Assembly (NCBI RefSeq): GCF_017355835.1 | Contig: NZ_JAFEWF010000017.1 | Span: forward strand, 1-64,000 | DNA length: 64,000 nt | Source of the DNA: Desertivirga brevis | GTDB lineage: Bacteria; Bacteroidota; Bacteroidia; Sphingobacteriales; Sphingobacteriaceae | Direction of reading: 5' to 3' | In this document: positions 1 through 64,000 of the stretch, in pieces | Layout of the letters: each line of letters opens with the position of its first letter | Numbering within the stretch: position 1 is the stretch's first letter | Translations under genes and position numbers: made by a program | Notes under the pieces: model-generated | What the model was told of the DNA's origin: nothing | The model's input: only the letters and a program-made list of their open reading frames with translations | The model's database searches: none

Positions 1-135
1 ATTATTAGACCCTCAGCTTTGAGAGGTCAGCTTTGAGCTTCCTGCTCAAGCAAAATCTCGAAGGTTGATAGATGAACTTGAAACATTAGCATAGCTTACG
101 CTAAAAGCTGGTGGTTCATATCTCACAGCTAAAAA

Positions 136-1098
136 ATGAAGAAATACACTTTTACAGAAAAGAAAGATACACGTTCAGGATTTGGAGCGGGCTTATTGGA
201 AGCTGGTAAAAAGAACCCTGAGGTAGTGGCACTGTGTGCCGACTTAGTTGGCTCACTAAAGATGGAAGCTTTTATTAAGGAGTTTCCTGAACGATTTTTC
301 CAGATCGGTATTGCAGAAGCAAACATGATGGGTATTGCTGCTGGTATGACTATTGGAGGTAAAGTTCCTTTCACAGGTACTTTTGCTAACTTCTCTACCG
401 GTCGTGTTTACGATCAGATCCGTCAGTCTATCGCTTATTCAGATAAGAACGTGAAGATCTGTGCTTCTCACGCAGGTTTAACCCTGGGAGAAGACGGAGC
501 AACTCACCAGATCCTGGAAGATATCGGTATGATGAAAATGCTTCCCGGAATGACAGTGATCAACCCTTGTGATTACAACCAGACTAAAGCTGCAACTATG
601 GCGATCGCCGAGCACCATGGTCCGGTTTACCTGCGTTTTGGTCGTCCGGTAGTTCCCATCTTCACTGATCCTGATCAGAAATTTGAGATTGGAAAAGCAT
701 GGATGGTGAACGAAGGCGCAGACGTAAGTATCTTCGCTACAGGTCACCTGGTATGGGAAGCCATTCAGGCAGGTGAAAAACTGGCAGAACTAGGTATCGA
801 TGCAGAAATCATCAACATCCACACCATTAAGCCATTAGACGCAGAAGCAGTACTGAAATCGGTAGCTAAAACAGGCTGCGTGGTAACAGCAGAAGAACAC
901 AACCGTTTAGGCGGATTGGGAGACAGCATCGCCCAGCTTCTTGCTCAGCATAATCCAACTCCACAAGAGTATGTAGCAGTGAACGACAGCTTCGGCGAAA
1001 GTGGTAAACCTGCAGAACTGATGACCAAATATGGTCTGGATGCAGAGCATATCATCAAAGCAGTTCAGAAGGTAATTGAAAGAAAGAAGAAGGCTTAA
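136..1098 (+). CDS. Transketolase, C-terminal subunit
   Basis: This is the pyrimidine-binding plus C-terminal half of a split transketolase. It acts with a separate N-terminal, TPP-diphosphate-binding subunit to move two-carbon ketol units in the non-oxidative pentose phosphate pathway in the cytoplasm. At 320 residues it is half the size of a single-chain transketolase (about 660). The conserved glutamate that activates the TPP aminopyrimidine ring fits Glu61 in the stretch GIAEANMMGIAAG, and the C-terminal transketolase domain follows residue 190 or so. The partner gene is expected just upstream of the window; the first 135 bases hold no coding sequence. A strong terminator hairpin follows. 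The 1-deoxyxylulose-phosphate synthase family shares this fold, but the length and split organisation fit transketolase. Confidence 0.93.
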   Translation: MKKYTFTEKKDTRSGFGAGLLEAGKKNPEVVALCADLVGSLKMEAFIKEFPERFFQIGIAEANMMGIAAGMTIGGKVPFTGTFANFSTGRVYDQIRQSIAYSDKNVKICASHAGLTLGEDGATHQILEDIGMMKMLPGMTVINPCDYNQTKAATMAIAEHHGPVYLRFGRPVVPIFTDPDQKFEIGKAWMVNEGADVSIFATGHLVWEAIQAGEKLAELGIDAEIINIHTIKPLDAEAVLKSVAKTGCVVTAEEHNRLGGLGDSIAQLLAQHNPTPQEYVAVNDSFGESGKPAELMTKYGLDAEHIIKAVQKVIERKKKA

Positions 1099-1118
1099 CT
1101 AAAAATAAATAAATTCTG

Positions 1119-1156
1119 ATAAAGGCACCTTGGGTATTTCCCTTTGGTGCCTTTAT
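1119..1156 (+). terminator. Intrinsic terminator after the transketolase gene
   Basis: An 11-bp perfect stem (ATAAAGGCACC at 1119-1129 pairing with 1146-1156) lies 20 bases after the transketolase stop and runs into a T-rich stretch. Confidence 0.85.
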
Positions 1157-1252
1157 TATTTTCGAAGCACTACTATCCAAATCCCTTTCACATCCCCTCA
1201 AGTCATTTTAACTCTAAAGAAATAACAAAACTGATACCTTGTCCTGCTTTTA

Positions 1253-1307
1253 ACCGTATCTAAACCATATCTGGACCGTATCTTGACCGACTTTCCACCG
1301 ACAGGAG
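1253..1307 (+). repeat. Five phased 11-bp units beginning ACC, upstream of the DUF6266 gene
   Basis: Five consecutive 11-base units each begin with ACC; the first three are variants of ACCGTATCTNN (1253, 1264, 1275) and the last two begin ACCGAC (1286, 1297). The period is close to one turn of B-DNA, so every ACC would face the same side of the helix. The array sits about 80 bp before the promoter-like element of the DUF6266 gene. It is the main content of the 312-base gene-free stretch 1099-1410, together with the transketolase terminator. Its function is unknown; a protein-binding array or a remnant of a dispersed repeat are both possible. Confidence 0.6.
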
Positions 1308-1386
1308 TTGGAAGAAATACGCTGGAGATAAAGTTAAAACGAATATCGTTTCAAGACAATAACAAAGTATTATATGAAATATTTTG

Positions 1387-1394
1387 TATTTTTG
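1387..1394 (+). promoter_or_regulatory. Candidate Bacteroidota -7 element for the DUF6266 gene
   Basis: TATTTTTG matches the Bacteroidota -7 consensus TAnnTTTG exactly and lies 16 bases before the ATG. I see no good TTTG element at the -33 distance, so the call is tentative. Confidence 0.35.
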
Positions 1395-1410
1395 CAGAAA
1401 CTAAACATTT

Positions 1411-2076
1411 ATGGCGCATTACGATTTTGGACCATTAGGCCCCTTCCGGGGAAAGCTTGGCCATGTTGTAGGAAGCAGCTGGAAGGGGAAACCAAACCTT
1501 CGCAGTCTTCCTAAAAAATCAACAAAACCAACATCAGAAAGAAAAAAGAAATCTCAAACTGCTTTAACCTTTGTTTCAAAATGGCTTGCCCCCATAAATC
1601 AACTGGTTATGATCGGTTTTGATAGTTATAACCCTTCTATTACCGGAAGAATGTCAGCTCATTCATACAATGCAACTCACGCTTTGAGTAGCGGACCAGA
1701 AGGCTTTTCCATAGACTATAACAAGGCTCATTTTAGCATTGGAGACTTGCCTCACGCTCCGGATGCAAAAGCAGAATTGATAGATGAAGAGACGATTTCA
1801 ATAACCTGGAATCCAGTATGCCTGAATGGAGCGGAAATTTCAGATGTACTGATGTATGCAATTTACTTTTCTGCAAACACAACTGCAGAGACGGGTATTG
1901 GTGGATATTGCAGAAGAGAAGGCAGTATGCTTTTAAAAATACCATCTCAATGCAGGGGTTTAAGAATGGAAGTTATGATAGCATTTAAATCAGTAACAAA
2001 TACAAATGTGTCGACCAGTCAATATCTTGGATCTTTATTATTCAACCAGCCGTCTTCCATTCAAGATGCCTGCTAA
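1411..2076 (+). CDS. DUF6266 family protein
   Basis: This 221-residue protein has the N-terminal signature of DUF6266 (GPLGPFRGKLGHVVGSSWKG, residues 7-26), a family confined largely to Bacteroidota and present as many paralogues in some Sphingobacteriaceae. The basic segment at about residues 25-48 (many Lys/Arg) is followed by a mixed alpha/beta region with no recognisable catalytic motif. There is no signal peptide or membrane segment. It stands alone between two terminators, with its own promoter-like element and an 11-bp phased repeat array upstream. Function is unknown. Confidence 0.75.
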   Translation: MAHYDFGPLGPFRGKLGHVVGSSWKGKPNLRSLPKKSTKPTSERKKKSQTALTFVSKWLAPINQLVMIGFDSYNPSITGRMSAHSYNATHALSSGPEGFSIDYNKAHFSIGDLPHAPDAKAELIDEETISITWNPVCLNGAEISDVLMYAIYFSANTTAETGIGGYCRREGSMLLKIPSQCRGLRMEVMIAFKSVTNTNVSTSQYLGSLLFNQPSSIQDAC

Positions 2077-2170
2077 TGTTCAATCTAAGCCTTAAACACA
2101 TGCTTAAAGGATGATAATTGTTTTGGATAGAAGATTATGCTACTTAAGTGTTCTAATTATAGATGGCATA

Positions 2171-2207
2171 AAAAAAGGCTGTCCCAGAAAAATTGAGACA
2201 GCCTATT
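2171..2207. terminator. Bidirectional terminator between convergent DUF6266 and csbD genes
   Basis: AGGCTGTC (2176-2183) pairs with GACAGCCT (2197-2204), flanked by A-rich sequence on the left and T/A-rich sequence on the right, so it can end transcription from both sides. Confidence 0.8.
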
Positions 2208-2221
2208 ATAATAGTGAAGTA

Positions 2222-2407
2222 TTACAAACTTCTTAACCAGTCAATTACCTGCTCTCTGGTTTTACCAGTTTTATTCTGCAGACGGCCATAAAGTTCATCT
2301 TCTTGTCCTTCTTGGTAAGCTAAATCATCATCAGTAAGATCTCCATAAGCTTGTTTCGCCTTACCTTTCAATTCATTCCACTTACCTTTTAATTCTAATC
2401 TGTCCAT
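2222..2407 (-). CDS. CsbD family stress-response protein
   Basis: This 61-residue hydrophilic protein carries the CsbD signature LELKGKWNELKGKAKQAYG, then a second conserved block around GRLQNKTGKTREQV. CsbD proteins are abundant, poorly understood general-stress proteins that are largely disordered or helical. I start at the ATG at 2407, because family members begin directly at M-D-x-L-E-L-K-G; the in-frame upstream extension of eight residues (to 2431) is not conserved in the family as I know it. It lies just after acs in the same direction but 75 bases away, so it may have its own promoter. Confidence 0.85.
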   Translation of the reverse strand: MDRLELKGKWNELKGKAKQAYGDLTDDDLAYQEGQEDELYGRLQNKTGKTREQVIDWLRSL

Positions 2408-2481
2408 TTCATTAGGTATTTGTTGTATCAAGAACAGATTATTAGTTGTAAATGTTTTATAAACTCTCGCTGATGATTCAC

Positions 2482-4392
2482 CTACAATGCGCCCGATTTA
2501 ATTTCTTCCACCACTGCTGGATCTAATAAAGTTGTAGTGTCTCCCAAGTTCGACGTATCACCCTCAGCGATCTTTCTGAGTATGCGGCGCATGATCTTAC
2601 CGGATCTTGTCTTTGGCAGGCCCGAAACAAATTGAATTTTATCTGGCTTGGCAATCGCCCCAATAATACGTGTAACAGTCTGCAGGATATTTTTTCGGGT
2701 TAACTCTTGGTCGTGATTCGATTGACCGAGAATAACATAAGCATATACCCCCTGTCCTTTTATTTCATGAGGATATCCAACAACAGCACTTTCAACCACA
2801 TCCGAGTGCATATTAATTGCATTCTCAACTTCGGCAGTTCCAATTCGGTGCCCGGATACATTCAATACATCGTCTACACGACCGGTAATCCGGTAATATC
2901 CATCCTCGTCACGAAGGCAACCATCTCCTGTGAAATACATATTCTCATAGGTAGAAAAGTAAGTCTGCCTGCAACGCTCATGATCTCCCCAGGTTGTCCT
3001 TAACATTCCCGGCCATGGAAACTTGATACAAAGATTTCCGGATACTCCATTCCCCTCAATTTCGTTACCGTTCTCATCCACTAATAAGGGCTGCACACCT
3101 GGTAAAGGCAATGTTGCGTATCCCGGTTTTGTTGGAGTTACTCCAGCAATTGGAGAGATCATGATACCTCCAGTTTCTGTTTGCCACCAAGTGTCGACAA
3201 TTGGCGCTTTTCCACTTCCAATCTTTTCGTCAAACCAATGCCAGGCTTCTTCGTTGATCGGCTCTCCCACAGAACCTAATTTTGTAACAGAACTGAAATC
3301 TTTATCCCTTAGAGGCTCATCTCCAAAACTCATTAAAGAGCGTATTGCTGTTGGAGCAGTATACAGGATGTTAACCTTGTACTTCTCTACAATGTCCCAG
3401 AAGCGACCAGCAGTTGGCCAGGTTGGAATTCCTTCGAACATTAAAGTAGTAGCTCCCTGAGAAAGTGGACCGTAAACAATGTAGGAATGACCAGTAATCC
3501 ATCCAATATCTGCAGTACAGAAATACACTTCATCTGGCTGATATTGAAATACGTTAGCAAATGTATAACCAGCATAAACCATATAACCACCGGTGGTGTG
3601 AACCACACCTTTAGGTTTCCCCGTAGAACCTGAGGTATAAAGGATGAACAGAACATCTTCTGCATCCATCTCTTCCACCGGACATTCAGGATTTCCCATC
3701 GTTTCTACCTTGCGTATCTCATCTTCCCACCAAACATCTCTTCCTTTAATCATTGAAACAGGCGTGCGACTGCGGGTTAAGACAATAACTTTCTGAACAC
3801 TGCGGCACTGAACTAAAGCGTCATCTATTATACTTTTAAGAGGAATATCCTTGGTTCCGCGAAATCCACCATCAGCGGTGATCACTAAGGCACATTCAGC
3901 ATCATTGATCCTGTCGGCAATAGACTGAGCAGAGAATCCGCCAAAAACCACTGAATGGATAGCACCAATCCTGGCACAGGCTAAAACAGCAATAGCTAGT
4001 TCAGGTACCATTGGAAGATATATACATACCCTGTCACCCTTTTTGACCCCATTATTTTTAAGCACATTACCAAATTGACAAACCTTATCGTGCAATTGCT
4101 TATATGTCAATACACGATGCGCCTCATCCGGATCATTTGGCTCCCAAATAATGGCAGGTTTATTAGCGAGGGTATTCAGATGCCTGTCGATACAGTTTTC
4201 TGTAATATTTAGCTTAGCACCCTGGAACCATTTTATATCAGGAGCTTTAAAATCCCAGTCTAAAACTTTATCCCATTTCTTGCGCCAATGAAATGTACTT
4301 GCGATATCTGACCAGAAGTTCTCTGGCTCTTTTACACTATAGTCGTAAACTCGTTTGTAGTTCTCAAAAGATTTTATCTGTAATAAACTCAT
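2482..4392 (-). CDS. acs: Acetyl-CoA synthetase (AMP-forming)
   Basis: It activates acetate to acetyl-CoA with ATP through acetyl-AMP, the high-affinity cytoplasmic route of acetate assimilation. The 636 residues match the usual length (about 650). The adenylation P-loop YTSGSTGKPKG is at residues 252-262, the A8 hinge region contains YRITGRVDDVLNVSGHR, and the C-terminal TRSGKIMRR motif carries catalytic Lys599, the residue commonly regulated by acetylation in this family. Its start codon overlaps the actP stop by four bases (ATGA), so the two are translationally coupled in a DUF485-actP-acs operon, the same content as enterobacterial acs-yjcH-actP but with acs last. Confidence 0.97.
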   Translation of the reverse strand: MSLLQIKSFENYKRVYDYSVKEPENFWSDIASTFHWRKKWDKVLDWDFKAPDIKWFQGAKLNITENCIDRHLNTLANKPAIIWEPNDPDEAHRVLTYKQLHDKVCQFGNVLKNNGVKKGDRVCIYLPMVPELAIAVLACARIGAIHSVVFGGFSAQSIADRINDAECALVITADGGFRGTKDIPLKSIIDDALVQCRSVQKVIVLTRSRTPVSMIKGRDVWWEDEIRKVETMGNPECPVEEMDAEDVLFILYTSGSTGKPKGVVHTTGGYMVYAGYTFANVFQYQPDEVYFCTADIGWITGHSYIVYGPLSQGATTLMFEGIPTWPTAGRFWDIVEKYKVNILYTAPTAIRSLMSFGDEPLRDKDFSSVTKLGSVGEPINEEAWHWFDEKIGSGKAPIVDTWWQTETGGIMISPIAGVTPTKPGYATLPLPGVQPLLVDENGNEIEGNGVSGNLCIKFPWPGMLRTTWGDHERCRQTYFSTYENMYFTGDGCLRDEDGYYRITGRVDDVLNVSGHRIGTAEVENAINMHSDVVESAVVGYPHEIKGQGVYAYVILGQSNHDQELTRKNILQTVTRIIGAIAKPDKIQFVSGLPKTRSGKIMRRILRKIAEGDTSNLGDTTTLLDPAVVEEIKSGAL

Positions 4393-6347
4393 GTTGAAAT
4401 AATCTTTTTTCTATTATCAGGTTTTGATTCTGTAAGATTTATTTTAGTTGAATTGTCTTTTTGTGTAGCTAAAGAAATTAGATATGCTGCTAATACGGCT
4501 AAGGGAAATGAAATAACAGCGGGATTATCCAGTTTATGAATAGCATTTGCAGGATCAAGTCCGTACTTATCCCACATAGTCGGAGAGGTTAAAATGATGG
4601 CCAGCGAAACGACGATCCCCGTTACTATTGACCAGGCTATCCCTTTTGCCGTGGTCTTTTTCCAAAACAGCAAGAATAGAATGGCAGGTAAGTTGGCCGA
4701 CGCAGCTATTGAAAATGCCCAGCCTACCAGGAAAGAAACATTCATTCCTTTAAATGCAATACCAAGAGCAATTGCCACCATCCCTACCGCAAAAGCTGAG
4801 ATCTTGCCAGCCTGAACCTTTTTATTATCATTCAGGTCCATGCCAAAATAATTATGCATTAAATCATGAGCGATAGCACCGGAAGACGCTATAATAAGGC
4901 CAGCCACGGTACCAAGTATAGTTGCAAAAGCAACAGCGGAAATAATCGAAAATAATACCACTCCAAAGGCTCGGGCAAGCAAAGGGGCCGCCATATTGCT
5001 GCTTTCAACATCAAGTACCCCATTAACAGAAGCTCCGAGGCCCATAAATAAAGTTAAAACATAAAAAGCGCCGATGGCCGCAATTGCCAGAATGGTTGAC
5101 TTTCTCGCATCGCGTTGGGACTTTACAGTATAATACCTTATCAGGATATGAGGAAGAGCCGCTGTTCCAAGAAAAAGAGCCAGCATCAGTGAAATAAAAT
5201 CCATACGACTCCAGATGGTACCTCCTTTTCCTATTTTATACTTCAAACCAGGCAGCATAAAATCCTTCCCTGAAGTTGGGTTCTGGTAATAGACAGCTAC
5301 CTTATTATTTCCATCTGAAAATTTAGATTCAGAGAAGCGTACTACTTCACTTTTTTCTATGGTAGATAGATACTCCAGAGGACCTAAGGCCCCAGTTTCT
5401 TTTACTTCCTTTCCATCGACCACAATTTTACTTAGATGACCAACGGGAAAAAATTTGGCGTTTGCTTTGGGTTCTCCGTTATATAAGGTAGTACCTGATG
5501 CTTGCTTTTCAATAGACAAAGCTTCTGTCAGCACAGGACGCTCGCTGTTCTTACTTAAATAGAACCACCTGCTGATACCTGCTTTTTCAAGTTTCACAAA
5601 TGTTTTTCCTTTCACATCCTGTTGGGAAATAACTTTCCAGGTGCCGGCAGCAACAACTGTACTCCCAGAAAGTTGAGGTGCTATTTGTTCAAACTGGTGG
5701 TACCGTTGCTCTCCATGCTGCGGGTTAAGGGTTAAACCATTTTTAAGAATATAGATGGTGAGAGCAGTAGACAATAAAAGAAGTAGCCCACCCTTAATGA
5801 ACTGTACGTAGGTAGTAGAGGTCATTCCCGCACTTGCAACAATTACAATTACGACAACTCCCACCAAGACCACCCCTACCCAATGCGGCAAGCCAAGTAA
5901 GGGAGTAACTAAGTCGCCCGCCCCAACCATTTGAGGTATTAAGTAAAAAATAGAAACAATCAGGGTGCTTATAGCAGCGGTTAAGGTAATTGCTCTGGAA
6001 TTGAACGTTGAGTTAAGTGCATCAGTGAAAGTATATTTTCCCAATCGCTTCAAAGGTTCTGCTATTAGAAAAAGAGCAACGATCCAACCGGCCAGGAATC
6101 CCATTGAATACAGGAACCCATCAAAACCGAAAGTCGCAATCATTCCACAGATACCTAGAAAGGAAGCGGCTGACAGATAATCGCCAGCGAAAGCAATACC
6201 ATTAACAGCCCAATGAATTTGCCCACCAGCTGCATAGTAAGAGGATGCTGATCTTGTTTTCCTTGCGAAATAAAAGGACAAGCCAAGTACGAGGCCGACG
6301 AAAACGAGGAAAAAAAACAGTGCTATGTAAGATATTCCGTAGATCAT
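4389..6347 (-). CDS. actP: Cation/acetate symporter with an enlarged loop
   Basis: A sodium:solute symporter family protein that imports acetate, with about 13 membrane helices. The N-terminus (FYFARKTRSASSYYAAGG, residues 26-43) and the segment around GDYLSAASFLGICGMIATFG are typical of ActP. At 652 residues it is about 100 longer than E. coli ActP (549). The extra length lies between the helix ending near residue 200 and the helix starting near 385 (FISLMLALFLGTAALPHIL), where a soluble, charged stretch of about 185 residues replaces a loop of about 45. ActP-acs coupling and the DUF485 neighbour support acetate as substrate. Confidence 0.92.
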   Translation of the reverse strand: MIYGISYIALFFFLVFVGLVLGLSFYFARKTRSASSYYAAGGQIHWAVNGIAFAGDYLSAASFLGICGMIATFGFDGFLYSMGFLAGWIVALFLIAEPLKRLGKYTFTDALNSTFNSRAITLTAAISTLIVSIFYLIPQMVGAGDLVTPLLGLPHWVGVVLVGVVVIVIVASAGMTSTTYVQFIKGGLLLLLSTALTIYILKNGLTLNPQHGEQRYHQFEQIAPQLSGSTVVAAGTWKVISQQDVKGKTFVKLEKAGISRWFYLSKNSERPVLTEALSIEKQASGTTLYNGEPKANAKFFPVGHLSKIVVDGKEVKETGALGPLEYLSTIEKSEVVRFSESKFSDGNNKVAVYYQNPTSGKDFMLPGLKYKIGKGGTIWSRMDFISLMLALFLGTAALPHILIRYYTVKSQRDARKSTILAIAAIGAFYVLTLFMGLGASVNGVLDVESSNMAAPLLARAFGVVLFSIISAVAFATILGTVAGLIIASSGAIAHDLMHNYFGMDLNDNKKVQAGKISAFAVGMVAIALGIAFKGMNVSFLVGWAFSIAASANLPAILFLLFWKKTTAKGIAWSIVTGIVVSLAIILTSPTMWDKYGLDPANAIHKLDNPAVISFPLAVLAAYLISLATQKDNSTKINLTESKPDNRKKIIST

Positions 6348-6625
6348 GACTTCTCCTCCTTATTTAATTCGTCCTCGTATCTCGAGCAGAAATTATTATA
6401 CAAGATACCCAGTATTACAGCGAATAAAATGAGGCCGATACCATAAAAAAGAGCGAGGTTCAAACCTGCTATTACTTCTTTACTTAGAAGTTCATAGTTT
6501 AAAACTCCGATGGCGACAAACCCAGCGTAAAAAAACAGGTAGAGGAAGAAAAACCGGACACCCAGTTTTGCCTTCTTTTTTGAGGCATTGTCAACGCCCA
6601 GTTCTACAGCAGGTCCATGATGCAT
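6344..6625 (-). CDS. DUF485 family inner-membrane protein (YjcH-like)
   Basis: This 93-residue protein has two hydrophobic segments (about residues 21-43 and 54-78) and belongs with DUF485/YjcH, the small membrane protein encoded beside actP in many bacteria. It overlaps the actP start by four bases and is the first gene of the acetate operon. Family members are thought to assist or modulate the ActP symporter, but no biochemical role is settled. The start at 6625 gives MHHGPAVELG; the Lys-rich cytoplasmic run KKKAKLGVRFFF precedes the first helix. Confidence 0.85.
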   Translation of the reverse strand: MHHGPAVELGVDNASKKKAKLGVRFFFLYLFFYAGFVAIGVLNYELLSKEVIAGLNLALFYGIGLILFAVILGILYNNFCSRYEDELNKEEKS

Positions 6626-6669
6626 ATAGATTTCAATTTTGCGGTTAGTACTATAATATAGGTTACAAA

Positions 6670-6703
6670 TGCAGAAGATAGAAAGGGAAGCCCTATCTTT
6701 GCA
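6670..6703. promoter_or_regulatory. Inverted repeat in the acetate operon/rpmB divergent region
   Basis: TGCAGAAGATAG (6670-6681) and CTATCTTTGCA (6693-6703) form an inverted repeat with one bulged base, about 45-78 bases upstream of the DUF485 gene. The right arm also contains TATCTTTG (6694-6701), an exact plus-strand -7 match. It may be an operator for the acetate operon; this is inference from position and symmetry only. Confidence 0.35.
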
Positions 6704-6820
6704 TTACATATTTCTCAGGGGCTTAAATTATAAATTTTTATCCTAAAGAAAAGTTAAATTCCTAAAATTTATCCTGCTTCATCCTGCTATATCCTCCCTT
6801 TAGAAATAAATAAAATAATA

Positions 6821-6851
6821 TTGCATTTTTAGTTTTTTCTCCTGATATTTG
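6821..6851 (+). promoter_or_regulatory. Promoter of the rpmB-rpmG-DUF4295 operon
   Basis: TTG at 6821-6823 is separated by 20 bases from GATATTTG at 6844-6851, a one-mismatch fit to the Bacteroidota consensus TTG-N19-21-TAnnTTTG. This predicts transcription starting near 6858 and a leader of about 45 bases before rpmB. Confidence 0.55.
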
Positions 6852-6901
6852 CAAACTCTTTAAGAGACTGATATTTATACAACAAGATACACTACATAGT
6901 C

Positions 6902-7135
6902 ATGTCGAGAATTTGTGATTTAACTGGGAAAGCGCCAATGAACGGTCACAACGTTTCTAACTCAAACGTTAAGACTAAGCGCAAATTTTATCCTAACCTT
7001 CAGGTAAAGAAATTTTACATCCCTGAGGAAAACCGTTGGATTACTCTGAAAGTTTCTACTTCAGCAGTAAAAACCATCAATAAAAACGGTATTAGTGCTG
7101 TAATTAGTAAATTCCTTAAAAAAGGATACGTTTAA
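6902..7135 (+). CDS. rpmB: 50S ribosomal protein L28
   Basis: A 77-residue large-subunit protein with the diagnostic N-terminus [19 protein letters not shown] and the basic core [11 protein letters not shown]. It is followed 20 bases later by rpmG, the common bacterial rpmB-rpmG pair, and sits behind a consensus-like promoter. A Cys-containing (zinc-binding) L28 would have a CxxC pair; only Cys5 is present, so this is the zinc-free form. Confidence 0.97.
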
Positions 7136-7155
7136 TTCTTTAAAAGAAACATAAA

Positions 7156-7338
7156 ATGGCAAAGAAAGGTAACAGAGTTCAGGTGATTTTAGAATGCACT
7201 GAACAAAAAGAAAGTGGCGTACCTGGGATGTCTCGTTATATCTCTACAAAAAACAAAAAGAACACTACTGAGCGTTTAGAGTTGAAAAAATTCAACCCTT
7301 TCCTTAAGAAAGTAACAATTCACAAAGAAATTAAATAA
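7156..7338 (+). CDS. rpmG: 50S ribosomal protein L33
   Basis: A 60-residue large-subunit protein beginning [18 protein letters not shown] and ending in the basic [18 protein letters not shown], typical of L33. The zinc-binding CxxC pairs are missing (one Cys in the first strand), so it is a zinc-independent type. It is the second gene of the rpmB operon. Confidence 0.96.
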
Positions 7339-7345
7339 TTAAGGA

Positions 7346-7410
7346 TAGAATGAATGAATGACAGAAGAATAAAAAATTCACTCGGTCACTCATTCATCAT
7401 TCAATCATTA
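7346..7410. repeat. Self-complementary GAAT/ATTC word repeat between rpmG and DUF4295
   Basis: Tracts of GAATGAATGA and, after about 30 bases, CACTCATTCATCATTCAATCATT are complementary and could fold into an imperfect hairpin inside the ribosomal-protein transcript. A near relative lies at 36850-36945 between murG and ftsW. Confidence 0.5.
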
Positions 7411-7417
7411 TAAAAAG

Positions 7418-7579
7418 ATGGCAAAGAAAGTAGTTGCAACCCTAAAAACTGGTAAAGGTAAAGAATACTCTAAAGTAATTACCATGGTGAAATCACCTAA
7501 AACCGGCGCTTACTCTTTTAAAGAAATCATTGTTCATAACGACCACGTTAAAGACGCAATTGCTGATTCAAAAGCTTAA
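7418..7579 (+). CDS. DUF4295 small basic protein (probable ribosomal protein bL38)
   Basis: A 53-residue lysine-rich protein beginning MAKKVVATLKTGKGKEYSK. The family (DUF4295) is restricted to Bacteroidota and regularly follows rpmG, as here. From memory, a protein of this family is the extra large-subunit protein bL38 seen in the Flavobacterium johnsoniae ribosome structure; I cannot verify that here. Position, size and charge all agree with a ribosomal protein. A 79-base spacer with a word repeat separates it from rpmG, and a terminator follows. Confidence 0.85.
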   Translation: MAKKVVATLKTGKGKEYSKVITMVKSPKTGAYSFKEIIVHNDHVKDAIADSKA

Positions 7580-7613
7580 TAAGCTCAGTAGTTAAAATTC
7601 TTTAAAAAAACAT

Positions 7614-7648
7614 AAAGCCGTCCCGATAAATATCAGGAAGGCTTTTTT
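7614..7648 (+). terminator. Terminator of the rpmB-rpmG-DUF4295 operon
   Basis: AAAGCC (7614-7619) pairs with GGCTTT (7640-7645), extended by TCC/GGA and GAT/ATC inner pairs, and is followed by a run of T. Confidence 0.8.
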
Positions 7649-7857
7649 TATGAAAGTTTAATTTGTTTCTATTGAGGCTATTAATTGTTTTCAAAGGCCT
7701 CAAGGAGTCGCTTCGCTAAGTTTTAATATCCATAAAGGACCTGCTAATGTGTTCCCTATTTTAGCAGAAATCTTCTTTGCGGTTTTTTTGTATAACTGAT
7801 AGCGAGTTAGAATAGTTATATTGCGCTGTAAACATCTATATTCTGCATATATAAGCA

Positions 7858-8820
7858 ATGGGATTATTTGATTTTTTCAAAAAGAAAGAAACACCGAAGG
7901 AAGAACAGGAAGCTCTGGACAAAGGGCTTGAGAAAACTAAAGAAGGACTTTTTTCAAAGCTCACCAAGGCAGTAATTGGCAAATCAACAGTTGATGAGGA
8001 TGTGCTGGATGAACTGGAAGAGATACTTGTGACTTCAGATGTTGGTGTTACCACTACTTTGAAAATCATTGAGCGCATTGAAGAGCGTGTGGCCAGGGAT
8101 AAATATGTAAGTACTTCTGAACTTAATGGGATACTGAGAGAGGAAATTCAGAACCTCTTGTCAGAAAATAACAGTAACGATTTCCAAAGCTTCGAATATG
8201 GCCATCATAAGCCTTATGTAATTATGGTTGTTGGCGTAAACGGAGTTGGTAAAACTACGACCATTGGTAAGCTGGCACACAAATTAAAACAGGCAGGAAA
8301 TAAGGTAGTACTTGGAGCTGCAGATACCTTCAGAGCTGCTGCAGTTGACCAGCTGAAACTTTGGGGAGAACGTGTAGATGTGCGCGTTGTGGCACAGCCG
8401 ATGGGATCAGATCCGGCTTCAGTTGCTTTTGATACTCTTCAATCAGCTGTGGCTAATGGAGAAGATGTTGCTATAATTGATACAGCTGGCCGGTTACATA
8501 ATAAGGTAGCCTTGATGAACGAGCTTACAAAGATCAAAAATGTAATGCAAAAAGTTGTTCCTGGTGCCCCTCATGAAATCTTGTTGGTGCTGGATGCCTC
8601 CACTGGGCAGAATGCAATTGAGCAGTGCAAACAATTTACGCAGGCAACTGACGTCAATGCGCTTGCATTAACCAAACTGGATGGAACAGCAAAAGGCGGT
8701 GTGGTAATTGGAATTTCAGATCAGTTCAAAATTCCGGTTAAATACATTGGAGTAGGAGAAGCCATGAACGATTTGCAGCTGTTCAATAAGAAAGACTTTG
8801 TAGAGTCGTTATTTAAGTAG
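7858..8820 (+). CDS. ftsY: Signal recognition particle receptor FtsY
   Basis: The membrane-associated SRP GTPase that docks ribosome-SRP complexes to the SecYEG translocon. The 320 residues comprise a short acidic/basic N-terminus (MGLFDFFKKKETPKEE), the helical N domain (about 30-105), and the GTPase G domain with P-loop GVNGVGKTTT at 126-135, DTAGRLHNK and TKLDGTAKGG. The long acidic A domain of E. coli FtsY is absent, as is usual in this phylum. It follows the ribosomal-protein operon after its own 210-base upstream region. Confidence 0.97.
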   Translation: MGLFDFFKKKETPKEEQEALDKGLEKTKEGLFSKLTKAVIGKSTVDEDVLDELEEILVTSDVGVTTTLKIIERIEERVARDKYVSTSELNGILREEIQNLLSENNSNDFQSFEYGHHKPYVIMVVGVNGVGKTTTIGKLAHKLKQAGNKVVLGAADTFRAAAVDQLKLWGERVDVRVVAQPMGSDPASVAFDTLQSAVANGEDVAIIDTAGRLHNKVALMNELTKIKNVMQKVVPGAPHEILLVLDASTGQNAIEQCKQFTQATDVNALALTKLDGTAKGGVVIGISDQFKIPVKYIGVGEAMNDLQLFNKKDFVESLFK

Positions 8821-8839
8821 GTTTTACTTATTTTTAGTT

Positions 8840-9052
8840 ATGGCTAGTATCATTATACATACTACTAATGACCAGGACATTTCTCTTTTGCAAGAGCTTG
8901 CGACCAAAATGGGCTTTAAATCTCAAGTTCTAGATAATGAAGCAAAAGAAGAATTAGTTATTGCACAAGCGATCGAAGAAAATGATCCCGCTGACCATCT
9001 TCAGTTTAACGAGGCACTTGAGTATTATAAAGGTCTTGATAAGGCTCGATAA
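8840..9052 (+). CDS. Putative antitoxin of a RelE/ParE-type pair
   Basis: A 70-residue acidic protein with a beta-strand-helix N-terminus (ASIIIHTTNDQDISLLQELATKMG) resembling small antitoxins found next to RelE/ParE toxins in Bacteroidota. Its TAA stop overlaps the ATG of the toxin (TAATG), the classic coupling of antitoxin-first modules. It begins 19 bases after ftsY, so ftsY readthrough could express it. The specific antitoxin family is uncertain; no ribbon-helix-helix motif is obvious. Confidence 0.6.
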   Translation: MASIIIHTTNDQDISLLQELATKMGFKSQVLDNEAKEELVIAQAIEENDPADHLQFNEALEYYKGLDKAR

Positions 9053-9317
9053 TGAATGCTCATTACAATAAGGTTTTCCTGAAAGAACTTGCCGCAGTGC
9101 CTTCTAAGGTCAGAGCCAAAATTGAAAAACTTGTTTTTGAGGATATAAAGGGGCTTAGTCAACTACATGATATACCCTCCTTAAAAAAGCTCTCGGGTTT
9201 TAACAATTTCTATCGAATATGGGTCGGAGATTATCGGCTTGGAATTAGATAGTTGGCGACGATATTTTTTTCGAAAGAGTTTTACACAGAAAAGAGATTT
9301 ACAAGCGCTTTCCCTGA
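9052..9317 (+). pseudogene. RelE/ParE-type toxin with a one-base frameshift near its C-terminus
   Basis: The first frame (9052-9252) encodes 66 residues typical of RelE/ParE toxins, ending GFNNFYRIWVGDYRLGIR before a TAG. From 9249 another frame continues the family pattern perfectly, IVGDDIFFERVLHRKEIYKRFP, to a stop at 9315-9317; family members read YRIRVGDYRLGIE-I...DxIxFxRxxHRxxIYKRFP at this point. Restoring one missing base (GGAATTGAGATA instead of GGAATTAGATA) would give one continuous protein of about 88 residues. There is no slippery heptamer here. A -1 slip would have to occur at the AGA codon just before TAG, where re-pairing is poor. The toxin is therefore probably inactivated, or the base is a sequencing error. 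Confidence 0.8.
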
Positions 9318-9373
9318 AACATTTTATTTAGCATACCTTATAACGTCTGAACAGATGTTTATCATATTCATTC

Positions 9374-10702
9374 ATGAAAACTAAGAAAACAATATCCACT
9401 ATAAGTAAACCGAGAGTAAATGTTATTACACTGGGTTGTTCTAAAAACGTTTACGACTCGGAAGTTCTTATGGGGCAACTGAAAGGTAACGCAATGGACG
9501 TAGTGCACGAGGCTGAAAAAGTGGGTAAAGATGATATTGTTGTAATTAATACCTGTGGCTTTATTGACAATGCAAAGCAGGAATCAATAGACACTATTTT
9601 ACAATACAGCGAACTTAAGGAAAAAGGTAAGGTTGGAAAGGTGATTGTTACCGGTTGCCTTTCCGAAAGGTATAAACCTGAACTAGAGGCTGAAATAACG
9701 AACGTAGATGCGTACTTCGGTACGAACGACCTTCAGAATATCCTTTCCAGTTTAGGTGCTGATTACAAGTACGAATTAATCGGAGAGCGACTATTAACTA
9801 CTCCATCCCATTTCGCGTACTTTAAGATTGCCGAAGGCTGTAACCGCCCATGTTCATTCTGCGCCATTCCTTTGATGCGTGGCAAGCACTTATCGAAGCC
9901 GATTGAGGAACTTGTAAAAGAAGCTCAGGGTTTAGTTCGTAATGGAACAAAGGAACTTATTTTGATTGCTCAGGATTTAACTTATTACGGCCTTGATCTA
10001 TATGGTAAGCGTCGTCTTGATGATCTTCTACGTAACCTTTCTGACGTAAATGGGGTAGAGTGGATCCGTTTGCAATATGCTTACCCTTCAGGGTTCCCTA
10101 TGGAGATCCTCGATGTAATGAACGAGCGTGAGAACATCTGTAATTATTTAGATATGCCATTACAGCATATCTCTGATAATATGCTAAAATCCATGCGCCG
10201 CGGGATCACGAAGCAAAAGACTACTGATCTCGTTAATGAGATCCGGGATAAAGTGCCAAATATCGCTTTGAGAACGACCTTGATCTGCGGATACCCTGGC
10301 GAGACAGAGCAAGACTTCCAGGAGATGAAACAATGGGTTGAGGAAACAAAGTTTGACCGCCTGGGATGTTTCACCTATTCTCATGAAGAAAAAACACATG
10401 CTCACACATTAGAGGATAATGTTCCTCAGGAAGTGAAAGAGCGACGTGTTGAGGAAATAATGGAAGTTCAACAAGGAATTTCCTTTGATATAAATCAGGA
10501 AAAAGTTGGCAAAACATTTAAGGTTTTAATTGACAAAAAAGAAGGTGATTACTTCGTTGGCCGGACAGAGTTTGACTCTCCAGAGGTTGATAATGAGGTG
10601 CTTCTTCATGCAAGTTCTAATTATTCTACCGTAGGAAGCTTTGTAAATGCAAAGATTGAACGGGCGGAAGATTTCGACCTGTATGGACAAATTGTCAAAT
10701 AA
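9374..10702 (+). CDS. rimO: Ribosomal protein S12 methylthiotransferase RimO
   Basis: A radical-SAM enzyme that adds a methylthio group to a conserved aspartate of ribosomal protein S12. The N-terminal UPF0004 domain has its cluster cysteines at positions 22, 61 and 95 (TLGCSKN, INTCGF, VTGCLSERY). The radical-SAM motif CNRPCSFC gives Cys156, Cys160 and Cys163, and a TRAM domain occupies about 375-442. The TLGCSKN and GCLSERY motifs separate RimO from MiaB. Length 442 fits the family. It is monocistronic, ending in a hairpin. Confidence 0.96.
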   Translation: MKTKKTISTISKPRVNVITLGCSKNVYDSEVLMGQLKGNAMDVVHEAEKVGKDDIVVINTCGFIDNAKQESIDTILQYSELKEKGKVGKVIVTGCLSERYKPELEAEITNVDAYFGTNDLQNILSSLGADYKYELIGERLLTTPSHFAYFKIAEGCNRPCSFCAIPLMRGKHLSKPIEELVKEAQGLVRNGTKELILIAQDLTYYGLDLYGKRRLDDLLRNLSDVNGVEWIRLQYAYPSGFPMEILDVMNERENICNYLDMPLQHISDNMLKSMRRGITKQKTTDLVNEIRDKVPNIALRTTLICGYPGETEQDFQEMKQWVEETKFDRLGCFTYSHEEKTHAHTLEDNVPQEVKERRVEEIMEVQQGISFDINQEKVGKTFKVLIDKKEGDYFVGRTEFDSPEVDNEVLLHASSNYSTVGSFVNAKIERAEDFDLYGQIVK

Positions 10703-10712
10703 TAAAAGGACA

Positions 10713-10741
10713 AAGGGGAATGTTTTAAATTCCCCTTATTT
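10713..10741 (+). terminator. Terminator after rimO
   Basis: AAGGGGAAT (10713-10721) pairs with ATTCCCCTT (10729-10737) around a 7-base loop, followed by ATTTT. It lies inside the longest possible reading frame of bshC and therefore argues for the later bshC start. Confidence 0.75.
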
Positions 10742-10751
10742 TAGTCCATTC

Positions 10752-12344
10752 ATGAAAGCCACTTATATAAATTACAGCGATACTAAAAGCTTCTCTCCTA
10801 CTATATTAAGCTACCTGGCACATGACCCTAACCTGAATCCTTTCATCTCATACTTTCCTACGCTTGATAACTTTGGAAAACTGTTGCATGAAAGAAAAGT
10901 AGGTGCAGACAGAACGATCTTAGTTGAAACACTGTTGAATCAATATTCCAGGTTGAAAACCACCCTTTCGGCTGCTGTTCAAAAAAATATAGAACTACTA
11001 CGAGACGAAAAGACGTTCACAGTAACAACAGGTCATCAGCTTAACATCTTCACCGGACCATTATATTTCATTTATAAGATTGTAACGGCGATAAATCTTG
11101 CTAAAGAGCTCAAGCTTGCTTATCCTGATAAAGATTTTGTACCTGTTTACTGGATGGCTTCAGAAGATCATGACTTTGCGGAAATTAATCATACAAGCCT
11201 TCTCGGAAGAAAGATAAGTTGGGATAGTGAAGTATCAGGAGCAACCGGAAAAGTTGATCCCTCTACGATAAGGGAGGCGCTAAGAGAATATCAACAGGTA
11301 CTTGGGGTTTCTGATAATTCTGCGAAGCTATCTGCTATAATTGAGCAGGCATACTTGCACCATAACACCCTGGCCGACGCTACGAGGTACCTTGTCAATG
11401 CTTTATTCGAGAGTTACGGGCTTCTGGTAGTTGACGCAGATGAGAAATTATTAAAGCAACAGTTTGCCTCTATCATGGAGGAAGATATTATTAATCAAAG
11501 AAGCTTTAGCTTAATAAACCAGACTAGTTCAAACTTGGCTCAGGCAGGTTTTAACACTCAGGTTAATGCCCGTGAGATAAATTTCTTCTATATGATAGAA
11601 GGTGTTCGTGAACGGATAGTATTCGAGAACGGAAAATATTATGTTTTGAACACGGAGTTAAAGTTCTCTAAAGAAGAACTTCAACAGGAAATAAAAGCCT
11701 ACCCTGAGCGGTTCAGCCCTAATGTAATAATGCGGCCTTTGTACCAGGAAGTGATACTACCCAATCTAGCTTATATAGGTGGAGGGGCTGAAATAGTATA
11801 CTGGCTGCAACTGAAATCTAACTTTGATTTTTATAAGATCGATTTTCCTATACTTCTTCTAAGAAACTCTGCGCTGATCACCCACGAAGAGTTTACTAAC
11901 AAACTTTGCCGTCTTCAAATCTGTCATAAAGACATTTTTAGACCTGCAGAAGAATTGAAAAAGGAATGGGTCATAAACCACTCCAATCATACTTTAAACC
12001 TTTCAGCGGAATGGGTAGAGTTGAATTCTATTTTTGAAAAGATAAAACTTCGTACTTATAAAATAGATCCTACTTTAAGTCCCAGCACTGAAGCTGTAAA
12101 GGTTCGGTTGCAGAAAGCGATCAATAATCTTGAAAAGAAGATGATTAAGGCCGACGTTCGCAATCATGATGAAATACTTGAAAAGATCGATAGCCTTAGA
12201 AGCAAATACTTCCCGGGGAATGGTCTACAAGAACGGATTGAAAATTTTGCTTGCTTCTACATCAAACATGGCGACGGTTTTATTGAAGAATTAGTTCGTC
12301 ATTTTAAACCTCTCGACTTCAAGTTCACTATTCTTGAACCTTAA
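10752..12344 (+). CDS. bshC: Putative cysteine ligase BshC, bacillithiol biosynthesis
   Basis: BshC joins cysteine to glucosaminyl-malate in the last step of bacillithiol synthesis. The 530 residues from this start match the family (about 540). Recognisable blocks include TVTTGHQLNIFTGPLYFIYKI, the MASEDHDFAEINH segment (candidate active-site region, near residue 135) and a C-terminal coiled coil. I choose the ATG at 10752, because the in-frame extension upstream overlaps rimO and runs through its terminator hairpin. The dehydrogenase gene follows after only two bases, so the two are probably co-transcribed. The bshA and bshB genes are not in the window. Confidence 0.9.
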   Translation: MKATYINYSDTKSFSPTILSYLAHDPNLNPFISYFPTLDNFGKLLHERKVGADRTILVETLLNQYSRLKTTLSAAVQKNIELLRDEKTFTVTTGHQLNIFTGPLYFIYKIVTAINLAKELKLAYPDKDFVPVYWMASEDHDFAEINHTSLLGRKISWDSEVSGATGKVDPSTIREALREYQQVLGVSDNSAKLSAIIEQAYLHHNTLADATRYLVNALFESYGLLVVDADEKLLKQQFASIMEEDIINQRSFSLINQTSSNLAQAGFNTQVNAREINFFYMIEGVRERIVFENGKYYVLNTELKFSKEELQQEIKAYPERFSPNVIMRPLYQEVILPNLAYIGGGAEIVYWLQLKSNFDFYKIDFPILLLRNSALITHEEFTNKLCRLQICHKDIFRPAEELKKEWVINHSNHTLNLSAEWVELNSIFEKIKLRTYKIDPTLSPSTEAVKVRLQKAINNLEKKMIKADVRNHDEILEKIDSLRSKYFPGNGLQERIENFACFYIKHGDGFIEELVRHFKPLDFKFTILEP

Positions 12345-12346
12345 AT

Positions 12347-13447
12347 ATGAACTCTATTATTTTTCAGGAAGACAAACTGCGAAAATTTACAGAAGCAGTT
12401 TTTGAGAAAATAGGCTGTTCTGCCGAACATTCATCACTGGCAGCAGATGTACTACTAGCATCGGATTTGCGAGGGATAGACTCTCACGGAGTGGCGCGTT
12501 TAAGCGGATATGTACGCCTATACCAAAAGGGAAGAATTAATCCTAACCCTAATATTACCATAGCCCACGAGACAGCAACAACAGCAACAGTGGATGGAGA
12601 TGGCGGACTTGGCCTGGTTGTAGCTCCTTTCGCAATGAAGCTAGCGATAGAAAAGGCCGAGACATACGGTTCGGGTTGGGTATCTGTAAGGAATTCCAAT
12701 CACTTCGGTATTGCTGGTTACCATGCACTGGAGGCCGTTAAAAAAGACATGATTGGTTTTGCAATGACCAACGCAAGTCCTTTAGTTGCTCCTACATTTA
12801 CAACGGAAAGGCTTTTAGGAACAAATCCAATGTGTTATGCATTCCCAGCAGGAAAACACGAACCAGTAGTGGTTGATATGGCCACAGCAGCTGCAGCAAA
12901 CGGAAAGTTGGAAATTGCACAAAGAGCAGGAAAACCAATTCCTGAAGGCTGGGTTCAAACGCAGACCGGAGAAAACACAACAGACGCACATGCTTTGAAA
13001 ACAGGTGGCTCTTTATTAACGCTTGGTAGCGATAGAGACCATGGCAGTCATAAAGGCTTTGGACTAAGTGCAACAGTAGATATATTATCTGCAGTTCTTT
13101 CCGGTGCCAATTATGGGCCTTGGGTTCCTCCTTTTGTCGCGTTTCTAGACCCTCTTCCAGATTTACCGGGACAAGGTATAGGACATTTTCTGGGAGCTAT
13201 GCGGGTTGACGGGTTTAGACCAATAGAAGAGTTTAAAGCCCATATGGATAACTGGATTGAACGCTTCAAGTCAGCTAAGCCTATTGATGCTGCGCAGCCT
13301 GTTATTATTCCGGGGGAACCAGAATCGGAAGCAGAAAGAGAAAGGAAGATAAGCGGTATACCATTGGTAGAACCGGTAGTGAGAGATCTGGATGAGCTAG
13401 CAGTAAGTTTGGGAATAGCTGCCTTGTCAGAATTTAAGACTGTATAA
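12347..13447 (+). CDS. Ldh family (malate/L-lactate/sulfolactate-type) NAD(P)-dependent oxidoreductase
   Basis: A 366-residue member of the Ldh/AllD/YbiC dehydrogenase family, which is unrelated to classical Rossmann lactate dehydrogenases and oxidises 2-hydroxyacids with NAD(P). The family motif around RGIDSHGVARLSGYV places the catalytic histidine near residue 48, and SVRNSNHFGIAGYHA forms part of the cofactor site. The substrate cannot be chosen from sequence: malate, sulfolactate, ureidoglycolate and others all occur. It is coupled to bshC with a two-base gap, which links it to malate or thiol metabolism only by position. Confidence 0.85.
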   Translation: MNSIIFQEDKLRKFTEAVFEKIGCSAEHSSLAADVLLASDLRGIDSHGVARLSGYVRLYQKGRINPNPNITIAHETATTATVDGDGGLGLVVAPFAMKLAIEKAETYGSGWVSVRNSNHFGIAGYHALEAVKKDMIGFAMTNASPLVAPTFTTERLLGTNPMCYAFPAGKHEPVVVDMATAAAANGKLEIAQRAGKPIPEGWVQTQTGENTTDAHALKTGGSLLTLGSDRDHGSHKGFGLSATVDILSAVLSGANYGPWVPPFVAFLDPLPDLPGQGIGHFLGAMRVDGFRPIEEFKAHMDNWIERFKSAKPIDAAQPVIIPGEPESEAERERKISGIPLVEPVVRDLDELAVSLGIAALSEFKTV

Positions 13448-13459
13448 AATAAATAGTAT

Positions 13460-13500
13460 AAAACTAAAAAAGCTCCTCGTTAAGGAGCTTTTTTAGTTTT
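13460..13500. terminator. Long bidirectional terminator between Ldh-family gene and glgB
   Basis: An 18-bp perfect stem with A-run and T-run flanks (13460-13477 with 13483-13500, loop CGTTA) separates two convergent genes and should stop transcription from both. Confidence 0.93.
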
Positions 13501-13505
13501 ATGGA

Positions 13506-15503
13506 CTACCAAAACTTGGCGGTTCTGTTGAATCGTTTAAGGACCAATCCCGATAAGGGTGGCAAATCAAGCAAGGCAGATTGAGATCTTCCGTGCCAAT
13601 GAATCGGATCAGTAGATACTTTTGATTTTATCTCAAAACCACTTCCGTAGAACTTAGGGTCGTCAGAGTTAAATATTACCTCCCAATCTCCATGATGAGG
13701 CAAGCCCACACGGTAATCTTTTCTTGGAATTGGAGTAAGGTTTAATACAATTACCAATTTAGTATTTTCTGTATTTCCCTTCCGGCAATAGGCTAAGACT
13801 GAATTTTCTGAGTCTCCAACCTCAATCCATTTAAATCCTTCCCACTCGAAGTTCTTCTCATAAAGACCCGGCTCTGTTCTGTAAAGATTGTTTAAACCCT
13901 TAATCAGTTCTTGTATCCCTTTGTGCGGAGCGAAGTCGAGCAAGTGCCAGTCGAGCGAATGGTTCACATTCCATTCAGAAGTTTGACCAAACTCATCTCC
14001 CATAAACAAAAGTTTTGCTCCAGGATGTGTGAACATGTAAGTATACAGGGTACGCAGGTTAGCGAACTTCTGCCATTCATCTCCAGGCATTTTGTATGCC
14101 ATCGACTTTTTCCCGTGCACCACTTCGTCGTGAGAAAGTGGCAGCATGAAGTTTTCGGTGAAGGCGTATACCGTACTGAAAGTGATTTGCCCGTGATGAT
14201 ATTTACGGTTCAGGGGATCCTGTTGAAAGTACTTCAGGGTATCATTCATCCAACCCATCATCCACTTCATTCCAAATCCTAATCCTCCGCTAAATACGGG
14301 GCGACTTACCCCTGGAAATGCGGTTGACTCTTCAGCAATGGTTTGAACATCCGGAAAATGGCTGTACACTGCTATATTGAATTCCTTAAGGAAACTTATA
14401 GCTTCAAGGTTCTCTCTTCCTCCATATTGGTTTGGAATCCACTCTCCCTCTCTTCGTGAATAATCACGGTAGAGCATAGAAGCTACCGCATCTACGCGTA
14501 ATCCATCCACGTGGAAACGCTCGAGCCAAAAGATTGCATTACTTATAAGGAAAGCACGGACTTCATTTCTTCCATAATTGAAGATGTATGATTTCCAGTC
14601 GGGATGATATCCCTCTTTTTCATCAGCATGTTCATATAAATGCGATCCATCGAAACGGAACAATCCATGAATATCACCCGGAAAGTGAGAAGGAACCCAG
14701 TCCATAATAACGCCTATTCCGTTCACGTGCAATTGCTCGATCAGATACATCAGGTCTTGCGGAGTTCCATAGATAGATGAAGCCGCGAAATACCCTGTTA
14801 TCTGATAGCCCCAAGACGGATAGTAGGGATGCTCCATCAGTGGCATGAACTCGACATGAGTAAAGCCCATTTCCTTTACGTAGGGTACCAGCTTATCAGC
14901 CATCAAGCGGTATCCCAGGTATTTCTCAGGATCTTCGGGGCTGCGCAACCATGAGCCCAGGTGCACCTCATAAACGGAGTAGGGCTTATTCAGGCTGTTA
15001 TGCTCGTAACGATGCTGCATCCATTCGGCATCTTTCCATTCATACCAAGTATCCCAAACTATTGAAGCTGTTCTTGGTGGTTGTTCCCATCTAAGAGCAT
15101 AAGGATCGGATTTTTCGAGGTCCTCTCCCTGATTTGACTTTATAAAGTACTTATATACTTCGCCGTTTCCAATTTCAGGAATAAAGCCTTCCCATATTCC
15201 TGAGCTATCCCAGCGCACGAATAACTGATGAGCTCCTTTGTTCCAGCCATTGAAGTTACCAATAACAGAAACAGAACTGGCATTGGGTGCCCATACAGCG
15301 AAATAAGTACCAACACGGCCCTCGAGTTCCATTACATGAGACCCTAATTTTTCATAAAGCTTGTAATGTTTTCCCGCTCTGAATAAATGTATGTCGAAGT
15401 CTGTAAACCTAGTAAAAGGCCTTACATGGTTTTCGGTTGGTTTTACTTCTGGTTCTGCCAGAAGTATTTCTGTGGCCGCAGGTTTCTTTTTCGACTTACT
15501 CAT
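13506..15503 (-). CDS. glgB: 1,4-alpha-glucan branching enzyme
   Basis: It makes alpha-1,6 branches in glycogen. The 665 residues carry an N-terminal CBM48 (about 55-150, VGTYFAVWAPNASSVSVIGN), then the GH13 catalytic barrel with nucleophile Asp338 (GLRVDAVASML), acid/base Glu391 (QTIAEEST) and the SHDEVVHG transition-state Asp near 459, and a C-terminal beta domain. The first about 30 residues are a charged extension. It lies 13 bases after the GH31 gene on the same strand, suggesting an alpha-glucan storage operon. No glgA, glgC or glgP is seen here. Confidence 0.95.
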   Translation of the reverse strand: MSKSKKKPAATEILLAEPEVKPTENHVRPFTRFTDFDIHLFRAGKHYKLYEKLGSHVMELEGRVGTYFAVWAPNASSVSVIGNFNGWNKGAHQLFVRWDSSGIWEGFIPEIGNGEVYKYFIKSNQGEDLEKSDPYALRWEQPPRTASIVWDTWYEWKDAEWMQHRYEHNSLNKPYSVYEVHLGSWLRSPEDPEKYLGYRLMADKLVPYVKEMGFTHVEFMPLMEHPYYPSWGYQITGYFAASSIYGTPQDLMYLIEQLHVNGIGVIMDWVPSHFPGDIHGLFRFDGSHLYEHADEKEGYHPDWKSYIFNYGRNEVRAFLISNAIFWLERFHVDGLRVDAVASMLYRDYSRREGEWIPNQYGGRENLEAISFLKEFNIAVYSHFPDVQTIAEESTAFPGVSRPVFSGGLGFGMKWMMGWMNDTLKYFQQDPLNRKYHHGQITFSTVYAFTENFMLPLSHDEVVHGKKSMAYKMPGDEWQKFANLRTLYTYMFTHPGAKLLFMGDEFGQTSEWNVNHSLDWHLLDFAPHKGIQELIKGLNNLYRTEPGLYEKNFEWEGFKWIEVGDSENSVLAYCRKGNTENTKLVIVLNLTPIPRKDYRVGLPHHGDWEVIFNSDDPKFYGSGFEIKSKVSTDPIHWHGRSQSALLDLPPLSGLVLKRFNRTAKFW

Positions 15504-15516
15504 GCTTATTTACCAT

Positions 15517-17976
15517 TTATTTTAAGATCTCGATATTTCTGAAATTTTTGTTTGCTCTTATAATTACACGTTTTAATTCATCAAAGCTTAACTCCTGCTG
15601 CTGTTCCTTCCCGTCAATGTAAACCTTGCTTGGTAAAAACGGCAATCCTATCAATTTCAATTCATAAGTCTCGTAACGGGGCGTGTATAATCCCTCAGAA
15701 AACTGTTTGATATTTAAACTTGTGGCATCTCCTTTTACTACAAACTTCTTCTCTGTGTAGATGTCTTGCTCGTAAGCAAACGTATCTCCATGGTCCTCAT
15801 AATAGAATGAGTTCACCTCATAGTCTGCATAATAGATCTGGAATTTGATCTCATCAGGTTCAATTTCACCCACGTACTGCATTAATGGCCACTCAGGGAT
15901 AACAGCACCAGCCTTAACGAAGATTGGCATGCTGTCTAAAGGTGTTTGCACGGTATGTTCCATTCCACCTTCATACTCCTCATGGCTCCAATAGTCAAAC
16001 CACTTACCTTTCGGCAAGTATACAACTTTTGACTTTTGACCAGGCTGCATTACAGGTGAAATAAGAATTTTATCACCAAATGTAAATTCTTCTTCACGAT
16101 GCAGGTTCAGTCTCACATCCTGTTCTATCATCACTACCGGGCGAAGAATTGGGAATCCATAGCGGTGCTGTTCCCAGAACGCTGAATAGATGTATGGGAG
16201 TAACCTGTACCTTAGCTCTATGAATTTCCTGTTAATGTCTTCATAGTCCTTACCAAAACTCCATGGCTCACGTTCACGGGTATCTCCGGCAGAGTGAGCG
16301 CGCATGAAAGGAGTGAATACACCTAACTGGATCCAGCGGGTAAATAGTTCACCGTCTGGCTCTCCTGTAAATCCACCAATGTCAGTTCCACAGAAGGAAA
16401 TACCGGAAACCGATAAACGCTGGCACTGTAACGCGGCCAATTTCAAATGATCCCATGATGCCAGGTTATCCCCTGTCCACACAGAAGAATAACGTTGTAC
16501 TCCAGAATACCCAGCTCTGGTTATGGTAAACGGACGCTTATTTTTCTGAAGTTTCTTGAGGCCTTCGTAAGTAGCCCTCACCATTTGCATTCCATAAACG
16601 TTATGGGCTTTACGGTGAGATCCGCGATGACCATCGTATTGGTGGCGCACATCGTTAGGGAATGTTCCTGAACCAAACACAGCAGGTTCGTTCATATCAT
16701 TCCACACTCCTGCTACACCAACTTCTACCAGCTCTTTGAACAAACCACCCCACCAAGTTCTAACATCTGGGTTAGTAAAATCCGGGAACTGGCATCTTCC
16801 TGGCCAAACGTGGCCTTCCATGAAATAGTCATCACTACGGCGGCAGAAATATTTATTTTCCTTTCCTTCACGGAATACCCAGTAATTGTCGTCAACCTTG
16901 ATCCCTGGGTCGATAATTACTACAGTTTTAAAACCATCATCAGACAGTTCCTTCACCATTCGTTTAGGATCCGGGAAGTACTTCTTGTTCCACGTAAAAC
17001 AACGGTACCCATCCATGTAATCTATATCAAGATAGATAGCATCACAAGGTATCTTTCTATCACGGAAGTTCTTAGCCAGGTTCTTCACCTTGCTTTCCGG
17101 ATAATAACTCCAACGGCATTGATGGAAACCAAGTGTCCATTGAGCAGGCATCGGGTGCGTTCCAGTTAAAGTATGATAGCGCTTTACCACGTCCATCATA
17201 TGAGGCCCATGTATGTAATAATATTGGAGCTCGCCTCCATCTGCCCAGAAACTCGTTTTATCGTGCTCCTGATGTGCAAAATCGAAGTGGGTCTTATATG
17301 TATTATCAAAGAAGATACCGTATGCTACACCTTCATTTAACCCAATGTAGAAAGGAATCGAGCGATACAAAGGATCCTGATCGCGGGCGAAAGAGTAGGT
17401 GTCGGTATTCCAGTTCTGGAACCTACGACCTTTAATATTGAAAGCAGAAGGCTTGTCGCCCAATCCGTAGAAGTTTTCGTCGGCAGGACATTTCTTCGTA
17501 CAGAAAACATAATACCCCCCAAAATCAACGTTCTCCTCCCAGTGCATAGGGATCTGGTCTTCGTTAGTTACTAGACCAAGGTTGTCTTCAAAGGATATAT
17601 GAAAGTCTGCTTTATTTATTTTACAGATTACTGTATTGGTTTTTACTTTGTAGAACTCCTCATCTTCGTCAAATGAGAATACGGTAACCCGTTGGTCAAG
17701 ATTGCTTACAGCATAAGAGAATTCTTCAAGAAAGGTGCCATGGGGAGCCAACCTTACCCGTATTATCTCATCACTCACAACCCTTACTTCTACACGGGCT
17801 TCACCGTCGGAGAAATAAAAATTATTCCCGTTCTGCACGTACTCCTTTACGGCTTTCAGATATCGTTTTTCAATCGGTGTTAATCCTATAATAGGATTGT
17901 TGACGTGTTGAACACCTTCCTCCAACTGCTCGAGACTGAACTCGGGCAGAGATTCCTTGTTTTCTTTTTCTACCAT
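15517..17976 (-). CDS. GH31 family alpha-glucosidase, cytoplasmic
   Basis: An 819-residue glycoside hydrolase family 31 enzyme that removes terminal alpha-glucose units. The N-terminal beta-sandwich precedes the barrel; the nucleophile is Asp427 in WNDMNEPAVFGSG, and the acid/base Asp lies in SVWTGDNLASWDH near residue 500. A DUF5110-type C-terminal domain is likely (about 700-819). There is no signal peptide, so the enzyme should be cytoplasmic. With glgB immediately downstream it probably trims glycogen or maltodextrin. Alpha-xylosidase activity is possible in GH31 but is less suggested by the neighbour. Confidence 0.92.
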   Translation of the reverse strand: MVEKENKESLPEFSLEQLEEGVQHVNNPIIGLTPIEKRYLKAVKEYVQNGNNFYFSDGEARVEVRVVSDEIIRVRLAPHGTFLEEFSYAVSNLDQRVTVFSFDEDEEFYKVKTNTVICKINKADFHISFEDNLGLVTNEDQIPMHWEENVDFGGYYVFCTKKCPADENFYGLGDKPSAFNIKGRRFQNWNTDTYSFARDQDPLYRSIPFYIGLNEGVAYGIFFDNTYKTHFDFAHQEHDKTSFWADGGELQYYYIHGPHMMDVVKRYHTLTGTHPMPAQWTLGFHQCRWSYYPESKVKNLAKNFRDRKIPCDAIYLDIDYMDGYRCFTWNKKYFPDPKRMVKELSDDGFKTVVIIDPGIKVDDNYWVFREGKENKYFCRRSDDYFMEGHVWPGRCQFPDFTNPDVRTWWGGLFKELVEVGVAGVWNDMNEPAVFGSGTFPNDVRHQYDGHRGSHRKAHNVYGMQMVRATYEGLKKLQKNKRPFTITRAGYSGVQRYSSVWTGDNLASWDHLKLAALQCQRLSVSGISFCGTDIGGFTGEPDGELFTRWIQLGVFTPFMRAHSAGDTREREPWSFGKDYEDINRKFIELRYRLLPYIYSAFWEQHRYGFPILRPVVMIEQDVRLNLHREEEFTFGDKILISPVMQPGQKSKVVYLPKGKWFDYWSHEEYEGGMEHTVQTPLDSMPIFVKAGAVIPEWPLMQYVGEIEPDEIKFQIYYADYEVNSFYYEDHGDTFAYEQDIYTEKKFVVKGDATSLNIKQFSEGLYTPRYETYELKLIGLPFLPSKVYIDGKEQQQELSFDELKRVIIRANKNFRNIEILK

Positions 17977-18312
17977 TAAAGTTAAATAACTTTGCTTGTA
18001 ATCTATAGCTACAAATTACCAGCTAATAAACTAAAGACGCCCTAGTAACGGCTATAGTCGCTAATTGTTCACAAAACTGTACAATTTAGAACAGTTTTAA
18101 TGTACGGGCTAAATATAATTAAAACTACAAATAACTACAGAACAATCGTCTAGCAATGTTAATAAATTCCCAAACATTAGAAGGCTGAAATGAAATGTTA
18201 TTAGCCTTCTTCACTCTTTTTTAAAAATGTCGCATTCTACATCAAAACTATGAGCATTTAAAAGGATAATATCCTTATTAATCTTACTAATTTTGCGTCT
18301 TATCTTTACAAT
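17977..18312. other. Divergent intergenic region between GH31 and LuxE-like genes
   Basis: A 336-base gene-free stretch. It holds an inverted repeat AAAACTGT/ACAGTTTT (18073-18080 and 18091-18098) and a second hairpin AGAAGGCT/AGCCTTCT (18179-18186 and 18203-18210) followed by TCACTCTTTTTT, which looks like a plus-strand terminator without an upstream plus-strand gene. There is also an 11-base palindrome GGATAATATCC (18264-18274). The terminator-like hairpin could end a small RNA, but I see no further support. Confidence 0.4.
18288..18295 (+). promoter_or_regulatory. Candidate -7 element for the LuxE-like gene
   Basis: TAATTTTG matches TAnnTTTG exactly, 17 bases before the GTG start. No convincing -33 element is seen, so the leader would be very short if this is used. 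Confidence 0.35.
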
Positions 18313-19302
18313 GTGAGTAACTTTTCGACAGAGGGTATCTTCTCTATTCAATCTCCGGAAGCTTTTGAGCACCAAGCCCTTGATATTTTCAGATATCAGG
18401 CAAAAGAAAATAAAGTATACTCGGCATTTGTTAATGGATTGAACATTGATGCAAGCAAGGTCCGTTCTATTGAGCAAATTCCTTTTCTCCCTATTGAGTT
18501 CTTCAAAAGCCATCGTGTTATTACAGGCGATGTAACTGGCGCTGAAACTATATTCTCCAGCTCCGGAACTACAGGCATGTCTCAAAGTAAACATTTAGTT
18601 AAAGACATCGGGTTATACGAACAGAGTTTCAAAAAAGGTTTTGAAATATTGCACGAAAATATTACTGATATTACAATTCTGGCCTTGCTTCCCAGCTATC
18701 TTGAACGTGATGGCTCATCTCTAATCTACATGGTTGATTCTCTTATCAGGGCAACTCAAAATGTAGACAGTGGATATTATCTATATAACCATGAGGAGCT
18801 TTATCAGAAACTGCAGCTTTTGAAGCAGCAAAAGAGGAAAGTGATATTGATAGGAGTTACTTATGCCCTATTAGATTTTATTGAGGTTTATGAAGTTACC
18901 TTCCCTGAGCTGATGGTGATGGAAACCGGGGGAATGAAAGGTAAGAGAAAGGAGATGATCCGGGAAGAACTGCATAGCTTACTTACGGCCGGTTTTGGTG
19001 TTTCGAAGATCTATTCTGAGTATGGTATGACGGAGTTGTTATCTCAGGCTTATTCCAAAGGTGATGGAATTTTTGAGTGCCCTGCATGGATGAAAGTGTT
19101 AATAAGAGACACTAATGATCCCTTGTCTTATTTGTCTAGTGGTCAAACCGGTGGAATCAATGTGATTGATCTGGCTAATGTATACTCTTGTTCGTTTATT
19201 GCTACCCAGGATTTAGGGAAGGTGTATGATGATGGGAGGTTTGAAGTACTGGGAAGGTTTGATAATAGTGATATAAGGGGTTGTAATTTGTTGGTGCAAT
19301 AA
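18313..19302 (+). CDS. LuxE-like acyl-protein synthetase / acyl-activating enzyme
   Basis: A 329-residue protein similar to the LuxE/acyl-protein synthetase branch of the adenylate-forming (ANL) enzymes. The activation loop SSSGTTGMSQSK is at residues 82-93 and the sequence SEYGMTELLSQAY near residue 235 is the second adenylation motif. The mobile C-terminal ANL domain is missing, as expected for LuxE-type proteins. There is no luciferase or reductase partner; in Bacteroidota such stand-alone genes are usually of unknown substrate. The start is GTG at 18313; an out-of-frame ATG two bases earlier reads directly into TGA, so the GTG is favoured. Confidence 0.75.
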   Translation: MSNFSTEGIFSIQSPEAFEHQALDIFRYQAKENKVYSAFVNGLNIDASKVRSIEQIPFLPIEFFKSHRVITGDVTGAETIFSSSGTTGMSQSKHLVKDIGLYEQSFKKGFEILHENITDITILALLPSYLERDGSSLIYMVDSLIRATQNVDSGYYLYNHEELYQKLQLLKQQKRKVILIGVTYALLDFIEVYEVTFPELMVMETGGMKGKRKEMIREELHSLLTAGFGVSKIYSEYGMTELLSQAYSKGDGIFECPAWMKVLIRDTNDPLSYLSSGQTGGINVIDLANVYSCSFIATQDLGKVYDDGRFEVLGRFDNSDIRGCNLLVQ

Positions 19303-19605
19303 GGTTTTTTATGAGCACGATTTTATATGAGCACGAATTAGGGGAATTTACACGAATTCTCACGAATGCATGGCGAGTGATTGAAAAGTGCTAATTACTC
19401 AGATTTAACGAAGCTAAGTTCAAGTAGTGAAAAGCACGAATTACACTAATTTCACTAAGCATAGTTCAAGAAGCGAAAAGCACAATGCAAGCGAAATACA
19501 CAAGTATAGTTCAAAACGGCGTCTAGGAAGTGTAATTCGTGTAATTCGTGTAATTCGTGTAATTCGTGTAATTCGTGTAATTCGTGTAATTCGTGTTTAT
19601 TATTT
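19303..19605. repeat. Gene-free repeat region with 7 tandem 9-bp units GTAATTCGT
   Basis: Seven perfect 9-base copies run 19532-19594. Upstream, around 19320-19500, are scattered pieces of the complementary word (CACGAATTACAC at 19435, CACGAATT, CACGAAT, AGTTCAAGAAGCGAAAAGCAC), so the region can fold back on itself. The region lies between the end of the LuxE-like gene and the 3' end of the convergent tyrS. The open frame through it, reading (Val-Ile-Arg)7, is an artefact. No mobile gene is present. Confidence 0.85.
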
Positions 19606-20892
19606 TTATTCAGCTATCAAAAGGAAGTAATTCTTCTTTCCCTTCTGAGCGATTAAATATTTGCCTTTCACGAGGCTCGCTGCAGTAACATTCTCAGAAG
19701 CATCACCTATCTTTTGCCTGTTTATCGAAACTCCTCCACCCTGAATCATCTTACGTGCCTCTCCTTTTGACGGGAACACCTTTGTTTTTTCAGCTAAAAG
19801 ATCGGTTGCAGAGATACCTCCCGCTAACTCCTCTTTTGAAACAGGGAACTGTGGGATTCCTTCAAATACCTCTAAAACCTCATCCTCAGATAAGCTCTCA
19901 AGAAAATCTACAGACTCGTTACCAAAAAGAAAGCCAGAGGTCTTTAATGCAGTTTGCAAGGCCTCTTCCGAATGGGTCCGGACAGTAATTTCAGCAGCTA
20001 GAGCTTTTTGAAGCACCCTTAAATGCGGTGCTGCATCGTGTTCTTGTTCAATCGCTTCTATCTCTTCTTTTCCTTTTAATGAGAAGATCCTTATCCAGTT
20101 CTTCGCATCTTCATCAGCTGCATTTAACCAGAACTGATAGAATTTATATGGGGACGTTTTCTTTGGATCGAGCCACACGGCTCCACTTTCGGTCTTTCCG
20201 AATTTGGTCCCGTCAGACTTTTTGATGAGCTGTGTAGTTATTGCGAAAGCAGTTCCTGCATCTTTACGACGAATCAACTCAGTACCGGTAACAATATTGC
20301 CCCACTGGTCTGATCCTCCCATTTGTACAATACAATTCTTATTTTTCCAAAGCCAGTAGAAGTCGTAACCCTGCACCAACTGATAAGTAAATTCAGTAAA
20401 GGACATGCCGGTCTCTCCCTCCAAACGCTTTCTCACCGAATCCTTCGCCATCATGTAATTCACGGTGATGTGTTTACCCACATCGCGGATGAAATCAAGG
20501 AAATTAAAGCTCTTGAACCAGTCGTAATTGTTCACCATCTCCGCAGCATTTGCAGCATCACTATCAAAATCGAGGAACTTCTTTAGCTGAGACTTCAGCG
20601 CATTAACATTTTTCGTAAGAGCATCCTCAGATAGCAAATTACGCTCGGCTGACTTCCCTGAGGGGTCGCCCACCATTCCTGTTGCGCCACCCACTAAAGC
20701 AACTGGTTTATGACCTGCCCTTTGAAAATGGATAAGCGTCATAATTTGGGTAAGATGGCCAACATGAAGAGAATCCGCAGTCGGATCAAAACCTATATAG
20801 CCTGAAACCATTCCTTTATTCAGTTCCTCTTCAGTTCCGGGCATGATATCATGAAGCATGCCTCTCCAACGTAATTCTTCTACAAAATTCAT
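19606..20892 (-). CDS. tyrS: Tyrosyl-tRNA synthetase
   Basis: A class I aminoacyl-tRNA synthetase that charges tRNA-Tyr. The HIGH-like motif is HVGH near residue 40 ([13 protein letters not shown]), the KMSKS-like loop is KFGKTESG near residue 225, and a C-terminal S4 RNA-binding domain ends the 428-residue protein. I start at the ATG at 20892 ([13 protein letters not shown]), which matches other TyrS N-termini; a nine-residue in-frame extension to 20919 would run into the -7 promoter element at 20917-20924. Confidence 0.96.
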
Positions 20893-20916
20893 CTTTAGGG
20901 GTATTAATAAGGACTG

Positions 20917-20924
20917 CAAAGATA
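20917..20924 (-). promoter_or_regulatory. Candidate -7 element of tyrS
   Basis: On the minus strand TATCTTTG matches TAnnTTTG exactly and predicts a start of transcription about 17 bases before the tyrS ATG at 20892. A -33 element is not clear. Confidence 0.45.
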
Positions 20925-20975
20925 GAAGAATTGAGAAATTAAAAACTCACCTATACTTCACATTGTTAGTATTAC

Positions 20976-21545
20976 ATGCCAGACATCAAAATCCTTGAAA
21001 GACGAACTTTATCAGAACATCACGGCAAGCTCGAGTCGATAAGTATTGAGAAGAAACATAATGGAGAAACACAAACTCTAGAAAGAGTGCTCTTTCATCG
21101 CCCCCCTGCAGCTGCAATTTTACTGTACGACCAGGCCAGAAAATCAGTGATCCTTACCAAGCAATTTCGATTGCCTGTTTATCTAGATAACAACCAGCAG
21201 CTTCTTGAAGCGTGTGCAGGTCTATTAGACGAAGGAGAATTGCCGGAACACGCTATCGTTCGTGAAGTGGAAGAAGAAACTGGCTTCAGAATTTCAGAAA
21301 TAGAAAAAGTGGCTGAAGGTTACACTTCTCCATCTTCTTTTACAGAATACGTTCACTTCTTCGTTGGCAAATACACTCCTGATATGCGTATTGCACAGGG
21401 AGGCGGCTTAAAAGAGGAAGGTGAATATATCGACGTACTGGAGTTCACAGGAGAGGAAATAAGACATAAGCTACGTACAAACGAAGTAAAAGACGTAAAA
21501 ACAATCCTTTTGCTTCAACATGCCTTACTGAACAACCTGATTTAA
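20976..21545 (+). CDS. Nudix hydrolase, NudK/ADP-ribose pyrophosphatase type
   Basis: A 189-residue cytoplasmic Nudix hydrolase. The complete Nudix box G-x5-E-x7-REV-EE-x-G spans residues 82-104 (GLLDEGELPEHAIVREVEEE), with the metal-binding glutamates present. The preceding strand KQFRLPVYLDNNQQLLEACAG is typical of the GDP-mannose/ADP-sugar branch (NudK, NudF). Substrate is not certain. It is divergent from tyrS and followed 52 bases later by the ACP-phosphodiesterase-like gene. Confidence 0.88.
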   Translation: MPDIKILERRTLSEHHGKLESISIEKKHNGETQTLERVLFHRPPAAAILLYDQARKSVILTKQFRLPVYLDNNQQLLEACAGLLDEGELPEHAIVREVEEETGFRISEIEKVAEGYTSPSSFTEYVHFFVGKYTPDMRIAQGGGLKEEGEYIDVLEFTGEEIRHKLRTNEVKDVKTILLLQHALLNNLI

Positions 21546-21597
21546 TCACAAAAATTCCGTATATTGTAACAACTCGCACAAGCGAAGGGAGCATTGC

Positions 21598-22284
21598 ATG
21601 AATTTTTTATCGCATTTTTATTTTGACAGGGACAACCGCGACCCGGAGAGGGTGATTGGGGTGGTATTGCCTGATCTTGTAAAAAATGCAAAAAAAGAAT
21701 GGAGCCTTCGCCCTGAAAAGCAGGAAGCTTTTTATGACGACGAGAATGTAAGTAATATCTTCTGGGGCTGGAAAAGACATATTGCGGTAGACAATTACTT
21801 CCACTCGTCAGACTTCTTTTGTCAGCATACGCAACAGATCAAAACCCTTATTTCCCCTATTTTGGAGAACTCTCCTGCCCGCCCTTCCTTCGTTGCTCAT
21901 ATTGCTTTAGAGTTAATGCTGGATGGCTTGCTCCTGACCGAATCTAAGGTCGAAGCAGAAAACTTCTACTCCATACTTGCCGAGGTAGACCGTGAAGCCT
22001 TAGAGTGTTTTTTAGAGCTAAATTCTGTTTTTGATACAGATAAGTTCTTTAAGTTCTTAGATGAATTTATAGAAGCTTCCTACCTTGACAGTTACAGGGA
22101 AGCTACAAACATTATGTATGCATTAAACAGGATTTGCATGCGTATTTGGGAAGAACCATTTTCAGAAACTCAAAAACTTCAATTAACGGCAGTGCTGATC
22201 GATTATCAGCAAAAACTTCAGCGAGATTTTATGCTTATCTTTGAAGAGATTGAAAGCATTCTGAATAATGACATTTCGCAGTAA
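21598..22284 (+). CDS. ACP phosphodiesterase-like protein (DUF479)
   Basis: A 228-residue protein of the AcpH/DUF479 family; E. coli AcpH removes the phosphopantetheine arm from acyl carrier protein. The family N-terminus is clear (MNFLSHFYFDRDNRDPERVIG), as is the WGWKRHIAVDNYFH segment carrying a histidine/aspartate pair near residue 60. Family members in Bacteroidota are longer-range homologues, so the ACP activity is not assured. Its 3' end overlaps the next gene by 17 bases. Confidence 0.75.
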   Translation: MNFLSHFYFDRDNRDPERVIGVVLPDLVKNAKKEWSLRPEKQEAFYDDENVSNIFWGWKRHIAVDNYFHSSDFFCQHTQQIKTLISPILENSPARPSFVAHIALELMLDGLLLTESKVEAENFYSILAEVDREALECFLELNSVFDTDKFFKFLDEFIEASYLDSYREATNIMYALNRICMRIWEEPFSETQKLQLTAVLIDYQQKLQRDFMLIFEEIESILNNDISQ

Positions 22285-23395
22285 ACTTCTTCTGTTAGCC
22301 TTACTACTACCTGCAATTTCTTTTGCTCAAGAAAAGTATAGCAATGAGTTTTTGAATATTGGAGTTGGATCAAGAGCTTTCGGAATGTCACAATCTGTAA
22401 TAGCCTCTGCAAACGATGTTACTGCTGCCTATTGGAACCCGGCTGGTTTAACGCGTATGGAAGGCCCGGTACAAGCGAGTGTGATGCACTCCGAATATTT
22501 TGCGGGCCTGGCACGATACGATTATGCTGGCCTGGCCACTGCTGTATCAGACCACACCGCCGTTGTCTCTTTTTCAGTAGTTCGTTTTGCTGTTGATGAT
22601 ATCCCTGATACGTCGGAACTGATCGATGCAGATGGTAATATCAATTACGACCGTGTTAGATCGTTTTCAGCTGCCGACTATGCCTTCATCCTTTCGTACG
22701 CCAGGAACGCAAGAAAACGAAGAGTAGGTCCTGCTTCAATAGGAGACAGTGAAAACATTGATGGTGAAAGTCAGGGACTCAGTTATGGAGGAAACGTTAA
22801 AGTAATTCATAGAAAGGTTGGGGAATATGGAAAATCCTTTGGCTTTGGGCTCGACTTTGGTATCCAGTATTTAAGAAGGCATTGGTCATTCGGAATTATG
22901 GGGAGGGATATTACTACCACTTATAATTCATGGAGTTATAATGCCGAAAAACTTTCAACAGTGTACGCTTCTACCGGAAATAACATTCCCAGAAACTCCA
23001 CAGAAATAACTTATCCACGTATTGTTCTGGGCGCCGCTTATTCCACACCCATCAATAACAACTTTGGCATTTCAGCAGAAACTAATCTCAATTTAACTAC
23101 CGATGGAAAAAGGAATGTCCTGATATCGGCAGACCCCGTAAGTGCAGACCCTACAATTGGCATAGAAGGGAATTTTAAAAAAATAGCCTTTTTAAGAGCA
23201 GGAGTAGGCAACATACAGAAATCCAAAGACTTTGAAGGCCGGGACTCTTATCAGTTCCAACCAAACGCAGGAATTGGAATCAGGATAAAGAACTTTAGCA
23301 TTGATTACGCGTTAACAGACTTAGGAAACGTTTCGGATGCGCTGTATAGCAATGTGTTTTCGGTAAGGCTAATTTTCAATAATCCTACTAAATGA
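22268..23395 (+). CDS. PorV/PorQ family outer-membrane protein
   Basis: A 375-residue protein with a signal peptide cleaved near residue 20 (LLPAISFAQ) and the family signature GVGSRAFGMSQSVIASANDVTAAYWNPAGL directly after it. The rest alternates strands of an outer-membrane beta barrel of the FadL-like type, ending in the aromatic-free SVRLIFNNPTK. PorV and PorQ are type IX secretion proteins, PorV shuttling cargo at the outer membrane, but many paralogues have no known secretion role. It overlaps both neighbours (17 and 4 bases), so it is translationally coupled to the ACP-phosphodiesterase-like and metallo-hydrolase genes. Confidence 0.85.
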   Translation: MTFRSKLLLLALLLPAISFAQEKYSNEFLNIGVGSRAFGMSQSVIASANDVTAAYWNPAGLTRMEGPVQASVMHSEYFAGLARYDYAGLATAVSDHTAVVSFSVVRFAVDDIPDTSELIDADGNINYDRVRSFSAADYAFILSYARNARKRRVGPASIGDSENIDGESQGLSYGGNVKVIHRKVGEYGKSFGFGLDFGIQYLRRHWSFGIMGRDITTTYNSWSYNAEKLSTVYASTGNNIPRNSTEITYPRIVLGAAYSTPINNNFGISAETNLNLTTDGKRNVLISADPVSADPTIGIEGNFKKIAFLRAGVGNIQKSKDFEGRDSYQFQPNAGIGIRIKNFSIDYALTDLGNVSDALYSNVFSVRLIFNNPTK

Positions 23396-24399
23396 CGATT
23401 TACAAATCGCCCAACTTCAATGGAAAAATATTTTTAAACCCAATCCCGACTGTTGTTACTAAACAAGGCGCTTTTTTAAAAATAATCCGGGAAAACTTTC
23501 TGGACAGAAGGAAACATTTGCGCGAGCCCAAAAAGCGCCTTGGTCCATTCCCCGCTAACCCACGGCTTCTAAACAACCTGGCACCTAACGGAATACGCAT
23601 TACCTGGCTTGGTCATTCAACTCTTATCATGGAAGTTGATGGAAAGCGTTTCCTTACCGATCCCGTATGGTCTAATGTGGTTTCTCCCTTTAGTTTTATT
23701 GGTCCAAAGCGTTTTTTCCACTCTCCTATCAAGCTTGAGGAACTACCCTCCATTGATGGCATTATAATCTCCCATGATCATTATGACCATCTTGATGAAA
23801 AGACCATCAGGCAAATCGCTAAAATAATGCCCGAGGCTCAATTCTTCTGCGGACTGGGAGTAAGCAAGTGGCTTAAAGCATTTGGTGCTGATATAAGAAA
23901 CATCCATGAGTTTGGTTGGTGGGATGAGCTTGAAATTGAAAAAAGCTTCAAGATCATAGCTACTCCTGCGCGCCATTTTTCGGGACGCGGGATTTCGGAC
24001 CGGTATAAAACGCTTTGGGCTTCCTGGGTTATTCAAGGCCCTGAGCATACCATGTTTTATGGTGGTGATTCTGGGATGTTTCCGGGCTTTGCGGAAATTG
24101 GAGAAAAATACGGGCCCTTTGACCTGACTGCACTGGAAATTGGTGCAGCAGATGACGACTGGGAAGATATTCATATGGGCCCAATTAAAGCTGCAGAAGC
24201 ACATCTTATGTTGAAGGGAAAAGTGATGCTTCCCATCCATTGGGCTACCTTCAATCTTGCTCCTCATCCCTGGGAAGAACCTGCTGAAGATCTTCTTGTG
24301 GCAGCGGAAAAAAAAGGTATTAAATTACTTCTACCCCAACCCGGCGAAACTGTATCAATAAAGGAATATCACAACCTTTGGTGGCGGAAGTACACCTAA
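23392..24399 (+). CDS. Metallo-beta-lactamase fold hydrolase (UlaG/NAPE-PLD-like)
   Basis: A 335-residue metallo-hydrolase. The metal site motif HDHYDH is at residues 128-133, a further conserved block is TWLGHSTLIMEVDG (about 71-84), and later metal ligands fit the ATPARHFSGRG, MFYGGDSGMF and LPIHWATF segments. These features place it in the branch with N-acyl-phosphatidylethanolamine phospholipase D and RomA-type proteins. There is no signal peptide. It overlaps the PorV/PorQ gene by four bases. A phospholipid substrate would make sense beside an envelope protein, but that is inference. Confidence 0.85.
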   Translation: MTIYKSPNFNGKIFLNPIPTVVTKQGAFLKIIRENFLDRRKHLREPKKRLGPFPANPRLLNNLAPNGIRITWLGHSTLIMEVDGKRFLTDPVWSNVVSPFSFIGPKRFFHSPIKLEELPSIDGIIISHDHYDHLDEKTIRQIAKIMPEAQFFCGLGVSKWLKAFGADIRNIHEFGWWDELEIEKSFKIIATPARHFSGRGISDRYKTLWASWVIQGPEHTMFYGGDSGMFPGFAEIGEKYGPFDLTALEIGAADDDWEDIHMGPIKAAEAHLMLKGKVMLPIHWATFNLAPHPWEEPAEDLLVAAEKKGIKLLLPQPGETVSIKEYHNLWWRKYT

Positions 24400-24414
24400 T
24401 TTACAACTAGCAAA

Positions 24415-24446
24415 AATGGGACACCTTTAATTGATGTCCCATTCTG
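24415..24446 (+). terminator. Terminator after the metallo-hydrolase gene
   Basis: AATGGGACA (24415-24423) pairs with TGTCCCATT (24435-24443). It lies between convergent genes and probably works in both directions. Confidence 0.75.
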
Positions 24447-24465
24447 TATTGCGATGAATGTTTAA

Positions 24466-25056
24466 CTATTCAGTGTATTTGATCTTCACAACCACCTTCT
24501 TAATTGGTTTTCCATCAACATCTATACTTGGCTTATGGGCATCACCGGGGAAGAAGATATACATCGTACCTGGTTCTGCTATATAAAACTTCCCATCTAC
24601 AGTGTAATTTGCCACGTCCCTCTTTTCATCATAAGGCTTAGTTACAGTAGCTTTTGCCACTGGGGCCATCCCCATTTTCTCTTTCCCCCTGGCGATGTAT
24701 TGGATATCGATCACCCTTTTGTGCGACTCCCAATTGGCGGCTTCAAATTTCTTACCCGGGCCCTCCGTTACAGAAACATAAACATTATCCCCATCCAGTG
24801 CATACTTACCAGGTGCTACATTTTCCAAATCAGTCTCCTTCAAATATTTAAAAGCCAAATCCCACCATGCTTTATTCCTTTGATACTGAGATTCAAACTC
24901 CTTTTTATCAATATCCGCATATGGCACTAAAGGAACACCATTATACCAATCCCCTCTTTTGAACCAGGATACGGTTTTTTTTGTAGAAGAACAGGCGCTA
25001 AAAAACAGTAAAGAACAAATAGCGAGAAGCTGAAGTACTTTTATCTTTGATTTCAT
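24466..25056 (-). CDS. YhcH/YjgK/YiaL family lipoprotein
   Basis: A 196-residue protein whose C-terminal about 150 residues match the YhcH/YiaL (beta-galactosidase subunit beta, EbgC-like) cupin-type family, implicated in handling sugar acids such as N-glycolylneuraminate. The stretch SHKRVIDIQYIARGKEKMG and the closing FFPGDAHKPSI with its metal-binding histidine are characteristic. It starts at the ATG at 25056, giving a lipoprotein-type signal peptide ending FFSAC with Cys22; most family members are cytoplasmic, so an exported version is unusual. A 20-residue in-frame extension to 25116 would bury the signal and is rejected. Confidence 0.85.
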   Translation of the reverse strand: MKSKIKVLQLLAICSLLFFSACSSTKKTVSWFKRGDWYNGVPLVPYADIDKKEFESQYQRNKAWWDLAFKYLKETDLENVAPGKYALDGDNVYVSVTEGPGKKFEAANWESHKRVIDIQYIARGKEKMGMAPVAKATVTKPYDEKRDVANYTVDGKFYIAEPGTMYIFFPGDAHKPSIDVDGKPIKKVVVKIKYTE

Positions 25057-25128
25057 TGTTATTGTTTGGCCCGGCAATATAAGCGTTTTTAAGAGTATCC
25101 GGCGAACAGGAAACACTTATGCCGGTGA

Positions 25129-27171
<2,043 letters not shown>

Positions 27172-27335
27172 GACCCGTTCAGAAACTAAAAGAAGGAGAT
27201 TCTTGCTACAACGTATTTCTGATAACTCATGTCTGAATTCTCGTATCTCTTTGCTAAATTAGCGGCCTATTTTACAGATCCCAAAGATGTCGTAATTAAT
27301 CAGCAACTATTAACGGGTCAGGTTTAAAGAAAATA

Positions 27336-28211
27336 ATGAACAAATTTTACGGAACAGGAGTCGCCCTTGTAACTCCTTTCACATCAGACGGAGAAGTTGA
27401 CTTCAGGGGTTTAGAAAGACTTATTGAACATCAGATAAACGGTGGAGTTGAATATCTTGTAGCCCTAGGTACGACAGGAGAATCGGCAACCTTAACTAAA
27501 GATGAAAAGAAAGCTATCTGGGAATTTACTGCTGAAAAAGTTGCTGGACGGGTGCCGTTGATGGCAGGAATTGGTGGAAATGACACCAGAGAGATCGTAA
27601 AAGCTGTTGAAGAATTTAAAATTGCTGGCTACGAAGCAATTCTTTCTGTTAGTCCCTATTATAACAAGCCGGTGCAGGAAGGGATGTATCAGCACTATAA
27701 AGCGATAGCAGAAGCTGCTCACCTTCCAATTCTTCTTTATAATGTTCCGGGTCGTACAGGAAGTAATCTGGCACCAGAAACAACTTTGCGCCTTGCTTCT
27801 GATTTTAAAAATATTTTCGGAGTAAAAGAAGCTTCGGGTAATTTTGATCAGTTTAACCAGATATTAAAAGATAAACCAGCTGATTTCCTTTTTATTTCGG
27901 GAGACGACTCAGTTACTCTACCGATAATAGCTATGGGAGGGGCAGGTATTATCTCTGTGGTTGCAAATGCAATACCAAGGCAGTTCTCTGATATGATTCG
28001 TTTGTGTTTGGAAGGAAAGTTCAAAGAGGCACAACCTCTTCATTATAAATTGATCGACTTCACAAACCTGATGTTTGCAGAGGGTAATCCTGCAGGAGTT
28101 AAATCGGCTCTGAAACATGCGGGGATCTGCTCTGATACCCTCAGACTACCTCTCGTAAGTGTTAGTACAGCTACTTCTGAAAAAATCAAAGCAGCTTACG
28201 AAGCTCTGTAG
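27336..28211 (+). CDS. dapA: 4-hydroxy-tetrahydrodipicolinate synthase
   Basis: It condenses pyruvate with aspartate semialdehyde, the first step towards diaminopimelate and lysine. The 291-residue aldolase-class I barrel has TTGES at 46-50, Tyr135 and Arg140 in LYNVPGRTG, and the Schiff-base Lys164 in FGVKEASGN. It is monocistronic, with a 164-base upstream region and a strong terminator. MurE in this window carries the DNPR motif for meso-diaminopimelate, which agrees. Confidence 0.96.
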   Translation: MNKFYGTGVALVTPFTSDGEVDFRGLERLIEHQINGGVEYLVALGTTGESATLTKDEKKAIWEFTAEKVAGRVPLMAGIGGNDTREIVKAVEEFKIAGYEAILSVSPYYNKPVQEGMYQHYKAIAEAAHLPILLYNVPGRTGSNLAPETTLRLASDFKNIFGVKEASGNFDQFNQILKDKPADFLFISGDDSVTLPIIAMGGAGIISVVANAIPRQFSDMIRLCLEGKFKEAQPLHYKLIDFTNLMFAEGNPAGVKSALKHAGICSDTLRLPLVSVSTATSEKIKAAYEAL

Positions 28212-28243
28212 ATTTTTATTTATAGTTAATAGATATCAAAAAG

Positions 28244-28276
28244 AAAAGCCCGAATGACAACATTCGGGCTTTTTAA
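28244..28276. terminator. Terminator between dapA and the histone-like gene
   Basis: A 13-bp perfect stem (28244-28256 with 28261-28273) and a 4-base loop ACAA, with A and T runs on the two sides, serve the convergent pair. Confidence 0.93.
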
Positions 28277-28294
28277 TTTCTTTTCTAACAGGGT

Positions 28295-28486
28295 TTATTT
28301 TGCAGCTGCATTTTTAGACTCCTGAATCTCAAGACGAATAGCCTGAGCAAGATTTTTCACGTCCTGCAAACCTTTTCTCACACGTGTTCCAGCAGCATTG
28401 TTTCCTTTGTTGTAGAACTTGTCTGCATCAGCCTCTAGACCAACAATTAGGTCCTTAAGCTCCGTAAATCTTTCATAATTTGCCAT
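28295..28486 (-). CDS. Histone H1-like (Hc1-type) nucleoid protein
   Basis: A 63-residue protein matching the Bacteroidota histone H1-like family (MANYERFTELKDLIVGLEADADKF then NNAAGTRVRKGLQDVK). It lacks the long Lys/Ala-rich tail of chlamydial Hc1 and H1 linker histones, leaving just the globular-like helical portion and SKNAAAK at the end. It probably binds DNA and shapes the nucleoid. The 284-base region upstream is strongly A/T-rich, but I could not fix a promoter. Confidence 0.85.
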   Translation of the reverse strand: MANYERFTELKDLIVGLEADADKFYNKGNNAAGTRVRKGLQDVKNLAQAIRLEIQESKNAAAK

Positions 28487-28720
28487 TGTAGTGCTTAGTT
28501 TAGTTTTTAATAAGTTAATTATTTTAATAAGCTAAGCTAATGTAACGGCTTTTTTCAAAAAAAAAAACATTTTAAAAATATTCCTATAGCGTCTTAAAGC
28601 CCTTTTTTTCCACAATCAAACTTATTTTCACAATTGCTATATAGCAAGAACAATAAATTCATTTAACTAGGTTAAAAATACATTTCGCAGGAGTACCGGT
28701 ATTAGTAAAAAATAAAACAA

Positions 28721-28747
28721 AAAAAGGCGCAACAAGTGCACCTTTTT
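28721..28747 (-). terminator. Terminator after the serine palmitoyltransferase gene
   Basis: AAAAAGGCGC (28721-28730) pairs with GCACCTTTTT (28738-28747) with one mismatch. It lies 24 bases past the minus-strand stop and is followed on that strand by a T run. Confidence 0.7.
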
Positions 28748-28770
28748 AATTTATTAAGATTAACAAGAAC

Positions 28771-30012
28771 CTATACAGGCATTGCTTTAGCTTCTTTATA
28801 ATATCCTTTCTGAAGCTTTTCCTGAACCTCTGAGAATGCGTCTAAAGTTCTTTGCACATCTTCAAGGCTATGAGCTGCAGTAGGGATAATTCGCAACTCC
28901 ATAAGCCCTTTAGGAATAACGGGATACACAACAATAGAACAGAAGATACCATAGTTCTCACGAAGATCCATTGTTATTGCAGTAGCTTCATGCAGTTCTC
29001 CTTTAAGGAACACAGGAGTAACCATGGTATTTGTTACTCCTAGATCAAATCCACGCTCACGTAAACCTGATTGTAAGGCTGTAGCAATCTGCCATAATTT
29101 TTCACGTAACTCTGGTTTTGTTCTAAGCAGCTCTAAGCGTTTACGCAAACCTACAACCATTGGCATTGGTAAGGCCTTAGCAAAAGTTTGAGAACGCATA
29201 TTATAGCGAAGGAAGTTTACTATCTCTTCTTTAGATGCAACAAAAGCACCTATCCCTGCCATAGATTTAGCAAAAGTACCAAAATACACATCAACCCCAT
29301 CAATTACATCCTGAGCTTCATGAGTTCCTGCACCAGTTGGCCCCATTGTTCCGAAACCATGAGCATCATCAATTAGTAAACGGAACTTGAAATCCTTCTT
29401 TAGCTCAACCAATTCCTTCAACTTACCCTGCGCCCCTGACATCCCGAAAACACCTTCTGTAATTAGAAGAATTGCTCCGCCTGTTTGCTCTACTAATTTT
29501 GTTGCTCTCTCCAATTGCTTGCGACAGCTGTCGATGTCGTTATGCTGATAAACGAAACGTTTTCCCATATGTAAACGAACGCCATCGATAATACACGCGT
29601 GCGACTCTGCGTCGTAGACTATTACATCGTTACGATCAACCAAAGTATCTATAATCGACACCATGCCCTGGTAGCCGTAGTTTAGTAGAAATGCGTCGTC
29701 AAATCCAGTAAATTCGGCAAGGTCTTTTTCTAAAGCTTCATGATGATTTGAATTTCCCGACATCATCCTCGCACCCATCGGGTATGCCAAGCCGTATTCT
29801 TCGGCGCCTCTAGCATCGGCTTCCCGAACTTCAGGATGATTGGCTAACCCAAGATAATTGTTTAGACTCCACACTAAATGCTCTTTCCCGCGAAATTTCA
29901 TGTGAGGGGCAATTTCTCCCTCAAGTTTTGGAAATGAAAAATACCCATGAGACCATTTCTGATGCTGCCCAATAGGCCCCATGTGTTTCGCTATTTTATC
30001 AAATAAATCCAA
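28771..30012 (-). CDS. Alpha-oxoamine synthase, probable serine palmitoyltransferase
   Basis: A PLP-dependent enzyme of 413 residues joining an amino acid to an acyl-CoA. The PLP lysine is Lys249 in FGTFAKSMAGIG, with DDAHG at 215-219 and His138 (DAESHACIIDG) stacking on the cofactor. Bacteroidota use serine palmitoyltransferase for sphingolipids, and the GTFAKS motif resembles that group more than the GTLGKA of 2-amino-3-ketobutyrate CoA ligase. KBL and AONS remain alternatives. It is a single-gene unit with a consensus promoter and its own terminator. Confidence 0.75.
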   Translation of the reverse strand: MDLFDKIAKHMGPIGQHQKWSHGYFSFPKLEGEIAPHMKFRGKEHLVWSLNNYLGLANHPEVREADARGAEEYGLAYPMGARMMSGNSNHHEALEKDLAEFTGFDDAFLLNYGYQGMVSIIDTLVDRNDVIVYDAESHACIIDGVRLHMGKRFVYQHNDIDSCRKQLERATKLVEQTGGAILLITEGVFGMSGAQGKLKELVELKKDFKFRLLIDDAHGFGTMGPTGAGTHEAQDVIDGVDVYFGTFAKSMAGIGAFVASKEEIVNFLRYNMRSQTFAKALPMPMVVGLRKRLELLRTKPELREKLWQIATALQSGLRERGFDLGVTNTMVTPVFLKGELHEATAITMDLRENYGIFCSIVVYPVIPKGLMELRIIPTAAHSLEDVQRTLDAFSEVQEKLQKGYYKEAKAMPV

Positions 30013-30051
30013 TGTGTTAATTTTTAAAAGTTATTATTAGGATAATAGGCG

Positions 30052-30081
30052 CAAAGTTAAAGTTTAATGATTGATAAACAA
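30052..30081 (-). promoter_or_regulatory. Consensus Bacteroidota promoter of the serine palmitoyltransferase gene
   Basis: On the minus strand TTG (30079-30081), 19 bases, then TAACTTTG (30052-30059) match TTG-N19-TAnnTTTG fully. Transcription would start near 30045, leaving a leader of about 30 bases. Confidence 0.7.
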
Positions 30082-30115
30082 TTAATTTACACCTATTGTA
30101 AAGGATACATAAAGC

Positions 30116-30150
30116 AAAAAGCCCTTATCTTTAAGATAAAGGCTTTTTTT
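30116..30150 (-). terminator. Terminator of the division/cell-wall cluster after ftsZ
   Basis: A 16-bp stem with one mismatch (30116-30131 with 30133-30149) rich in G/C at its centre, with a run of A on the plus-strand left flank, that is T on the minus strand. It ends the long mraZ-to-ftsZ transcript. Confidence 0.85.
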
Positions 30151-30164
30151 TATTTTTCAATTTA

Positions 30165-31820
30165 TTAATCTACGTTGTCGTGAAGAAAGGAGTTATTCGG
30201 ACGAATTTCCCCAGTCTCATTGGAAATAGTAAATCTTGAAACTTGAGACTCTGAGGAGTGAGGTGTTTGCTGAAGCGCCATTTGCTTACGTTTGTAAGCA
30301 GGCTCGTTTTCCAATTCCTGCAAACCGTTTGCTGTACGTAGCTTCATACTTAAATCCTTAAGGCGAAGGATCCGCTCTCTTGATTTACGTAATTGTTCCT
30401 CAATAGACTCATCGGTCTTACTATCGTCTGGATTAAGAGCTACTGGTTGAGGTGCCACAGGTTGCGGCTCTGGTGTTCCGTAAGATTCCGGTGTTCTCAA
30501 ATCGTCTGCCTTAGGTCCACCAAACTGAAATTCCGACTCCACTGTCTTAACTCCAAATTCAAATGGGGATGGTTCGGCAGGTTTTGCAGCAGGCTCTTCA
30601 TCATGTAAAGTATGACGAACGATCCTCGGTTCAGAAGGAACTACAGGGACACGTTCTTCAACATTATTTCTTTGAGAAAAAACACCGCCGAATAGATCAG
30701 ACTGCATATCTTCCTCTGCTTTAGCCTCTATTTGTGAGTCAGCAACTTTTGGTTCTACCGCGATAAATGAATTCACCGCATTTACTGGCTTAACCATAGG
30801 AGCATTCTCAGGAGTCAATAAAGAAACCTTTTTTTGCTGACTTTTCTCTACTTCACGCTCTTCCTTTGTCTGGAAGCCGGTTGCAATAATAGTCACAAGG
30901 ATTTTTTCTCCAAGAGATTCGTCAACACAATTACCCCAGATCAGATCTGCAGCTAAACCAGCTTCCTCCTGGATATAATCGGTAATTACGCTTACCTCGT
31001 CCATAGAAACTTCTCTTGACCCTGAGCTGATATTTAACAAGATGTAACGAGCACCCTGGATTTCGCTGTCCTTTAATAATGGAGAAGCAAGAGCTCCTTC
31101 AACGGCCCGGTGAGCACGATTTTCACCTTCAGCAGCATAACTACCCATGATAGCCACACCACTGTTACTCATTACAGTACGAACGTCTTTGAAATCCACG
31201 TTGATATAACCCGGAATAGTAATGATCTCAGCGATACCTTTCGCGGCGGTTGTTAATATATTATCAGCCTGAGCGAAAGCAGCACTTAAAGTAAGGTTTC
31301 CGAAAATCTCTCTCAAGCGGTCGTTTGAGATGACGAGGTATGAATCAACATATTTCTTCAACTCATCGAGGCCTTCCTCAGCCTGCATTTTACGACGCTT
31401 TCCTTCAAAAGAAAATGGAGTAGTGATGATCGCTACTGTAAGGATATCCATTTCTTTTGCAGCTTTGGCAATTATGGGACTAGCACCTGTTCCTGTACCA
31501 CCACCCATTCCTGCCGTAATGAACAACATCTTGGTATTGGCACCGATCATGCGCTTAATATCTTCTATATTTTCGATAGCAGAGTTTTTTCCCACCTCAG
31601 GTATCGATCCAGCTCCCATTCCCTCAGTCAGGCTCGCACCTAACTGTACTTTATTAGGAATAGGACTTAACTCCAACGCCTGCGCATCAGTATTGCAGAT
31701 AATGAAGTCAACACCCGTGATTCCCTGTCTAAACATGTGGTTGACCGCATTGCCACCGCCACCACCTACACCAACTACTTTGATAATTGATGATTTTTCT
31801 TTTAGCATTTCAAACTGCAT
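30165..31820 (-). CDS. ftsZ: Cell division protein FtsZ
   Basis: The tubulin-like GTPase that forms the division ring. The GTP-binding signature GGGTGTG is at residues 106-112, and the core ends near residue 330. The linker to about 530 is long and rich in Pro/Glu, so the protein is 551 residues against 383 in E. coli. The extreme C-terminus NNSFLHDNVD is the Bacteroidota form of the FtsA-binding tail. It is the last gene of the cluster, with a 126-base gap from ftsA that contains three TGTGGAAAAC boxes, which could allow separate expression. Confidence 0.97.
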   Translation of the reverse strand: MQFEMLKEKSSIIKVVGVGGGGGNAVNHMFRQGITGVDFIICNTDAQALELSPIPNKVQLGASLTEGMGAGSIPEVGKNSAIENIEDIKRMIGANTKMLFITAGMGGGTGTGASPIIAKAAKEMDILTVAIITTPFSFEGKRRKMQAEEGLDELKKYVDSYLVISNDRLREIFGNLTLSAAFAQADNILTTAAKGIAEIITIPGYINVDFKDVRTVMSNSGVAIMGSYAAEGENRAHRAVEGALASPLLKDSEIQGARYILLNISSGSREVSMDEVSVITDYIQEEAGLAADLIWGNCVDESLGEKILVTIIATGFQTKEEREVEKSQQKKVSLLTPENAPMVKPVNAVNSFIAVEPKVADSQIEAKAEEDMQSDLFGGVFSQRNNVEERVPVVPSEPRIVRHTLHDEEPAAKPAEPSPFEFGVKTVESEFQFGGPKADDLRTPESYGTPEPQPVAPQPVALNPDDSKTDESIEEQLRKSRERILRLKDLSMKLRTANGLQELENEPAYKRKQMALQQTPHSSESQVSRFTISNETGEIRPNNSFLHDNVD

Positions 31821-31898
31821 ATCGTTAATTCTCAGCTTAGTAGATTTCCGTTTCTTTTACCTATACCTAGTCGTAATATTAATATTTTTTACACAAAC

Positions 31899-31947
31899 GT
31901 TTTCCACAACTGTTAGCAATGTGGAAAACTTCGCGATTGTGGAAAAC
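31899..31947. promoter_or_regulatory. Three TGTGGAAAAC boxes between ftsA and ftsZ
   Basis: GTTTTCCACA at 31899-31908, TGTGGAAAAC at 31920-31929 and again at 31938-31947 (the last touching the ftsA stop codon) are exact copies of one 10-mer, one inverted relative to the other two. TTTTCCACA differs from the DnaA box TTATCCACA at one base. They may be a DnaA-like or other regulatory site in front of ftsZ. Function is inferred only from repetition and position. Confidence 0.5.
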
Positions 31948-33296
31948 TATTTAATATAGTCTTCGTCTTTAATATCGTCCTTAATAAATTTTGCTCCTGT
32001 CTGCAGAAGCTTATCAAATAATCCGAAAGATTTTTTCGGTTTTTCTGGTTGTGGTTTTTCCACAAATACACCTGGTTGCTTAATTATCTCCACCATTTCC
32101 TCTGCTTTTTGAATTCCCTTAATTAATAAACCTATACCCGTAGCAAACGTCGGACTTTTTAAATCATCATAGATGTTCTTTGGTAATACCTCGTTCTTTG
32201 CCAAATGCTCATTTGGATATCCAACGCGGCAATCTAATCCTGTTACATACTCCACTAACTGCGGCAAGTGCTTTAGCTGTGCACCACCACCAGTGATCAC
32301 GATCCCTGCGATTAATCGCTTCTCGTATCCAGATGCCTTGATTTCATAGTAAACGTGCTCCAGTATTTCCTCCATTCTTGCCTGAATTACATAAGCGAGG
32401 TTCTTTACTGAGATCTCTTTTGGTTCCCGGCCTCTCAAACCTGGAACACAAATAATTTCGTTCTCCTTATTCTCGTCAGCCAATGCAGATCCAAAGCGGG
32501 TTTTCAACAATTCCGCCTGATTACGCATAACTGCACAACCTTCCCGAATATCTTCAGTGATACTGTTACCTCCAAAAGGTATAACAGCTGTGTGACGGAT
32601 AATGCCTTCGTGGAAGATGGCGATATCCGTTGTACCACCTCCAATATCAACTAAAACAACCCCAGCTTCTTTTTCTTCTTCAGACAACACAGACTCAGAT
32701 GAAGCAAGTGGCTCAAGGATTAATTCCTGAGTCTCCAAACCTGCATTGGTTACGCATTTCAAGATATTTTTAACAGCACTTACATGACCTGAAATGATAT
32801 GGAAATTTGCCTCTAAACGAACGCCGGCCATCCCGATAGGATCTTTAATTCCAGGCTCATTATCAACAGTAAACTCCTGCGGCAACACATGAATGATCTC
32901 CTCTCCCGGAGGCATCACCAGCTTATACATATCCTCGATAAGCTTTTCGATGTCCTTCCGCTGGATTTCATTATTCAGATCCTTACGGGTCAAAATCCCT
33001 CTGTGCTGAAGGCTTTTTATATGTTGGCCGGCAATACCCACATTAACGATCTTTACATCCACATTTGATTGTGCACTAGCCTCGTCAACTGCCTGCAGTA
33101 TTCCCTGAACAGTTTTTTGAATGTTTGATACTACACCGCGTGTTACCCCCGCCGATTCTGCTTTCCCAATGCCCAGTATCTCTATTTTTCCATGCGTGCT
33201 CCTACGGCCAACAATTACACAGATCTTTGTTGTACCGATGTCAAGTCCTACCACTATAGGAGAGCTTTTCGATGATGTAGAAGTACCTTTTTCCAT
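31947..33296 (-). CDS. ftsA: Cell division protein FtsA
   Basis: The actin-like protein tethering FtsZ to the membrane. The phosphate-1 loop VVGLDIGTTKICVIVG is at residues 15-30, the SHS2/1C region covers about 90-170, and the ATP-binding VLVDIGGGTTDIAIF and ITGGGAQLKHLPQL follow. A short C-terminal amphipathic helix (about 420-449, LFDKLLQTGAKFI) is the expected membrane anchor. Length 449 compares with 420 in E. coli. It starts four bases after ftsQ. Confidence 0.96.
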   Translation of the reverse strand: MEKGTSTSSKSSPIVVGLDIGTTKICVIVGRRSTHGKIEILGIGKAESAGVTRGVVSNIQKTVQGILQAVDEASAQSNVDVKIVNVGIAGQHIKSLQHRGILTRKDLNNEIQRKDIEKLIEDMYKLVMPPGEEIIHVLPQEFTVDNEPGIKDPIGMAGVRLEANFHIISGHVSAVKNILKCVTNAGLETQELILEPLASSESVLSEEEKEAGVVLVDIGGGTTDIAIFHEGIIRHTAVIPFGGNSITEDIREGCAVMRNQAELLKTRFGSALADENKENEIICVPGLRGREPKEISVKNLAYVIQARMEEILEHVYYEIKASGYEKRLIAGIVITGGGAQLKHLPQLVEYVTGLDCRVGYPNEHLAKNEVLPKNIYDDLKSPTFATGIGLLIKGIQKAEEMVEIIKQPGVFVEKPQPEKPKKSFGLFDKLLQTGAKFIKDDIKDEDYIK

Positions 33297-33300
33297 AAAT

Positions 33301-34176
33301 TTAATGCGTTGCTGTTATTAAAGTATCCTGAATTGTTTTTATCGTGTCAGTTGGTGCGTTTGCAACAACCGTAGATTTCGTTATTAACTTTGTGCTGTCT
33401 GTGACCCTCTTCACACAAACAATCTGGTTGGCATATTTAATATTTATAGTCTTATAGGCTTCCCAGCCAACATTGGGAAGTGCTCTTTTATAAAAAATCA
33501 GAAGATTCCTGAACTTCGTTTCAAGAGAATCTGCCTCTCCAAGAACTATCTTATGATCACCAACCCTCGGGATCATTTCTATCTCTCTTTTCTCGTTCAC
33601 GTACAATTGCTCAATTTGGTCGTTCCACAGAGTATCTTTCCGGATAAAAAGTGAAGCATTATAAAGGCCTATAGCTATTTCAGTTTTCAATGTATCCACC
33701 TTACCAGAAAAATGCTCCACTATAAACCCATTTGCTACCACTACGTTAGGGGTGAAGCTATTAGAGAGGGGCAATTTATAGCCCTCTTTATCCACGTAAA
33801 AGTCTTGTCCGGCAATATTTATAATACGTAGTACCGGCTCCCGCTGATTTATAGCCACATTGATAACACCGTCCATTTCTGCGTATACCTTTGCCTCCTG
33901 GATGTAGGGATTTGATTTTAAGGCCTCCTCAATTCTGTGAATATCAATTTCATGCAATGGTTTTCCAACGAGATTTCCTGTCGCACGCTGTATAATCAAA
34001 TCGACTTCATGACGGTCTATAAAACTTTCAATCCCTGGAATAATTACTTTTATGTCCTTACATTTTACCTCGTTCTTCTTAACTTCAATAAAACTCATAA
34101 GCGCAACTACCCCGCCCAGGCTTAGAACCCAGGTAAAGGCAATAAATACAGCTTTCCAGTTTATTCGTTTAAGCAT
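33301..34176 (-). CDS. ftsQ: Cell division protein FtsQ
   Basis: A bitopic division protein that links FtsL/FtsB and FtsW/FtsI. A short cytoplasmic tail is followed by one membrane helix (about residues 9-27) and a periplasmic POTRA-like domain (IIPGIESFIDRHEVDLII near 45-65), then the beta domain. The sequence is weakly conserved, as is normal for FtsQ; identity rests on domain layout and its place between murC and ftsA. Its start overlaps the murC stop by eight bases. Confidence 0.9.
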   Translation of the reverse strand: MLKRINWKAVFIAFTWVLSLGGVVALMSFIEVKKNEVKCKDIKVIIPGIESFIDRHEVDLIIQRATGNLVGKPLHEIDIHRIEEALKSNPYIQEAKVYAEMDGVINVAINQREPVLRIINIAGQDFYVDKEGYKLPLSNSFTPNVVVANGFIVEHFSGKVDTLKTEIAIGLYNASLFIRKDTLWNDQIEQLYVNEKREIEMIPRVGDHKIVLGEADSLETKFRNLLIFYKRALPNVGWEAYKTINIKYANQIVCVKRVTDSTKLITKSTVVANAPTDTIKTIQDTLITATH

Positions 34177-35524
34177 TTTCTAAAATTTCCTTAAAAGGCA
34201 ATACCAATGTATCTATATCCCCGGCTCCTACTGTTAAAAGAAGCTTAGGTTGTAATCCTGCTATAATCGCTTCAGCACTCTCTTTGGAAGCAATTTGCTT
34301 GTTCTCCAATTTCATCCTATCATAAATGATCTCAGAAGTGACTCCCGGAATTGGAAGTTCTCTGGCTGGATAAATGTTTAGCAATACCAGCTCATCGGCC
34401 ATATCTAACACCTCTGCAAATCCATCAACAAAATCCCTTGTACGCGAATACAAGTGAGGCTGAAACACTACGGTTAACTTTCTACCAGGATAAAGTTGTT
34501 TCACTGCAGAAATACAAGCCCTAAGCTCTTCAGGGTGATGAGCATAATCATCTATAAAAATCTTATCATCGGTCTTAATTACATATTCAAACCGTCTTTT
34601 AACCCCTTTGAATTCCTTTAATGCTTCTTTGATCTTTTCCGCTTCAATGTTAAGTAGTAAAGCTGCCTGGATTGCAGCAGTAGCGTTCTCCACATTATGC
34701 AAGCCCGGTAAACCTAGTTCAATGTTATTGATCTCTATTTCCTGTGCTTTAAAATCAAAGAAGAAAGTACCAGATTCCACTCTGACGTTAGTGGCAAATA
34801 TTTCTGAAGGCTCTTTAGCAGAATAAGTTGCTCCACCTTCAAGAGGCAATCCGTTCTTTCGGATTAGTTTCCCGCCTTCTTTTAGTTGCGATGCGAATAG
34901 CCTGAATGACTCCTTTACATGAGAATCATCCCCATAAATATCCAGATGATCAGCATCCATAGACGTGATAATAGCGATATCGGGATGAAGACGAAGAAAT
35001 GATCTATCGTATTCATCTGCTTCGACAACTACTACATTGTTACTTCCGAAAAGAACATTGGTATCATAATTAGAAGAAATCCCCCCAAGGAAAGCAGTGC
35101 AATCAAAACCAGAATGCTTTAAGATATGAGCAACCATAGTGGACGTAGTTGTCTTTCCATGCGTTCCTGCAACAGCAACAGTAAACATCCCCTTACTGAT
35201 AATCCCCAGCACCTCTGAACGCTTTTTGAGATCAAAGTTATTCTCCTGGAAATAGTTAAGGATAGCAGAGTCTTTAGGAATTGCCGGAGTGTAGATCACG
35301 AGCAAATTATCCGAAGATGTTCTGAAATTAGCAGGAATTTCATCTACAGCATCTACGTATGTAATTGCCAGTCCCTCCTCGGCAAGACTATCCGTTAGTG
35401 TCGTTTGAGTGCGGTCGTAACCTACCACTTCGCACCCCCTCTTATGGAAATAACGAGCAAGGCCACTCATACCGATTCCACCGATACCAACCAGATAAAC
35501 TTGTTTTATATTGTCTAATTCCAT
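34169..35524 (-). CDS. murC: UDP-N-acetylmuramate--L-alanine ligase
   Basis: It adds the first amino acid of the peptidoglycan stem. The N-terminal UDP-binding motif VYLVGIGGIGMSGLARYF starts at residue 9, and the ATP loop GTHGKTTTSTMV lies near residue 118. Central and C-terminal Mur ligase domains follow, for 451 residues. The 216-base gap back to murG is filled by a low-complexity repeat. Confidence 0.96.
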   Translation of the reverse strand: MELDNIKQVYLVGIGGIGMSGLARYFHKRGCEVVGYDRTQTTLTDSLAEEGLAITYVDAVDEIPANFRTSSDNLLVIYTPAIPKDSAILNYFQENNFDLKKRSEVLGIISKGMFTVAVAGTHGKTTTSTMVAHILKHSGFDCTAFLGGISSNYDTNVLFGSNNVVVVEADEYDRSFLRLHPDIAIITSMDADHLDIYGDDSHVKESFRLFASQLKEGGKLIRKNGLPLEGGATYSAKEPSEIFATNVRVESGTFFFDFKAQEIEINNIELGLPGLHNVENATAAIQAALLLNIEAEKIKEALKEFKGVKRRFEYVIKTDDKIFIDDYAHHPEELRACISAVKQLYPGRKLTVVFQPHLYSRTRDFVDGFAEVLDMADELVLLNIYPARELPIPGVTSEIIYDRMKLENKQIASKESAEAIIAGLQPKLLLTVGAGDIDTLVLPFKEILENA

Positions 35525-35740
35525 TTGTTTTAAGCTGAAAGCTTATAGCAGCGAGCACAAAACTCCTACTGAAAGCTCAAAGCCGAAAGCAAAAAGCATA
35601 AAGCTTCTGCTAACGTCTTATCTTTTATCCTTTTTAAAATGAAAGCTCAAGCAGAGCGAACAGCAGCTCTGCTAATCTTACATTTCTTCTTTATTCTTTT
35701 AGCAAAAAAGCTTTCACCTTTCTGCTTTACACTTTCACCT
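35525..35740. repeat. GAAAGC-word repeat between murG and murC
   Basis: The region repeats variants of GAAAGCTC/GAAAGC/AAAGCATAAAGC, and the other end carries their complement (GCTTTCACC, CTGCTTTACACTTTCACC), so it can fold back on itself. There is no coding sequence. It separates two genes of an otherwise tight operon. Confidence 0.6.
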
Positions 35741-36841
35741 CTACCCTTTGGAAGCTATTTTCAAAACTTCCCTTGCAATCACTTCGTCTGCATTCGGCAA
35801 GGCTAGCTTGCCTATACTATTACTTAGTGCTGTGCACGTTGCAGGATCCCCAATCAACGCTATTGCTTTTTCAACAAGCTCCTCCTCTGCAACTGCATCT
35901 CTCACAAGGATTGCTGCATTATTATCAACCAGAGCCATTGCATTTTTAGTCTGATGATCTTCTGCAACATTCGGAGATGGCACCAGAATTACCGGTTTCC
36001 TTACCACATATAATTCAGCGATAGTACCTGCCCCAGCCCTTGAAATAATTACATCCGCGGCAGCGTAGGCATAGTCCATCCGGTTCAGAAACTCTAACAC
36101 AATAACATTTGTACCGGGCCTATCACCAACCTGCTTAATGATCGACGCATAGTAATACCTGCCAGTTTGCCAAATAAGTTGAATATCCTGATCAACCAGT
36201 TTCTTGAGTCCGGCAATCATAGCTTTATTCAACGTGCCAGCTCCAAGACTTCCCCCGGTTACCAGGATCGTTTTCTTATCAGCAGACAAGCCAAATGAGG
36301 ATAATGCCTCTTCTCTCTTCCCTTCTATATCCACAGATTGCTTTCTTATCGGATTTCCTGTTAACAAAAGGCTCTCTGCCGGAAAAAACTTATCCATCCC
36401 TTCAAATGCCACACATATTTTCTTTGCCTTTGCACCAAGTTTCTTATTAGTGATACCAGCATATGAGTTTTGCTCCTGTATCAAATAGGGAATGCCCATT
36501 TGACCGGCTGCATACAATAAAGGACCTGAAGCATATCCTCCAACACCTACCGCAACGTCGGGCTTGAATTCTTTTATAATAGATCTGGCTTTTAATAAGC
36601 TTTTCAACATCTTTATTGGAAGCATAAAATTCTTCCACAAGGCTTTTCGTTGAAATCCCTGAATATCCAGACCGATAATTTTGTAACCAGCTGCCGGCAC
36701 CTTCTCCATCTCCATTCTTCCGTTAGCTCCAACGAAAAGAATTTCAATCGCAGGATCAATACGCTTCAAGGCATTTGCAATTGCAACTGCCGGGAAGATA
36801 TGTCCTCCGGTTCCACCTCCGCTAATGATTACCTTTGTCAT
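35741..36841 (-). CDS. murG: UDP-GlcNAc: undecaprenyl-PP-MurNAc-pentapeptide GlcNAc transferase
   Basis: A GT-B glycosyltransferase that turns lipid I into lipid II at the inner face of the membrane. The glycine-rich loop SGGGTGGHIFPAVAIA is at residues 7-22, a second GGSLGAGTLN loop is near 197, and the donor site motif includes ISRAGAGTIAEL near 265. Length 366 is typical. It is followed by the repeat region and then murC. Confidence 0.97.
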   Translation of the reverse strand: MTKVIISGGGTGGHIFPAVAIANALKRIDPAIEILFVGANGRMEMEKVPAAGYKIIGLDIQGFQRKALWKNFMLPIKMLKSLLKARSIIKEFKPDVAVGVGGYASGPLLYAAGQMGIPYLIQEQNSYAGITNKKLGAKAKKICVAFEGMDKFFPAESLLLTGNPIRKQSVDIEGKREEALSSFGLSADKKTILVTGGSLGAGTLNKAMIAGLKKLVDQDIQLIWQTGRYYYASIIKQVGDRPGTNVIVLEFLNRMDYAYAAADVIISRAGAGTIAELYVVRKPVILVPSPNVAEDHQTKNAMALVDNNAAILVRDAVAEEELVEKAIALIGDPATCTALSNSIGKLALPNADEVIAREVLKIASKG

Positions 36842-36847
36842 ATTTTA

Positions 36848-36945
36848 AAAATGATAGAATGAGTGAATGAATGAATGAATGAGTGAATGAAAGAATAAAT
36901 GATTCCATAACTAATTCTATTAATCAATCCTTCTATCCTTCATTC
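36848..36945. repeat. GAATGAATG / CATTCATT fold-back repeat between ftsW and murG
   Basis: A GAATGAGTGAATGAATGAATG tract (about 36853-36895) faces CCTTCTATCCTTCATTCATT (about 36928-36950). A similar unit is at 7346-7410. It lies in a 106-base gap in the dcw operon. Confidence 0.55.
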
Positions 36946-36947
36946 AT

Positions 36948-38144
36948 TTATATCTCTCCTACTATTACTTTATTGTCTCTCTTATTTTTTGTTTTTTCTT
37001 CTGTTGTGTCAGTAGCGGTGCCTGCCTTCCTCTTTTCCTCCACATCGCGACTTACACTTAAAATAATTCCGAAGGCCACGCTGGTAAATAAAATTGAGGT
37101 ACCTCCCATACTTACCAAAGGAAGTGGAACCCCTGTTACTGGCCCCAGTCCAACAGCTACGGCCATGTTTGCAAAAGCCTGTATTGTTAAGCTAAAACTT
37201 AGCCCTGCTGCTAACAAAGCACCAAAAGCCTTGGGACTAGCAGTTACAATCAATATGCACCGGTAGAGAAAGACCAGGTAAATTACAATTAAACCTACTC
37301 CTCCAACGAGACCATACTCTTCAATGATCAATGCAAAGACGAAATCCGAATACGGGTGAGGCAAGAAATTGCGTTGGGTACTATTACCAGGCCCCTTGCC
37401 GAAAATTCCTCCTGTTGCTATTGCTATCTTTGATTGATTCCCCTGGAATGCCTTGTCTTTGTCCGCCAGCTCTGGATGCAAATAAGTGTTGATACGCGAT
37501 TTATAGGTCTCCCTTCTTGGTCCCAGAAAAATAACTCCCATCAACAGAATAAGTCCCCCAAGGCAAACGATCAAAATCTGCTTTATGCTAATGCGTCCTA
37601 TTATGAGCAATAATATGCTTACTCCAAAAAGCATTATTGCTGTTGAAAGGTTCGCCAATGCAATTAGAATGAACACCAAGCAAACTGAGCCCATAATGGG
37701 GAGGAAAGCATCCTTTACATCCTTTATATTCTCTTGCTTCCTTGTAAGCATCCTGGCCAGGAAAGTTATCAGCGCTAACTTGGCCATATCGGATGTTTGG
37801 AATGTTTGATTAATAACAGGAATGGTCACCCAGCGACTTGCCTGATTGACCGAAGCACCAAATAGTAGAGTATAAAGCAACAAGGGGATCGTAATGATCA
37901 TCAAGATCTTTGATATTCCGGCATAGTACCGGTAATCAAGAAGATGTGAAAAATACATCAAGGCCACCCCACCTACAATAAAAATCAGGTGTTTCATCAG
38001 GAAAGCCTCCGTCCCTACGCCTTTCTTATAAGCGAGTGTTCCCGTAGCACTATACACAGCCAGAAGCGACCAGATTGAGAGTACAATCACAATCAGCCAA
38101 ATCCAGCGATCCCCTTTCGTCTTATTTAAAATTGCGTTAAACAT
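36948..38144 (-). CDS. ftsW: Lipid II polymerase FtsW
   Basis: A SEDS-family glycosyltransferase that polymerises septal peptidoglycan together with the FtsI transpeptidase. It has about 10 membrane helices in 398 residues, and the conserved PFVSMGGTS-like motif reads LPLVSMGGTSILFT near 350, with the GPVTGVPLPL loop just before. The cluster position fits FtsW rather than RodA. The last 35 residues are a charged cytoplasmic tail. Confidence 0.95.
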   Translation of the reverse strand: MFNAILNKTKGDRWIWLIVIVLSIWSLLAVYSATGTLAYKKGVGTEAFLMKHLIFIVGGVALMYFSHLLDYRYYAGISKILMIITIPLLLYTLLFGASVNQASRWVTIPVINQTFQTSDMAKLALITFLARMLTRKQENIKDVKDAFLPIMGSVCLVFILIALANLSTAIMLFGVSILLLIIGRISIKQILIVCLGGLILLMGVIFLGPRRETYKSRINTYLHPELADKDKAFQGNQSKIAIATGGIFGKGPGNSTQRNFLPHPYSDFVFALIIEEYGLVGGVGLIVIYLVFLYRCILIVTASPKAFGALLAAGLSFSLTIQAFANMAVAVGLGPVTGVPLPLVSMGGTSILFTSVAFGIILSVSRDVEEKRKAGTATDTTEEKTKNKRDNKVIVGEI

Positions 38145-38169
38145 TATATTTTGAGCTTCGGCTTCTATC

Positions 38170-39564
38170 TTATAATTCTCTTACTGCATCCTTGAATTGA
38201 TTTCCGCGGTCTTCGTAATTCCTGAACAAATCGAAACTGGCACATGCAGGAGAAAGCAGAACGGTGTCCCCTTTCTTAGCAAGGTGGTACGCAATCTGCA
38301 CCGCTTCTTCTGCAGAAAATGTATTAACAATCACCTCCACTTCATCCTCGAAAGCATCATGGATCCTTTTGTTATCTTTCCCTAAACAAACAATAGCTTT
38401 TACCTTAGATCTCACCAGGTCTAAAAGCATCGAATAGTCATTACCCTTATCCACTCCTCCAAGGATCAGAACAACATCACTATTCATGCTTTCCAGGGCA
38501 TACCATGTTGAATTAACGTTAGTTGCCTTTGAGTCATTAATAAAATCAATACCAGCAATTCGCGCAACATGCTCCAAACGGTGCTCGATGTTTTGGAAAT
38601 TACCCATGCTTTCACGGATGCTTTCATTACGCAGTTCAAGTGCCTTAGCAAGGATTCCTGAAGCCATAGAATTGTAGATGTTGTGTTTCCCTTGCAGAGC
38701 AAGATCGTTAATTGACATGTTGAATGTTTGTTGGTTTCCCAGGTTTATATAAATACTTTCGTTCGCTAAAAATGCGCCTAATGACAATTCCTTTAGTATT
38801 GAAAAGGGAAAGACTCCGGCGTTAACCGTATGTCGTTCGAGGCCCTTCACGGTTTCCTCATCGTCGGCACAGTATATAAAAATGTCGTTCTCTGTCTGGT
38901 TCTGCAGAATCCTAAACTTGGAATCCACGTAATTGTCCATCTTATAGTCGTATCGATCTAAATGATCAGGAGTAATGTTAAGCAACACAGCTATATCTGC
39001 TTTAAACTCATACATATCATCCAGCATGAAGCTGCTGATCTCCAGAACATAGTAGTCGAAGTTTTCTGTTGCTACCTGACGGGCAAAGCTTTTACCAATG
39101 TTCCCCGCAAGACCAACATTTAATCCAGCATTCTTAAGAATGTGATAAGAAAGCATGGTAGTGGTTGATTTTCCGTTCGAACCAGTAATGCAGATCTTTT
39201 TTGCATTAGTATATCTTCCGGCAAATTCGATCTCAGATATTACAGAGACACCTTTTTCCCTAAGCTTCTTGATCAGAGGAGCTTTTTCGGGGATTCCTGG
39301 ACTTTTAATTACCTCAATTGCTGATAATACCTTATCCTCTGTATGCTGTTTCTCTTCGAATGCTATTCCATGCTCTGATAATTCCGCTTTGTAAGAGTTT
39401 CCTATTTCACCCAGATCGGATACGAAAACATCAAAGCCTTGTTTCTTTGCTAACACTGCAGCCCCGGTACCGCTTTCACCAGCTCCAAGGATTACAATAA
39501 GGCCTTTCGCCTCTCCTGCAGGAAGCTCACCCATCGTCATATCTGTATTTTCCTTCCCTGCCAT
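38170..39564 (-). CDS. murD: UDP-N-acetylmuramoylalanine--D-glutamate ligase
   Basis: It adds D-glutamate to the peptidoglycan stem. The N-terminal Rossmann loop is VILGAGESGTGAAVLAKKQG, the ATP loop ITGSNGKSTTTML starts near residue 125, and later Mur ligase blocks such as NDSKATNVNSTWYALE are present. Length 464 is normal. The ATG of this gene shares one base with the stop of mraY at 39564 (TAATG). Confidence 0.96.
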   Translation of the reverse strand: MAGKENTDMTMGELPAGEAKGLIVILGAGESGTGAAVLAKKQGFDVFVSDLGEIGNSYKAELSEHGIAFEEKQHTEDKVLSAIEVIKSPGIPEKAPLIKKLREKGVSVISEIEFAGRYTNAKKICITGSNGKSTTTMLSYHILKNAGLNVGLAGNIGKSFARQVATENFDYYVLEISSFMLDDMYEFKADIAVLLNITPDHLDRYDYKMDNYVDSKFRILQNQTENDIFIYCADDEETVKGLERHTVNAGVFPFSILKELSLGAFLANESIYINLGNQQTFNMSINDLALQGKHNIYNSMASGILAKALELRNESIRESMGNFQNIEHRLEHVARIAGIDFINDSKATNVNSTWYALESMNSDVVLILGGVDKGNDYSMLLDLVRSKVKAIVCLGKDNKRIHDAFEDEVEVIVNTFSAEEAVQIAYHLAKKGDTVLLSPACASFDLFRNYEDRGNQFKDAVREL

Positions 39565-40805
39565 TAGCGTAGTTTAAGCGTTACGATAGTTAATACAGCG
39601 AGGATAATTCCTATGATCCAGAAGCGAGTTACAATCTTCGCTTCGTGATAACCTTTCTTTTGATAATGATGATGTAATGGAGACATCAGGAATATGCGCC
39701 GCCCCTCTCCAAACTTCTTCTTCGTGTATTTGAAATAGGAAACCTGCATAATAACTGACATATTTTCTACCAAGAAGATTCCGCAGAGGATTGGAATAAG
39801 CATTTCTTTACGAATCATGATCGCAAAGGCTGCAATGATTCCACCGATTGCCAAGCTTCCTGTATCTCCCATAAAAACTTGAGCAGGGAATGAGTTATAC
39901 CAGAGGAAGCCTACGCAAGCACCGACGAAGGCACCTGCAAATATCACCAGCTCGCCTGAGTTGGGGATATAAATGATATTCAGATATTCTGAGATAATAG
40001 TGTTACCAGACACATAAGCGAGAATGCCCAAGGTAGCCCCAATTACAGCAGAGGTACCAGTAGCTAGCCCATCAATCCCGTCCGTAATATTTGCTCCGTT
40101 TGAAACTGCTGTAATTATTAAAATTACAAAAAACAGGAACACTACAAGAGCGTACTTCTCATATCCCTCACCCAAAAACTTGAGCACTTTTGAATAATCA
40201 AACTCGTTGTTTTTATAAAAAGGAATATTAGTTTTTGTTGATTTTAAGTTTTGAGTAAAATAGTACTCATTTCCTCGCTGATGCACTTCAAGAGGAGCTG
40301 TATTGGTTGTGGGTAAAGTAACCGCCTGCCTTACAACAATATCAGGATGAAAATACATAGTCCAACCAATAATCAAAGCAAGCCCAACCTGGCCCATGAT
40401 CTTAAACCGGCCTGCCAGTCCCTCCTTATCCTTCTTAAATACTTTGATATAATCGTCTATAAATCCAATTGTTCCCATCCAAACAGTGGTCACAATCATT
40501 AAAATCACATAGATATTTTCAAGTTTAGCAAATAACAATGTAGGGATCAGAATACCTAACAAGATTATAATACCACCCATTGTTGGAGTGCCTTGTTTCT
40601 GCATCTGGCCTTCCAAACCAAGGTTACGAACAGTTTCCCCTACTTGCTTCGCTCTGAGTATCTTAATTAGCCTATTACCGTAAATGGTTGTAAATAACAG
40701 AGACACGATAATAGACATAGCTGTACGGAAGGAGATGTAGTAGAAAACTCCAGCCCCGGGCACGTCATATTCTCTGTCTAACCAGGTGAATAAGTAATAC
40801 AGCAT
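39564..40805 (-). CDS. mraY: Phospho-N-acetylmuramoyl-pentapeptide transferase
   Basis: The integral membrane enzyme that makes lipid I. About 10 helices and the catalytic aspartates in [12 protein letters not shown] (residue 115 region) and [12 protein letters not shown] are clear, as is the HHHYQKKG motif near 378. It is 413 residues, about 50 longer than E. coli MraY (360); the additional sequence is a soluble stretch near residues 160-200, which is common in this phylum. Both ends share one base with the neighbouring Mur genes. Confidence 0.96.
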
Positions 40806-42265
40806 TAGCTTAATAAGTTAAATTGTTCTGTTAAAATCGCTTTATCATCAAAAGGATACTTCACCCCTTTTATTTCCTGATATTTCTCGTGTCCTTTTCC
40901 CGCTAAAAGAATGATATCACCAGTTTTAGCCAAATGGCAGGCAGTGCGTATTGCTTCCTTGCGGTCCACTATAGTCAAAACCTTTTTCTTGTTTGTTAAT
41001 GTTAACCCGGATTCCATTTCTTCAATAATGAATTCAGGTTCCTCAGAACGGGGATTATCAGAGGTTAAGATCACTTTATCGCTCCACTCAGATGCTACCT
41101 GGGCCATCAACGGACGTTTCGCCCTATCCCGGTCTCCACCGCATCCAATGATGGTAATTACTTGCTCTGTTCCCTTTCGAATATTTTGAATGGTACTAAG
41201 CACATTTTGCACTGCATCGGGAGTATGTGCGTAATCTATAATTCCTATAACTCCATTAGGAGACACGATATAGTCGAACCTTCCCTCAGCACCCGATAAA
41301 CGACTTAATACTGTCAGAACTTTGGTACTGTCCTGCTCCAGAAGCATCGCTGTTCCATACACTGCTAATAAGTTATAGGCATTGAAGCTCCCTACAAGCT
41401 TAAACCATACCTCCTGGTGGTTAACCTCCAACAACAACCCTGAAAATTGATTTTCAATGATCTTACCTTTGAAATCAGCCAGTCCCCTTAACCCGTAAGT
41501 CTTCTCATGGGCCTTCGTATTTTGAAGCATCACTTTACCATTCTTGTCGTCGGCATTTGTAAGAGCAAAGGCAGTTTTTCCCAATCCATCAAAAAAGGCC
41601 TTTTTAGCCTTTATATAAGCATCAAAAGTTTTATGGAAATCCAGGTGATCATGACTGATATTAGTAAACACCCCACCAGTAAAATTCAGCCCCTCAATTC
41701 GATGTTGAACAACTGCATGAGAGCTTACTTCCATGAAACAGTAATCACAACCCGTAGCAACCATGTCTGCCAGAAGCTTATTTAAAGCAACTGGATCAGG
41801 CGTAGTATGAGTTGATGGCACAACTGTAGTGTGGATATGATTTTGAACAGTTGATATTAATCCTGTCTTATACCCTAGCTCCTCAAACAATTTATATAAA
41901 AGGGTCGCAACAGTGGTTTTCCCATTGGTCCCCGTTACTCCTACCAGCTTAAGATCAGCAGAAGGGTTATCATAAAAGTTCGCTGCAATTCGCCCCAGGG
42001 CGACAGCAGAGTTCTCTACTCTTATAAAAATCACTTCACTATTAGCTTCAGCAGGGATTTCCTCACAAACAATAATTGAAGTACCCAGTGCTGTTGCTTT
42101 GTCAATATAATCGTGACCATCGGCTACAGTACCTCGAACAGCAACAAACAATGAACCCGCTACTGCCTGCCTTGAGTCAAAGCAAACAGAGTGCACTTCG
42201 GAGTTACCTGAGCCTTTTTGCTCCAATACCTTAACGCCTTCCAGTAGTTCTTTTAATTCTTTCAT
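40805..42265 (-). CDS. murE: UDP-MurNAc-Ala-Glu--meso-diaminopimelate ligase
   Basis: It adds the third stem residue. The ATP loop [15 protein letters not shown] is near residue 109, and the DNPRSEEP motif near 405 is the signature that recognises meso-diaminopimelate rather than lysine, so the organism uses DAP-type peptidoglycan. Length 486 is usual. Its start codon shares one base with the ftsI stop (42265). Confidence 0.96.
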
Positions 42266-44388
42266 TATTGTAGTTCAATCGTCACAGGATATCCTGCAAC
42301 TGTACGTACACCCGGCACAATAGATTGTTTAACAACTTTACCGCTTCCTTTTACCACAGCCTTAAGGCCCGCACTGGTTAAAAGGAACATAGCATCCTTC
42401 AATCCCATCCCAGTCACATCGGGCACCACTCTTGGCCTAACCTTTATTTCTTTTAAATCAATACCATTATTTGTATCAACCTCACTTGCAATATCATTAT
42501 TAGCAGCCAGGTAAGATTTTACACCTAAGGCCTTGTATACCTTTTTAGCAGCAACATTGCTCCCTGCTTTTGTAGGCGGAGAAGTAGTATTACCAACATA
42601 TTTCAGGTTATTCACAGGATTGTACATTTCTACATCCTGGGAATAAATCTTATCAGCAACCTCACGAAATACGGGACCACTAACCAAAGCTCCATAGTAG
42701 GCCCCCTGAGGGTTCGTGATAACGACGATCATAGCGTATTTCGGCTTATCCGCGGGAAAATAACCGCAAAATGAAGCCTGGTAGGAACGTTTACCCCGAT
42801 AGCCTCTCGCCCCATCAGCAATTTGTGCCGTCCCGGTTTTCCCGGCAGCCTTATATAAAGAACTTTTCACGGTTGTCTTTCCTGATCCCTCTTCAACAAC
42901 CCCTTCAAGCATTCCTCTAAGTTTCGACAAAGTTTCATCCGAACAGATCTTTTCATCAATCACCTTAGTTTCAAAAACCTCAACAGGTTTACCCAATCTT
43001 TTGATCTCACGAACAAACTTTGGAGCCACCATTCTACCGTTATTTGCAACCGCATTATAAAAGGTAAGCATTTGCAAAGGAGTCATTTTCGACTCGTAAC
43101 CATACGCCATCTGGGCTAAACTTAAGCCCTTATACCAAGCTTTACTCTCAGGAGTCTTAATGTACGGTATACCCTCACCTGGAATTTCCAATCCCGCCTT
43201 CTCATGCAAATGCAACTCGCGCAACCGGTCAGTAAAACGTTCAGGTTCATTTTTATAATGGGTATAGATAAGCTTTGCAATCGCAGCATTTGAGGATTCT
43301 TCAAAAGCCCTCTTCACCGAAACCACTTTAAGACCAAGATGTGAGTCCTTCACCGTTTTAACCAATCTGTTCCGGTGATTATAAACTTTAAACAAACCAC
43401 CACCACAATCAACACGAGTACTGGTATCCACTTTGTGATCTTCCAGCAGGGCTAAATATGAAGCTAGCTTAAAGGTAGATCCTGGCTCTGCACTCTGCGC
43501 AATAGCGTAATTAAACTTCTCTTCGTATTGACCCTCGGAAACCTTTGTAAAGTTTGCAATCGCTCTAACCTCTCCAGTGGCCACTTCCATCAATACCACA
43601 CAACCATGATCAGCATCGCTCTTTATCAATTGCTTTCTTAATGCATTCTGCGCTACGTCCTGCATGTTAATATCAATGGTTGAAATAATATCAGCACCGT
43701 CCTTTGGTGCAATTTCCACTTCTTTATTAACCGGCATCCAAACCCCACCAGCAATACGCTGCATCAGTTGTCTGCCACTTTCACCGTCGATATAGCTCGA
43801 GTAAGCGCCTTCTAGCCCTACCGGCTGCACGTTTTCATTTTTATAACCTATTGTCCTCGCTGCAAGGGTCTTAAATGGAAGTATCCTTTTATTTTTCTGA
43901 ATAGTAATTAGCCCGCCTTTATATCTTCCAAGATTAAATACAGGGAAGGTGCGGATCACATTCAATTCCTGATGGGTTACCCTCCTTCTGATCAAAAGAT
44001 ACCTGGCCTTGTCTCTGCGTGCTTCACGCAGCATTCTTGAGTAATATCTCTGACTTTTATCTCCAAAATATCCCGAAAGCTTTTCCGCAAGGGAGTCTAC
44101 TTTCTCATAGAACACTTTGTCCTTCTCAATACCCGCTGCCAGCAAATCCATCCTCAACTCATATTCCGGAACAGAGGTTGCCAAAAGGCTTCCGTCTACC
44201 GAATAGATGTTTCCTCTAACAGCTTCGACATTAACATATTTCGTAGAGAGGCTATCAGCCATTGCTTTCCATTTACTCCCCTCCACTAGTTGAAGATGGA
44301 ACAGCTTGAACAACACAGCAAACGCAAGAAGTACGATCAACCCAAAGGCGATGTACACACGCAGCAATATGTCGGTCCTGATATTCAT
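42265..44388 (-). CDS. ftsI: Penicillin-binding protein (FtsI-like transpeptidase with PASTA domain)
   Basis: The septal class B transpeptidase. One membrane helix (about 10-32) is followed by the PBP dimerisation domain and the penicillin-binding domain with SxxK at Ser304-Lys307 (PGSTFK), SSN in EESSNAAIAK near 353, and KTGTAQI near 510. A C-terminal PASTA domain (last 60 residues, VPDVTGMGLKDAMFLL) is present, unlike E. coli FtsI. The 707 residues compare with 588 in E. coli. The gene starts 34 bases after ftsL. Confidence 0.95.
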   Translation of the reverse strand: MNIRTDILLRVYIAFGLIVLLAFAVLFKLFHLQLVEGSKWKAMADSLSTKYVNVEAVRGNIYSVDGSLLATSVPEYELRMDLLAAGIEKDKVFYEKVDSLAEKLSGYFGDKSQRYYSRMLREARRDKARYLLIRRRVTHQELNVIRTFPVFNLGRYKGGLITIQKNKRILPFKTLAARTIGYKNENVQPVGLEGAYSSYIDGESGRQLMQRIAGGVWMPVNKEVEIAPKDGADIISTIDINMQDVAQNALRKQLIKSDADHGCVVLMEVATGEVRAIANFTKVSEGQYEEKFNYAIAQSAEPGSTFKLASYLALLEDHKVDTSTRVDCGGGLFKVYNHRNRLVKTVKDSHLGLKVVSVKRAFEESSNAAIAKLIYTHYKNEPERFTDRLRELHLHEKAGLEIPGEGIPYIKTPESKAWYKGLSLAQMAYGYESKMTPLQMLTFYNAVANNGRMVAPKFVREIKRLGKPVEVFETKVIDEKICSDETLSKLRGMLEGVVEEGSGKTTVKSSLYKAAGKTGTAQIADGARGYRGKRSYQASFCGYFPADKPKYAMIVVITNPQGAYYGALVSGPVFREVADKIYSQDVEMYNPVNNLKYVGNTTSPPTKAGSNVAAKKVYKALGVKSYLAANNDIASEVDTNNGIDLKEIKVRPRVVPDVTGMGLKDAMFLLTSAGLKAVVKGSGKVVKQSIVPGVRTVAGYPVTIELQ

Positions 44389-44422
44389 AAGTGTCTGCTA
44401 AAACGGCTAAATAATGCTTTTT

Positions 44423-44830
44423 TTAATATTCGTTTTCTTTTATAATTACTTTTTTAGGAGGCTCTACCGGCTCGTGCAATCCCAGCGTATCTACTAGCTT
44501 GGCTACCTCAGTTTGTGTACTCTTCAGCATCAAATCTGCCTTTAAAGTCTTATAATCCCAGCTCAGCTCCTTCACCTCTTTGTTTAGCTTATCAATCGCC
44601 CTTATGTTCCTTTCCGCGAAGTGCCGGTTTGCGATATAGAACATTCCCAGCATGGCAAGAAAAACAATAAACGGAAGCGTTTCCGTAGCAGCCTCTTTTG
44701 AGACCACGCCCTCCATCAAGAGCGTTGTAAAAAAATTTTTCGGTAGTTCCGCCTTGACCTCCTTCTCCTCAAGCTGCACCTCTGGCTCAAACTCCTCTTC
44801 TTCTGATTCAGCTCTGAAACGGTTTGTCAT
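44423..44830 (-). CDS. ftsL: FtsL-like cell division membrane protein
   Basis: A small bitopic protein of 135 residues. An acidic N-terminal tail (residues 8-32) precedes one membrane helix (about 50-68, TLPFIVFLAMLGMFYIANRHF) and a periplasmic coiled-coil (about 75-115) typical of FtsL. Sequence similarity to E. coli FtsL is negligible; the call rests on topology and the place between rsmH and ftsI. Confidence 0.8.
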   Translation of the reverse strand: MTNRFRAESEEEEFEPEVQLEEKEVKAELPKNFFTTLLMEGVVSKEAATETLPFIVFLAMLGMFYIANRHFAERNIRAIDKLNKEVKELSWDYKTLKADLMLKSTQTEVAKLVDTLGLHEPVEPPKKVIIKENEY

Positions 44831-44917
44831 ATAAAAAATTCAAATTTAATAGTGCAAAAAGCTTCTCCGTGTCAAATTGGGTCAAACCTTACCGAGCCTA
44901 CCCATTCTGCCATTTAT

Positions 44918-45823
44918 CTAAAGCTTAACAGCTACCCTCAACTTTGCACTTCGTGCCCTGTTATTTATTAAAATTTCCTCTTGCGAAGCCACTATCGCCT
45001 TTCTTGTCACAGCCTCCAGTGGCTTAATTTCATTACCAAAGAAGTCCTTCTCAACCTCACCCTTAAACTTTCCCTTTGATATAAAATTTTTCACCAACCT
45101 ATCTTCAAGAGAGTGATAAGACATAATTACCAGTCTTCCTCCAGGCTTCAACACATCTATAGATTGATTCAAAAACTCCTGCAATGCTTCAAGCTCCTGG
45201 TTCACCTCTATTCTGAGGGCCTGAAATACTTGCGCTAAATACTTATGTTCTTTCCCTTTTGGAATAAGCTTTTTTATAACCTCTTTCAATTCAGCGATAG
45301 TCTCTATAGGCCTGTTTAGTCTTGATGTTACGATCACCCTTGCAAGCGATTTTGCATTTTGGATCTCTCCATACATTCCAAAAATCCGGTGCAGGTCCTC
45401 CTCAGAGTAAACATTAACAACCTCCTTCGCATTTAAACTCCCGCCTTGGTCCATCCTCATATCCAACTCAGCATCAAAGCGAGTGGAAAACCCCCGCTCC
45501 GGCTGATCAAACTGATGTGATGAAACACCGAGATCAGCCAGAATACCATCTACAGGCAGTGCCTGATGCAGACGGCAATAGTTTTTTAGATAGCGGAAGT
45601 TTTGATCTATAAAGGTTAACCGATCATCTTGCGGAATATTCCTTTGCGCATCCACATCCTGGTCAAAAGCAAGCAATCTGCCTTTCTCCCCAAGATTCTT
45701 CAAAATCTCTCTTGAATGGCCTCCACCGCCAAAAGTTACATCGACATACGTCCCTTCGGGTTTTATATCCAGCGACTCAATACACTCTTTCAGCATCACA
45801 GGAACGTGATAGTTAATCATCAT
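44918..45823 (-). CDS. rsmH: 16S rRNA (cytosine-1402-N4)-methyltransferase
   Basis: RsmH (MraW) methylates N4 of C1402 in 16S rRNA. The SAM-binding loop DVTFGGGGHSREIL is near residue 30 and DLGVSSHQFD near 95. The start may be ATG 45823 or the adjacent 45820 (M-M-I-N-Y-H); both overlap the last bases of mraZ. A sequence AAGGAGGG lies just upstream, though Bacteroidota ribosomes use Shine-Dalgarno pairing little. I reject the longer frame to 45841, since it adds only MAWEGG over mraZ coding sequence. Confidence 0.95.
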   Translation of the reverse strand: MMINYHVPVMLKECIESLDIKPEGTYVDVTFGGGGHSREILKNLGEKGRLLAFDQDVDAQRNIPQDDRLTFIDQNFRYLKNYCRLHQALPVDGILADLGVSSHQFDQPERGFSTRFDAELDMRMDQGGSLNAKEVVNVYSEEDLHRIFGMYGEIQNAKSLARVIVTSRLNRPIETIAELKEVIKKLIPKGKEHKYLAQVFQALRIEVNQELEALQEFLNQSIDVLKPGGRLVIMSYHSLEDRLVKNFISKGKFKGEVEKDFFGNEIKPLEAVTRKAIVASQEEILINNRARSAKLRVAVKL

Positions 45824-46277
45824 CCCTCCTTCCCAGGCCACCCATTACTTCCTCTGCCAGATTCGCAAAGTTTTCAGGTTCGTTATCCATTTGGGCATCA
45901 TAAGCATCCTTAGCCCAAACTTCTATCTTGTTAAATTGCGAAGACAATACTACATCTGATCCAATTTCAGCATAATCGAGCAATGACTTAGGTAGCAATA
46001 CTCTACCAGCAGCATCCAGAGTTAACTCCGTTGCGCCACGAGTAAAATAGCGAATGAATTCCCTCGTTTTCTTTTCGTACTGATTAAGCTTACTCAAATC
46101 CTCCATTATTTTATCCCACTCACTGCGGGTATACACCACCAGATGCTTCTCGAACCCTCTGTTAATCACCAATCCTTCCTTCTCTGCTTCGGGCATTTGC
46201 CTGCGCAGACCTGAAGGCAGCATCATTCTGCCTTTAGCGTCAAGTTTGCATTCAAATTCTCCTAAGAAGTGAGACAT
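45813..46277 (-). CDS. mraZ: Transcriptional regulator MraZ
   Basis: A 154-residue protein with two AbrB-like SpoVT domains (about 5-55 and 78-125); FECKLDAKGRMMLPSGLRR and ELTLDAAGRVLLPKSLLDYA are the two signature loops. MraZ forms rings and represses its own dcw promoter in E. coli. Here it leads the cluster and faces a set of GTGG repeats upstream that match the known MraZ site style. The last 8-11 bases overlap rsmH. Confidence 0.95.
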   Translation of the reverse strand: MSHFLGEFECKLDAKGRMMLPSGLRRQMPEAEKEGLVINRGFEKHLVVYTRSEWDKIMEDLSKLNQYEKKTREFIRYFTRGATELTLDAAGRVLLPKSLLDYAEIGSDVVLSSQFNKIEVWAKDAYDAQMDNEPENFANLAEEVMGGLGRRDDD

Positions 46278-46321
46278 CAGGGTTCTAGACTATTTAACAG
46301 AGTAAAAGTAAAAAGCTTTTA

Positions 46322-46380
46322 CCACTTTTTACCACTTTACTCCACAAAAAGTTTTCAACAAGAAATTATTTACCACTTTA
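46322..46380 (-). promoter_or_regulatory. Candidate MraZ operator: 10-bp-spaced GTGG repeats
   Basis: On the minus strand GTGG occurs at exactly 10-base steps (plus-strand CCAC at 46322, 46332 and 46342), with a fourth copy in AAAGTGG at 46373-46379. Three copies are AAAGTGGTAA. Published MraZ sites are GTGGG-type repeats with 10-bp spacing in E. coli and AAAGTG(T/G) repeats in mollicutes, which this array resembles strongly. It is 45-100 bases before mraZ, within or near its promoter. Confidence 0.7.
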
Positions 46381-46452
46381 CCCCTGAGAGGAGTAAAAAA
46401 AACTAAAGAAAACACGACAGAGGGCCTCGGCAGACCACTGGGAGAGAGGGGA

Positions 46453-46508
46453 TATAAAAAAGAAAAAGTGGGAGAATGTGGAGGAACTCATCCACATTTT
46501 CCCACTTT
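46453..46508 (-). terminator. Intrinsic terminator after pgk, with GTGG-bearing arms
   Basis: An 18-base stem with one mismatch (46465-46482 with 46491-46508) and an 8-base loop is followed on the minus strand by TTCTTTTTTATATC, a proper T-tract. Each arm contains two GTGG words 10 bases apart (GTGGGAGAATGTGGA), like the mraZ upstream repeats. Confidence 0.75.
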
Positions 46509-46552
46509 AGGAACTAAAAATAAGAAACCTGGGCCAGGCCTTATCCTATTAA

Positions 46553-47743
46553 TTATGCATTAATGGCTGCAACACCTGGGAGCTCCTTTCCTTCCATGTA
46601 TTCAAGAAGAGCACCACCACCGGTAGAAACATAACTTACTTTTTCTTCAAAGCCGAACTTTGCTACTGCAGCCGCAGAATCACCACCTCCAATTAAAGAG
46701 AATGCACCTTTTTCGGTCGCCTCTACAACCGCTTCAGCTACAGCTTTGGTTCCTGCTTCAAATTTCTCCATCTCAAATACACCCATTGGTCCGTTCCAAA
46801 GGATAGTTTTTGAATTAGCTACAACGTCTTTATAAACTTTAACAGAATCAGGACCGATATCCAGTCCCATCCAACCCTCTTTGATATCATCATTACTTGC
46901 AATATCACTGTTAGCATCAGCTGCAAAATTATCAGCAATGATAGAGTCAGTAGGCAATACAAGGTTTACCCCTTTTGATTTTGCTTTTTCAATTAAACTA
47001 AGAGCTAACTCTAATTTATCATCCTCTACCAAAGATTTACCGATATTTCCACCTTGTGCTTTCGCAAAGGTGTACGCCATGCCGCCGCCAATCAAAAGAT
47101 TATCTACTTTTTCCAATAAACGCTCAATTAACAAGATCTTATCAGAAACCTTCGCACCGCCCATAATAGCTGTAAATGGTCTTTCAGCATTATTTAGCAC
47201 TTTCTCTGCATTTGCTAATTCTCCAGCCATCAGGTAGCCAAAATACTTTGCATCAGGGAAGAACTTTGCAATAATCGCTGTTGAAGCATGCGCACGGTGA
47301 GCAGTTCCGAAAGCATCGTTCACGTAAACATCGCCTAACTTACTTAATTTTTCAGCAAAGGCTTCATCTCCTTTTTCTTCCTCTTTATAGAAACGGAGAT
47401 TCTCCAGCAACAATACCCCTCCTGATTGAAGAGCCGCTGCTTTTTCTATTGCTTGTTCACCGATACAATCATCTGCAAATTGTACATCTTTCCCCAACAC
47501 TGATGATAAATGATTTACCAGGTGTTTTAAAGAATACTTTTCGGTAGGACCTTCTTTCGGTCTTCCAAGATGCGACATAAGGATCACTGCACCTCCATCA
47601 TTCAATATCTTTTTGATAGTTGGCAATGCTCCCTGAATACGATTATCATCAGTGATGTTAAATTCTTTATCAAGAGGAACGTTAAAATCAACTCGTATTA
47701 ACGCCTTTTTACCAGCAAAATTCAAATTATCGATTGTCTTCAT
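46553..47743 (-). CDS. pgk: Phosphoglycerate kinase
   Basis: The ATP-producing kinase of lower glycolysis. The N-terminal RVDFNVPLD is at residues 17-25, LMSHLGRP near 57, the [11 protein letters not shown] region near 150, and the nucleotide-binding GGGDSAAAV near 350. Length 396 is canonical. Downstream of gap by 139 bases on the same strand, and separated from the mraZ cluster by a T-tract terminator. Confidence 0.97.
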
Positions 47744-47882
47744 CAGAATTAAATTTGTTTATTATGGGGTTATTAGAAATTCAGTTCATCTATTTTGAAT
47801 ACCGCTTTCCAAGAGCGGTAAAACTACACGAATTTAATTAAAAACAAAAGTGTATTTAACACACTAAGCACTATCCAAAACT

Positions 47883-48881
47883 CTACCTTTTTACATTCTC
47901 AATCTTTCTGATAAGATCGGCTAAACGACTTGAATACCCGTATTCATTATCGTACCATCCAACAACCTTAGTTAAGCCGCCTACCACAGAAGTAAGTTTG
48001 GAATCAAAAACACACGAGTGAGAATTATCTAAAATATCTACCGACACGATCGGATCTTCGGTATAAAACATTACTCCTTCCAAATACCCTTCTGCAGCTT
48101 GCCGAAATGCATCATTGATCTCCTCCACCGAGGGTTGCTTCTTTAGAATACAGGTAAAATCAGTTAGGGAACCGTTTAAAACAGGTACCCTTATCCCTGC
48201 ACCTCCCAGCTTTCCTTCCAGGTGGGGGAATATATTTGTGATTGCCTTTGCCGCTCCTGTCGTAGTCGGAATGATCGAAGACGAGGCAGCCCTCGCCCGT
48301 CGAAGATCTTTATGTGGAGCGTCATGAAGGTTTTGATCTCCCGTCATAGAATGCACGGTAGTAATATAACCATTCACAATTCCCCAGTTATCTTCTAACA
48401 CCTTGATCATTGGAGCAATATTATTTGTCGTGCAAGATGCATTAGAAAGCAAAGGCGCAGTAAAGTCTATTTCATGATCATTTACGCCAAGTACTACTGT
48501 CGGCACGCCTTTAGTCGCAGCCGGTGCAGAAATTATAACCTGCTTAGCCCCTGCATGTAAATGCAGTGAAGCTTTTTCTTCTGAAGTAAACTTTCCCGTC
48601 GACTCGATGACAACATCAATCTCCAACTCCCTCCACGGAAGGTTTACAGGATCAGTCTCTGCAAAAACAGGAATTCGCATTCCATTAACTACAATCTCCT
48701 TTTCGCCACCTTCAATGGTTCCATTAAACCCTCTGTGTACAGAATCGTATTTTACCAGATGTGCTAAGGTTGCAGCGTCTGTTAAATCATTTATTGCTAC
48801 CACTTCACCTGTTTTGCCAGCAAGCAAAGTTCTTAAAACTGTTCTGCCGATCCTTCCAAAACCATTTATTGCAATTCTCAT
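47883..48881 (-). CDS. gap: Glyceraldehyde-3-phosphate dehydrogenase
   Basis: The NAD-dependent glycolytic enzyme. From the ATG at 48881 the protein starts MRIAINGFGRIGRT and has the catalytic Cys150 in SNASCTTNN, for 332 residues, the normal size. An in-frame extension of 38 residues (to 48995) is rejected: it does not resemble any GAPDH and spans the promoter element at 48941-48948. The gene pairs with pgk downstream. Confidence 0.97.
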   Translation of the reverse strand: MRIAINGFGRIGRTVLRTLLAGKTGEVVAINDLTDAATLAHLVKYDSVHRGFNGTIEGGEKEIVVNGMRIPVFAETDPVNLPWRELEIDVVIESTGKFTSEEKASLHLHAGAKQVIISAPAATKGVPTVVLGVNDHEIDFTAPLLSNASCTTNNIAPMIKVLEDNWGIVNGYITTVHSMTGDQNLHDAPHKDLRRARAASSSIIPTTTGAAKAITNIFPHLEGKLGGAGIRVPVLNGSLTDFTCILKKQPSVEEINDAFRQAAEGYLEGVMFYTEDPIVSVDILDNSHSCVFDSKLTSVVGGLTKVVGWYDNEYGYSSRLADLIRKIENVKR

Positions 48882-48940
48882 CCTTCTAAATGCTATGCTC
48901 TGTTTAGTCTCCGAACCCGGAGTACTTATTTTTGTTCGGT

Positions 48941-48948
48941 CAAAGTTA
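48941..48948 (-). promoter_or_regulatory. Candidate -7 element of gap
   Basis: On the minus strand TAACTTTG matches TAnnTTTG exactly, 60 bases upstream of the ATG at 48881. An 8-base inverted repeat CTAAATGC/GCATTTAG (48886-48893 and 48949-48956) brackets the leader, and CTCCGAACCCGGAG (48909-48922) can form a small hairpin in it. Confidence 0.45.
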
Positions 48949-49005
48949 GCATTTAGAATTAGCTTACTGGCGTTAATCTCAGCGTTGCAAAACAACTGTT
49001 ATGAC

Positions 49006-49872
49006 CTAGAATTCCGAAGGGAAGATCAACATTGGCAGAAGGTGATAGTTCATAATCCTTTTGGTTGTACTGATATGAAATAAATCTTCAAAGAACGAAT
49101 AGCGTTTGTGAATGAGGGTAATAATATCAGCATGTATATTGTACGCGTACTGCGCCAGGGTTTTCGGCACTTCATCGGCCAATATCTCCTTGTAAGTTAT
49201 TCTATCATACTCAATATCGCCTTTCGCCTTCTGCACTGCCTTATAATGAGCAGAGCCGGCTTTCTCGCCTAGCTCACTTAAGTTAATATGAGTAACCAGT
49301 ATTTCAGCATTAAACGGTTTTGCCAGGTCAGCTACATAATTCAGAGCACGAAAATCCACGTTGGAAAAAACATCGGTAGTGAAGGCAACCTTCCTAATAC
49401 TCTTAAATGTAAACTTTTCCGGAACAAGCAGAACTGGGCACTTTGCCTTATTAACTACTTCATTACTATCACTGCTATATACTAATTGATGAATAATTCC
49501 CTCATCACTCTTATCTCCCATTACGATCATCCAGATATCCTCCCTTTCCTGAATCGACTTTATATTATCCTTTAAGGTACCGATATCATGGGTACATCTG
49601 ATGGTGGGATTAAACTCCTCGCCCTGAACACACAACTTCGCCATCAACTTTTCTGCCATTACCTGCAGATTTATCCGCGTCGCATCGTTATATATCGTAT
49701 AATTATCATAATATAACCTATTCGGCCCTGCTAATACAGCTTTAGAATCTGGAATATAACAGGCATTATAAAGTAGCAAGTTAGCCCGGGCTTGTTTAGC
49801 TATTGTCCAGGCCACCTCTGCAGCGTGCTTTGATTTCTCCGAAAAATCTGTCAACACTAGGATAGTTCTCAT
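49006..49872 (-). CDS. Universal stress protein, two-domain
   Basis: From the ATG at 49872 the protein starts MRTILVLTDFSEKSKHAAEVAW and spans 288 residues, two tandem Usp (UspA-like) domains (about 1-140 and 150-288). The segment ILVLTDFS opens domain one and VAFTTDVFSNVDF opens domain two. The ATP-loop G-x2-G-x9-G is not clear in either half. A 26-residue in-frame extension to 49950 is rejected, since Usp proteins begin at this strand. Upstream, 288 bases separate it from a divergent Crp/Fnr-type regulator. Confidence 0.85.
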   Translation of the reverse strand: MRTILVLTDFSEKSKHAAEVAWTIAKQARANLLLYNACYIPDSKAVLAGPNRLYYDNYTIYNDATRINLQVMAEKLMAKLCVQGEEFNPTIRCTHDIGTLKDNIKSIQEREDIWMIVMGDKSDEGIIHQLVYSSDSNEVVNKAKCPVLLVPEKFTFKSIRKVAFTTDVFSNVDFRALNYVADLAKPFNAEILVTHINLSELGEKAGSAHYKAVQKAKGDIEYDRITYKEILADEVPKTLAQYAYNIHADIITLIHKRYSFFEDLFHISTTKRIMNYHLLPMLIFPSEF

Positions 49873-50160
49873 ACCGGCTTGTATTTTTTTATAAAAATGC
49901 GTTAAAAGCCGTCGAAGCTCAATGACATGCATCACTAATACGTTTGACACTAATTACATTGCCTTGAGAGAGGGAGAATGACAAAATGCAGGGCTACACT
50001 AATTAGATGAAAGATCTCCATATATTTTATTTTCAAATTATGACCCTTCTCATTTTATTAAGACATCCAATCTTACAAATTTGTCTTGTTAAATCATTAC
50101 TAAGATAACACGGCATTCCTCCCATAATTTGCAACTTCAGGTTATCTGTATTTACACAAT

Positions 50161-51285
50161 ATGAATATGAAAAAGATTTTGTTAATCGATGACGACGAAT
50201 CTTTAAGAGATACCATCGCAGAAGTTCTTACGCTTTGCGAATTTATTCCTATTACAGCTGCCGACGGTAAAAGCGGAATTGAAAAAGCGCTTATTGAAAG
50301 ACCAGACCTTATATTATGTGATGTCATGATGCCTGGGATCGATGGGTACGGCGTCCTTAATATTCTAAGCCGGCACCCTCTAACAAAGCTTACTCCGTTT
50401 GTTTTTCTTAGCGGGAAAAAAGAATCTGATGATCTACGAAAAGGTATGGGAATGGGTGCAGATGACTATCTGGTGAAACCTTTTCAAGAAATAGAACTTT
50501 TGCAGACCATAGATCTGCGACTGAAGAAATCAGATGATCTCCGTAGAAGCTTTTCGTCAGATTTAAATACTACTGAGGAAATGCCAAAATCAGCAACTCC
50601 CGAAGGTACCATTAAATTTAAAAACAGGAACAAAGAGCCCTACCGCTTTAAAAAGAGACATATTTTATATACTGCCGGACAAGTGCCCTCAAACGTGTAT
50701 TATGTGGTGTCGGGAAAATTAAAGGAATACCGGTTCAACCAGGAAGGGAAAGAACTAATAACCAACATCTATGGCGCGGGTGACTTTCTAGGATACAGGC
50801 AGGTTTTTGAACAGATCCTTTATACCGAGAATGCACAGGTGATTGAAGAAGCTGAACTCATACTTATTCCTAAGGCAGAGTTCCTGGAGCTGTTAAACCA
50901 TGATACGCAAACCGCCAAACAGTTTATTGAAATTCTGTCACATAATTTAACTGTTAAAGAGGAAAAGCTTATTAAGATGGCATACGACCCTTTACGGAAA
51001 CGGATAGCAAATGGAATCATCGAAGTAGCCGAGAAATTCAGCAATAAACGAAGAGGCTACGCCTCAATAGAAATTTCAAGGGAAGATCTCGCTCACATTA
51101 TTGGCTCTGCACAGGAGTCACTAATTCGACTGTTAAAGGAATTCAAAAGCGAAAAGCTCATCGACATTGAAGATGGCCGCATTATTATTCTAGACGAGGA
51201 ACGATTGCGAACCTTCACAGACTCTAATCTAAAAATGACTGACATCATAATTCATAAAAATACTAATCATGGGCAACCTGGTTAA
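50161..51285 (+). CDS. Response-regulator/Crp-Fnr fusion transcription factor
   Basis: One 374-residue protein fuses a CheY-like receiver (residues 1-120) to a Crp/Fnr cyclic-nucleotide-binding-like domain (about 150-265) and a C-terminal winged helix-turn-helix (about 285-345). The receiver keeps the acidic pocket at Asp10-12, phosphoacceptor Asp54 (ILCDVMMPG) and Lys106 (DDYLVKPF), so it should be phosphorylatable. The HTH reads ISREDLAHIIGSAQESLIRLLKEF. No cysteine cluster for an FNR [4Fe-4S] cofactor is seen, and the cNMP pocket lacks a clear cAMP motif. No histidine kinase lies beside it. It is divergent from the Usp gene. Confidence 0.88.
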   Translation: MNMKKILLIDDDESLRDTIAEVLTLCEFIPITAADGKSGIEKALIERPDLILCDVMMPGIDGYGVLNILSRHPLTKLTPFVFLSGKKESDDLRKGMGMGADDYLVKPFQEIELLQTIDLRLKKSDDLRRSFSSDLNTTEEMPKSATPEGTIKFKNRNKEPYRFKKRHILYTAGQVPSNVYYVVSGKLKEYRFNQEGKELITNIYGAGDFLGYRQVFEQILYTENAQVIEEAELILIPKAEFLELLNHDTQTAKQFIEILSHNLTVKEEKLIKMAYDPLRKRIANGIIEVAEKFSNKRRGYASIEISREDLAHIIGSAQESLIRLLKEFKSEKLIDIEDGRIIILDEERLRTFTDSNLKMTDIIIHKNTNHGQPG

Positions 51286-51335
51286 AATGACTATTTTCGC
51301 CTATGCCTGTTTTGTTATAAAAAGGCTACCAATAA

Positions 51336-51743
51336 ATGAAAAAGATACTGTACTCAGGCATTATAGCTGGTGTTAGTTTATTTATTATCAGCTACGGCGG
51401 ACTATACCTGGCCATTAGATTCTTTCCTGAATTCTTTTTATTATACAACAACCCACTTTTCAACTCAGATGGTAGCAGAGATGTTCTTTTCTATCTGCAC
51501 GCATTCATTATCAGCTTTGCGCTTTCCTGGTTTTGGGAGCGGTTTAAGAGTTTATTCAGCGGACATTTCCTACTTAGGGGGCTGGAATTTGGTCTTATAT
51601 ATGCATTGGTTGCCTTACTACCGGTTATGTGGATCACATTCAGCTCCTTGGATATTACAATAACAATGGTTGCAAGTTGGTTCTTGTACGGATTTGTACA
51701 GGCAGTAGTAGCAGGAGTAATATTTGCTAAGATAAATCCATAA
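51336..51743 (+). CDS. Small integral membrane protein of unknown function
   Basis: A 135-residue protein with four predicted membrane helices (about 5-30, 50-68, 85-108, 113-133). I do not recognise a family. It begins 50 bases after the REC-Crp gene on the same strand and may be co-transcribed with it, which would tie it to that regulator's output, but there is no further evidence. Confidence 0.6.
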   Translation: MKKILYSGIIAGVSLFIISYGGLYLAIRFFPEFFLLYNNPLFNSDGSRDVLFYLHAFIISFALSWFWERFKSLFSGHFLLRGLEFGLIYALVALLPVMWITFSSLDITITMVASWFLYGFVQAVVAGVIFAKINP

Positions 51744-51878
51744 GCACTATTCATGTCTTTTGCAGCTACGTATCTTTTCTAGTAAACTTCTCATCCTCTA
51801 TGGCTCTGGCCTTGGGAACACATCTTGTCAGCGGAGGTTCCGGAAGCAGGTACCAAGTTACTCGAGAGCTACATCACA

Positions 51879-54758
51879 TCATAACTCCATAAAAAACTCA
51901 GCAAGGTTTTTATCATGATCCAGGTTCAGTTTTTTTCTAAGGCGATACCTTCTTATTTCTACTCCGCGAACAGAAATATTTAATAAGGACGCCATTTCTT
52001 TACTGCTCATATTCATACGCAGGTAAGCGCAAAGCTTTATATCGTTAGGAACCAGATCAGGGTACGTAGACTTCAATTTTATAAAGAAGCTCTCGTGGGC
52101 CTCGTTAAAACTCTTTTCAAACAGATTCCAATCCCGCTCATCGTTCATTCCCTCCTCTATTACTTTATTGATTTTTCTTAACTGATCTGAGGCTAGTTTC
52201 TTCCCACCGGAATCTTTCAGGCGACCTAACTCATCTCTTATTTTTTGTAACAGCTCATTCTTATAAACAATATTCATCGCAGAATTGGCCAATTCGCGGT
52301 TCTTCCCCTCCAGATCTAATTGTAACTGCTCATTTTTTAAGGAAACGATCTTCTGCTCATTAGTTATAGCCTCTCTTTGAAGAAGCTCTTCCTGCTCTTT
52401 CTGAAATTTCTGATGTATAAATTCCTGATGCTTTTTAAGTTTAAGATCATAGAAATACTTGATAACAAAGAGCAGAACCAGACCAAGGACAACGTAAAAC
52501 GCCACTGCAAAATTTGTAGCATACCAGGGGGGAAGGATAGTAAACCGCATCACCGTTATCTTCGAAGGATCCCTGCCCCCAACTCTTGCCCTTACCTTAA
52601 AAACATACTCACCATACTTCAGGTTCGTAAAATCCTTTACCGCCAGATTGCTCCATTCTGACCATTTATTGGAATAGCCTTCTAAAAAATATTGATATTC
52701 GACCGCAGTTACGGTATACTCCGGAAGCGAATAGGTTATGCGGATATTATTCCTGCTATAAGGTATTTCAACATCGGTATCTCCGTTTTCGGTTAAGACA
52801 TTTAATGAGTCGGTAATATTTTCAATTTTTCTAATTAATACTTTTGGGAGCGGACCCTTCGGTCGTTTTGTTCGGGTTTCTTTAAAAACCACAAAACCCT
52901 CATCCACACTTATCAGGTAAATGTCTTTGCTTATGCGGCTGATATTTTCGTAATACTGGACCATCCGGCCATTCAAGCTGCTGAATGTCGCATAGTCGAC
53001 GAACAGCTTTCCGGCGTCAATTTCGACTAATGCAACTTTACCGTGATTTATCAACCAATACTTATTCTCAGATGCCTGAATGATACCGTTTGAAGTGGAA
53101 AAAGAACCCAACTTATCATTCAGCTGTGTATAAGGAAAAAACTTGTCAGCAATATCATCATAAATATAAAAACCTGAATTAGAGGAGAAAACAATTCTAT
53201 TATCCAGATTAAAAACATTTACATGAAAATCAGTCGGGAGCCCTGAGCTCTTGTCATAGCTTTTGATAGAAACATCCCGCCTCATCTCTGCGTCCAGTTT
53301 CAGCTTATAAACCCCTCTGTTTGCATGACTCACCCAAATATTCCCTTTAGTATCCTGCTCAACAAAGCGCGAAGGGGAACCAAATCCGCTAACCTTATGC
53401 GAAAAAAACCAGTTTCCCGAAGCATCTTTTTTATAGATTACAAGCCCTGTATAGGTGCCCTGGACCAGAACACCTTGCGAACTAGTAAGCTCTTTTATTG
53501 TCCAACCACCCTTTATCTCGGAGATTTTTTGGAAAGATCCGTTGTCTACTCTGAAAGTCCCCTCGTTATGTCCGCAGAGAAGTTGTCCATCAATTACGGA
53601 AAGGTTCCATACCTGCCCCTGCGATTTTTCAACCAGTTTAAAATCAAAGGAGTGGAACAGTTTATCACTTGAGGACCAGTTGCTGTAATACAAGCCCTGA
53701 TTCGTCCCTAGATAGATCTTATCATTTACAATTATACTGGAATATACCGTCCCCAGTTTCCCGGCTTTATCCACGTAAAAATAAAGAGGAGAAGTTATGT
53801 CAATACGGTCTATTCCATTATCCAGGCCCACCCATAGGTCTTGTTTATCATCCGTAAACAAGCTTAATACAGTATTATTCTGCAGTCCCGCCGATTTATT
53901 AACCCGCTGTACAACATTACCAGATCCATCAACAATGACTATTCCGTCCAGTATGGTACCGAAAGCAAAATACCCCCCCGGTAAAGCCACTCCATTGTTA
54001 AGCTGATTTTTCTTGAGAAGCGCATTTGCCTGGATCTCCCAGGGACTAATCGTCTTGCCATCGTAAATAAAAAGTCCCTCTCTGGCAGTACCAATAAGAT
54101 GACTATTCCCTTTAAAAGGTAAAATCGTTAAGATTCCATCTTTTAAAAACTCGCTACCAGGAATAAATCTCAAATCTTTCCCAACCAGCTCATACAAACC
54201 CTCAGATATTATTCCTGCGAAAAACCGCTTGCCGCTTTTATTTAAGAAAAGAAAAGATTGTTTGGGCTTAACAATACTTATCCCCTCATTTTCATAAATG
54301 TAGATGGTTGAAAACGACTGAAAAATCACCCGCTCCCCGTCAACAAAAATCTTCCAGATCTCATCCTGTGAAACGGATTTACTATCAATTTTTGTGGCAA
54401 GTGATGTATAAGTAAACCGGCCCTTATTGTTGTACGACCAATAACCAAACTCGCCGAAACCACCGACGTAAAGCTTGCCTTTTTTATCAGATGCAACTGC
54501 TCTTACTATCAGGCGGTTGGGCATTTGATATAACTCCCAATGTTTGCCATCAAAGGCCAGTACCCCTTCAGAATTGCCGAAATACATGACGCCTCTTTCA
54601 TCTTTGGTCACGGACCAGTTTTGATTTCCGGCCTGATAAACCGACTTTGGGTAGTTCTGAACGTAGGGGGCCCCTACATTTTTTATTTCAATAGCATAAG
54701 TCAGGAAAGGCAAACAAAAAAGAACAATAAAACACAAAAGCTCAAATGGTCTCTTCAT
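51879..54758 (-). CDS. One-polypeptide membrane regulator: propeller, Y_Y_Y, TM, LuxR-like HTH
   Basis: A 959-residue protein with a signal peptide (about 1-22), many two-component-propeller repeats in the periplasm (about 30-690, e.g. GDFWSVTKDERGVMYFGNSEG-like units), a Y_Y_Y (triple tyrosine) domain (about 690-760), one membrane helix (about 763-785), a long coiled coil (about 790-880), and a C-terminal LuxR-type HTH (MSSKEMASLLNISVRGVEIRR near 915). There is no histidine kinase or receiver domain, so it differs from hybrid two-component PUL regulators while sharing their sensor. It sits at the 3' side of a PUL and is the likely regulator of it. Confidence 0.88.
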   Translation of the reverse strand: MKRPFELLCFIVLFCLPFLTYAIEIKNVGAPYVQNYPKSVYQAGNQNWSVTKDERGVMYFGNSEGVLAFDGKHWELYQMPNRLIVRAVASDKKGKLYVGGFGEFGYWSYNNKGRFTYTSLATKIDSKSVSQDEIWKIFVDGERVIFQSFSTIYIYENEGISIVKPKQSFLFLNKSGKRFFAGIISEGLYELVGKDLRFIPGSEFLKDGILTILPFKGNSHLIGTAREGLFIYDGKTISPWEIQANALLKKNQLNNGVALPGGYFAFGTILDGIVIVDGSGNVVQRVNKSAGLQNNTVLSLFTDDKQDLWVGLDNGIDRIDITSPLYFYVDKAGKLGTVYSSIIVNDKIYLGTNQGLYYSNWSSSDKLFHSFDFKLVEKSQGQVWNLSVIDGQLLCGHNEGTFRVDNGSFQKISEIKGGWTIKELTSSQGVLVQGTYTGLVIYKKDASGNWFFSHKVSGFGSPSRFVEQDTKGNIWVSHANRGVYKLKLDAEMRRDVSIKSYDKSSGLPTDFHVNVFNLDNRIVFSSNSGFYIYDDIADKFFPYTQLNDKLGSFSTSNGIIQASENKYWLINHGKVALVEIDAGKLFVDYATFSSLNGRMVQYYENISRISKDIYLISVDEGFVVFKETRTKRPKGPLPKVLIRKIENITDSLNVLTENGDTDVEIPYSRNNIRITYSLPEYTVTAVEYQYFLEGYSNKWSEWSNLAVKDFTNLKYGEYVFKVRARVGGRDPSKITVMRFTILPPWYATNFAVAFYVVLGLVLLFVIKYFYDLKLKKHQEFIHQKFQKEQEELLQREAITNEQKIVSLKNEQLQLDLEGKNRELANSAMNIVYKNELLQKIRDELGRLKDSGGKKLASDQLRKINKVIEEGMNDERDWNLFEKSFNEAHESFFIKLKSTYPDLVPNDIKLCAYLRMNMSSKEMASLLNISVRGVEIRRYRLRKKLNLDHDKNLAEFFMEL

Positions 54759-54793
54759 TCCAGACTGGTCAGTTTCGAATTTCTAGTAGGGGA

Positions 54794-54826
54794 TAAATGT
54801 AGCAAAATGAACTAATAGTATACAAA
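54794..54826 (-). promoter_or_regulatory. Candidate promoter of the membrane regulator
   Basis: On the minus strand TTTG (54823-54826), 21 bases, then TACATTTA (54794-54801), one mismatch from TAnnTTTG. It lies 36 bases before the ATG. Confidence 0.4.
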
Positions 54827-54875
54827 GGAAGGCTTAAACCTGTAATAAATCCTTTCAGATGACTTTAAATTTCGA

Positions 54876-55688
54876 TCAGTTAAACAGACGCCTTAACCAG
54901 CTTTTCTTCTCATGAGAAAAAAGCCAGTTTAACAAGCCTGGCTCAGCAAAAGCAGGATCCCAGCTATTGTGATTGGCATTAGCATAGTGAGTATATCGAA
55001 CAGAACCTCCCAGTTTTTTCATTTCATTTACCACCACTTCTGAATGTTTCGGCGGGACAACGTCGTCTTTGCCTCCATGAAACACCCATAAAGGAACTCT
55101 TCTGTACTTCTTGACATTGGCAATATGGTCTCCTCCGCAAATAGCAAACGAAGCAGCAAACGTTTTATCTTTCCTTCTTAAGATTTCGAAGGTACCCATT
55201 CCCCCCATAGATAAACCTCCAACATAAACCCTCCTTTTATCGACAAACGGATTCCTTAGAAAATCATTAGTAAAATCCAGGAGCATCTGCATGGCCAGAG
55301 TGGGTTCTCCGCCCTCTATAAAGTTAAAATGCCGTTTGCCGGAACTATCAGTAACAATATTTACATTAGCCCAGTAGCTGTCGGCAGGACACTGAGGAAA
55401 TATAACAATAGCGGAATGACGACTACGGATGCTATCCCGAAGGAACATCTTCCCTCCATGAGTTAATTGTTTTTGATTGTCTTTCCCGCTCTCTCCCCTC
55501 CCATGCAGAAATAACATTACCGGGTACTTTTTCCCGGGATCGAAATTCTCGGGGTAAAGTATCCGGTAAGGAAGTGTATCGGCTTTTGAAATGAACAGCC
55601 GTTTTTGGTATAGATCAAGGTTTTGAGCCTTAGCGCCTGCCACACAAAGTATAATGAAGAGGACTGGCAAAAAAGAAATTCGTTTCAT
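54876..55688 (-). CDS. Secreted alpha/beta hydrolase (esterase-like, prolyl oligopeptidase family fold)
   Basis: A 270-residue protein with a signal peptide cut near residue 21 (VAGAKAQ), the oxyanion-hole segment MLFLHGRGESGKDN, nucleophile serine in GLSMGG (near 175), aspartate in HGGKDDVVPP and histidine in ANANHNSWD, a complete catalytic triad. Proteins of this type often act as carbohydrate esterases in PULs. It lies between the GH3 gene and the regulator, 184 bases from GH3. The actual substrate is unknown. Confidence 0.82.
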   Translation of the reverse strand: MKRISFLPVLFIILCVAGAKAQNLDLYQKRLFISKADTLPYRILYPENFDPGKKYPVMLFLHGRGESGKDNQKQLTHGGKMFLRDSIRSRHSAIVIFPQCPADSYWANVNIVTDSSGKRHFNFIEGGEPTLAMQMLLDFTNDFLRNPFVDKRRVYVGGLSMGGMGTFEILRRKDKTFAASFAICGGDHIANVKKYRRVPLWVFHGGKDDVVPPKHSEVVVNEMKKLGGSVRYTHYANANHNSWDPAFAEPGLLNWLFSHEKKSWLRRLFN

Positions 55689-55872
55689 TTACAGTTCTTT
55701 AATTCAGTATTTGGAGCCCCAGTCTGCCGGCTGACAGTTCAGTTTCAACTCCTCACTACTTTTCAAAGGAAATTATTTTTAAGGCAATCAATAAGTCAGA
55801 GGATCCTTAAAAATCCCTTGACTTATTAACTTTCCTAATTTAAGAAGATTTACCTTCAGGATTCCAGCCGGA

Positions 55873-58158
55873 TCACCTGTTCAGTCTAAAATCTGCTTCT
55901 TTTACGTCCCGGCTGTTCGTGCCGATGAATAACTTAAAATCCCCCGGCTCGGCCACAAAGTTTAAGTCGGAATTATAGAATTTAAGATCTTCTTCTGTGA
56001 TATCAAATTGCACCGTCCGCGACTCGCCTGCCTTTAAATGGATTTTCTGGAACCCTTTTAATTCCTTAACGGGCCTCGTTACGCTCCCTACCAGATCCCG
56101 TATATAAAGTTGTACAACTTCCTGTCCCTCTCTCGATCCGGTATTACTCACCGAAATACTTGCAGTAATTTTTTCACCGGGCTTAAAAGACGATTTGTCC
56201 AGCTTAATGTCTCCATAGTTGAATGTCGTATAACTCAGTCCGAAGCCAAATGGATAAAGAGGATCATTTGAAACATCGAGATAATTGGATCTGAATTTTT
56301 CGAACCACTTTCCCTGAGCTAAAGGTCTTCCTGTATTTTTATGATTATAGAAAAGAGGAACCTGTCCGACATTTTGCGGGAAAGTGGCGGTTAGCTTTCC
56401 CGAAGGGTTAACGTCACCGAATAATACGTCGGCAACAGCATTTCCAGCTTCCGTACCGCCGAACCATACATTTAAAATAGCTGGCACGTTTTCATCCTCC
56501 CACTTTAAAGCGAGGGGCCGGCCAGTGAACAATACCAATACTACTGGTTTGCCCGTTTGCAGTAAGGCTTTTAACAGGTCTTTTTGCACATCAGGAATTT
56601 CTATGTTGGTGCGACTGGAACTTTCTCCACTCATTTCGGCTGATTCGCCTAAAGCAGCAACAATTACGTCGGATTTTCTGGCGACGGCCAATGCTTCTTT
56701 TAATATAACATCCGCCGGACGTTTATCCCTGTTGAGCGTTTTACCGAACATGGTCGCCCTTTCTTCTAGCGCACTATCAGCCGTTAGATTAGAACCTTTA
56801 GCGTATAGTACTTTTGCCTTATTCCCCAGCACATTTTGCAGTCCTGCCTGTACAGATATTGATTGCTTAAAATCGGCAGCCACACTCCATGTACCCGGCA
56901 TATTCTCTTTGGCGTCTGCCAGCGGACCAATCAGAGCGATAGTGCCGCTCTTTTTTAAGGGCAGAACATTGTTTTGGTTCTTAAGCAATACGAACGATTG
57001 AGCAGCGATATTTCTTGCTTCACGGCGGTTAGACTCAGTAAGAATCTCGGTTTTGCTGCGCTGAACATCACAATAACGAAAAGGATCTTCAAACAGCCCA
57101 AGTTTATATTTTGCCTCCAAAATTCTGCGGCAGGCAATATCTATCTGCTCCTGTGTAATCTTTTTCTCTTGTAAGGATTGCTTCAAAGTTGTTAAAAAGC
57201 CCTCTCCTACCATATCCATATCTACACCAGCTTTCAAGGATAAGGCAGAAACCTCTTTTAAATTCCCCAAACCATGATCTACCATCTCATTGATGGCTGT
57301 ATAATCAGTAACCACAAAGCCATCAAAGCCCCATTGTTTGCGCAGCACGTCTGTCATCAACCACTTATTCGCACTTGCAGGGATGCCGTGTACCTCATTA
57401 AATGACGTCATCACACTTCCTACGCCGGCATCTATTGCGGCTTTATAGGGTAAAAAGTACTCGTTATACATCCTCAGGCGGCTCATGTCGGTGGTATTAT
57501 AATCCCTTCCCGCTTCAATTGCTCCATACAAAGCAAAGTGCTTCACACAAGCCATGATCGTATTGTTTTTGCTAAGGTCCGACTGCTGATAACCCCTTAC
57601 CATCGCTTTTGCAATCTGCGCTCCGATGTAGGGATCTTCCCCTGAACCTTCCGACATTCGCCCCCACCTCGGATCGCGGGAAACATCTACCATCGGAGAA
57701 AAGGTCCAGTTAATCCCGTCGGCACTTGCCTCAATTGCTGCAATTCTGGCGCTCCTTTCAATCAAGGTCATGTCCCAGGTGCTTGATAAACCCAGTGGAA
57801 TGGGGAATACGGTTTGGTAGCCGTGGATCACGTCCATTCCGAATAATAAAGGAATTTTTAAGCGACTGCTTTCTACTGCTATTTTTTGTACATCCCTGAT
57901 CTTTTCTACTGACTTTATATTAAATAAACCGCCAACCTGCCCCTCCCTGATTTTTTGTGCAATACCTGCGCTTGAAGCTTGTCCGGTAGTAATATCACCG
58001 GCCGAGGGTAAATTAAGCTGGCCTATCTTTTCATCCAGCGTCATTTTCTTCATAAGTCCGGAGATAAACTGGTTCATCTTTCTGGCATCCTGACTTTGGG
58101 CCGTTGCTCCCGTTGCTGTCATTATGAATAAAACCGCAAAAACTTTTATAAACTTCAT
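55873..58158 (-). CDS. GH3 beta-glucosidase, BglX-like
   Basis: A 761-residue secreted glycoside hydrolase family 3 enzyme that releases terminal beta-glucose. A signal peptide (about 1-21, TGATAQ) is followed by the N-terminal barrel with nucleophile Asp in GFVVTDYTAI near residue 285, the beta-sandwich domain, and a C-terminal Fn3-like domain (about 670-758). Length and architecture match BglX. In GH144-containing loci the GH3 partner cleaves sophorose and longer beta-1,2-glucooligosaccharides. Confidence 0.93.
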   Translation of the reverse strand: MKFIKVFAVLFIMTATGATAQSQDARKMNQFISGLMKKMTLDEKIGQLNLPSAGDITTGQASSAGIAQKIREGQVGGLFNIKSVEKIRDVQKIAVESSRLKIPLLFGMDVIHGYQTVFPIPLGLSSTWDMTLIERSARIAAIEASADGINWTFSPMVDVSRDPRWGRMSEGSGEDPYIGAQIAKAMVRGYQQSDLSKNNTIMACVKHFALYGAIEAGRDYNTTDMSRLRMYNEYFLPYKAAIDAGVGSVMTSFNEVHGIPASANKWLMTDVLRKQWGFDGFVVTDYTAINEMVDHGLGNLKEVSALSLKAGVDMDMVGEGFLTTLKQSLQEKKITQEQIDIACRRILEAKYKLGLFEDPFRYCDVQRSKTEILTESNRREARNIAAQSFVLLKNQNNVLPLKKSGTIALIGPLADAKENMPGTWSVAADFKQSISVQAGLQNVLGNKAKVLYAKGSNLTADSALEERATMFGKTLNRDKRPADVILKEALAVARKSDVIVAALGESAEMSGESSSRTNIEIPDVQKDLLKALLQTGKPVVLVLFTGRPLALKWEDENVPAILNVWFGGTEAGNAVADVLFGDVNPSGKLTATFPQNVGQVPLFYNHKNTGRPLAQGKWFEKFRSNYLDVSNDPLYPFGFGLSYTTFNYGDIKLDKSSFKPGEKITASISVSNTGSREGQEVVQLYIRDLVGSVTRPVKELKGFQKIHLKAGESRTVQFDITEEDLKFYNSDLNFVAEPGDFKLFIGTNSRDVKEADFRLNR

Positions 58159-58233
58159 ATAATCAATCTTAAAAACCTTATATTTTTATTCTTTAGATAT
58201 ACACGCGTATCCCTGATCATACGCAGCTGTTTT

Positions 58234-59970
58234 TCATTCCACTTTCACCGGCCTGGTCCTTGTTGAAATTCCATTTTCGTTAAAGGCTTCTATGGAAAAG
58301 TAATACGGCTGATCCACCGTCAAACTTTTAAGCTCCAGGGAGTTTTTGTCGTAAACCATCCAGGAGTTATACAACTTATCAGGTGCTATGCCCCAGAGGA
58401 TATTATATCCTTGCGCACCCGGTTCTTTACGCCAGCTTATCATAGCATCACGGCGATCTTTTTTCCTGTTTACGCTAAACTCCTTTACTGCCGCGGGAGC
58501 TTTTCCTTCTCCCTTTCCAAATACACGAATTCCTGAAATTGCAAGGTTTGGGGTCGGAACATGAATATTTTTATACCGGATAAACCGGAAAGTTCCGGGA
58601 GTTGTAAGCTCAACATAATCATTAGGAACGTCCTTGTAATTGTTGGAGCGGTCGACTAAAACATGCCAGCTTTTTCCATCTTCCGAACCTTCTATTAAGT
58701 ACTGGTGACGCAGCTCCATGATCTTTCCATAGAGATCTGATTTATAATCGTGATAGTTTACCTGGATCGCATAAACCTTCGCTGGTTTCTGAAGATCAAT
58801 CTGGAGCCACTGGGTATCATCATTTCTCCCTGCAAGCCAAAAAGTCTTCACACTTTCATCAGTGGTATTCTGTGCAGTATTCGCCCCCTGAGCGGATGAA
58901 GAGGTCACCGGCTTTTTATATGATAGAAGCATCCAACCAGTGAACTGTCCCTGTTTGCCATGGGTTGCAGGCGCATAATGAGGGTAATCGCCGAAAGAAG
59001 TGTTCGAGTACATCAGCCCATCTTTATCAAAAAAGGTTGGAAACATACAGAGACGCCTTTCCCAGTTCATATTCATAGAAAGAGCCATGGAGGCAAAATG
59101 CCAATAGGTGTTTTGAGGGCCAATCACCGTGCTACCATGCCCGGCACCATTCATAAAACCTCCGGGCTTGTACGAAAAAGGATTGTTGGGCATGTATTTA
59201 AATGGCCCGAGGGGGGAATCACTGATATAAGCCCCATCTCCATACACATTAAATTCGGTACCCGGAGCTGCATATTGCAGATAATATTTGTTGTTATGCT
59301 TAGTCATCCAGGGACCTTCCATGTATCCTTCGAGGGAAGTATCTGAATGGTTTTCACCAAACCTTTCCCATCCATGCTTCGCCTCATCGAGATTAAATAG
59401 CTCGTAAGTCTTATCAGAGGGCCGGAAGCGCAGATCCTTATCTACTGTTTTGGCTTTGATAGGAAATGTATTCGAAGAGCCCCAATACAGATATCCCTTT
59501 CCGTCATCGTCAATAAACAAAGCCGGATCCTGAAGATTATTTAGGATCGCAGGAACAGCTTTCCAGTCCCCCTTTTTCGGATTATCCGTATAAAGAACGC
59601 TCATTGAACCCGAAGGATCTCCTGCAACATATAATACCGAATCTTTATAGTTATGAGCCGCCGGAGCATTTGATCCCTGAAAATACCACTTCTCAGGTTG
59701 TATAAATGTCCAGTTGTTAAGATCAGTGGAATGCCAGTATCCCAGAGAGCGGGTTACAAACATGTAATACTCATTCCTGAATTTCACTACAGCCGGGTCA
59801 GCGCCTGAACGATAAGAAATACCCTCGTTGGCATTATAGATGGCATAAGTATAATCTATGTTCAGAGGATTACAATAGGTACTGGCCTGCATAGATTGCG
59901 CGGAAAGATGAGTCAAGCTGCAGGCCGCCACTACAGCGCTGCTTAAAAATTTCTTTACTTCCTGATACAT
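58234..59970 (-). CDS. GH43-like enzyme with F5/8C and fibronectin type III domains
   Basis: A 578-residue secreted protein. The five-bladed propeller of GH43 covers about 30-350, with the three expected acids: Asp in RSGADPAVV near residue 59, Asp in LQDPALFID near 148, and Glu in YMEGPW near 220. A discoidin (F5/8 type C) sugar-binding domain (about 365-475) and an Fn3 domain (about 490-578) follow. GH43 enzymes usually cleave arabinose, xylose or galactose, so its presence in a glucan locus is notable. It lies four bases after the GH144 gene. Confidence 0.85.
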   Translation of the reverse strand: MYQEVKKFLSSAVVAACSLTHLSAQSMQASTYCNPLNIDYTYAIYNANEGISYRSGADPAVVKFRNEYYMFVTRSLGYWHSTDLNNWTFIQPEKWYFQGSNAPAAHNYKDSVLYVAGDPSGSMSVLYTDNPKKGDWKAVPAILNNLQDPALFIDDDGKGYLYWGSSNTFPIKAKTVDKDLRFRPSDKTYELFNLDEAKHGWERFGENHSDTSLEGYMEGPWMTKHNNKYYLQYAAPGTEFNVYGDGAYISDSPLGPFKYMPNNPFSYKPGGFMNGAGHGSTVIGPQNTYWHFASMALSMNMNWERRLCMFPTFFDKDGLMYSNTSFGDYPHYAPATHGKQGQFTGWMLLSYKKPVTSSSAQGANTAQNTTDESVKTFWLAGRNDDTQWLQIDLQKPAKVYAIQVNYHDYKSDLYGKIMELRHQYLIEGSEDGKSWHVLVDRSNNYKDVPNDYVELTTPGTFRFIRYKNIHVPTPNLAISGIRVFGKGEGKAPAAVKEFSVNRKKDRRDAMISWRKEPGAQGYNILWGIAPDKLYNSWMVYDKNSLELKSLTVDQPYYFSIEAFNENGISTRTRPVKVE

Positions 59971-59974
59971 AGAT

Positions 59975-61327
59975 TTATTTTAAATGAGGGCTTTCAAAAC
60001 CCAATTTTTTTAATCCTTGCTTTATTTCAGGCGAGCTCATAAAGAGATTCCATAAAAGACCAGTCCGGTGGTTTTCCATCATTACCACAACGGGGCCCTG
60101 ATCAATAGCCAGATAACGCTTCGGGTACCAGTTTGCAGTTTCACTAAAAGCATCATAGAAGCCGTACTCTCCCCACACCTTATCTTTCATGTTATTATAC
60201 CAGTGTCTCATAGCTCTGGCAGATTGTTCGGGGATATAAGGAAAAGAAGATAAAGCAGCAGTAGGAGCAATAACCCCCAGATCACCCGATTCTGAAGGTG
60301 CATGCCCTGCATACCCTTTTACCGAGTAGCTCGCAGTAAGTCCCCAGCTATCAGGACCATAGCCTTTGTATCCTTTCGGATTAGTAACACACCAGGTATA
60401 GTTAATTAATGCATGGTTGATGTTTTCCTGCCAGTAATCAGCGTACCGGTCTTTCAATCCCCGGGGATCTAAACCTAAATAAGAATAATGAGCCCAGAAG
60501 AGTGGCCCTCCATTTGGAGCGCCATGGTGTCTTAACTGGAGCTTGTAGCCCAAGCTCTCTTTTGGTTCTACCATCTTGCCGTTTTCTGCCCAGCCCTGAT
60601 GGTATACCTCAGCAGGAACTCCATAGGTTGGAGAGGAAGCGGCTAACACGTACATGATCAGGCACTCGTTATACCCTGTCACTTCAAAGTTCATTGCCCA
60701 TTCATTCTTCGGGCTCCAATGCCATAACAAAACATTCTTCCCGTTTCTGTACCAGTTAAAATCAATTTCCTTCCATAACTGGTCGGCCCTTGAAGCCAGC
60801 TTTTTTTCCTCTGCGTTTCCTTTGTTGAAATATTGTCTCACACACAACAGGCCCTGCGCCATAAAAGAGGTTTCTACCAGGTCGCCGCCATCATCTTTGG
60901 AGCTAAACGGCTTCACTCTACCAGTTTCACCATCCAGCCAATGAGGCCAGGCCCCATGAAAGCGGTCTGCCTTCTCGAGAAATCCTACTATCTTTTCCAG
61001 ACGTTGCCGTCCCTCATCACGTGTAATAAACCCCCTTTCTATGCCAACCAGGATGGCCATTACACCGAAGCCTCCCCCGCCTGAGGTAACGATATTCTTA
61101 TCATTTTGAGGATACAGGCCATCCATGTGGATACGCTCCCTGGCTAATCCTGAATTTTCTTCAGCTCCATCCCAGAAGTATTGGAAGGTTTGTTTTTGAA
61201 CCAATGTAAATAAGGTATCCTTACTAATCTCATCATTACTCTTCTGAGCAACATTCACTGATGTCTTACATGCGCCCAGAAGCGCTCCAAGCAGTAAGGT
61301 AAAGAGATAAATGTGTGTTTTTTTCAT
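59975..61327 (-). CDS. GH144-type beta-1,2-glucanase (glucoamylase-like domain), lipoprotein
   Basis: A 450-residue protein with a lipobox (LLGALLGAC, Cys20) and the (alpha/alpha)6 domain once called glucoamylase-like. The segment KQTFQYFWDGAEENSGLARER near residue 48 and later TSGGGGFGVMAILVGIERG are characteristic of the family now classed GH144, whose characterised members are endo-beta-1,2-glucanases or sophorohydrolases. Lipid anchoring suggests a surface or periplasmic location. Similar domains occur in GH162/GH189 relatives, so the family call should be confirmed. Confidence 0.82.
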   Translation of the reverse strand: MKKTHIYLFTLLLGALLGACKTSVNVAQKSNDEISKDTLFTLVQKQTFQYFWDGAEENSGLARERIHMDGLYPQNDKNIVTSGGGGFGVMAILVGIERGFITRDEGRQRLEKIVGFLEKADRFHGAWPHWLDGETGRVKPFSSKDDGGDLVETSFMAQGLLCVRQYFNKGNAEEKKLASRADQLWKEIDFNWYRNGKNVLLWHWSPKNEWAMNFEVTGYNECLIMYVLAASSPTYGVPAEVYHQGWAENGKMVEPKESLGYKLQLRHHGAPNGGPLFWAHYSYLGLDPRGLKDRYADYWQENINHALINYTWCVTNPKGYKGYGPDSWGLTASYSVKGYAGHAPSESGDLGVIAPTAALSSFPYIPEQSARAMRHWYNNMKDKVWGEYGFYDAFSETANWYPKRYLAIDQGPVVVMMENHRTGLLWNLFMSSPEIKQGLKKLGFESPHLK

Positions 61328-61386
61328 TTCTTAGCATTGATGTATGAATGCGTATCAAATTCCCCCTGATTGATACAGAAAAAGGA

Positions 61387-61419
61387 AGGGCATCCGGTGG
61401 TTTTAACCCCGGATGCCCT
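61387..61419 (-). terminator. Strong intra-PUL hairpin between LamG and GH144 genes
   Basis: An 11-bp perfect GC-rich stem (AGGGCATCCGG at 61387-61397 with 61409-61419) is followed on the minus strand by CCTTCCTTTTTCTG. It lies 10 bases after the LamG stop and could be a partial terminator or 3' stabiliser separating susCD-LamG from the enzyme genes. Confidence 0.7.
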
Positions 61420-61428
61420 ATTCAGAAT

Positions 61429-62349
61429 TTACTTATTAACCTTACCCAGATTATACAGGGACTTAATATGAGCATCGGGAAGAGCAACATTATATATGCG
61501 CATTTCATCAATATTGCCTGTCATAGGGGCAAAATCTGTATTAGTGTTCACCTGTTTGCCCGGGATACCGTTATAATTTGATCCGATGATGATTTCACTC
61601 GGTTCGTACGACTTAAATAGATTGTTTCCTGTTCCCCGATTTGAAAAGGCACCAATTTTTTGTCCATCAGCCCAAATGTTGAATACTCCCGTAGTCCCTT
61701 CATAAGTTATAAGAACATGGGTCCACTTTTCCATACCTATGGTTGGTGTGAGATAGGGAACATAATTTGGATCGCCGGGGTTATCACGTCTGGTATTGAT
61801 ATTATCCTGCATTCCTCCACCCACACTTGTAAAAGTAGGCTGTATTTTTAGTTCGCTGGTATTTGAAGCGGGGAAGCTCTGAGTGTTTAAATGGAAATTA
61901 ATACTACCGTTAAAAATCCCCGGCCTCGCCAACTGAAACAGCATAGTACGTTTTGATCCATTATTCAGAATCTGTATCCATGAGCTTATGGTAAAACTCT
62001 TAAATACATCCGTTTTAAACTTCTCGAACTGGGTGGGGAAGTACAAATAGCCTGATTGCAGCTTTAGTGCCTTACCTCTGACTCCGCCGTCAATAAAACT
62101 ATCCCCAGCAGTTTGTGCAGGCGCGGTATTACTCAGCGTCTCGTTTTTAGTATCATCGAACGACCAGTATGCTACAAGGTTATTCGGAAATATTTCATCA
62201 GAACTGGTATACCCATCGATCTTGCCTTCATAGTCCCGGGGATCGACATCCGGTAAATTATTAGGGTTGCCATCTTTTTTGCAGCCAGAGAAAAGCGATA
62301 TAGCCAGGATCAGCCCTGAGAAAAAATATATTTTTTTGGAAGTAATCAT
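61429..62349 (-). CDS. LamG-domain lipoprotein, candidate surface glycan-binding protein
   Basis: A 306-residue protein with a lipobox (ISLFSGC, Cys23) and one LamG/concanavalin-like jelly roll (about 75-300; VAYWSFDDTKNETL, then FTISSWIQI and FNIWADGQKIGAFS). It comes directly after susD, the usual place of SusE/SusF-like glycan-binding proteins. No catalytic residues of the GH16 type are visible, so binding rather than cleavage is likely. Confidence 0.82.
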   Translation of the reverse strand: MITSKKIYFFSGLILAISLFSGCKKDGNPNNLPDVDPRDYEGKIDGYTSSDEIFPNNLVAYWSFDDTKNETLSNTAPAQTAGDSFIDGGVRGKALKLQSGYLYFPTQFEKFKTDVFKSFTISSWIQILNNGSKRTMLFQLARPGIFNGSINFHLNTQSFPASNTSELKIQPTFTSVGGGMQDNINTRRDNPGDPNYVPYLTPTIGMEKWTHVLITYEGTTGVFNIWADGQKIGAFSNRGTGNNLFKSYEPSEIIIGSNYNGIPGKQVNTNTDFAPMTGNIDEMRIYNVALPDAHIKSLYNLGKVNK

Positions 62350-62366
62350 GTCAATAGATTTAAGGT

Positions 62367-63890
62367 TTAAAATCCTGGATTCTGTTTCAAAACACCTTTA
62401 CTTAGGTCGATTTGGGTTTGTGGGATCGGTAAGATTTCATCTCTCCCTGTAACAAAGTTTTTTCCGGCCTCCTGTAATACTGGTCCGGCAATACCCCATC
62501 TCACCAGGTCGAAAAACCGATCGTGTTCCATTGCCAACTCCACTCTTCGTTCATGACGTATCGCCTGGCGTAATAATTCCGGATCGGTGGTCGTAACTCT
62601 GGGAAGAATAGCATTATTTCCCGCTCTTGCACGAGCTCTCACAAGCTCCAGCTTATCTAAGGCCCCAGTGACATCACCCGTTTCGTTAGCCGCTTCTGCG
62701 TACATTAATACTACGTCTGCATAGCGGAGGATACGAACGTTCATCCAATAACCGAAATTGTCCAGGTATCTTGCACGGTAAGAGGGATTACTTAACACTT
62801 TATGATTGTATCGAGGATTAGGTAATCCAGAAGGTACCGCTTCATTATAGATAGAGGTTTGTCCTGTATACAAGATTGTCCTCGCCCTTCGAGGGTCCCC
62901 AGGCTCGTAAGTACCTTCCAAAAGCGTACTGGGGGTATTAAACCCGTTTCCTAAATTCCATCTTTCTGTTCCTCTTACTCCCTGATCGCTGGCATACTGA
63001 ACTCCAAAGGACCTTTTTTCGTTAGGCGTCGCGGTTGCCTGAATTTCAAACACTGATTCTTTCGAATTTTCCCCGCTCTCTCCAAAAATAGTATTGTAAG
63101 AAGTGCTTAAATCGTACAGCCCCGATTGCATCACAAGATTCGCTGTACTTTTGGCTAAGGCCCATTTTTGCTGGGTGAGATAAACTTTTGCCAAAATTCC
63201 GTTTGCAGCTCCACTGGTGGCTCTTCCTATAAACTTAGCTTCCCAGCTTGGGGGAAGGTTCTGTGCAGCAAACTGAAGATCAGATTCAATGAACGCATAA
63301 ATTTGGGCGGGACTGCTTTGAGGCAAATTCGCCTGGGCTGCGGCATCCGTAAATATAGAGTCAACAATAGGTACCCTGCCGAAATAGCGCACCATCATGA
63401 AATAGGCATATCCTCTGATAAATCTTGCTTCAGCTTGTGCTACTGTCTTTGCTTCGGGAGCAGTGAGCGGACTTTCATCCTTGGCTACCTGATCCAAAAT
63501 GATATTACACCTGTTAATCAGACTAAAATGATCTACCCATAATATATTTAATAAGTTATTTGAAGGGTTCAGGGTAAAGTTATCAAACTGCAAACTTGAT
63601 GGTCCATCGGCCGGCGTACTACCTTTTTCTGCATCATCACTCCTTATACTTACTGCCGCAATAAAAGGAGCAGCAGAGACGCCATATGCTCTTAGTGCAT
63701 TGTATGCCTCAAAAATGGTCGGATCATAAGGTCCTGATCCTGTCGGATAAGGATATGTACTTTCTGTATATTGTCCCTGGGTTGTTCGGTCAAGAAAATC
63801 CTTTTTACAGCCCAGTAAAGTTGAAATGAAAATAAGAAGCAGTAATCCCAGTCCTATTTTCCTTTTCATTTGTTGATGATATGTTTTCAT
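62367..63890 (-). CDS. RagB/SusD family outer-membrane lipoprotein
   Basis: A 507-residue SusD homologue that captures oligosaccharides and delivers them to the SusC channel. It has a lipobox ending STLLGC (Cys27 or so), the FIRGYAYFMMVRYFGRVPIV segment typical of SusD TPR helices, and the C-terminal RHERRVELAMEHDRFFDLVRWG. I start at the first ATG (63890); the frame is open to 63899 with a TTG. It lies 23 bases after the SusC stop. Confidence 0.93.
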   Translation of the reverse strand: MKTYHQQMKRKIGLGLLLLIFISTLLGCKKDFLDRTTQGQYTESTYPYPTGSGPYDPTIFEAYNALRAYGVSAAPFIAAVSIRSDDAEKGSTPADGPSSLQFDNFTLNPSNNLLNILWVDHFSLINRCNIILDQVAKDESPLTAPEAKTVAQAEARFIRGYAYFMMVRYFGRVPIVDSIFTDAAAQANLPQSSPAQIYAFIESDLQFAAQNLPPSWEAKFIGRATSGAANGILAKVYLTQQKWALAKSTANLVMQSGLYDLSTSYNTIFGESGENSKESVFEIQATATPNEKRSFGVQYASDQGVRGTERWNLGNGFNTPSTLLEGTYEPGDPRRARTILYTGQTSIYNEAVPSGLPNPRYNHKVLSNPSYRARYLDNFGYWMNVRILRYADVVLMYAEAANETGDVTGALDKLELVRARARAGNNAILPRVTTTDPELLRQAIRHERRVELAMEHDRFFDLVRWGIAGPVLQEAGKNFVTGRDEILPIPQTQIDLSKGVLKQNPGF

Positions 63891-63913
63891 GTTTGTCAAG
63901 ACCTAAAGGTTAA

Positions 63914-64000
63914 TTAAAAAGTTGCGTTTACTCCGAAAGTGTATGTTGCGGGAACAGGATAGACCCCATTGTCAGCACCTCCACCTAAAATATTACCAAT
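63914..64000 (-). CDS. SusC/RagA TonB-dependent outer-membrane transporter, C-terminal fragment
   Basis: Only the last 28 residues are in the window, reading GADNGVYPVPATYTFGVNATF before the stop. The pattern (YPxPxTYTFGVNxxF, terminal phenylalanine) is the C-terminal strand of SusC-type TonB-dependent transporters, and it directly precedes susD. The gene continues beyond the right edge. Confidence 0.88.
   Translation of the reverse strand: MGNILGGGADNGVYPVPATYTFGVNATF

What the first reader, a model, noticed from the sequence alone, without database searches (positions are those of the whole stretch)
51879..64000. Probable beta-1,2-glucan utilisation locus with unusual extra activities
Gene order on the minus strand is SusC, SusD, LamG lipoprotein, GH144-type lipoprotein, GH43-like/F5-8C/Fn3, GH3, secreted alpha/beta hydrolase, propeller-HTH regulator. 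GH144 (endo-beta-1,2-glucanase or sophorohydrolase) with GH3 is a known pairing for beta-1,2-glucan breakdown in Bacteroidota. The GH43-like protein and the esterase-like hydrolase are not needed for plain beta-1,2-glucan. They raise the inference that the target is a substituted glucan, for example a pentose- or galactose-decorated one or an acylated (succinylated or acetylated) cyclic glucan.
Basis: partly seen in the sequence, partly recalled or inferred. Interest (0 to 1): 0.75.

Follow-up and report, generated by a model that had tools for sequence, protein, structure and literature searches.

The report
Bacteroidota locus for substituted β-1,2-glucans
This stretch carries a gene set that a Bacteroidota bacterium probably uses to eat bacterial β-1,2-glucans; the set is a common kind, but one of its enzymes (a GH43-family protein) turns out to be a near-constant, little-known partner of the β-1,2-glucanase rather than an odd extra.

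Summary
In detail: end of SusC, SusD, LamG lipoprotein, GH144, a GH43/F5-8C/Fn3 protein ("GH43L"), GH3, an α/β-hydrolase (EST) and a propeller/Y_Y_Y regulator, all on the minus strand. GH144 is CpSGL-like (745 bits) with the activity-critical and clan-defining residues kept; GH3 is close to BT3567. A β-1,2-glucan utilisation locus is well supported by sequence; nothing was assayed. GH144 loci are a known, abundant type.

"Unusual extra activities" is not supported. GH43L sits within six genes of GH144 in 64 of 80 related loci. In a 296-genome phylum sample, 55 of 59 genomes with GH43L also have GH144, against 39 of 237 without. EST relatives of at least 46% identity lie within 6 kb of GH144 in 15 of 19 cases.

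Many such loci carry interchangeable decoration-removing genes (esterases, sulfatases, phosphodiesterases, once an EST–phosphoesterase fusion). A pentose or galactose decoration is neither supported nor excluded. If the substrate is glucose only, GH43L would be a glucose-active GH43: the part worth testing.

The parts
63914..64000 (-). C-terminal tail of SusC (28 residues; the rest lies beyond the window)
   Evidence: reading frame ends ...YPVPATYTFGVNATF-stop just before SusD; identification by position and tail only
62367..63899 (-). SusD-like outer-membrane lipoprotein
   Evidence: PF07980 104.9 bits, PF14322 93.8 bits; lipobox LLGC
61429..62349 (-). LamG/concanavalin-like lipoprotein, probable surface glycan-binding protein
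   Evidence: PF13385 50.1 bits; lipobox FSGC; a LamG-labelled gene is present in 27 of 64 GH144-containing related loci
59975..61327 (-). GH144 lipoprotein, predicted endo-β-1,2-glucanase
   Evidence: 745 bits to CpSGL (5gzh, 5gzk); residues matching CpSGL D135, D139, E142, E211, F268, Y330 kept in 117 of 117 aligned sequences, the window's included
58234..59970 (-). GH43L: secreted GH43 five-bladed propeller + F5/8 type C + Fn3
55873..58158 (-). secreted GH3 β-glucosidase
   Evidence: BglX model 976 bits against cut-off 666; 1268 bits to JMB19063 (3u48), 1174 bits to 5xxl, which I recall to be BT3567
54876..55688 (-). EST: secreted α/β-hydrolase, predicted acyl esterase
   Evidence: best solved relative is named esterase, 3doh, 146 bits; GLSMG motif at 158-162, each residue kept in at least 25 of 26 aligned sequences
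51879..54758 (-). propeller / Y_Y_Y regulator with C-terminal helix-turn-helix-like end
   Evidence: Reg_prop and Y_Y_Y; relatives lead many of the related loci

Best explanation
A polysaccharide utilisation locus for natural β-1,2-glucans of bacterial origin (osmoregulated periplasmic glucans or cyclic β-glucans) that carry ester-type substituents. Inferred working order: SusD and the LamG lipoprotein capture the glucan at the cell surface; lipoprotein GH144 cuts the β-1,2 backbone; SusC imports oligosaccharides; in the periplasm EST removes acyl groups, GH43L removes a residue that GH144 and GH3 cannot pass, and GH3 releases glucose; the propeller regulator senses the oligosaccharide. Shown here by sequence: gene content, family identities, conserved catalytic residues, and the conserved linkage of GH43L and EST to GH144. 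Inferred: the substrate, the localisations, and what GH43L and EST act on.
For: GH144 and GH3 identities and residues. GH43L within six genes of GH144 on the same strand in 64 of 80 loci. Of the 16 others, 15 genomes could be searched: 13 hold a GH144 match (two of these partial, 146 and 195 residues) and two hold only 34-37-residue fragments at 82-84% identity, one of them at a contig end; L078 is not held. 55 of 59 GH43L-positive genomes have GH144, against 39 of 237 others; within GH97-positive genomes 49 of 51 against 26 of 81. EST at 46% identity or more: 19 of 19 in GH144 genomes, 15 of 19 within 6 kb. 38 of 64 GH144 loci hold at least one decoration-removing gene: ester hydrolase in 27, sulfatase in 16, phosphodiesterase-like in 9. 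EST fused to a calcineurin-like phosphoesterase in L038. A GDPD beside GH43L or GH144 in 8 genomes. Natural cyclic β-1,2-glucan carries succinyl or glycerophosphoryl groups at C6 (PMC7569799, abstract); OPGs of E. coli carry phosphoglycerol, phosphoethanolamine and succinyl (PMC3818809, abstract and passages).
Against: No activity or expression data. 26 of 64 GH144 loci show none of the decoration genes I looked for. The GDPD evidence is mostly one lineage (seven hits of 76-100% identity, one at 57%; the other 24 of 32 hits lie elsewhere, compared by eye), and where read in full it goes with the distant GH43L group, not the window's. Sulfatases are not explained by the OPG substituents named in the papers I read. 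A GH144 locus of B. xylanisolvens contains a β-1,2-galactosidase that does not touch β-1,2-glucooligosaccharides (PMC11739564, passages), so some GH144 loci may target other glycans. Four GH43L-positive genomes lack GH144. GH144 also correlates with an unrelated family, GH97, so part of the co-occurrence is lifestyle.
Confidence: 0.66

Rival explanations
1. The target is a heteropolysaccharide: a β-1,2-glucan backbone bearing L-arabinofuranose, D-xylose or galactofuranose, which GH43L removes as ordinary GH43 enzymes do.
For: GH43 fold and an intact acidic triad; most solved GH43 relatives listed are named xylosidase, xylanase, arabinofuranosidase or arabinanase; a sulfatase lies within 400 bp of GH43L in 15 of 106 cases, also in loci without GH144 (L050, L060, L077), which fits a removable, decorated side sugar; a β-1,2-galactosidase occurs in another GH144 locus (PMC11739564, passages).
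Against: OPGs contain glucose as the sole sugar (PMC3818809, abstract and passages). Identity to solved GH43 enzymes is at most 24% in the rows listed, too low to carry substrate over. GH43L follows GH144 across the phylum sample, so the side sugar would have to be very widespread.
Confidence: 0.3
2. GH43L acts on glucose itself, for instance on the β-1,6-glucosyl branches of OPGs or on β-1,2-glucooligosaccharide ends, as an inverting exo-glucosidase.
For: Strong co-occurrence with GH144, with GH144-linked members in both deep groups of the tree; OPG backbones are glucose only with β-1,6 branches (PMC3818809, passages); precedent of a family name misleading in a GH144 cluster (GH35 transferase, PMC8861115, passages).
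Against: No GH43 known to me acts on glucose (recall, not searched); a GH3 already serves that role here; the pocket was not modelled with ligand.
Confidence: 0.33
3. The locus targets another β-1,2-linked glycan (plant sophorosides, an exopolysaccharide, a marine sulfated polymer) and β-1,2-glucan is incidental.
For: GH144 loci with sulfatases were read by others as evidence of an unknown, widespread marine polysaccharide (PMC6499787, passage); B. xylanisolvens case.
Against: The window's GH144 is very close to CpSGL, a proven endo-β-1,2-glucanase, and no sulfatase is seen in the part of the locus inside the window.
Confidence: 0.2

Closest known systems
Chitinophaga pinensis CpSGL (founding GH144, PDB 5gzh/5gzk)
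   Same: 745 bits over nearly the full length; same length class without a long N-terminal extension; the compared activity and clan residues kept
   Different: The gene neighbourhood of CpSGL was not compared (its paper, PMC5418048, is not held)
Bacteroides thetaiotaomicron BT3567 (GH3; PDB 5xxl by recall). A B. thetaiotaomicron β-glucosidase from an SGL cluster acting on β-1,2-glucan is named in PMC8861115 and PMC11842490 (passages)
   Same: 1174 bits over the whole protein
   Different: JMB19063 (3u48) scores higher still (1268 bits), so strict β-1,2 preference cannot be read from sequence
GH144 PULs of Bacteroidetes, including marine ones with a sulfatase (PMC6499787, passages, supplement not seen; Maribacter cluster in PMC8072126, passage; fosmid PULs with SusCD, GH3 and GH144 in PMC6550366, passages)
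   Same: SusCD + GH144 (+ GH3), described as one of the abundant PUL types
   Different: The passages read mention sulfatase and GH3 but no GH43 or esterase partner; the supplement of PMC6499787 may list GH43 subfamilies
B. xylanisolvens PUL with GH144 and the β-1,2-galactosidase Bxy_22780 (PMC11739564; passages read)
   Same: SusCD + GH144 + a second exo-acting family
   Different: Second enzyme is GH35, not GH43; it did not act on β-1,2-glucooligosaccharides
Ignavibacterium album GH144 cluster with GH35 β-1,2-glucosyltransferase (PMC8861115; passages read)
   Same: GH144 + GH3 with an enzyme whose family name misled
   Different: Has GH94 and an ABC transporter part; 'GH43' has 0 occurrences in the main text
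BT_3662 (PDB 5msx), GH43 with an F5/8-type C-terminal domain
   Same: Same order of propeller and F5/8C domain; top Foldseek hit
   Different: 18% (Foldseek) to 23% (VIA, rmsd 6.5 over 379 residues) identity; substrate not carried over

Membership tests
GH144 (endo-β-1,2-glucanase) | Full-length sequence similarity to CpSGL | tested here: met
   745 bits, residues 33-450
GH144 (endo-β-1,2-glucanase) | Residues matching CpSGL E211 (general acid position), F268, Y330 and D135, D139, E142 (named in PMC12102758, passages) | tested here: met
   E221, F277, Y339, D145, D149, E152 in the window protein; 117 of 117 aligned sequences. D409, matching CpSGL D400, is D in 106 and N in 11. Positions mapped from the phmmer alignment
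GH144 (endo-β-1,2-glucanase) | Endo-hydrolysis of β-1,2-glucan | not testable with these tools
   needs an assay
GH43 | Pfam GH43 profile and five-bladed propeller fold | tested here: met
GH43 | Asp/Asp/Glu catalytic triad | tested here: met
   D58, D148, E218 align with the matching motifs of 4qqs and 3kst and are invariant in 86 of 86. That these positions are catalytic is recalled
GH43 | A numbered CAZy subfamily | not tested
   no CAZy subfamily models on hand; no structure above 24% identity in the 50 rows listed
BT3567-type GH3 β-glucosidase | GH3 domain architecture and whole-length similarity | tested here: met
BT3567-type GH3 β-glucosidase | Preference for β-1,2-glucooligosaccharides | not testable with these tools
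   needs an assay; JMB19063 is closer by score
CAZy carbohydrate esterase (CE) family | Match to a CE family | tested here: inconclusive
   only general α/β-hydrolase and depolymerase-type models match, the NCBIfam ones all below their cut-offs; no CAZy models on hand
Polysaccharide utilisation locus (PUL) | Adjacent susC/susD pair with CAZymes | tested here: met
   SusD complete; SusC only as a 28-residue tail at the window edge; genes of about 1000 residues in that place in many relatives

The most novel reading that the evidence does not exclude
GH43L defines a GH43 subfamily dedicated to β-1,2-glucans: a near-constant partner of GH144 that acts on glucose residues (for instance the β-1,6 branches of osmoregulated periplasmic glucans), something I do not know of for any GH43. 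Together with swappable esterases, phosphodiesterases and sulfatases it would form a modular system by which Bacteroidota strip and eat the substituted envelope glucans of other bacteria.
Probability: 0.33. Interest if true: 0.62.

Novelty: new member of a known kind. Interest (0 to 1): 0.42.

Why it matters
GH144 loci are reported as abundant in Bacteroidota (PMC6499787), yet in the passages I read nobody discusses the GH43 protein that accompanies GH144 (see Tried and rejected for what was and was not opened). If it acts on glucose it extends a large, well-studied family to a new sugar. If it removes another sugar, an unknown widespread glycan exists. Either answer is reachable with one purified protein and glucans that can be prepared. 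The esterase, phosphodiesterase and sulfatase variants also suggest that bacterial envelope glucans with succinyl and phosphoglycerol groups may be a common food source.

Tried and rejected
Idea that GH43L and EST are locus-specific extras: rejected.

Idea that GH43L reflects a different substrate wherever GH144 is not nearby: weakened. In the 15 searchable genomes of the close group the genome still holds GH144 or a fragment. The distant group is often away from GH144, with housekeeping or mixed neighbours among the genes I chose to scan, and gave no clear alternative substrate.

Idea of degenerate catalysis in GH43L (a binding protein): rejected, triad invariant.

Substrate from the closest solved structure: not usable. 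Foldseek and VIA give GH43 enzymes at 12-24% identity in the rows listed, with many tied scores.

Promoter-like and terminator-like sites were not significantly more than in shuffles (19 against a mean of 25.0; 13 against 11.9, sd 3.7). Rfam at gathering thresholds found nothing in the window. No tRNA.

GH43 subfamily number: not obtainable (no CAZy models).

Co-occurrence control: GH97 also correlates with GH144 (75 of 132 against 19 of 164), more weakly, so part of the GH43L signal is general saccharolytic lifestyle; the signal stays within GH97-positive genomes. In that call the line marked 'N wrong' used a wrong total and is discarded. Species are not independent, so the Fisher values are descriptive.

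SGNH esterase as a GH144-locus marker: only loosely so. Of 23 matches at 40% identity or more in the 296 genomes, 9 lie within about 10 kb of a GH144 or GH43L position, compared by eye.

Lipobox pattern counts across relatives were mixed (GH144: 46 lipoprotein-like, 62 signal-peptide-like, 10 neither; GH43L: 10, 89 and 6). The same pattern labels the window's GH43L 'lipo'; I read it as a plain signal peptide from its relatives. Localisation stays an inference.

Literature: GH144 with GH43, 2-glucanase, sophorose, esterase, sulfatase, PUL; periplasmic glucans with PULs, 0 papers. Of the 21 papers that hold both GH144 and GH43 I opened passages of 5 (PMC6499787, PMC6550366, PMC7922503, PMC8072126, PMC9122927), and in three of those (PMC6550366, PMC7922503, PMC9122927) only around GH144; the other 16 were seen as listings. 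None of what I read describes a GH43 partner of GH144, but that is not proof that none is in print. The library is open-access only and supplements were not readable.
Full report
What is there. All eight genes are on the minus strand with short gaps. SusC is present only as its last 28 residues at the window edge. No whole genome is held for the window, so the upstream side of the locus could not be seen.

Core identity. The PF10091 protein matches CpSGL (5gzh, 5gzk) with 745 bits over residues 33-450. The positions that PMC12102758 (passages) gives as general acid, clan markers and activity-critical residues of CpSGL (E211; F268, Y330; D135, D139, E142) are all present, and they are invariant in 117 of 117 aligned GH144 sequences. 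The protein is of the short, CpSGL-like size (450 residues), unlike the 712-residue BDI_3064 (5z06, 430 bits; recalled to be the sophorohydrolase). GH3 matches 5xxl (recalled to be BT3567) with 1174 bits and JMB19063 (3u48) with 1268 bits. GH144 plus this GH3 make β-1,2-glucan the best-supported target.

GH43L is not an extra. A genome scan with GH43L gave 122 relatives, of which the best 80 were kept (59-78% identity, nearly all labelled Bacteroidota). This set is chosen by similarity. In 64 of 80 loci a GH144 lies within six genes on the same strand, often directly beside it; GH3 is in 58 of those 64. For the other 16, 15 genomes could be searched: 13 hold GH144 (two of these as partial matches of 146 and 195 residues), and two hold only 34-37-residue fragments at 82-84% identity, one of them at a contig end. 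L078 is not held.

Independent sample. In 296 genomes drawn evenly from the phylum, GH43L relatives (E up to 1e-30) occur in 59 and GH144 (E up to 1e-50) in 94, with 55 shared. Only 39 of the 237 genomes without GH43L have GH144. All 8 genomes with GH43L at 56% identity or more have GH144. In 28 of 59 the two genes lie within 10 kb. As a control, GH97 (132 genomes) also goes with GH144 but more weakly (75 of 132 against 19 of 164); among GH97-positive genomes the GH43L link remains, 49 of 51 against 26 of 81. The search scored at most four GH43 candidates per genome.

Tree. A quick tree of 106 GH43L proteins (midpoint root) shows two groups: one of 86 rows that holds the window protein, and one of 20 rows at about 40-48% identity. 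Members within 8 kb of a GH144 occur in both (68 of 86 and 8 of 20). Twelve of the 20 are not so linked, and the four genomes that lack GH144 all carry proteins of this second group.

EST. In the 296 genomes, 48 EST matches fall into two kinds. Of 19 at 46% identity or more, all are in GH144 genomes and 15 lie within 6 kb of GH144. Of 29 below that, 4 lie within 6 kb. EST is thus a recurrent GH144-locus enzyme.

Decoration-removing genes. Among the 64 GH144-containing loci, 38 hold at least one of: EST (20), SGNH/GDSL esterase (12), SGSH-type sulfatase (16), calcineurin-like phosphoesterase (6), endonuclease/exonuclease/phosphatase-type (4). Pfam supports each type on example proteins, and the counts are by BLAST likeness to those examples. 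L038 has EST fused to a calcineurin-like phosphoesterase. Across the 296 genomes 32 have a relative of it; the eight best matches lie beside GH144 or GH43L positions, seven of them at 76-100% identity and so mostly one lineage, and the other 24 do not (by eye). The SGNH esterase is only loosely bound to GH144 (9 of 23 matches at 40% or more, by eye). 26 of 64 loci show none of these genes.

Why this matters for the substrate. Cyclic β-1,2-glucan of Sinorhizobium carries succinyl or glycerophosphoryl groups at C6 (PMC7569799, abstract). OPGs of E. coli have a glucose-only β-1,2 backbone with β-1,6-linked glucose branches, substituted with phosphoglycerol, phosphoethanolamine and succinyl (PMC3818809, abstract and passages). 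Esterases and phosphodiesterases in GH144 loci fit these substituents. Sulfatases do not, and were read by others as pointing to an unknown marine polysaccharide (PMC6499787, passage).

What GH43L might do. If the substrate is a glucose-only glucan, GH43L must act on glucose or be explained otherwise. If a side sugar exists, it must be very widespread in GH144 substrates. Two precedents show that family names can mislead in GH144 clusters, or that such clusters hold other activities: a GH35 β-1,2-glucosyltransferase (PMC8861115) and a GH35 β-1,2-galactosidase (PMC11739564), both seen as passages. I put the glucose-active reading and the ordinary side-sugar reading at about equal odds.

Verdict. 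The locus is a good example of a known, common PUL type. The open point of interest is the GH43 group that follows GH144.

Noticed in passing
L038:11755-13464: EST relative (40% identity) fused to a calcineurin-like phosphoesterase in a GH144 locus of Bacteroides sp. 51; suggests the two act on one substrate.
   Followed up: yes
   Followed up: partly
L050:4312-10165, L077:8416-14401: Sulfatase - GH43L - GH92 triplets in Sphingobacterium, away from GH144; the target is unclear.
   Followed up: partly
L006:16621-19522, L012:19240-21009, L016:19244-21013, L024:18625-21523: Pontibacter loci carry a second GH43L (56-57%) with a sulfatase near it and, in L006 and L024, a sulfatase-maturing FGE-type gene beside it.
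   Followed up: partly
L026:6719-7474, L039:2817-3611: 3-keto-disaccharide hydrolase domains (PF06439) in GH144 loci, 5 of 70 scanned neighbours, with GFO/IDH/MocA oxidoreductases in 3 of 70; a possible oxidative side route.
   Followed up: no
L017, L032, L046: Records labelled Williamsia, Thalassovita and Margulisbacteria carry GH43L proteins that fall among Bacteroidota in the tree; possibly mis-binned contigs.
   Followed up: no
window 13506-17976: CBM48/α-amylase-type enzyme beside a GH31 α-glucosidase-type protein, a second carbohydrate gene pair.
   Followed up: no
window 18313-19302: LuxE-like acyl-protein synthetase (PF04443, 49.8 bits); the genes around it were not examined for a lux operon.
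   Followed up: no
window about 30165-46277: A run of minus-strand genes that by size and order looks like the division/cell-wall cluster with mraZ at 45813-46277 (read by eye, not searched).
   Followed up: no
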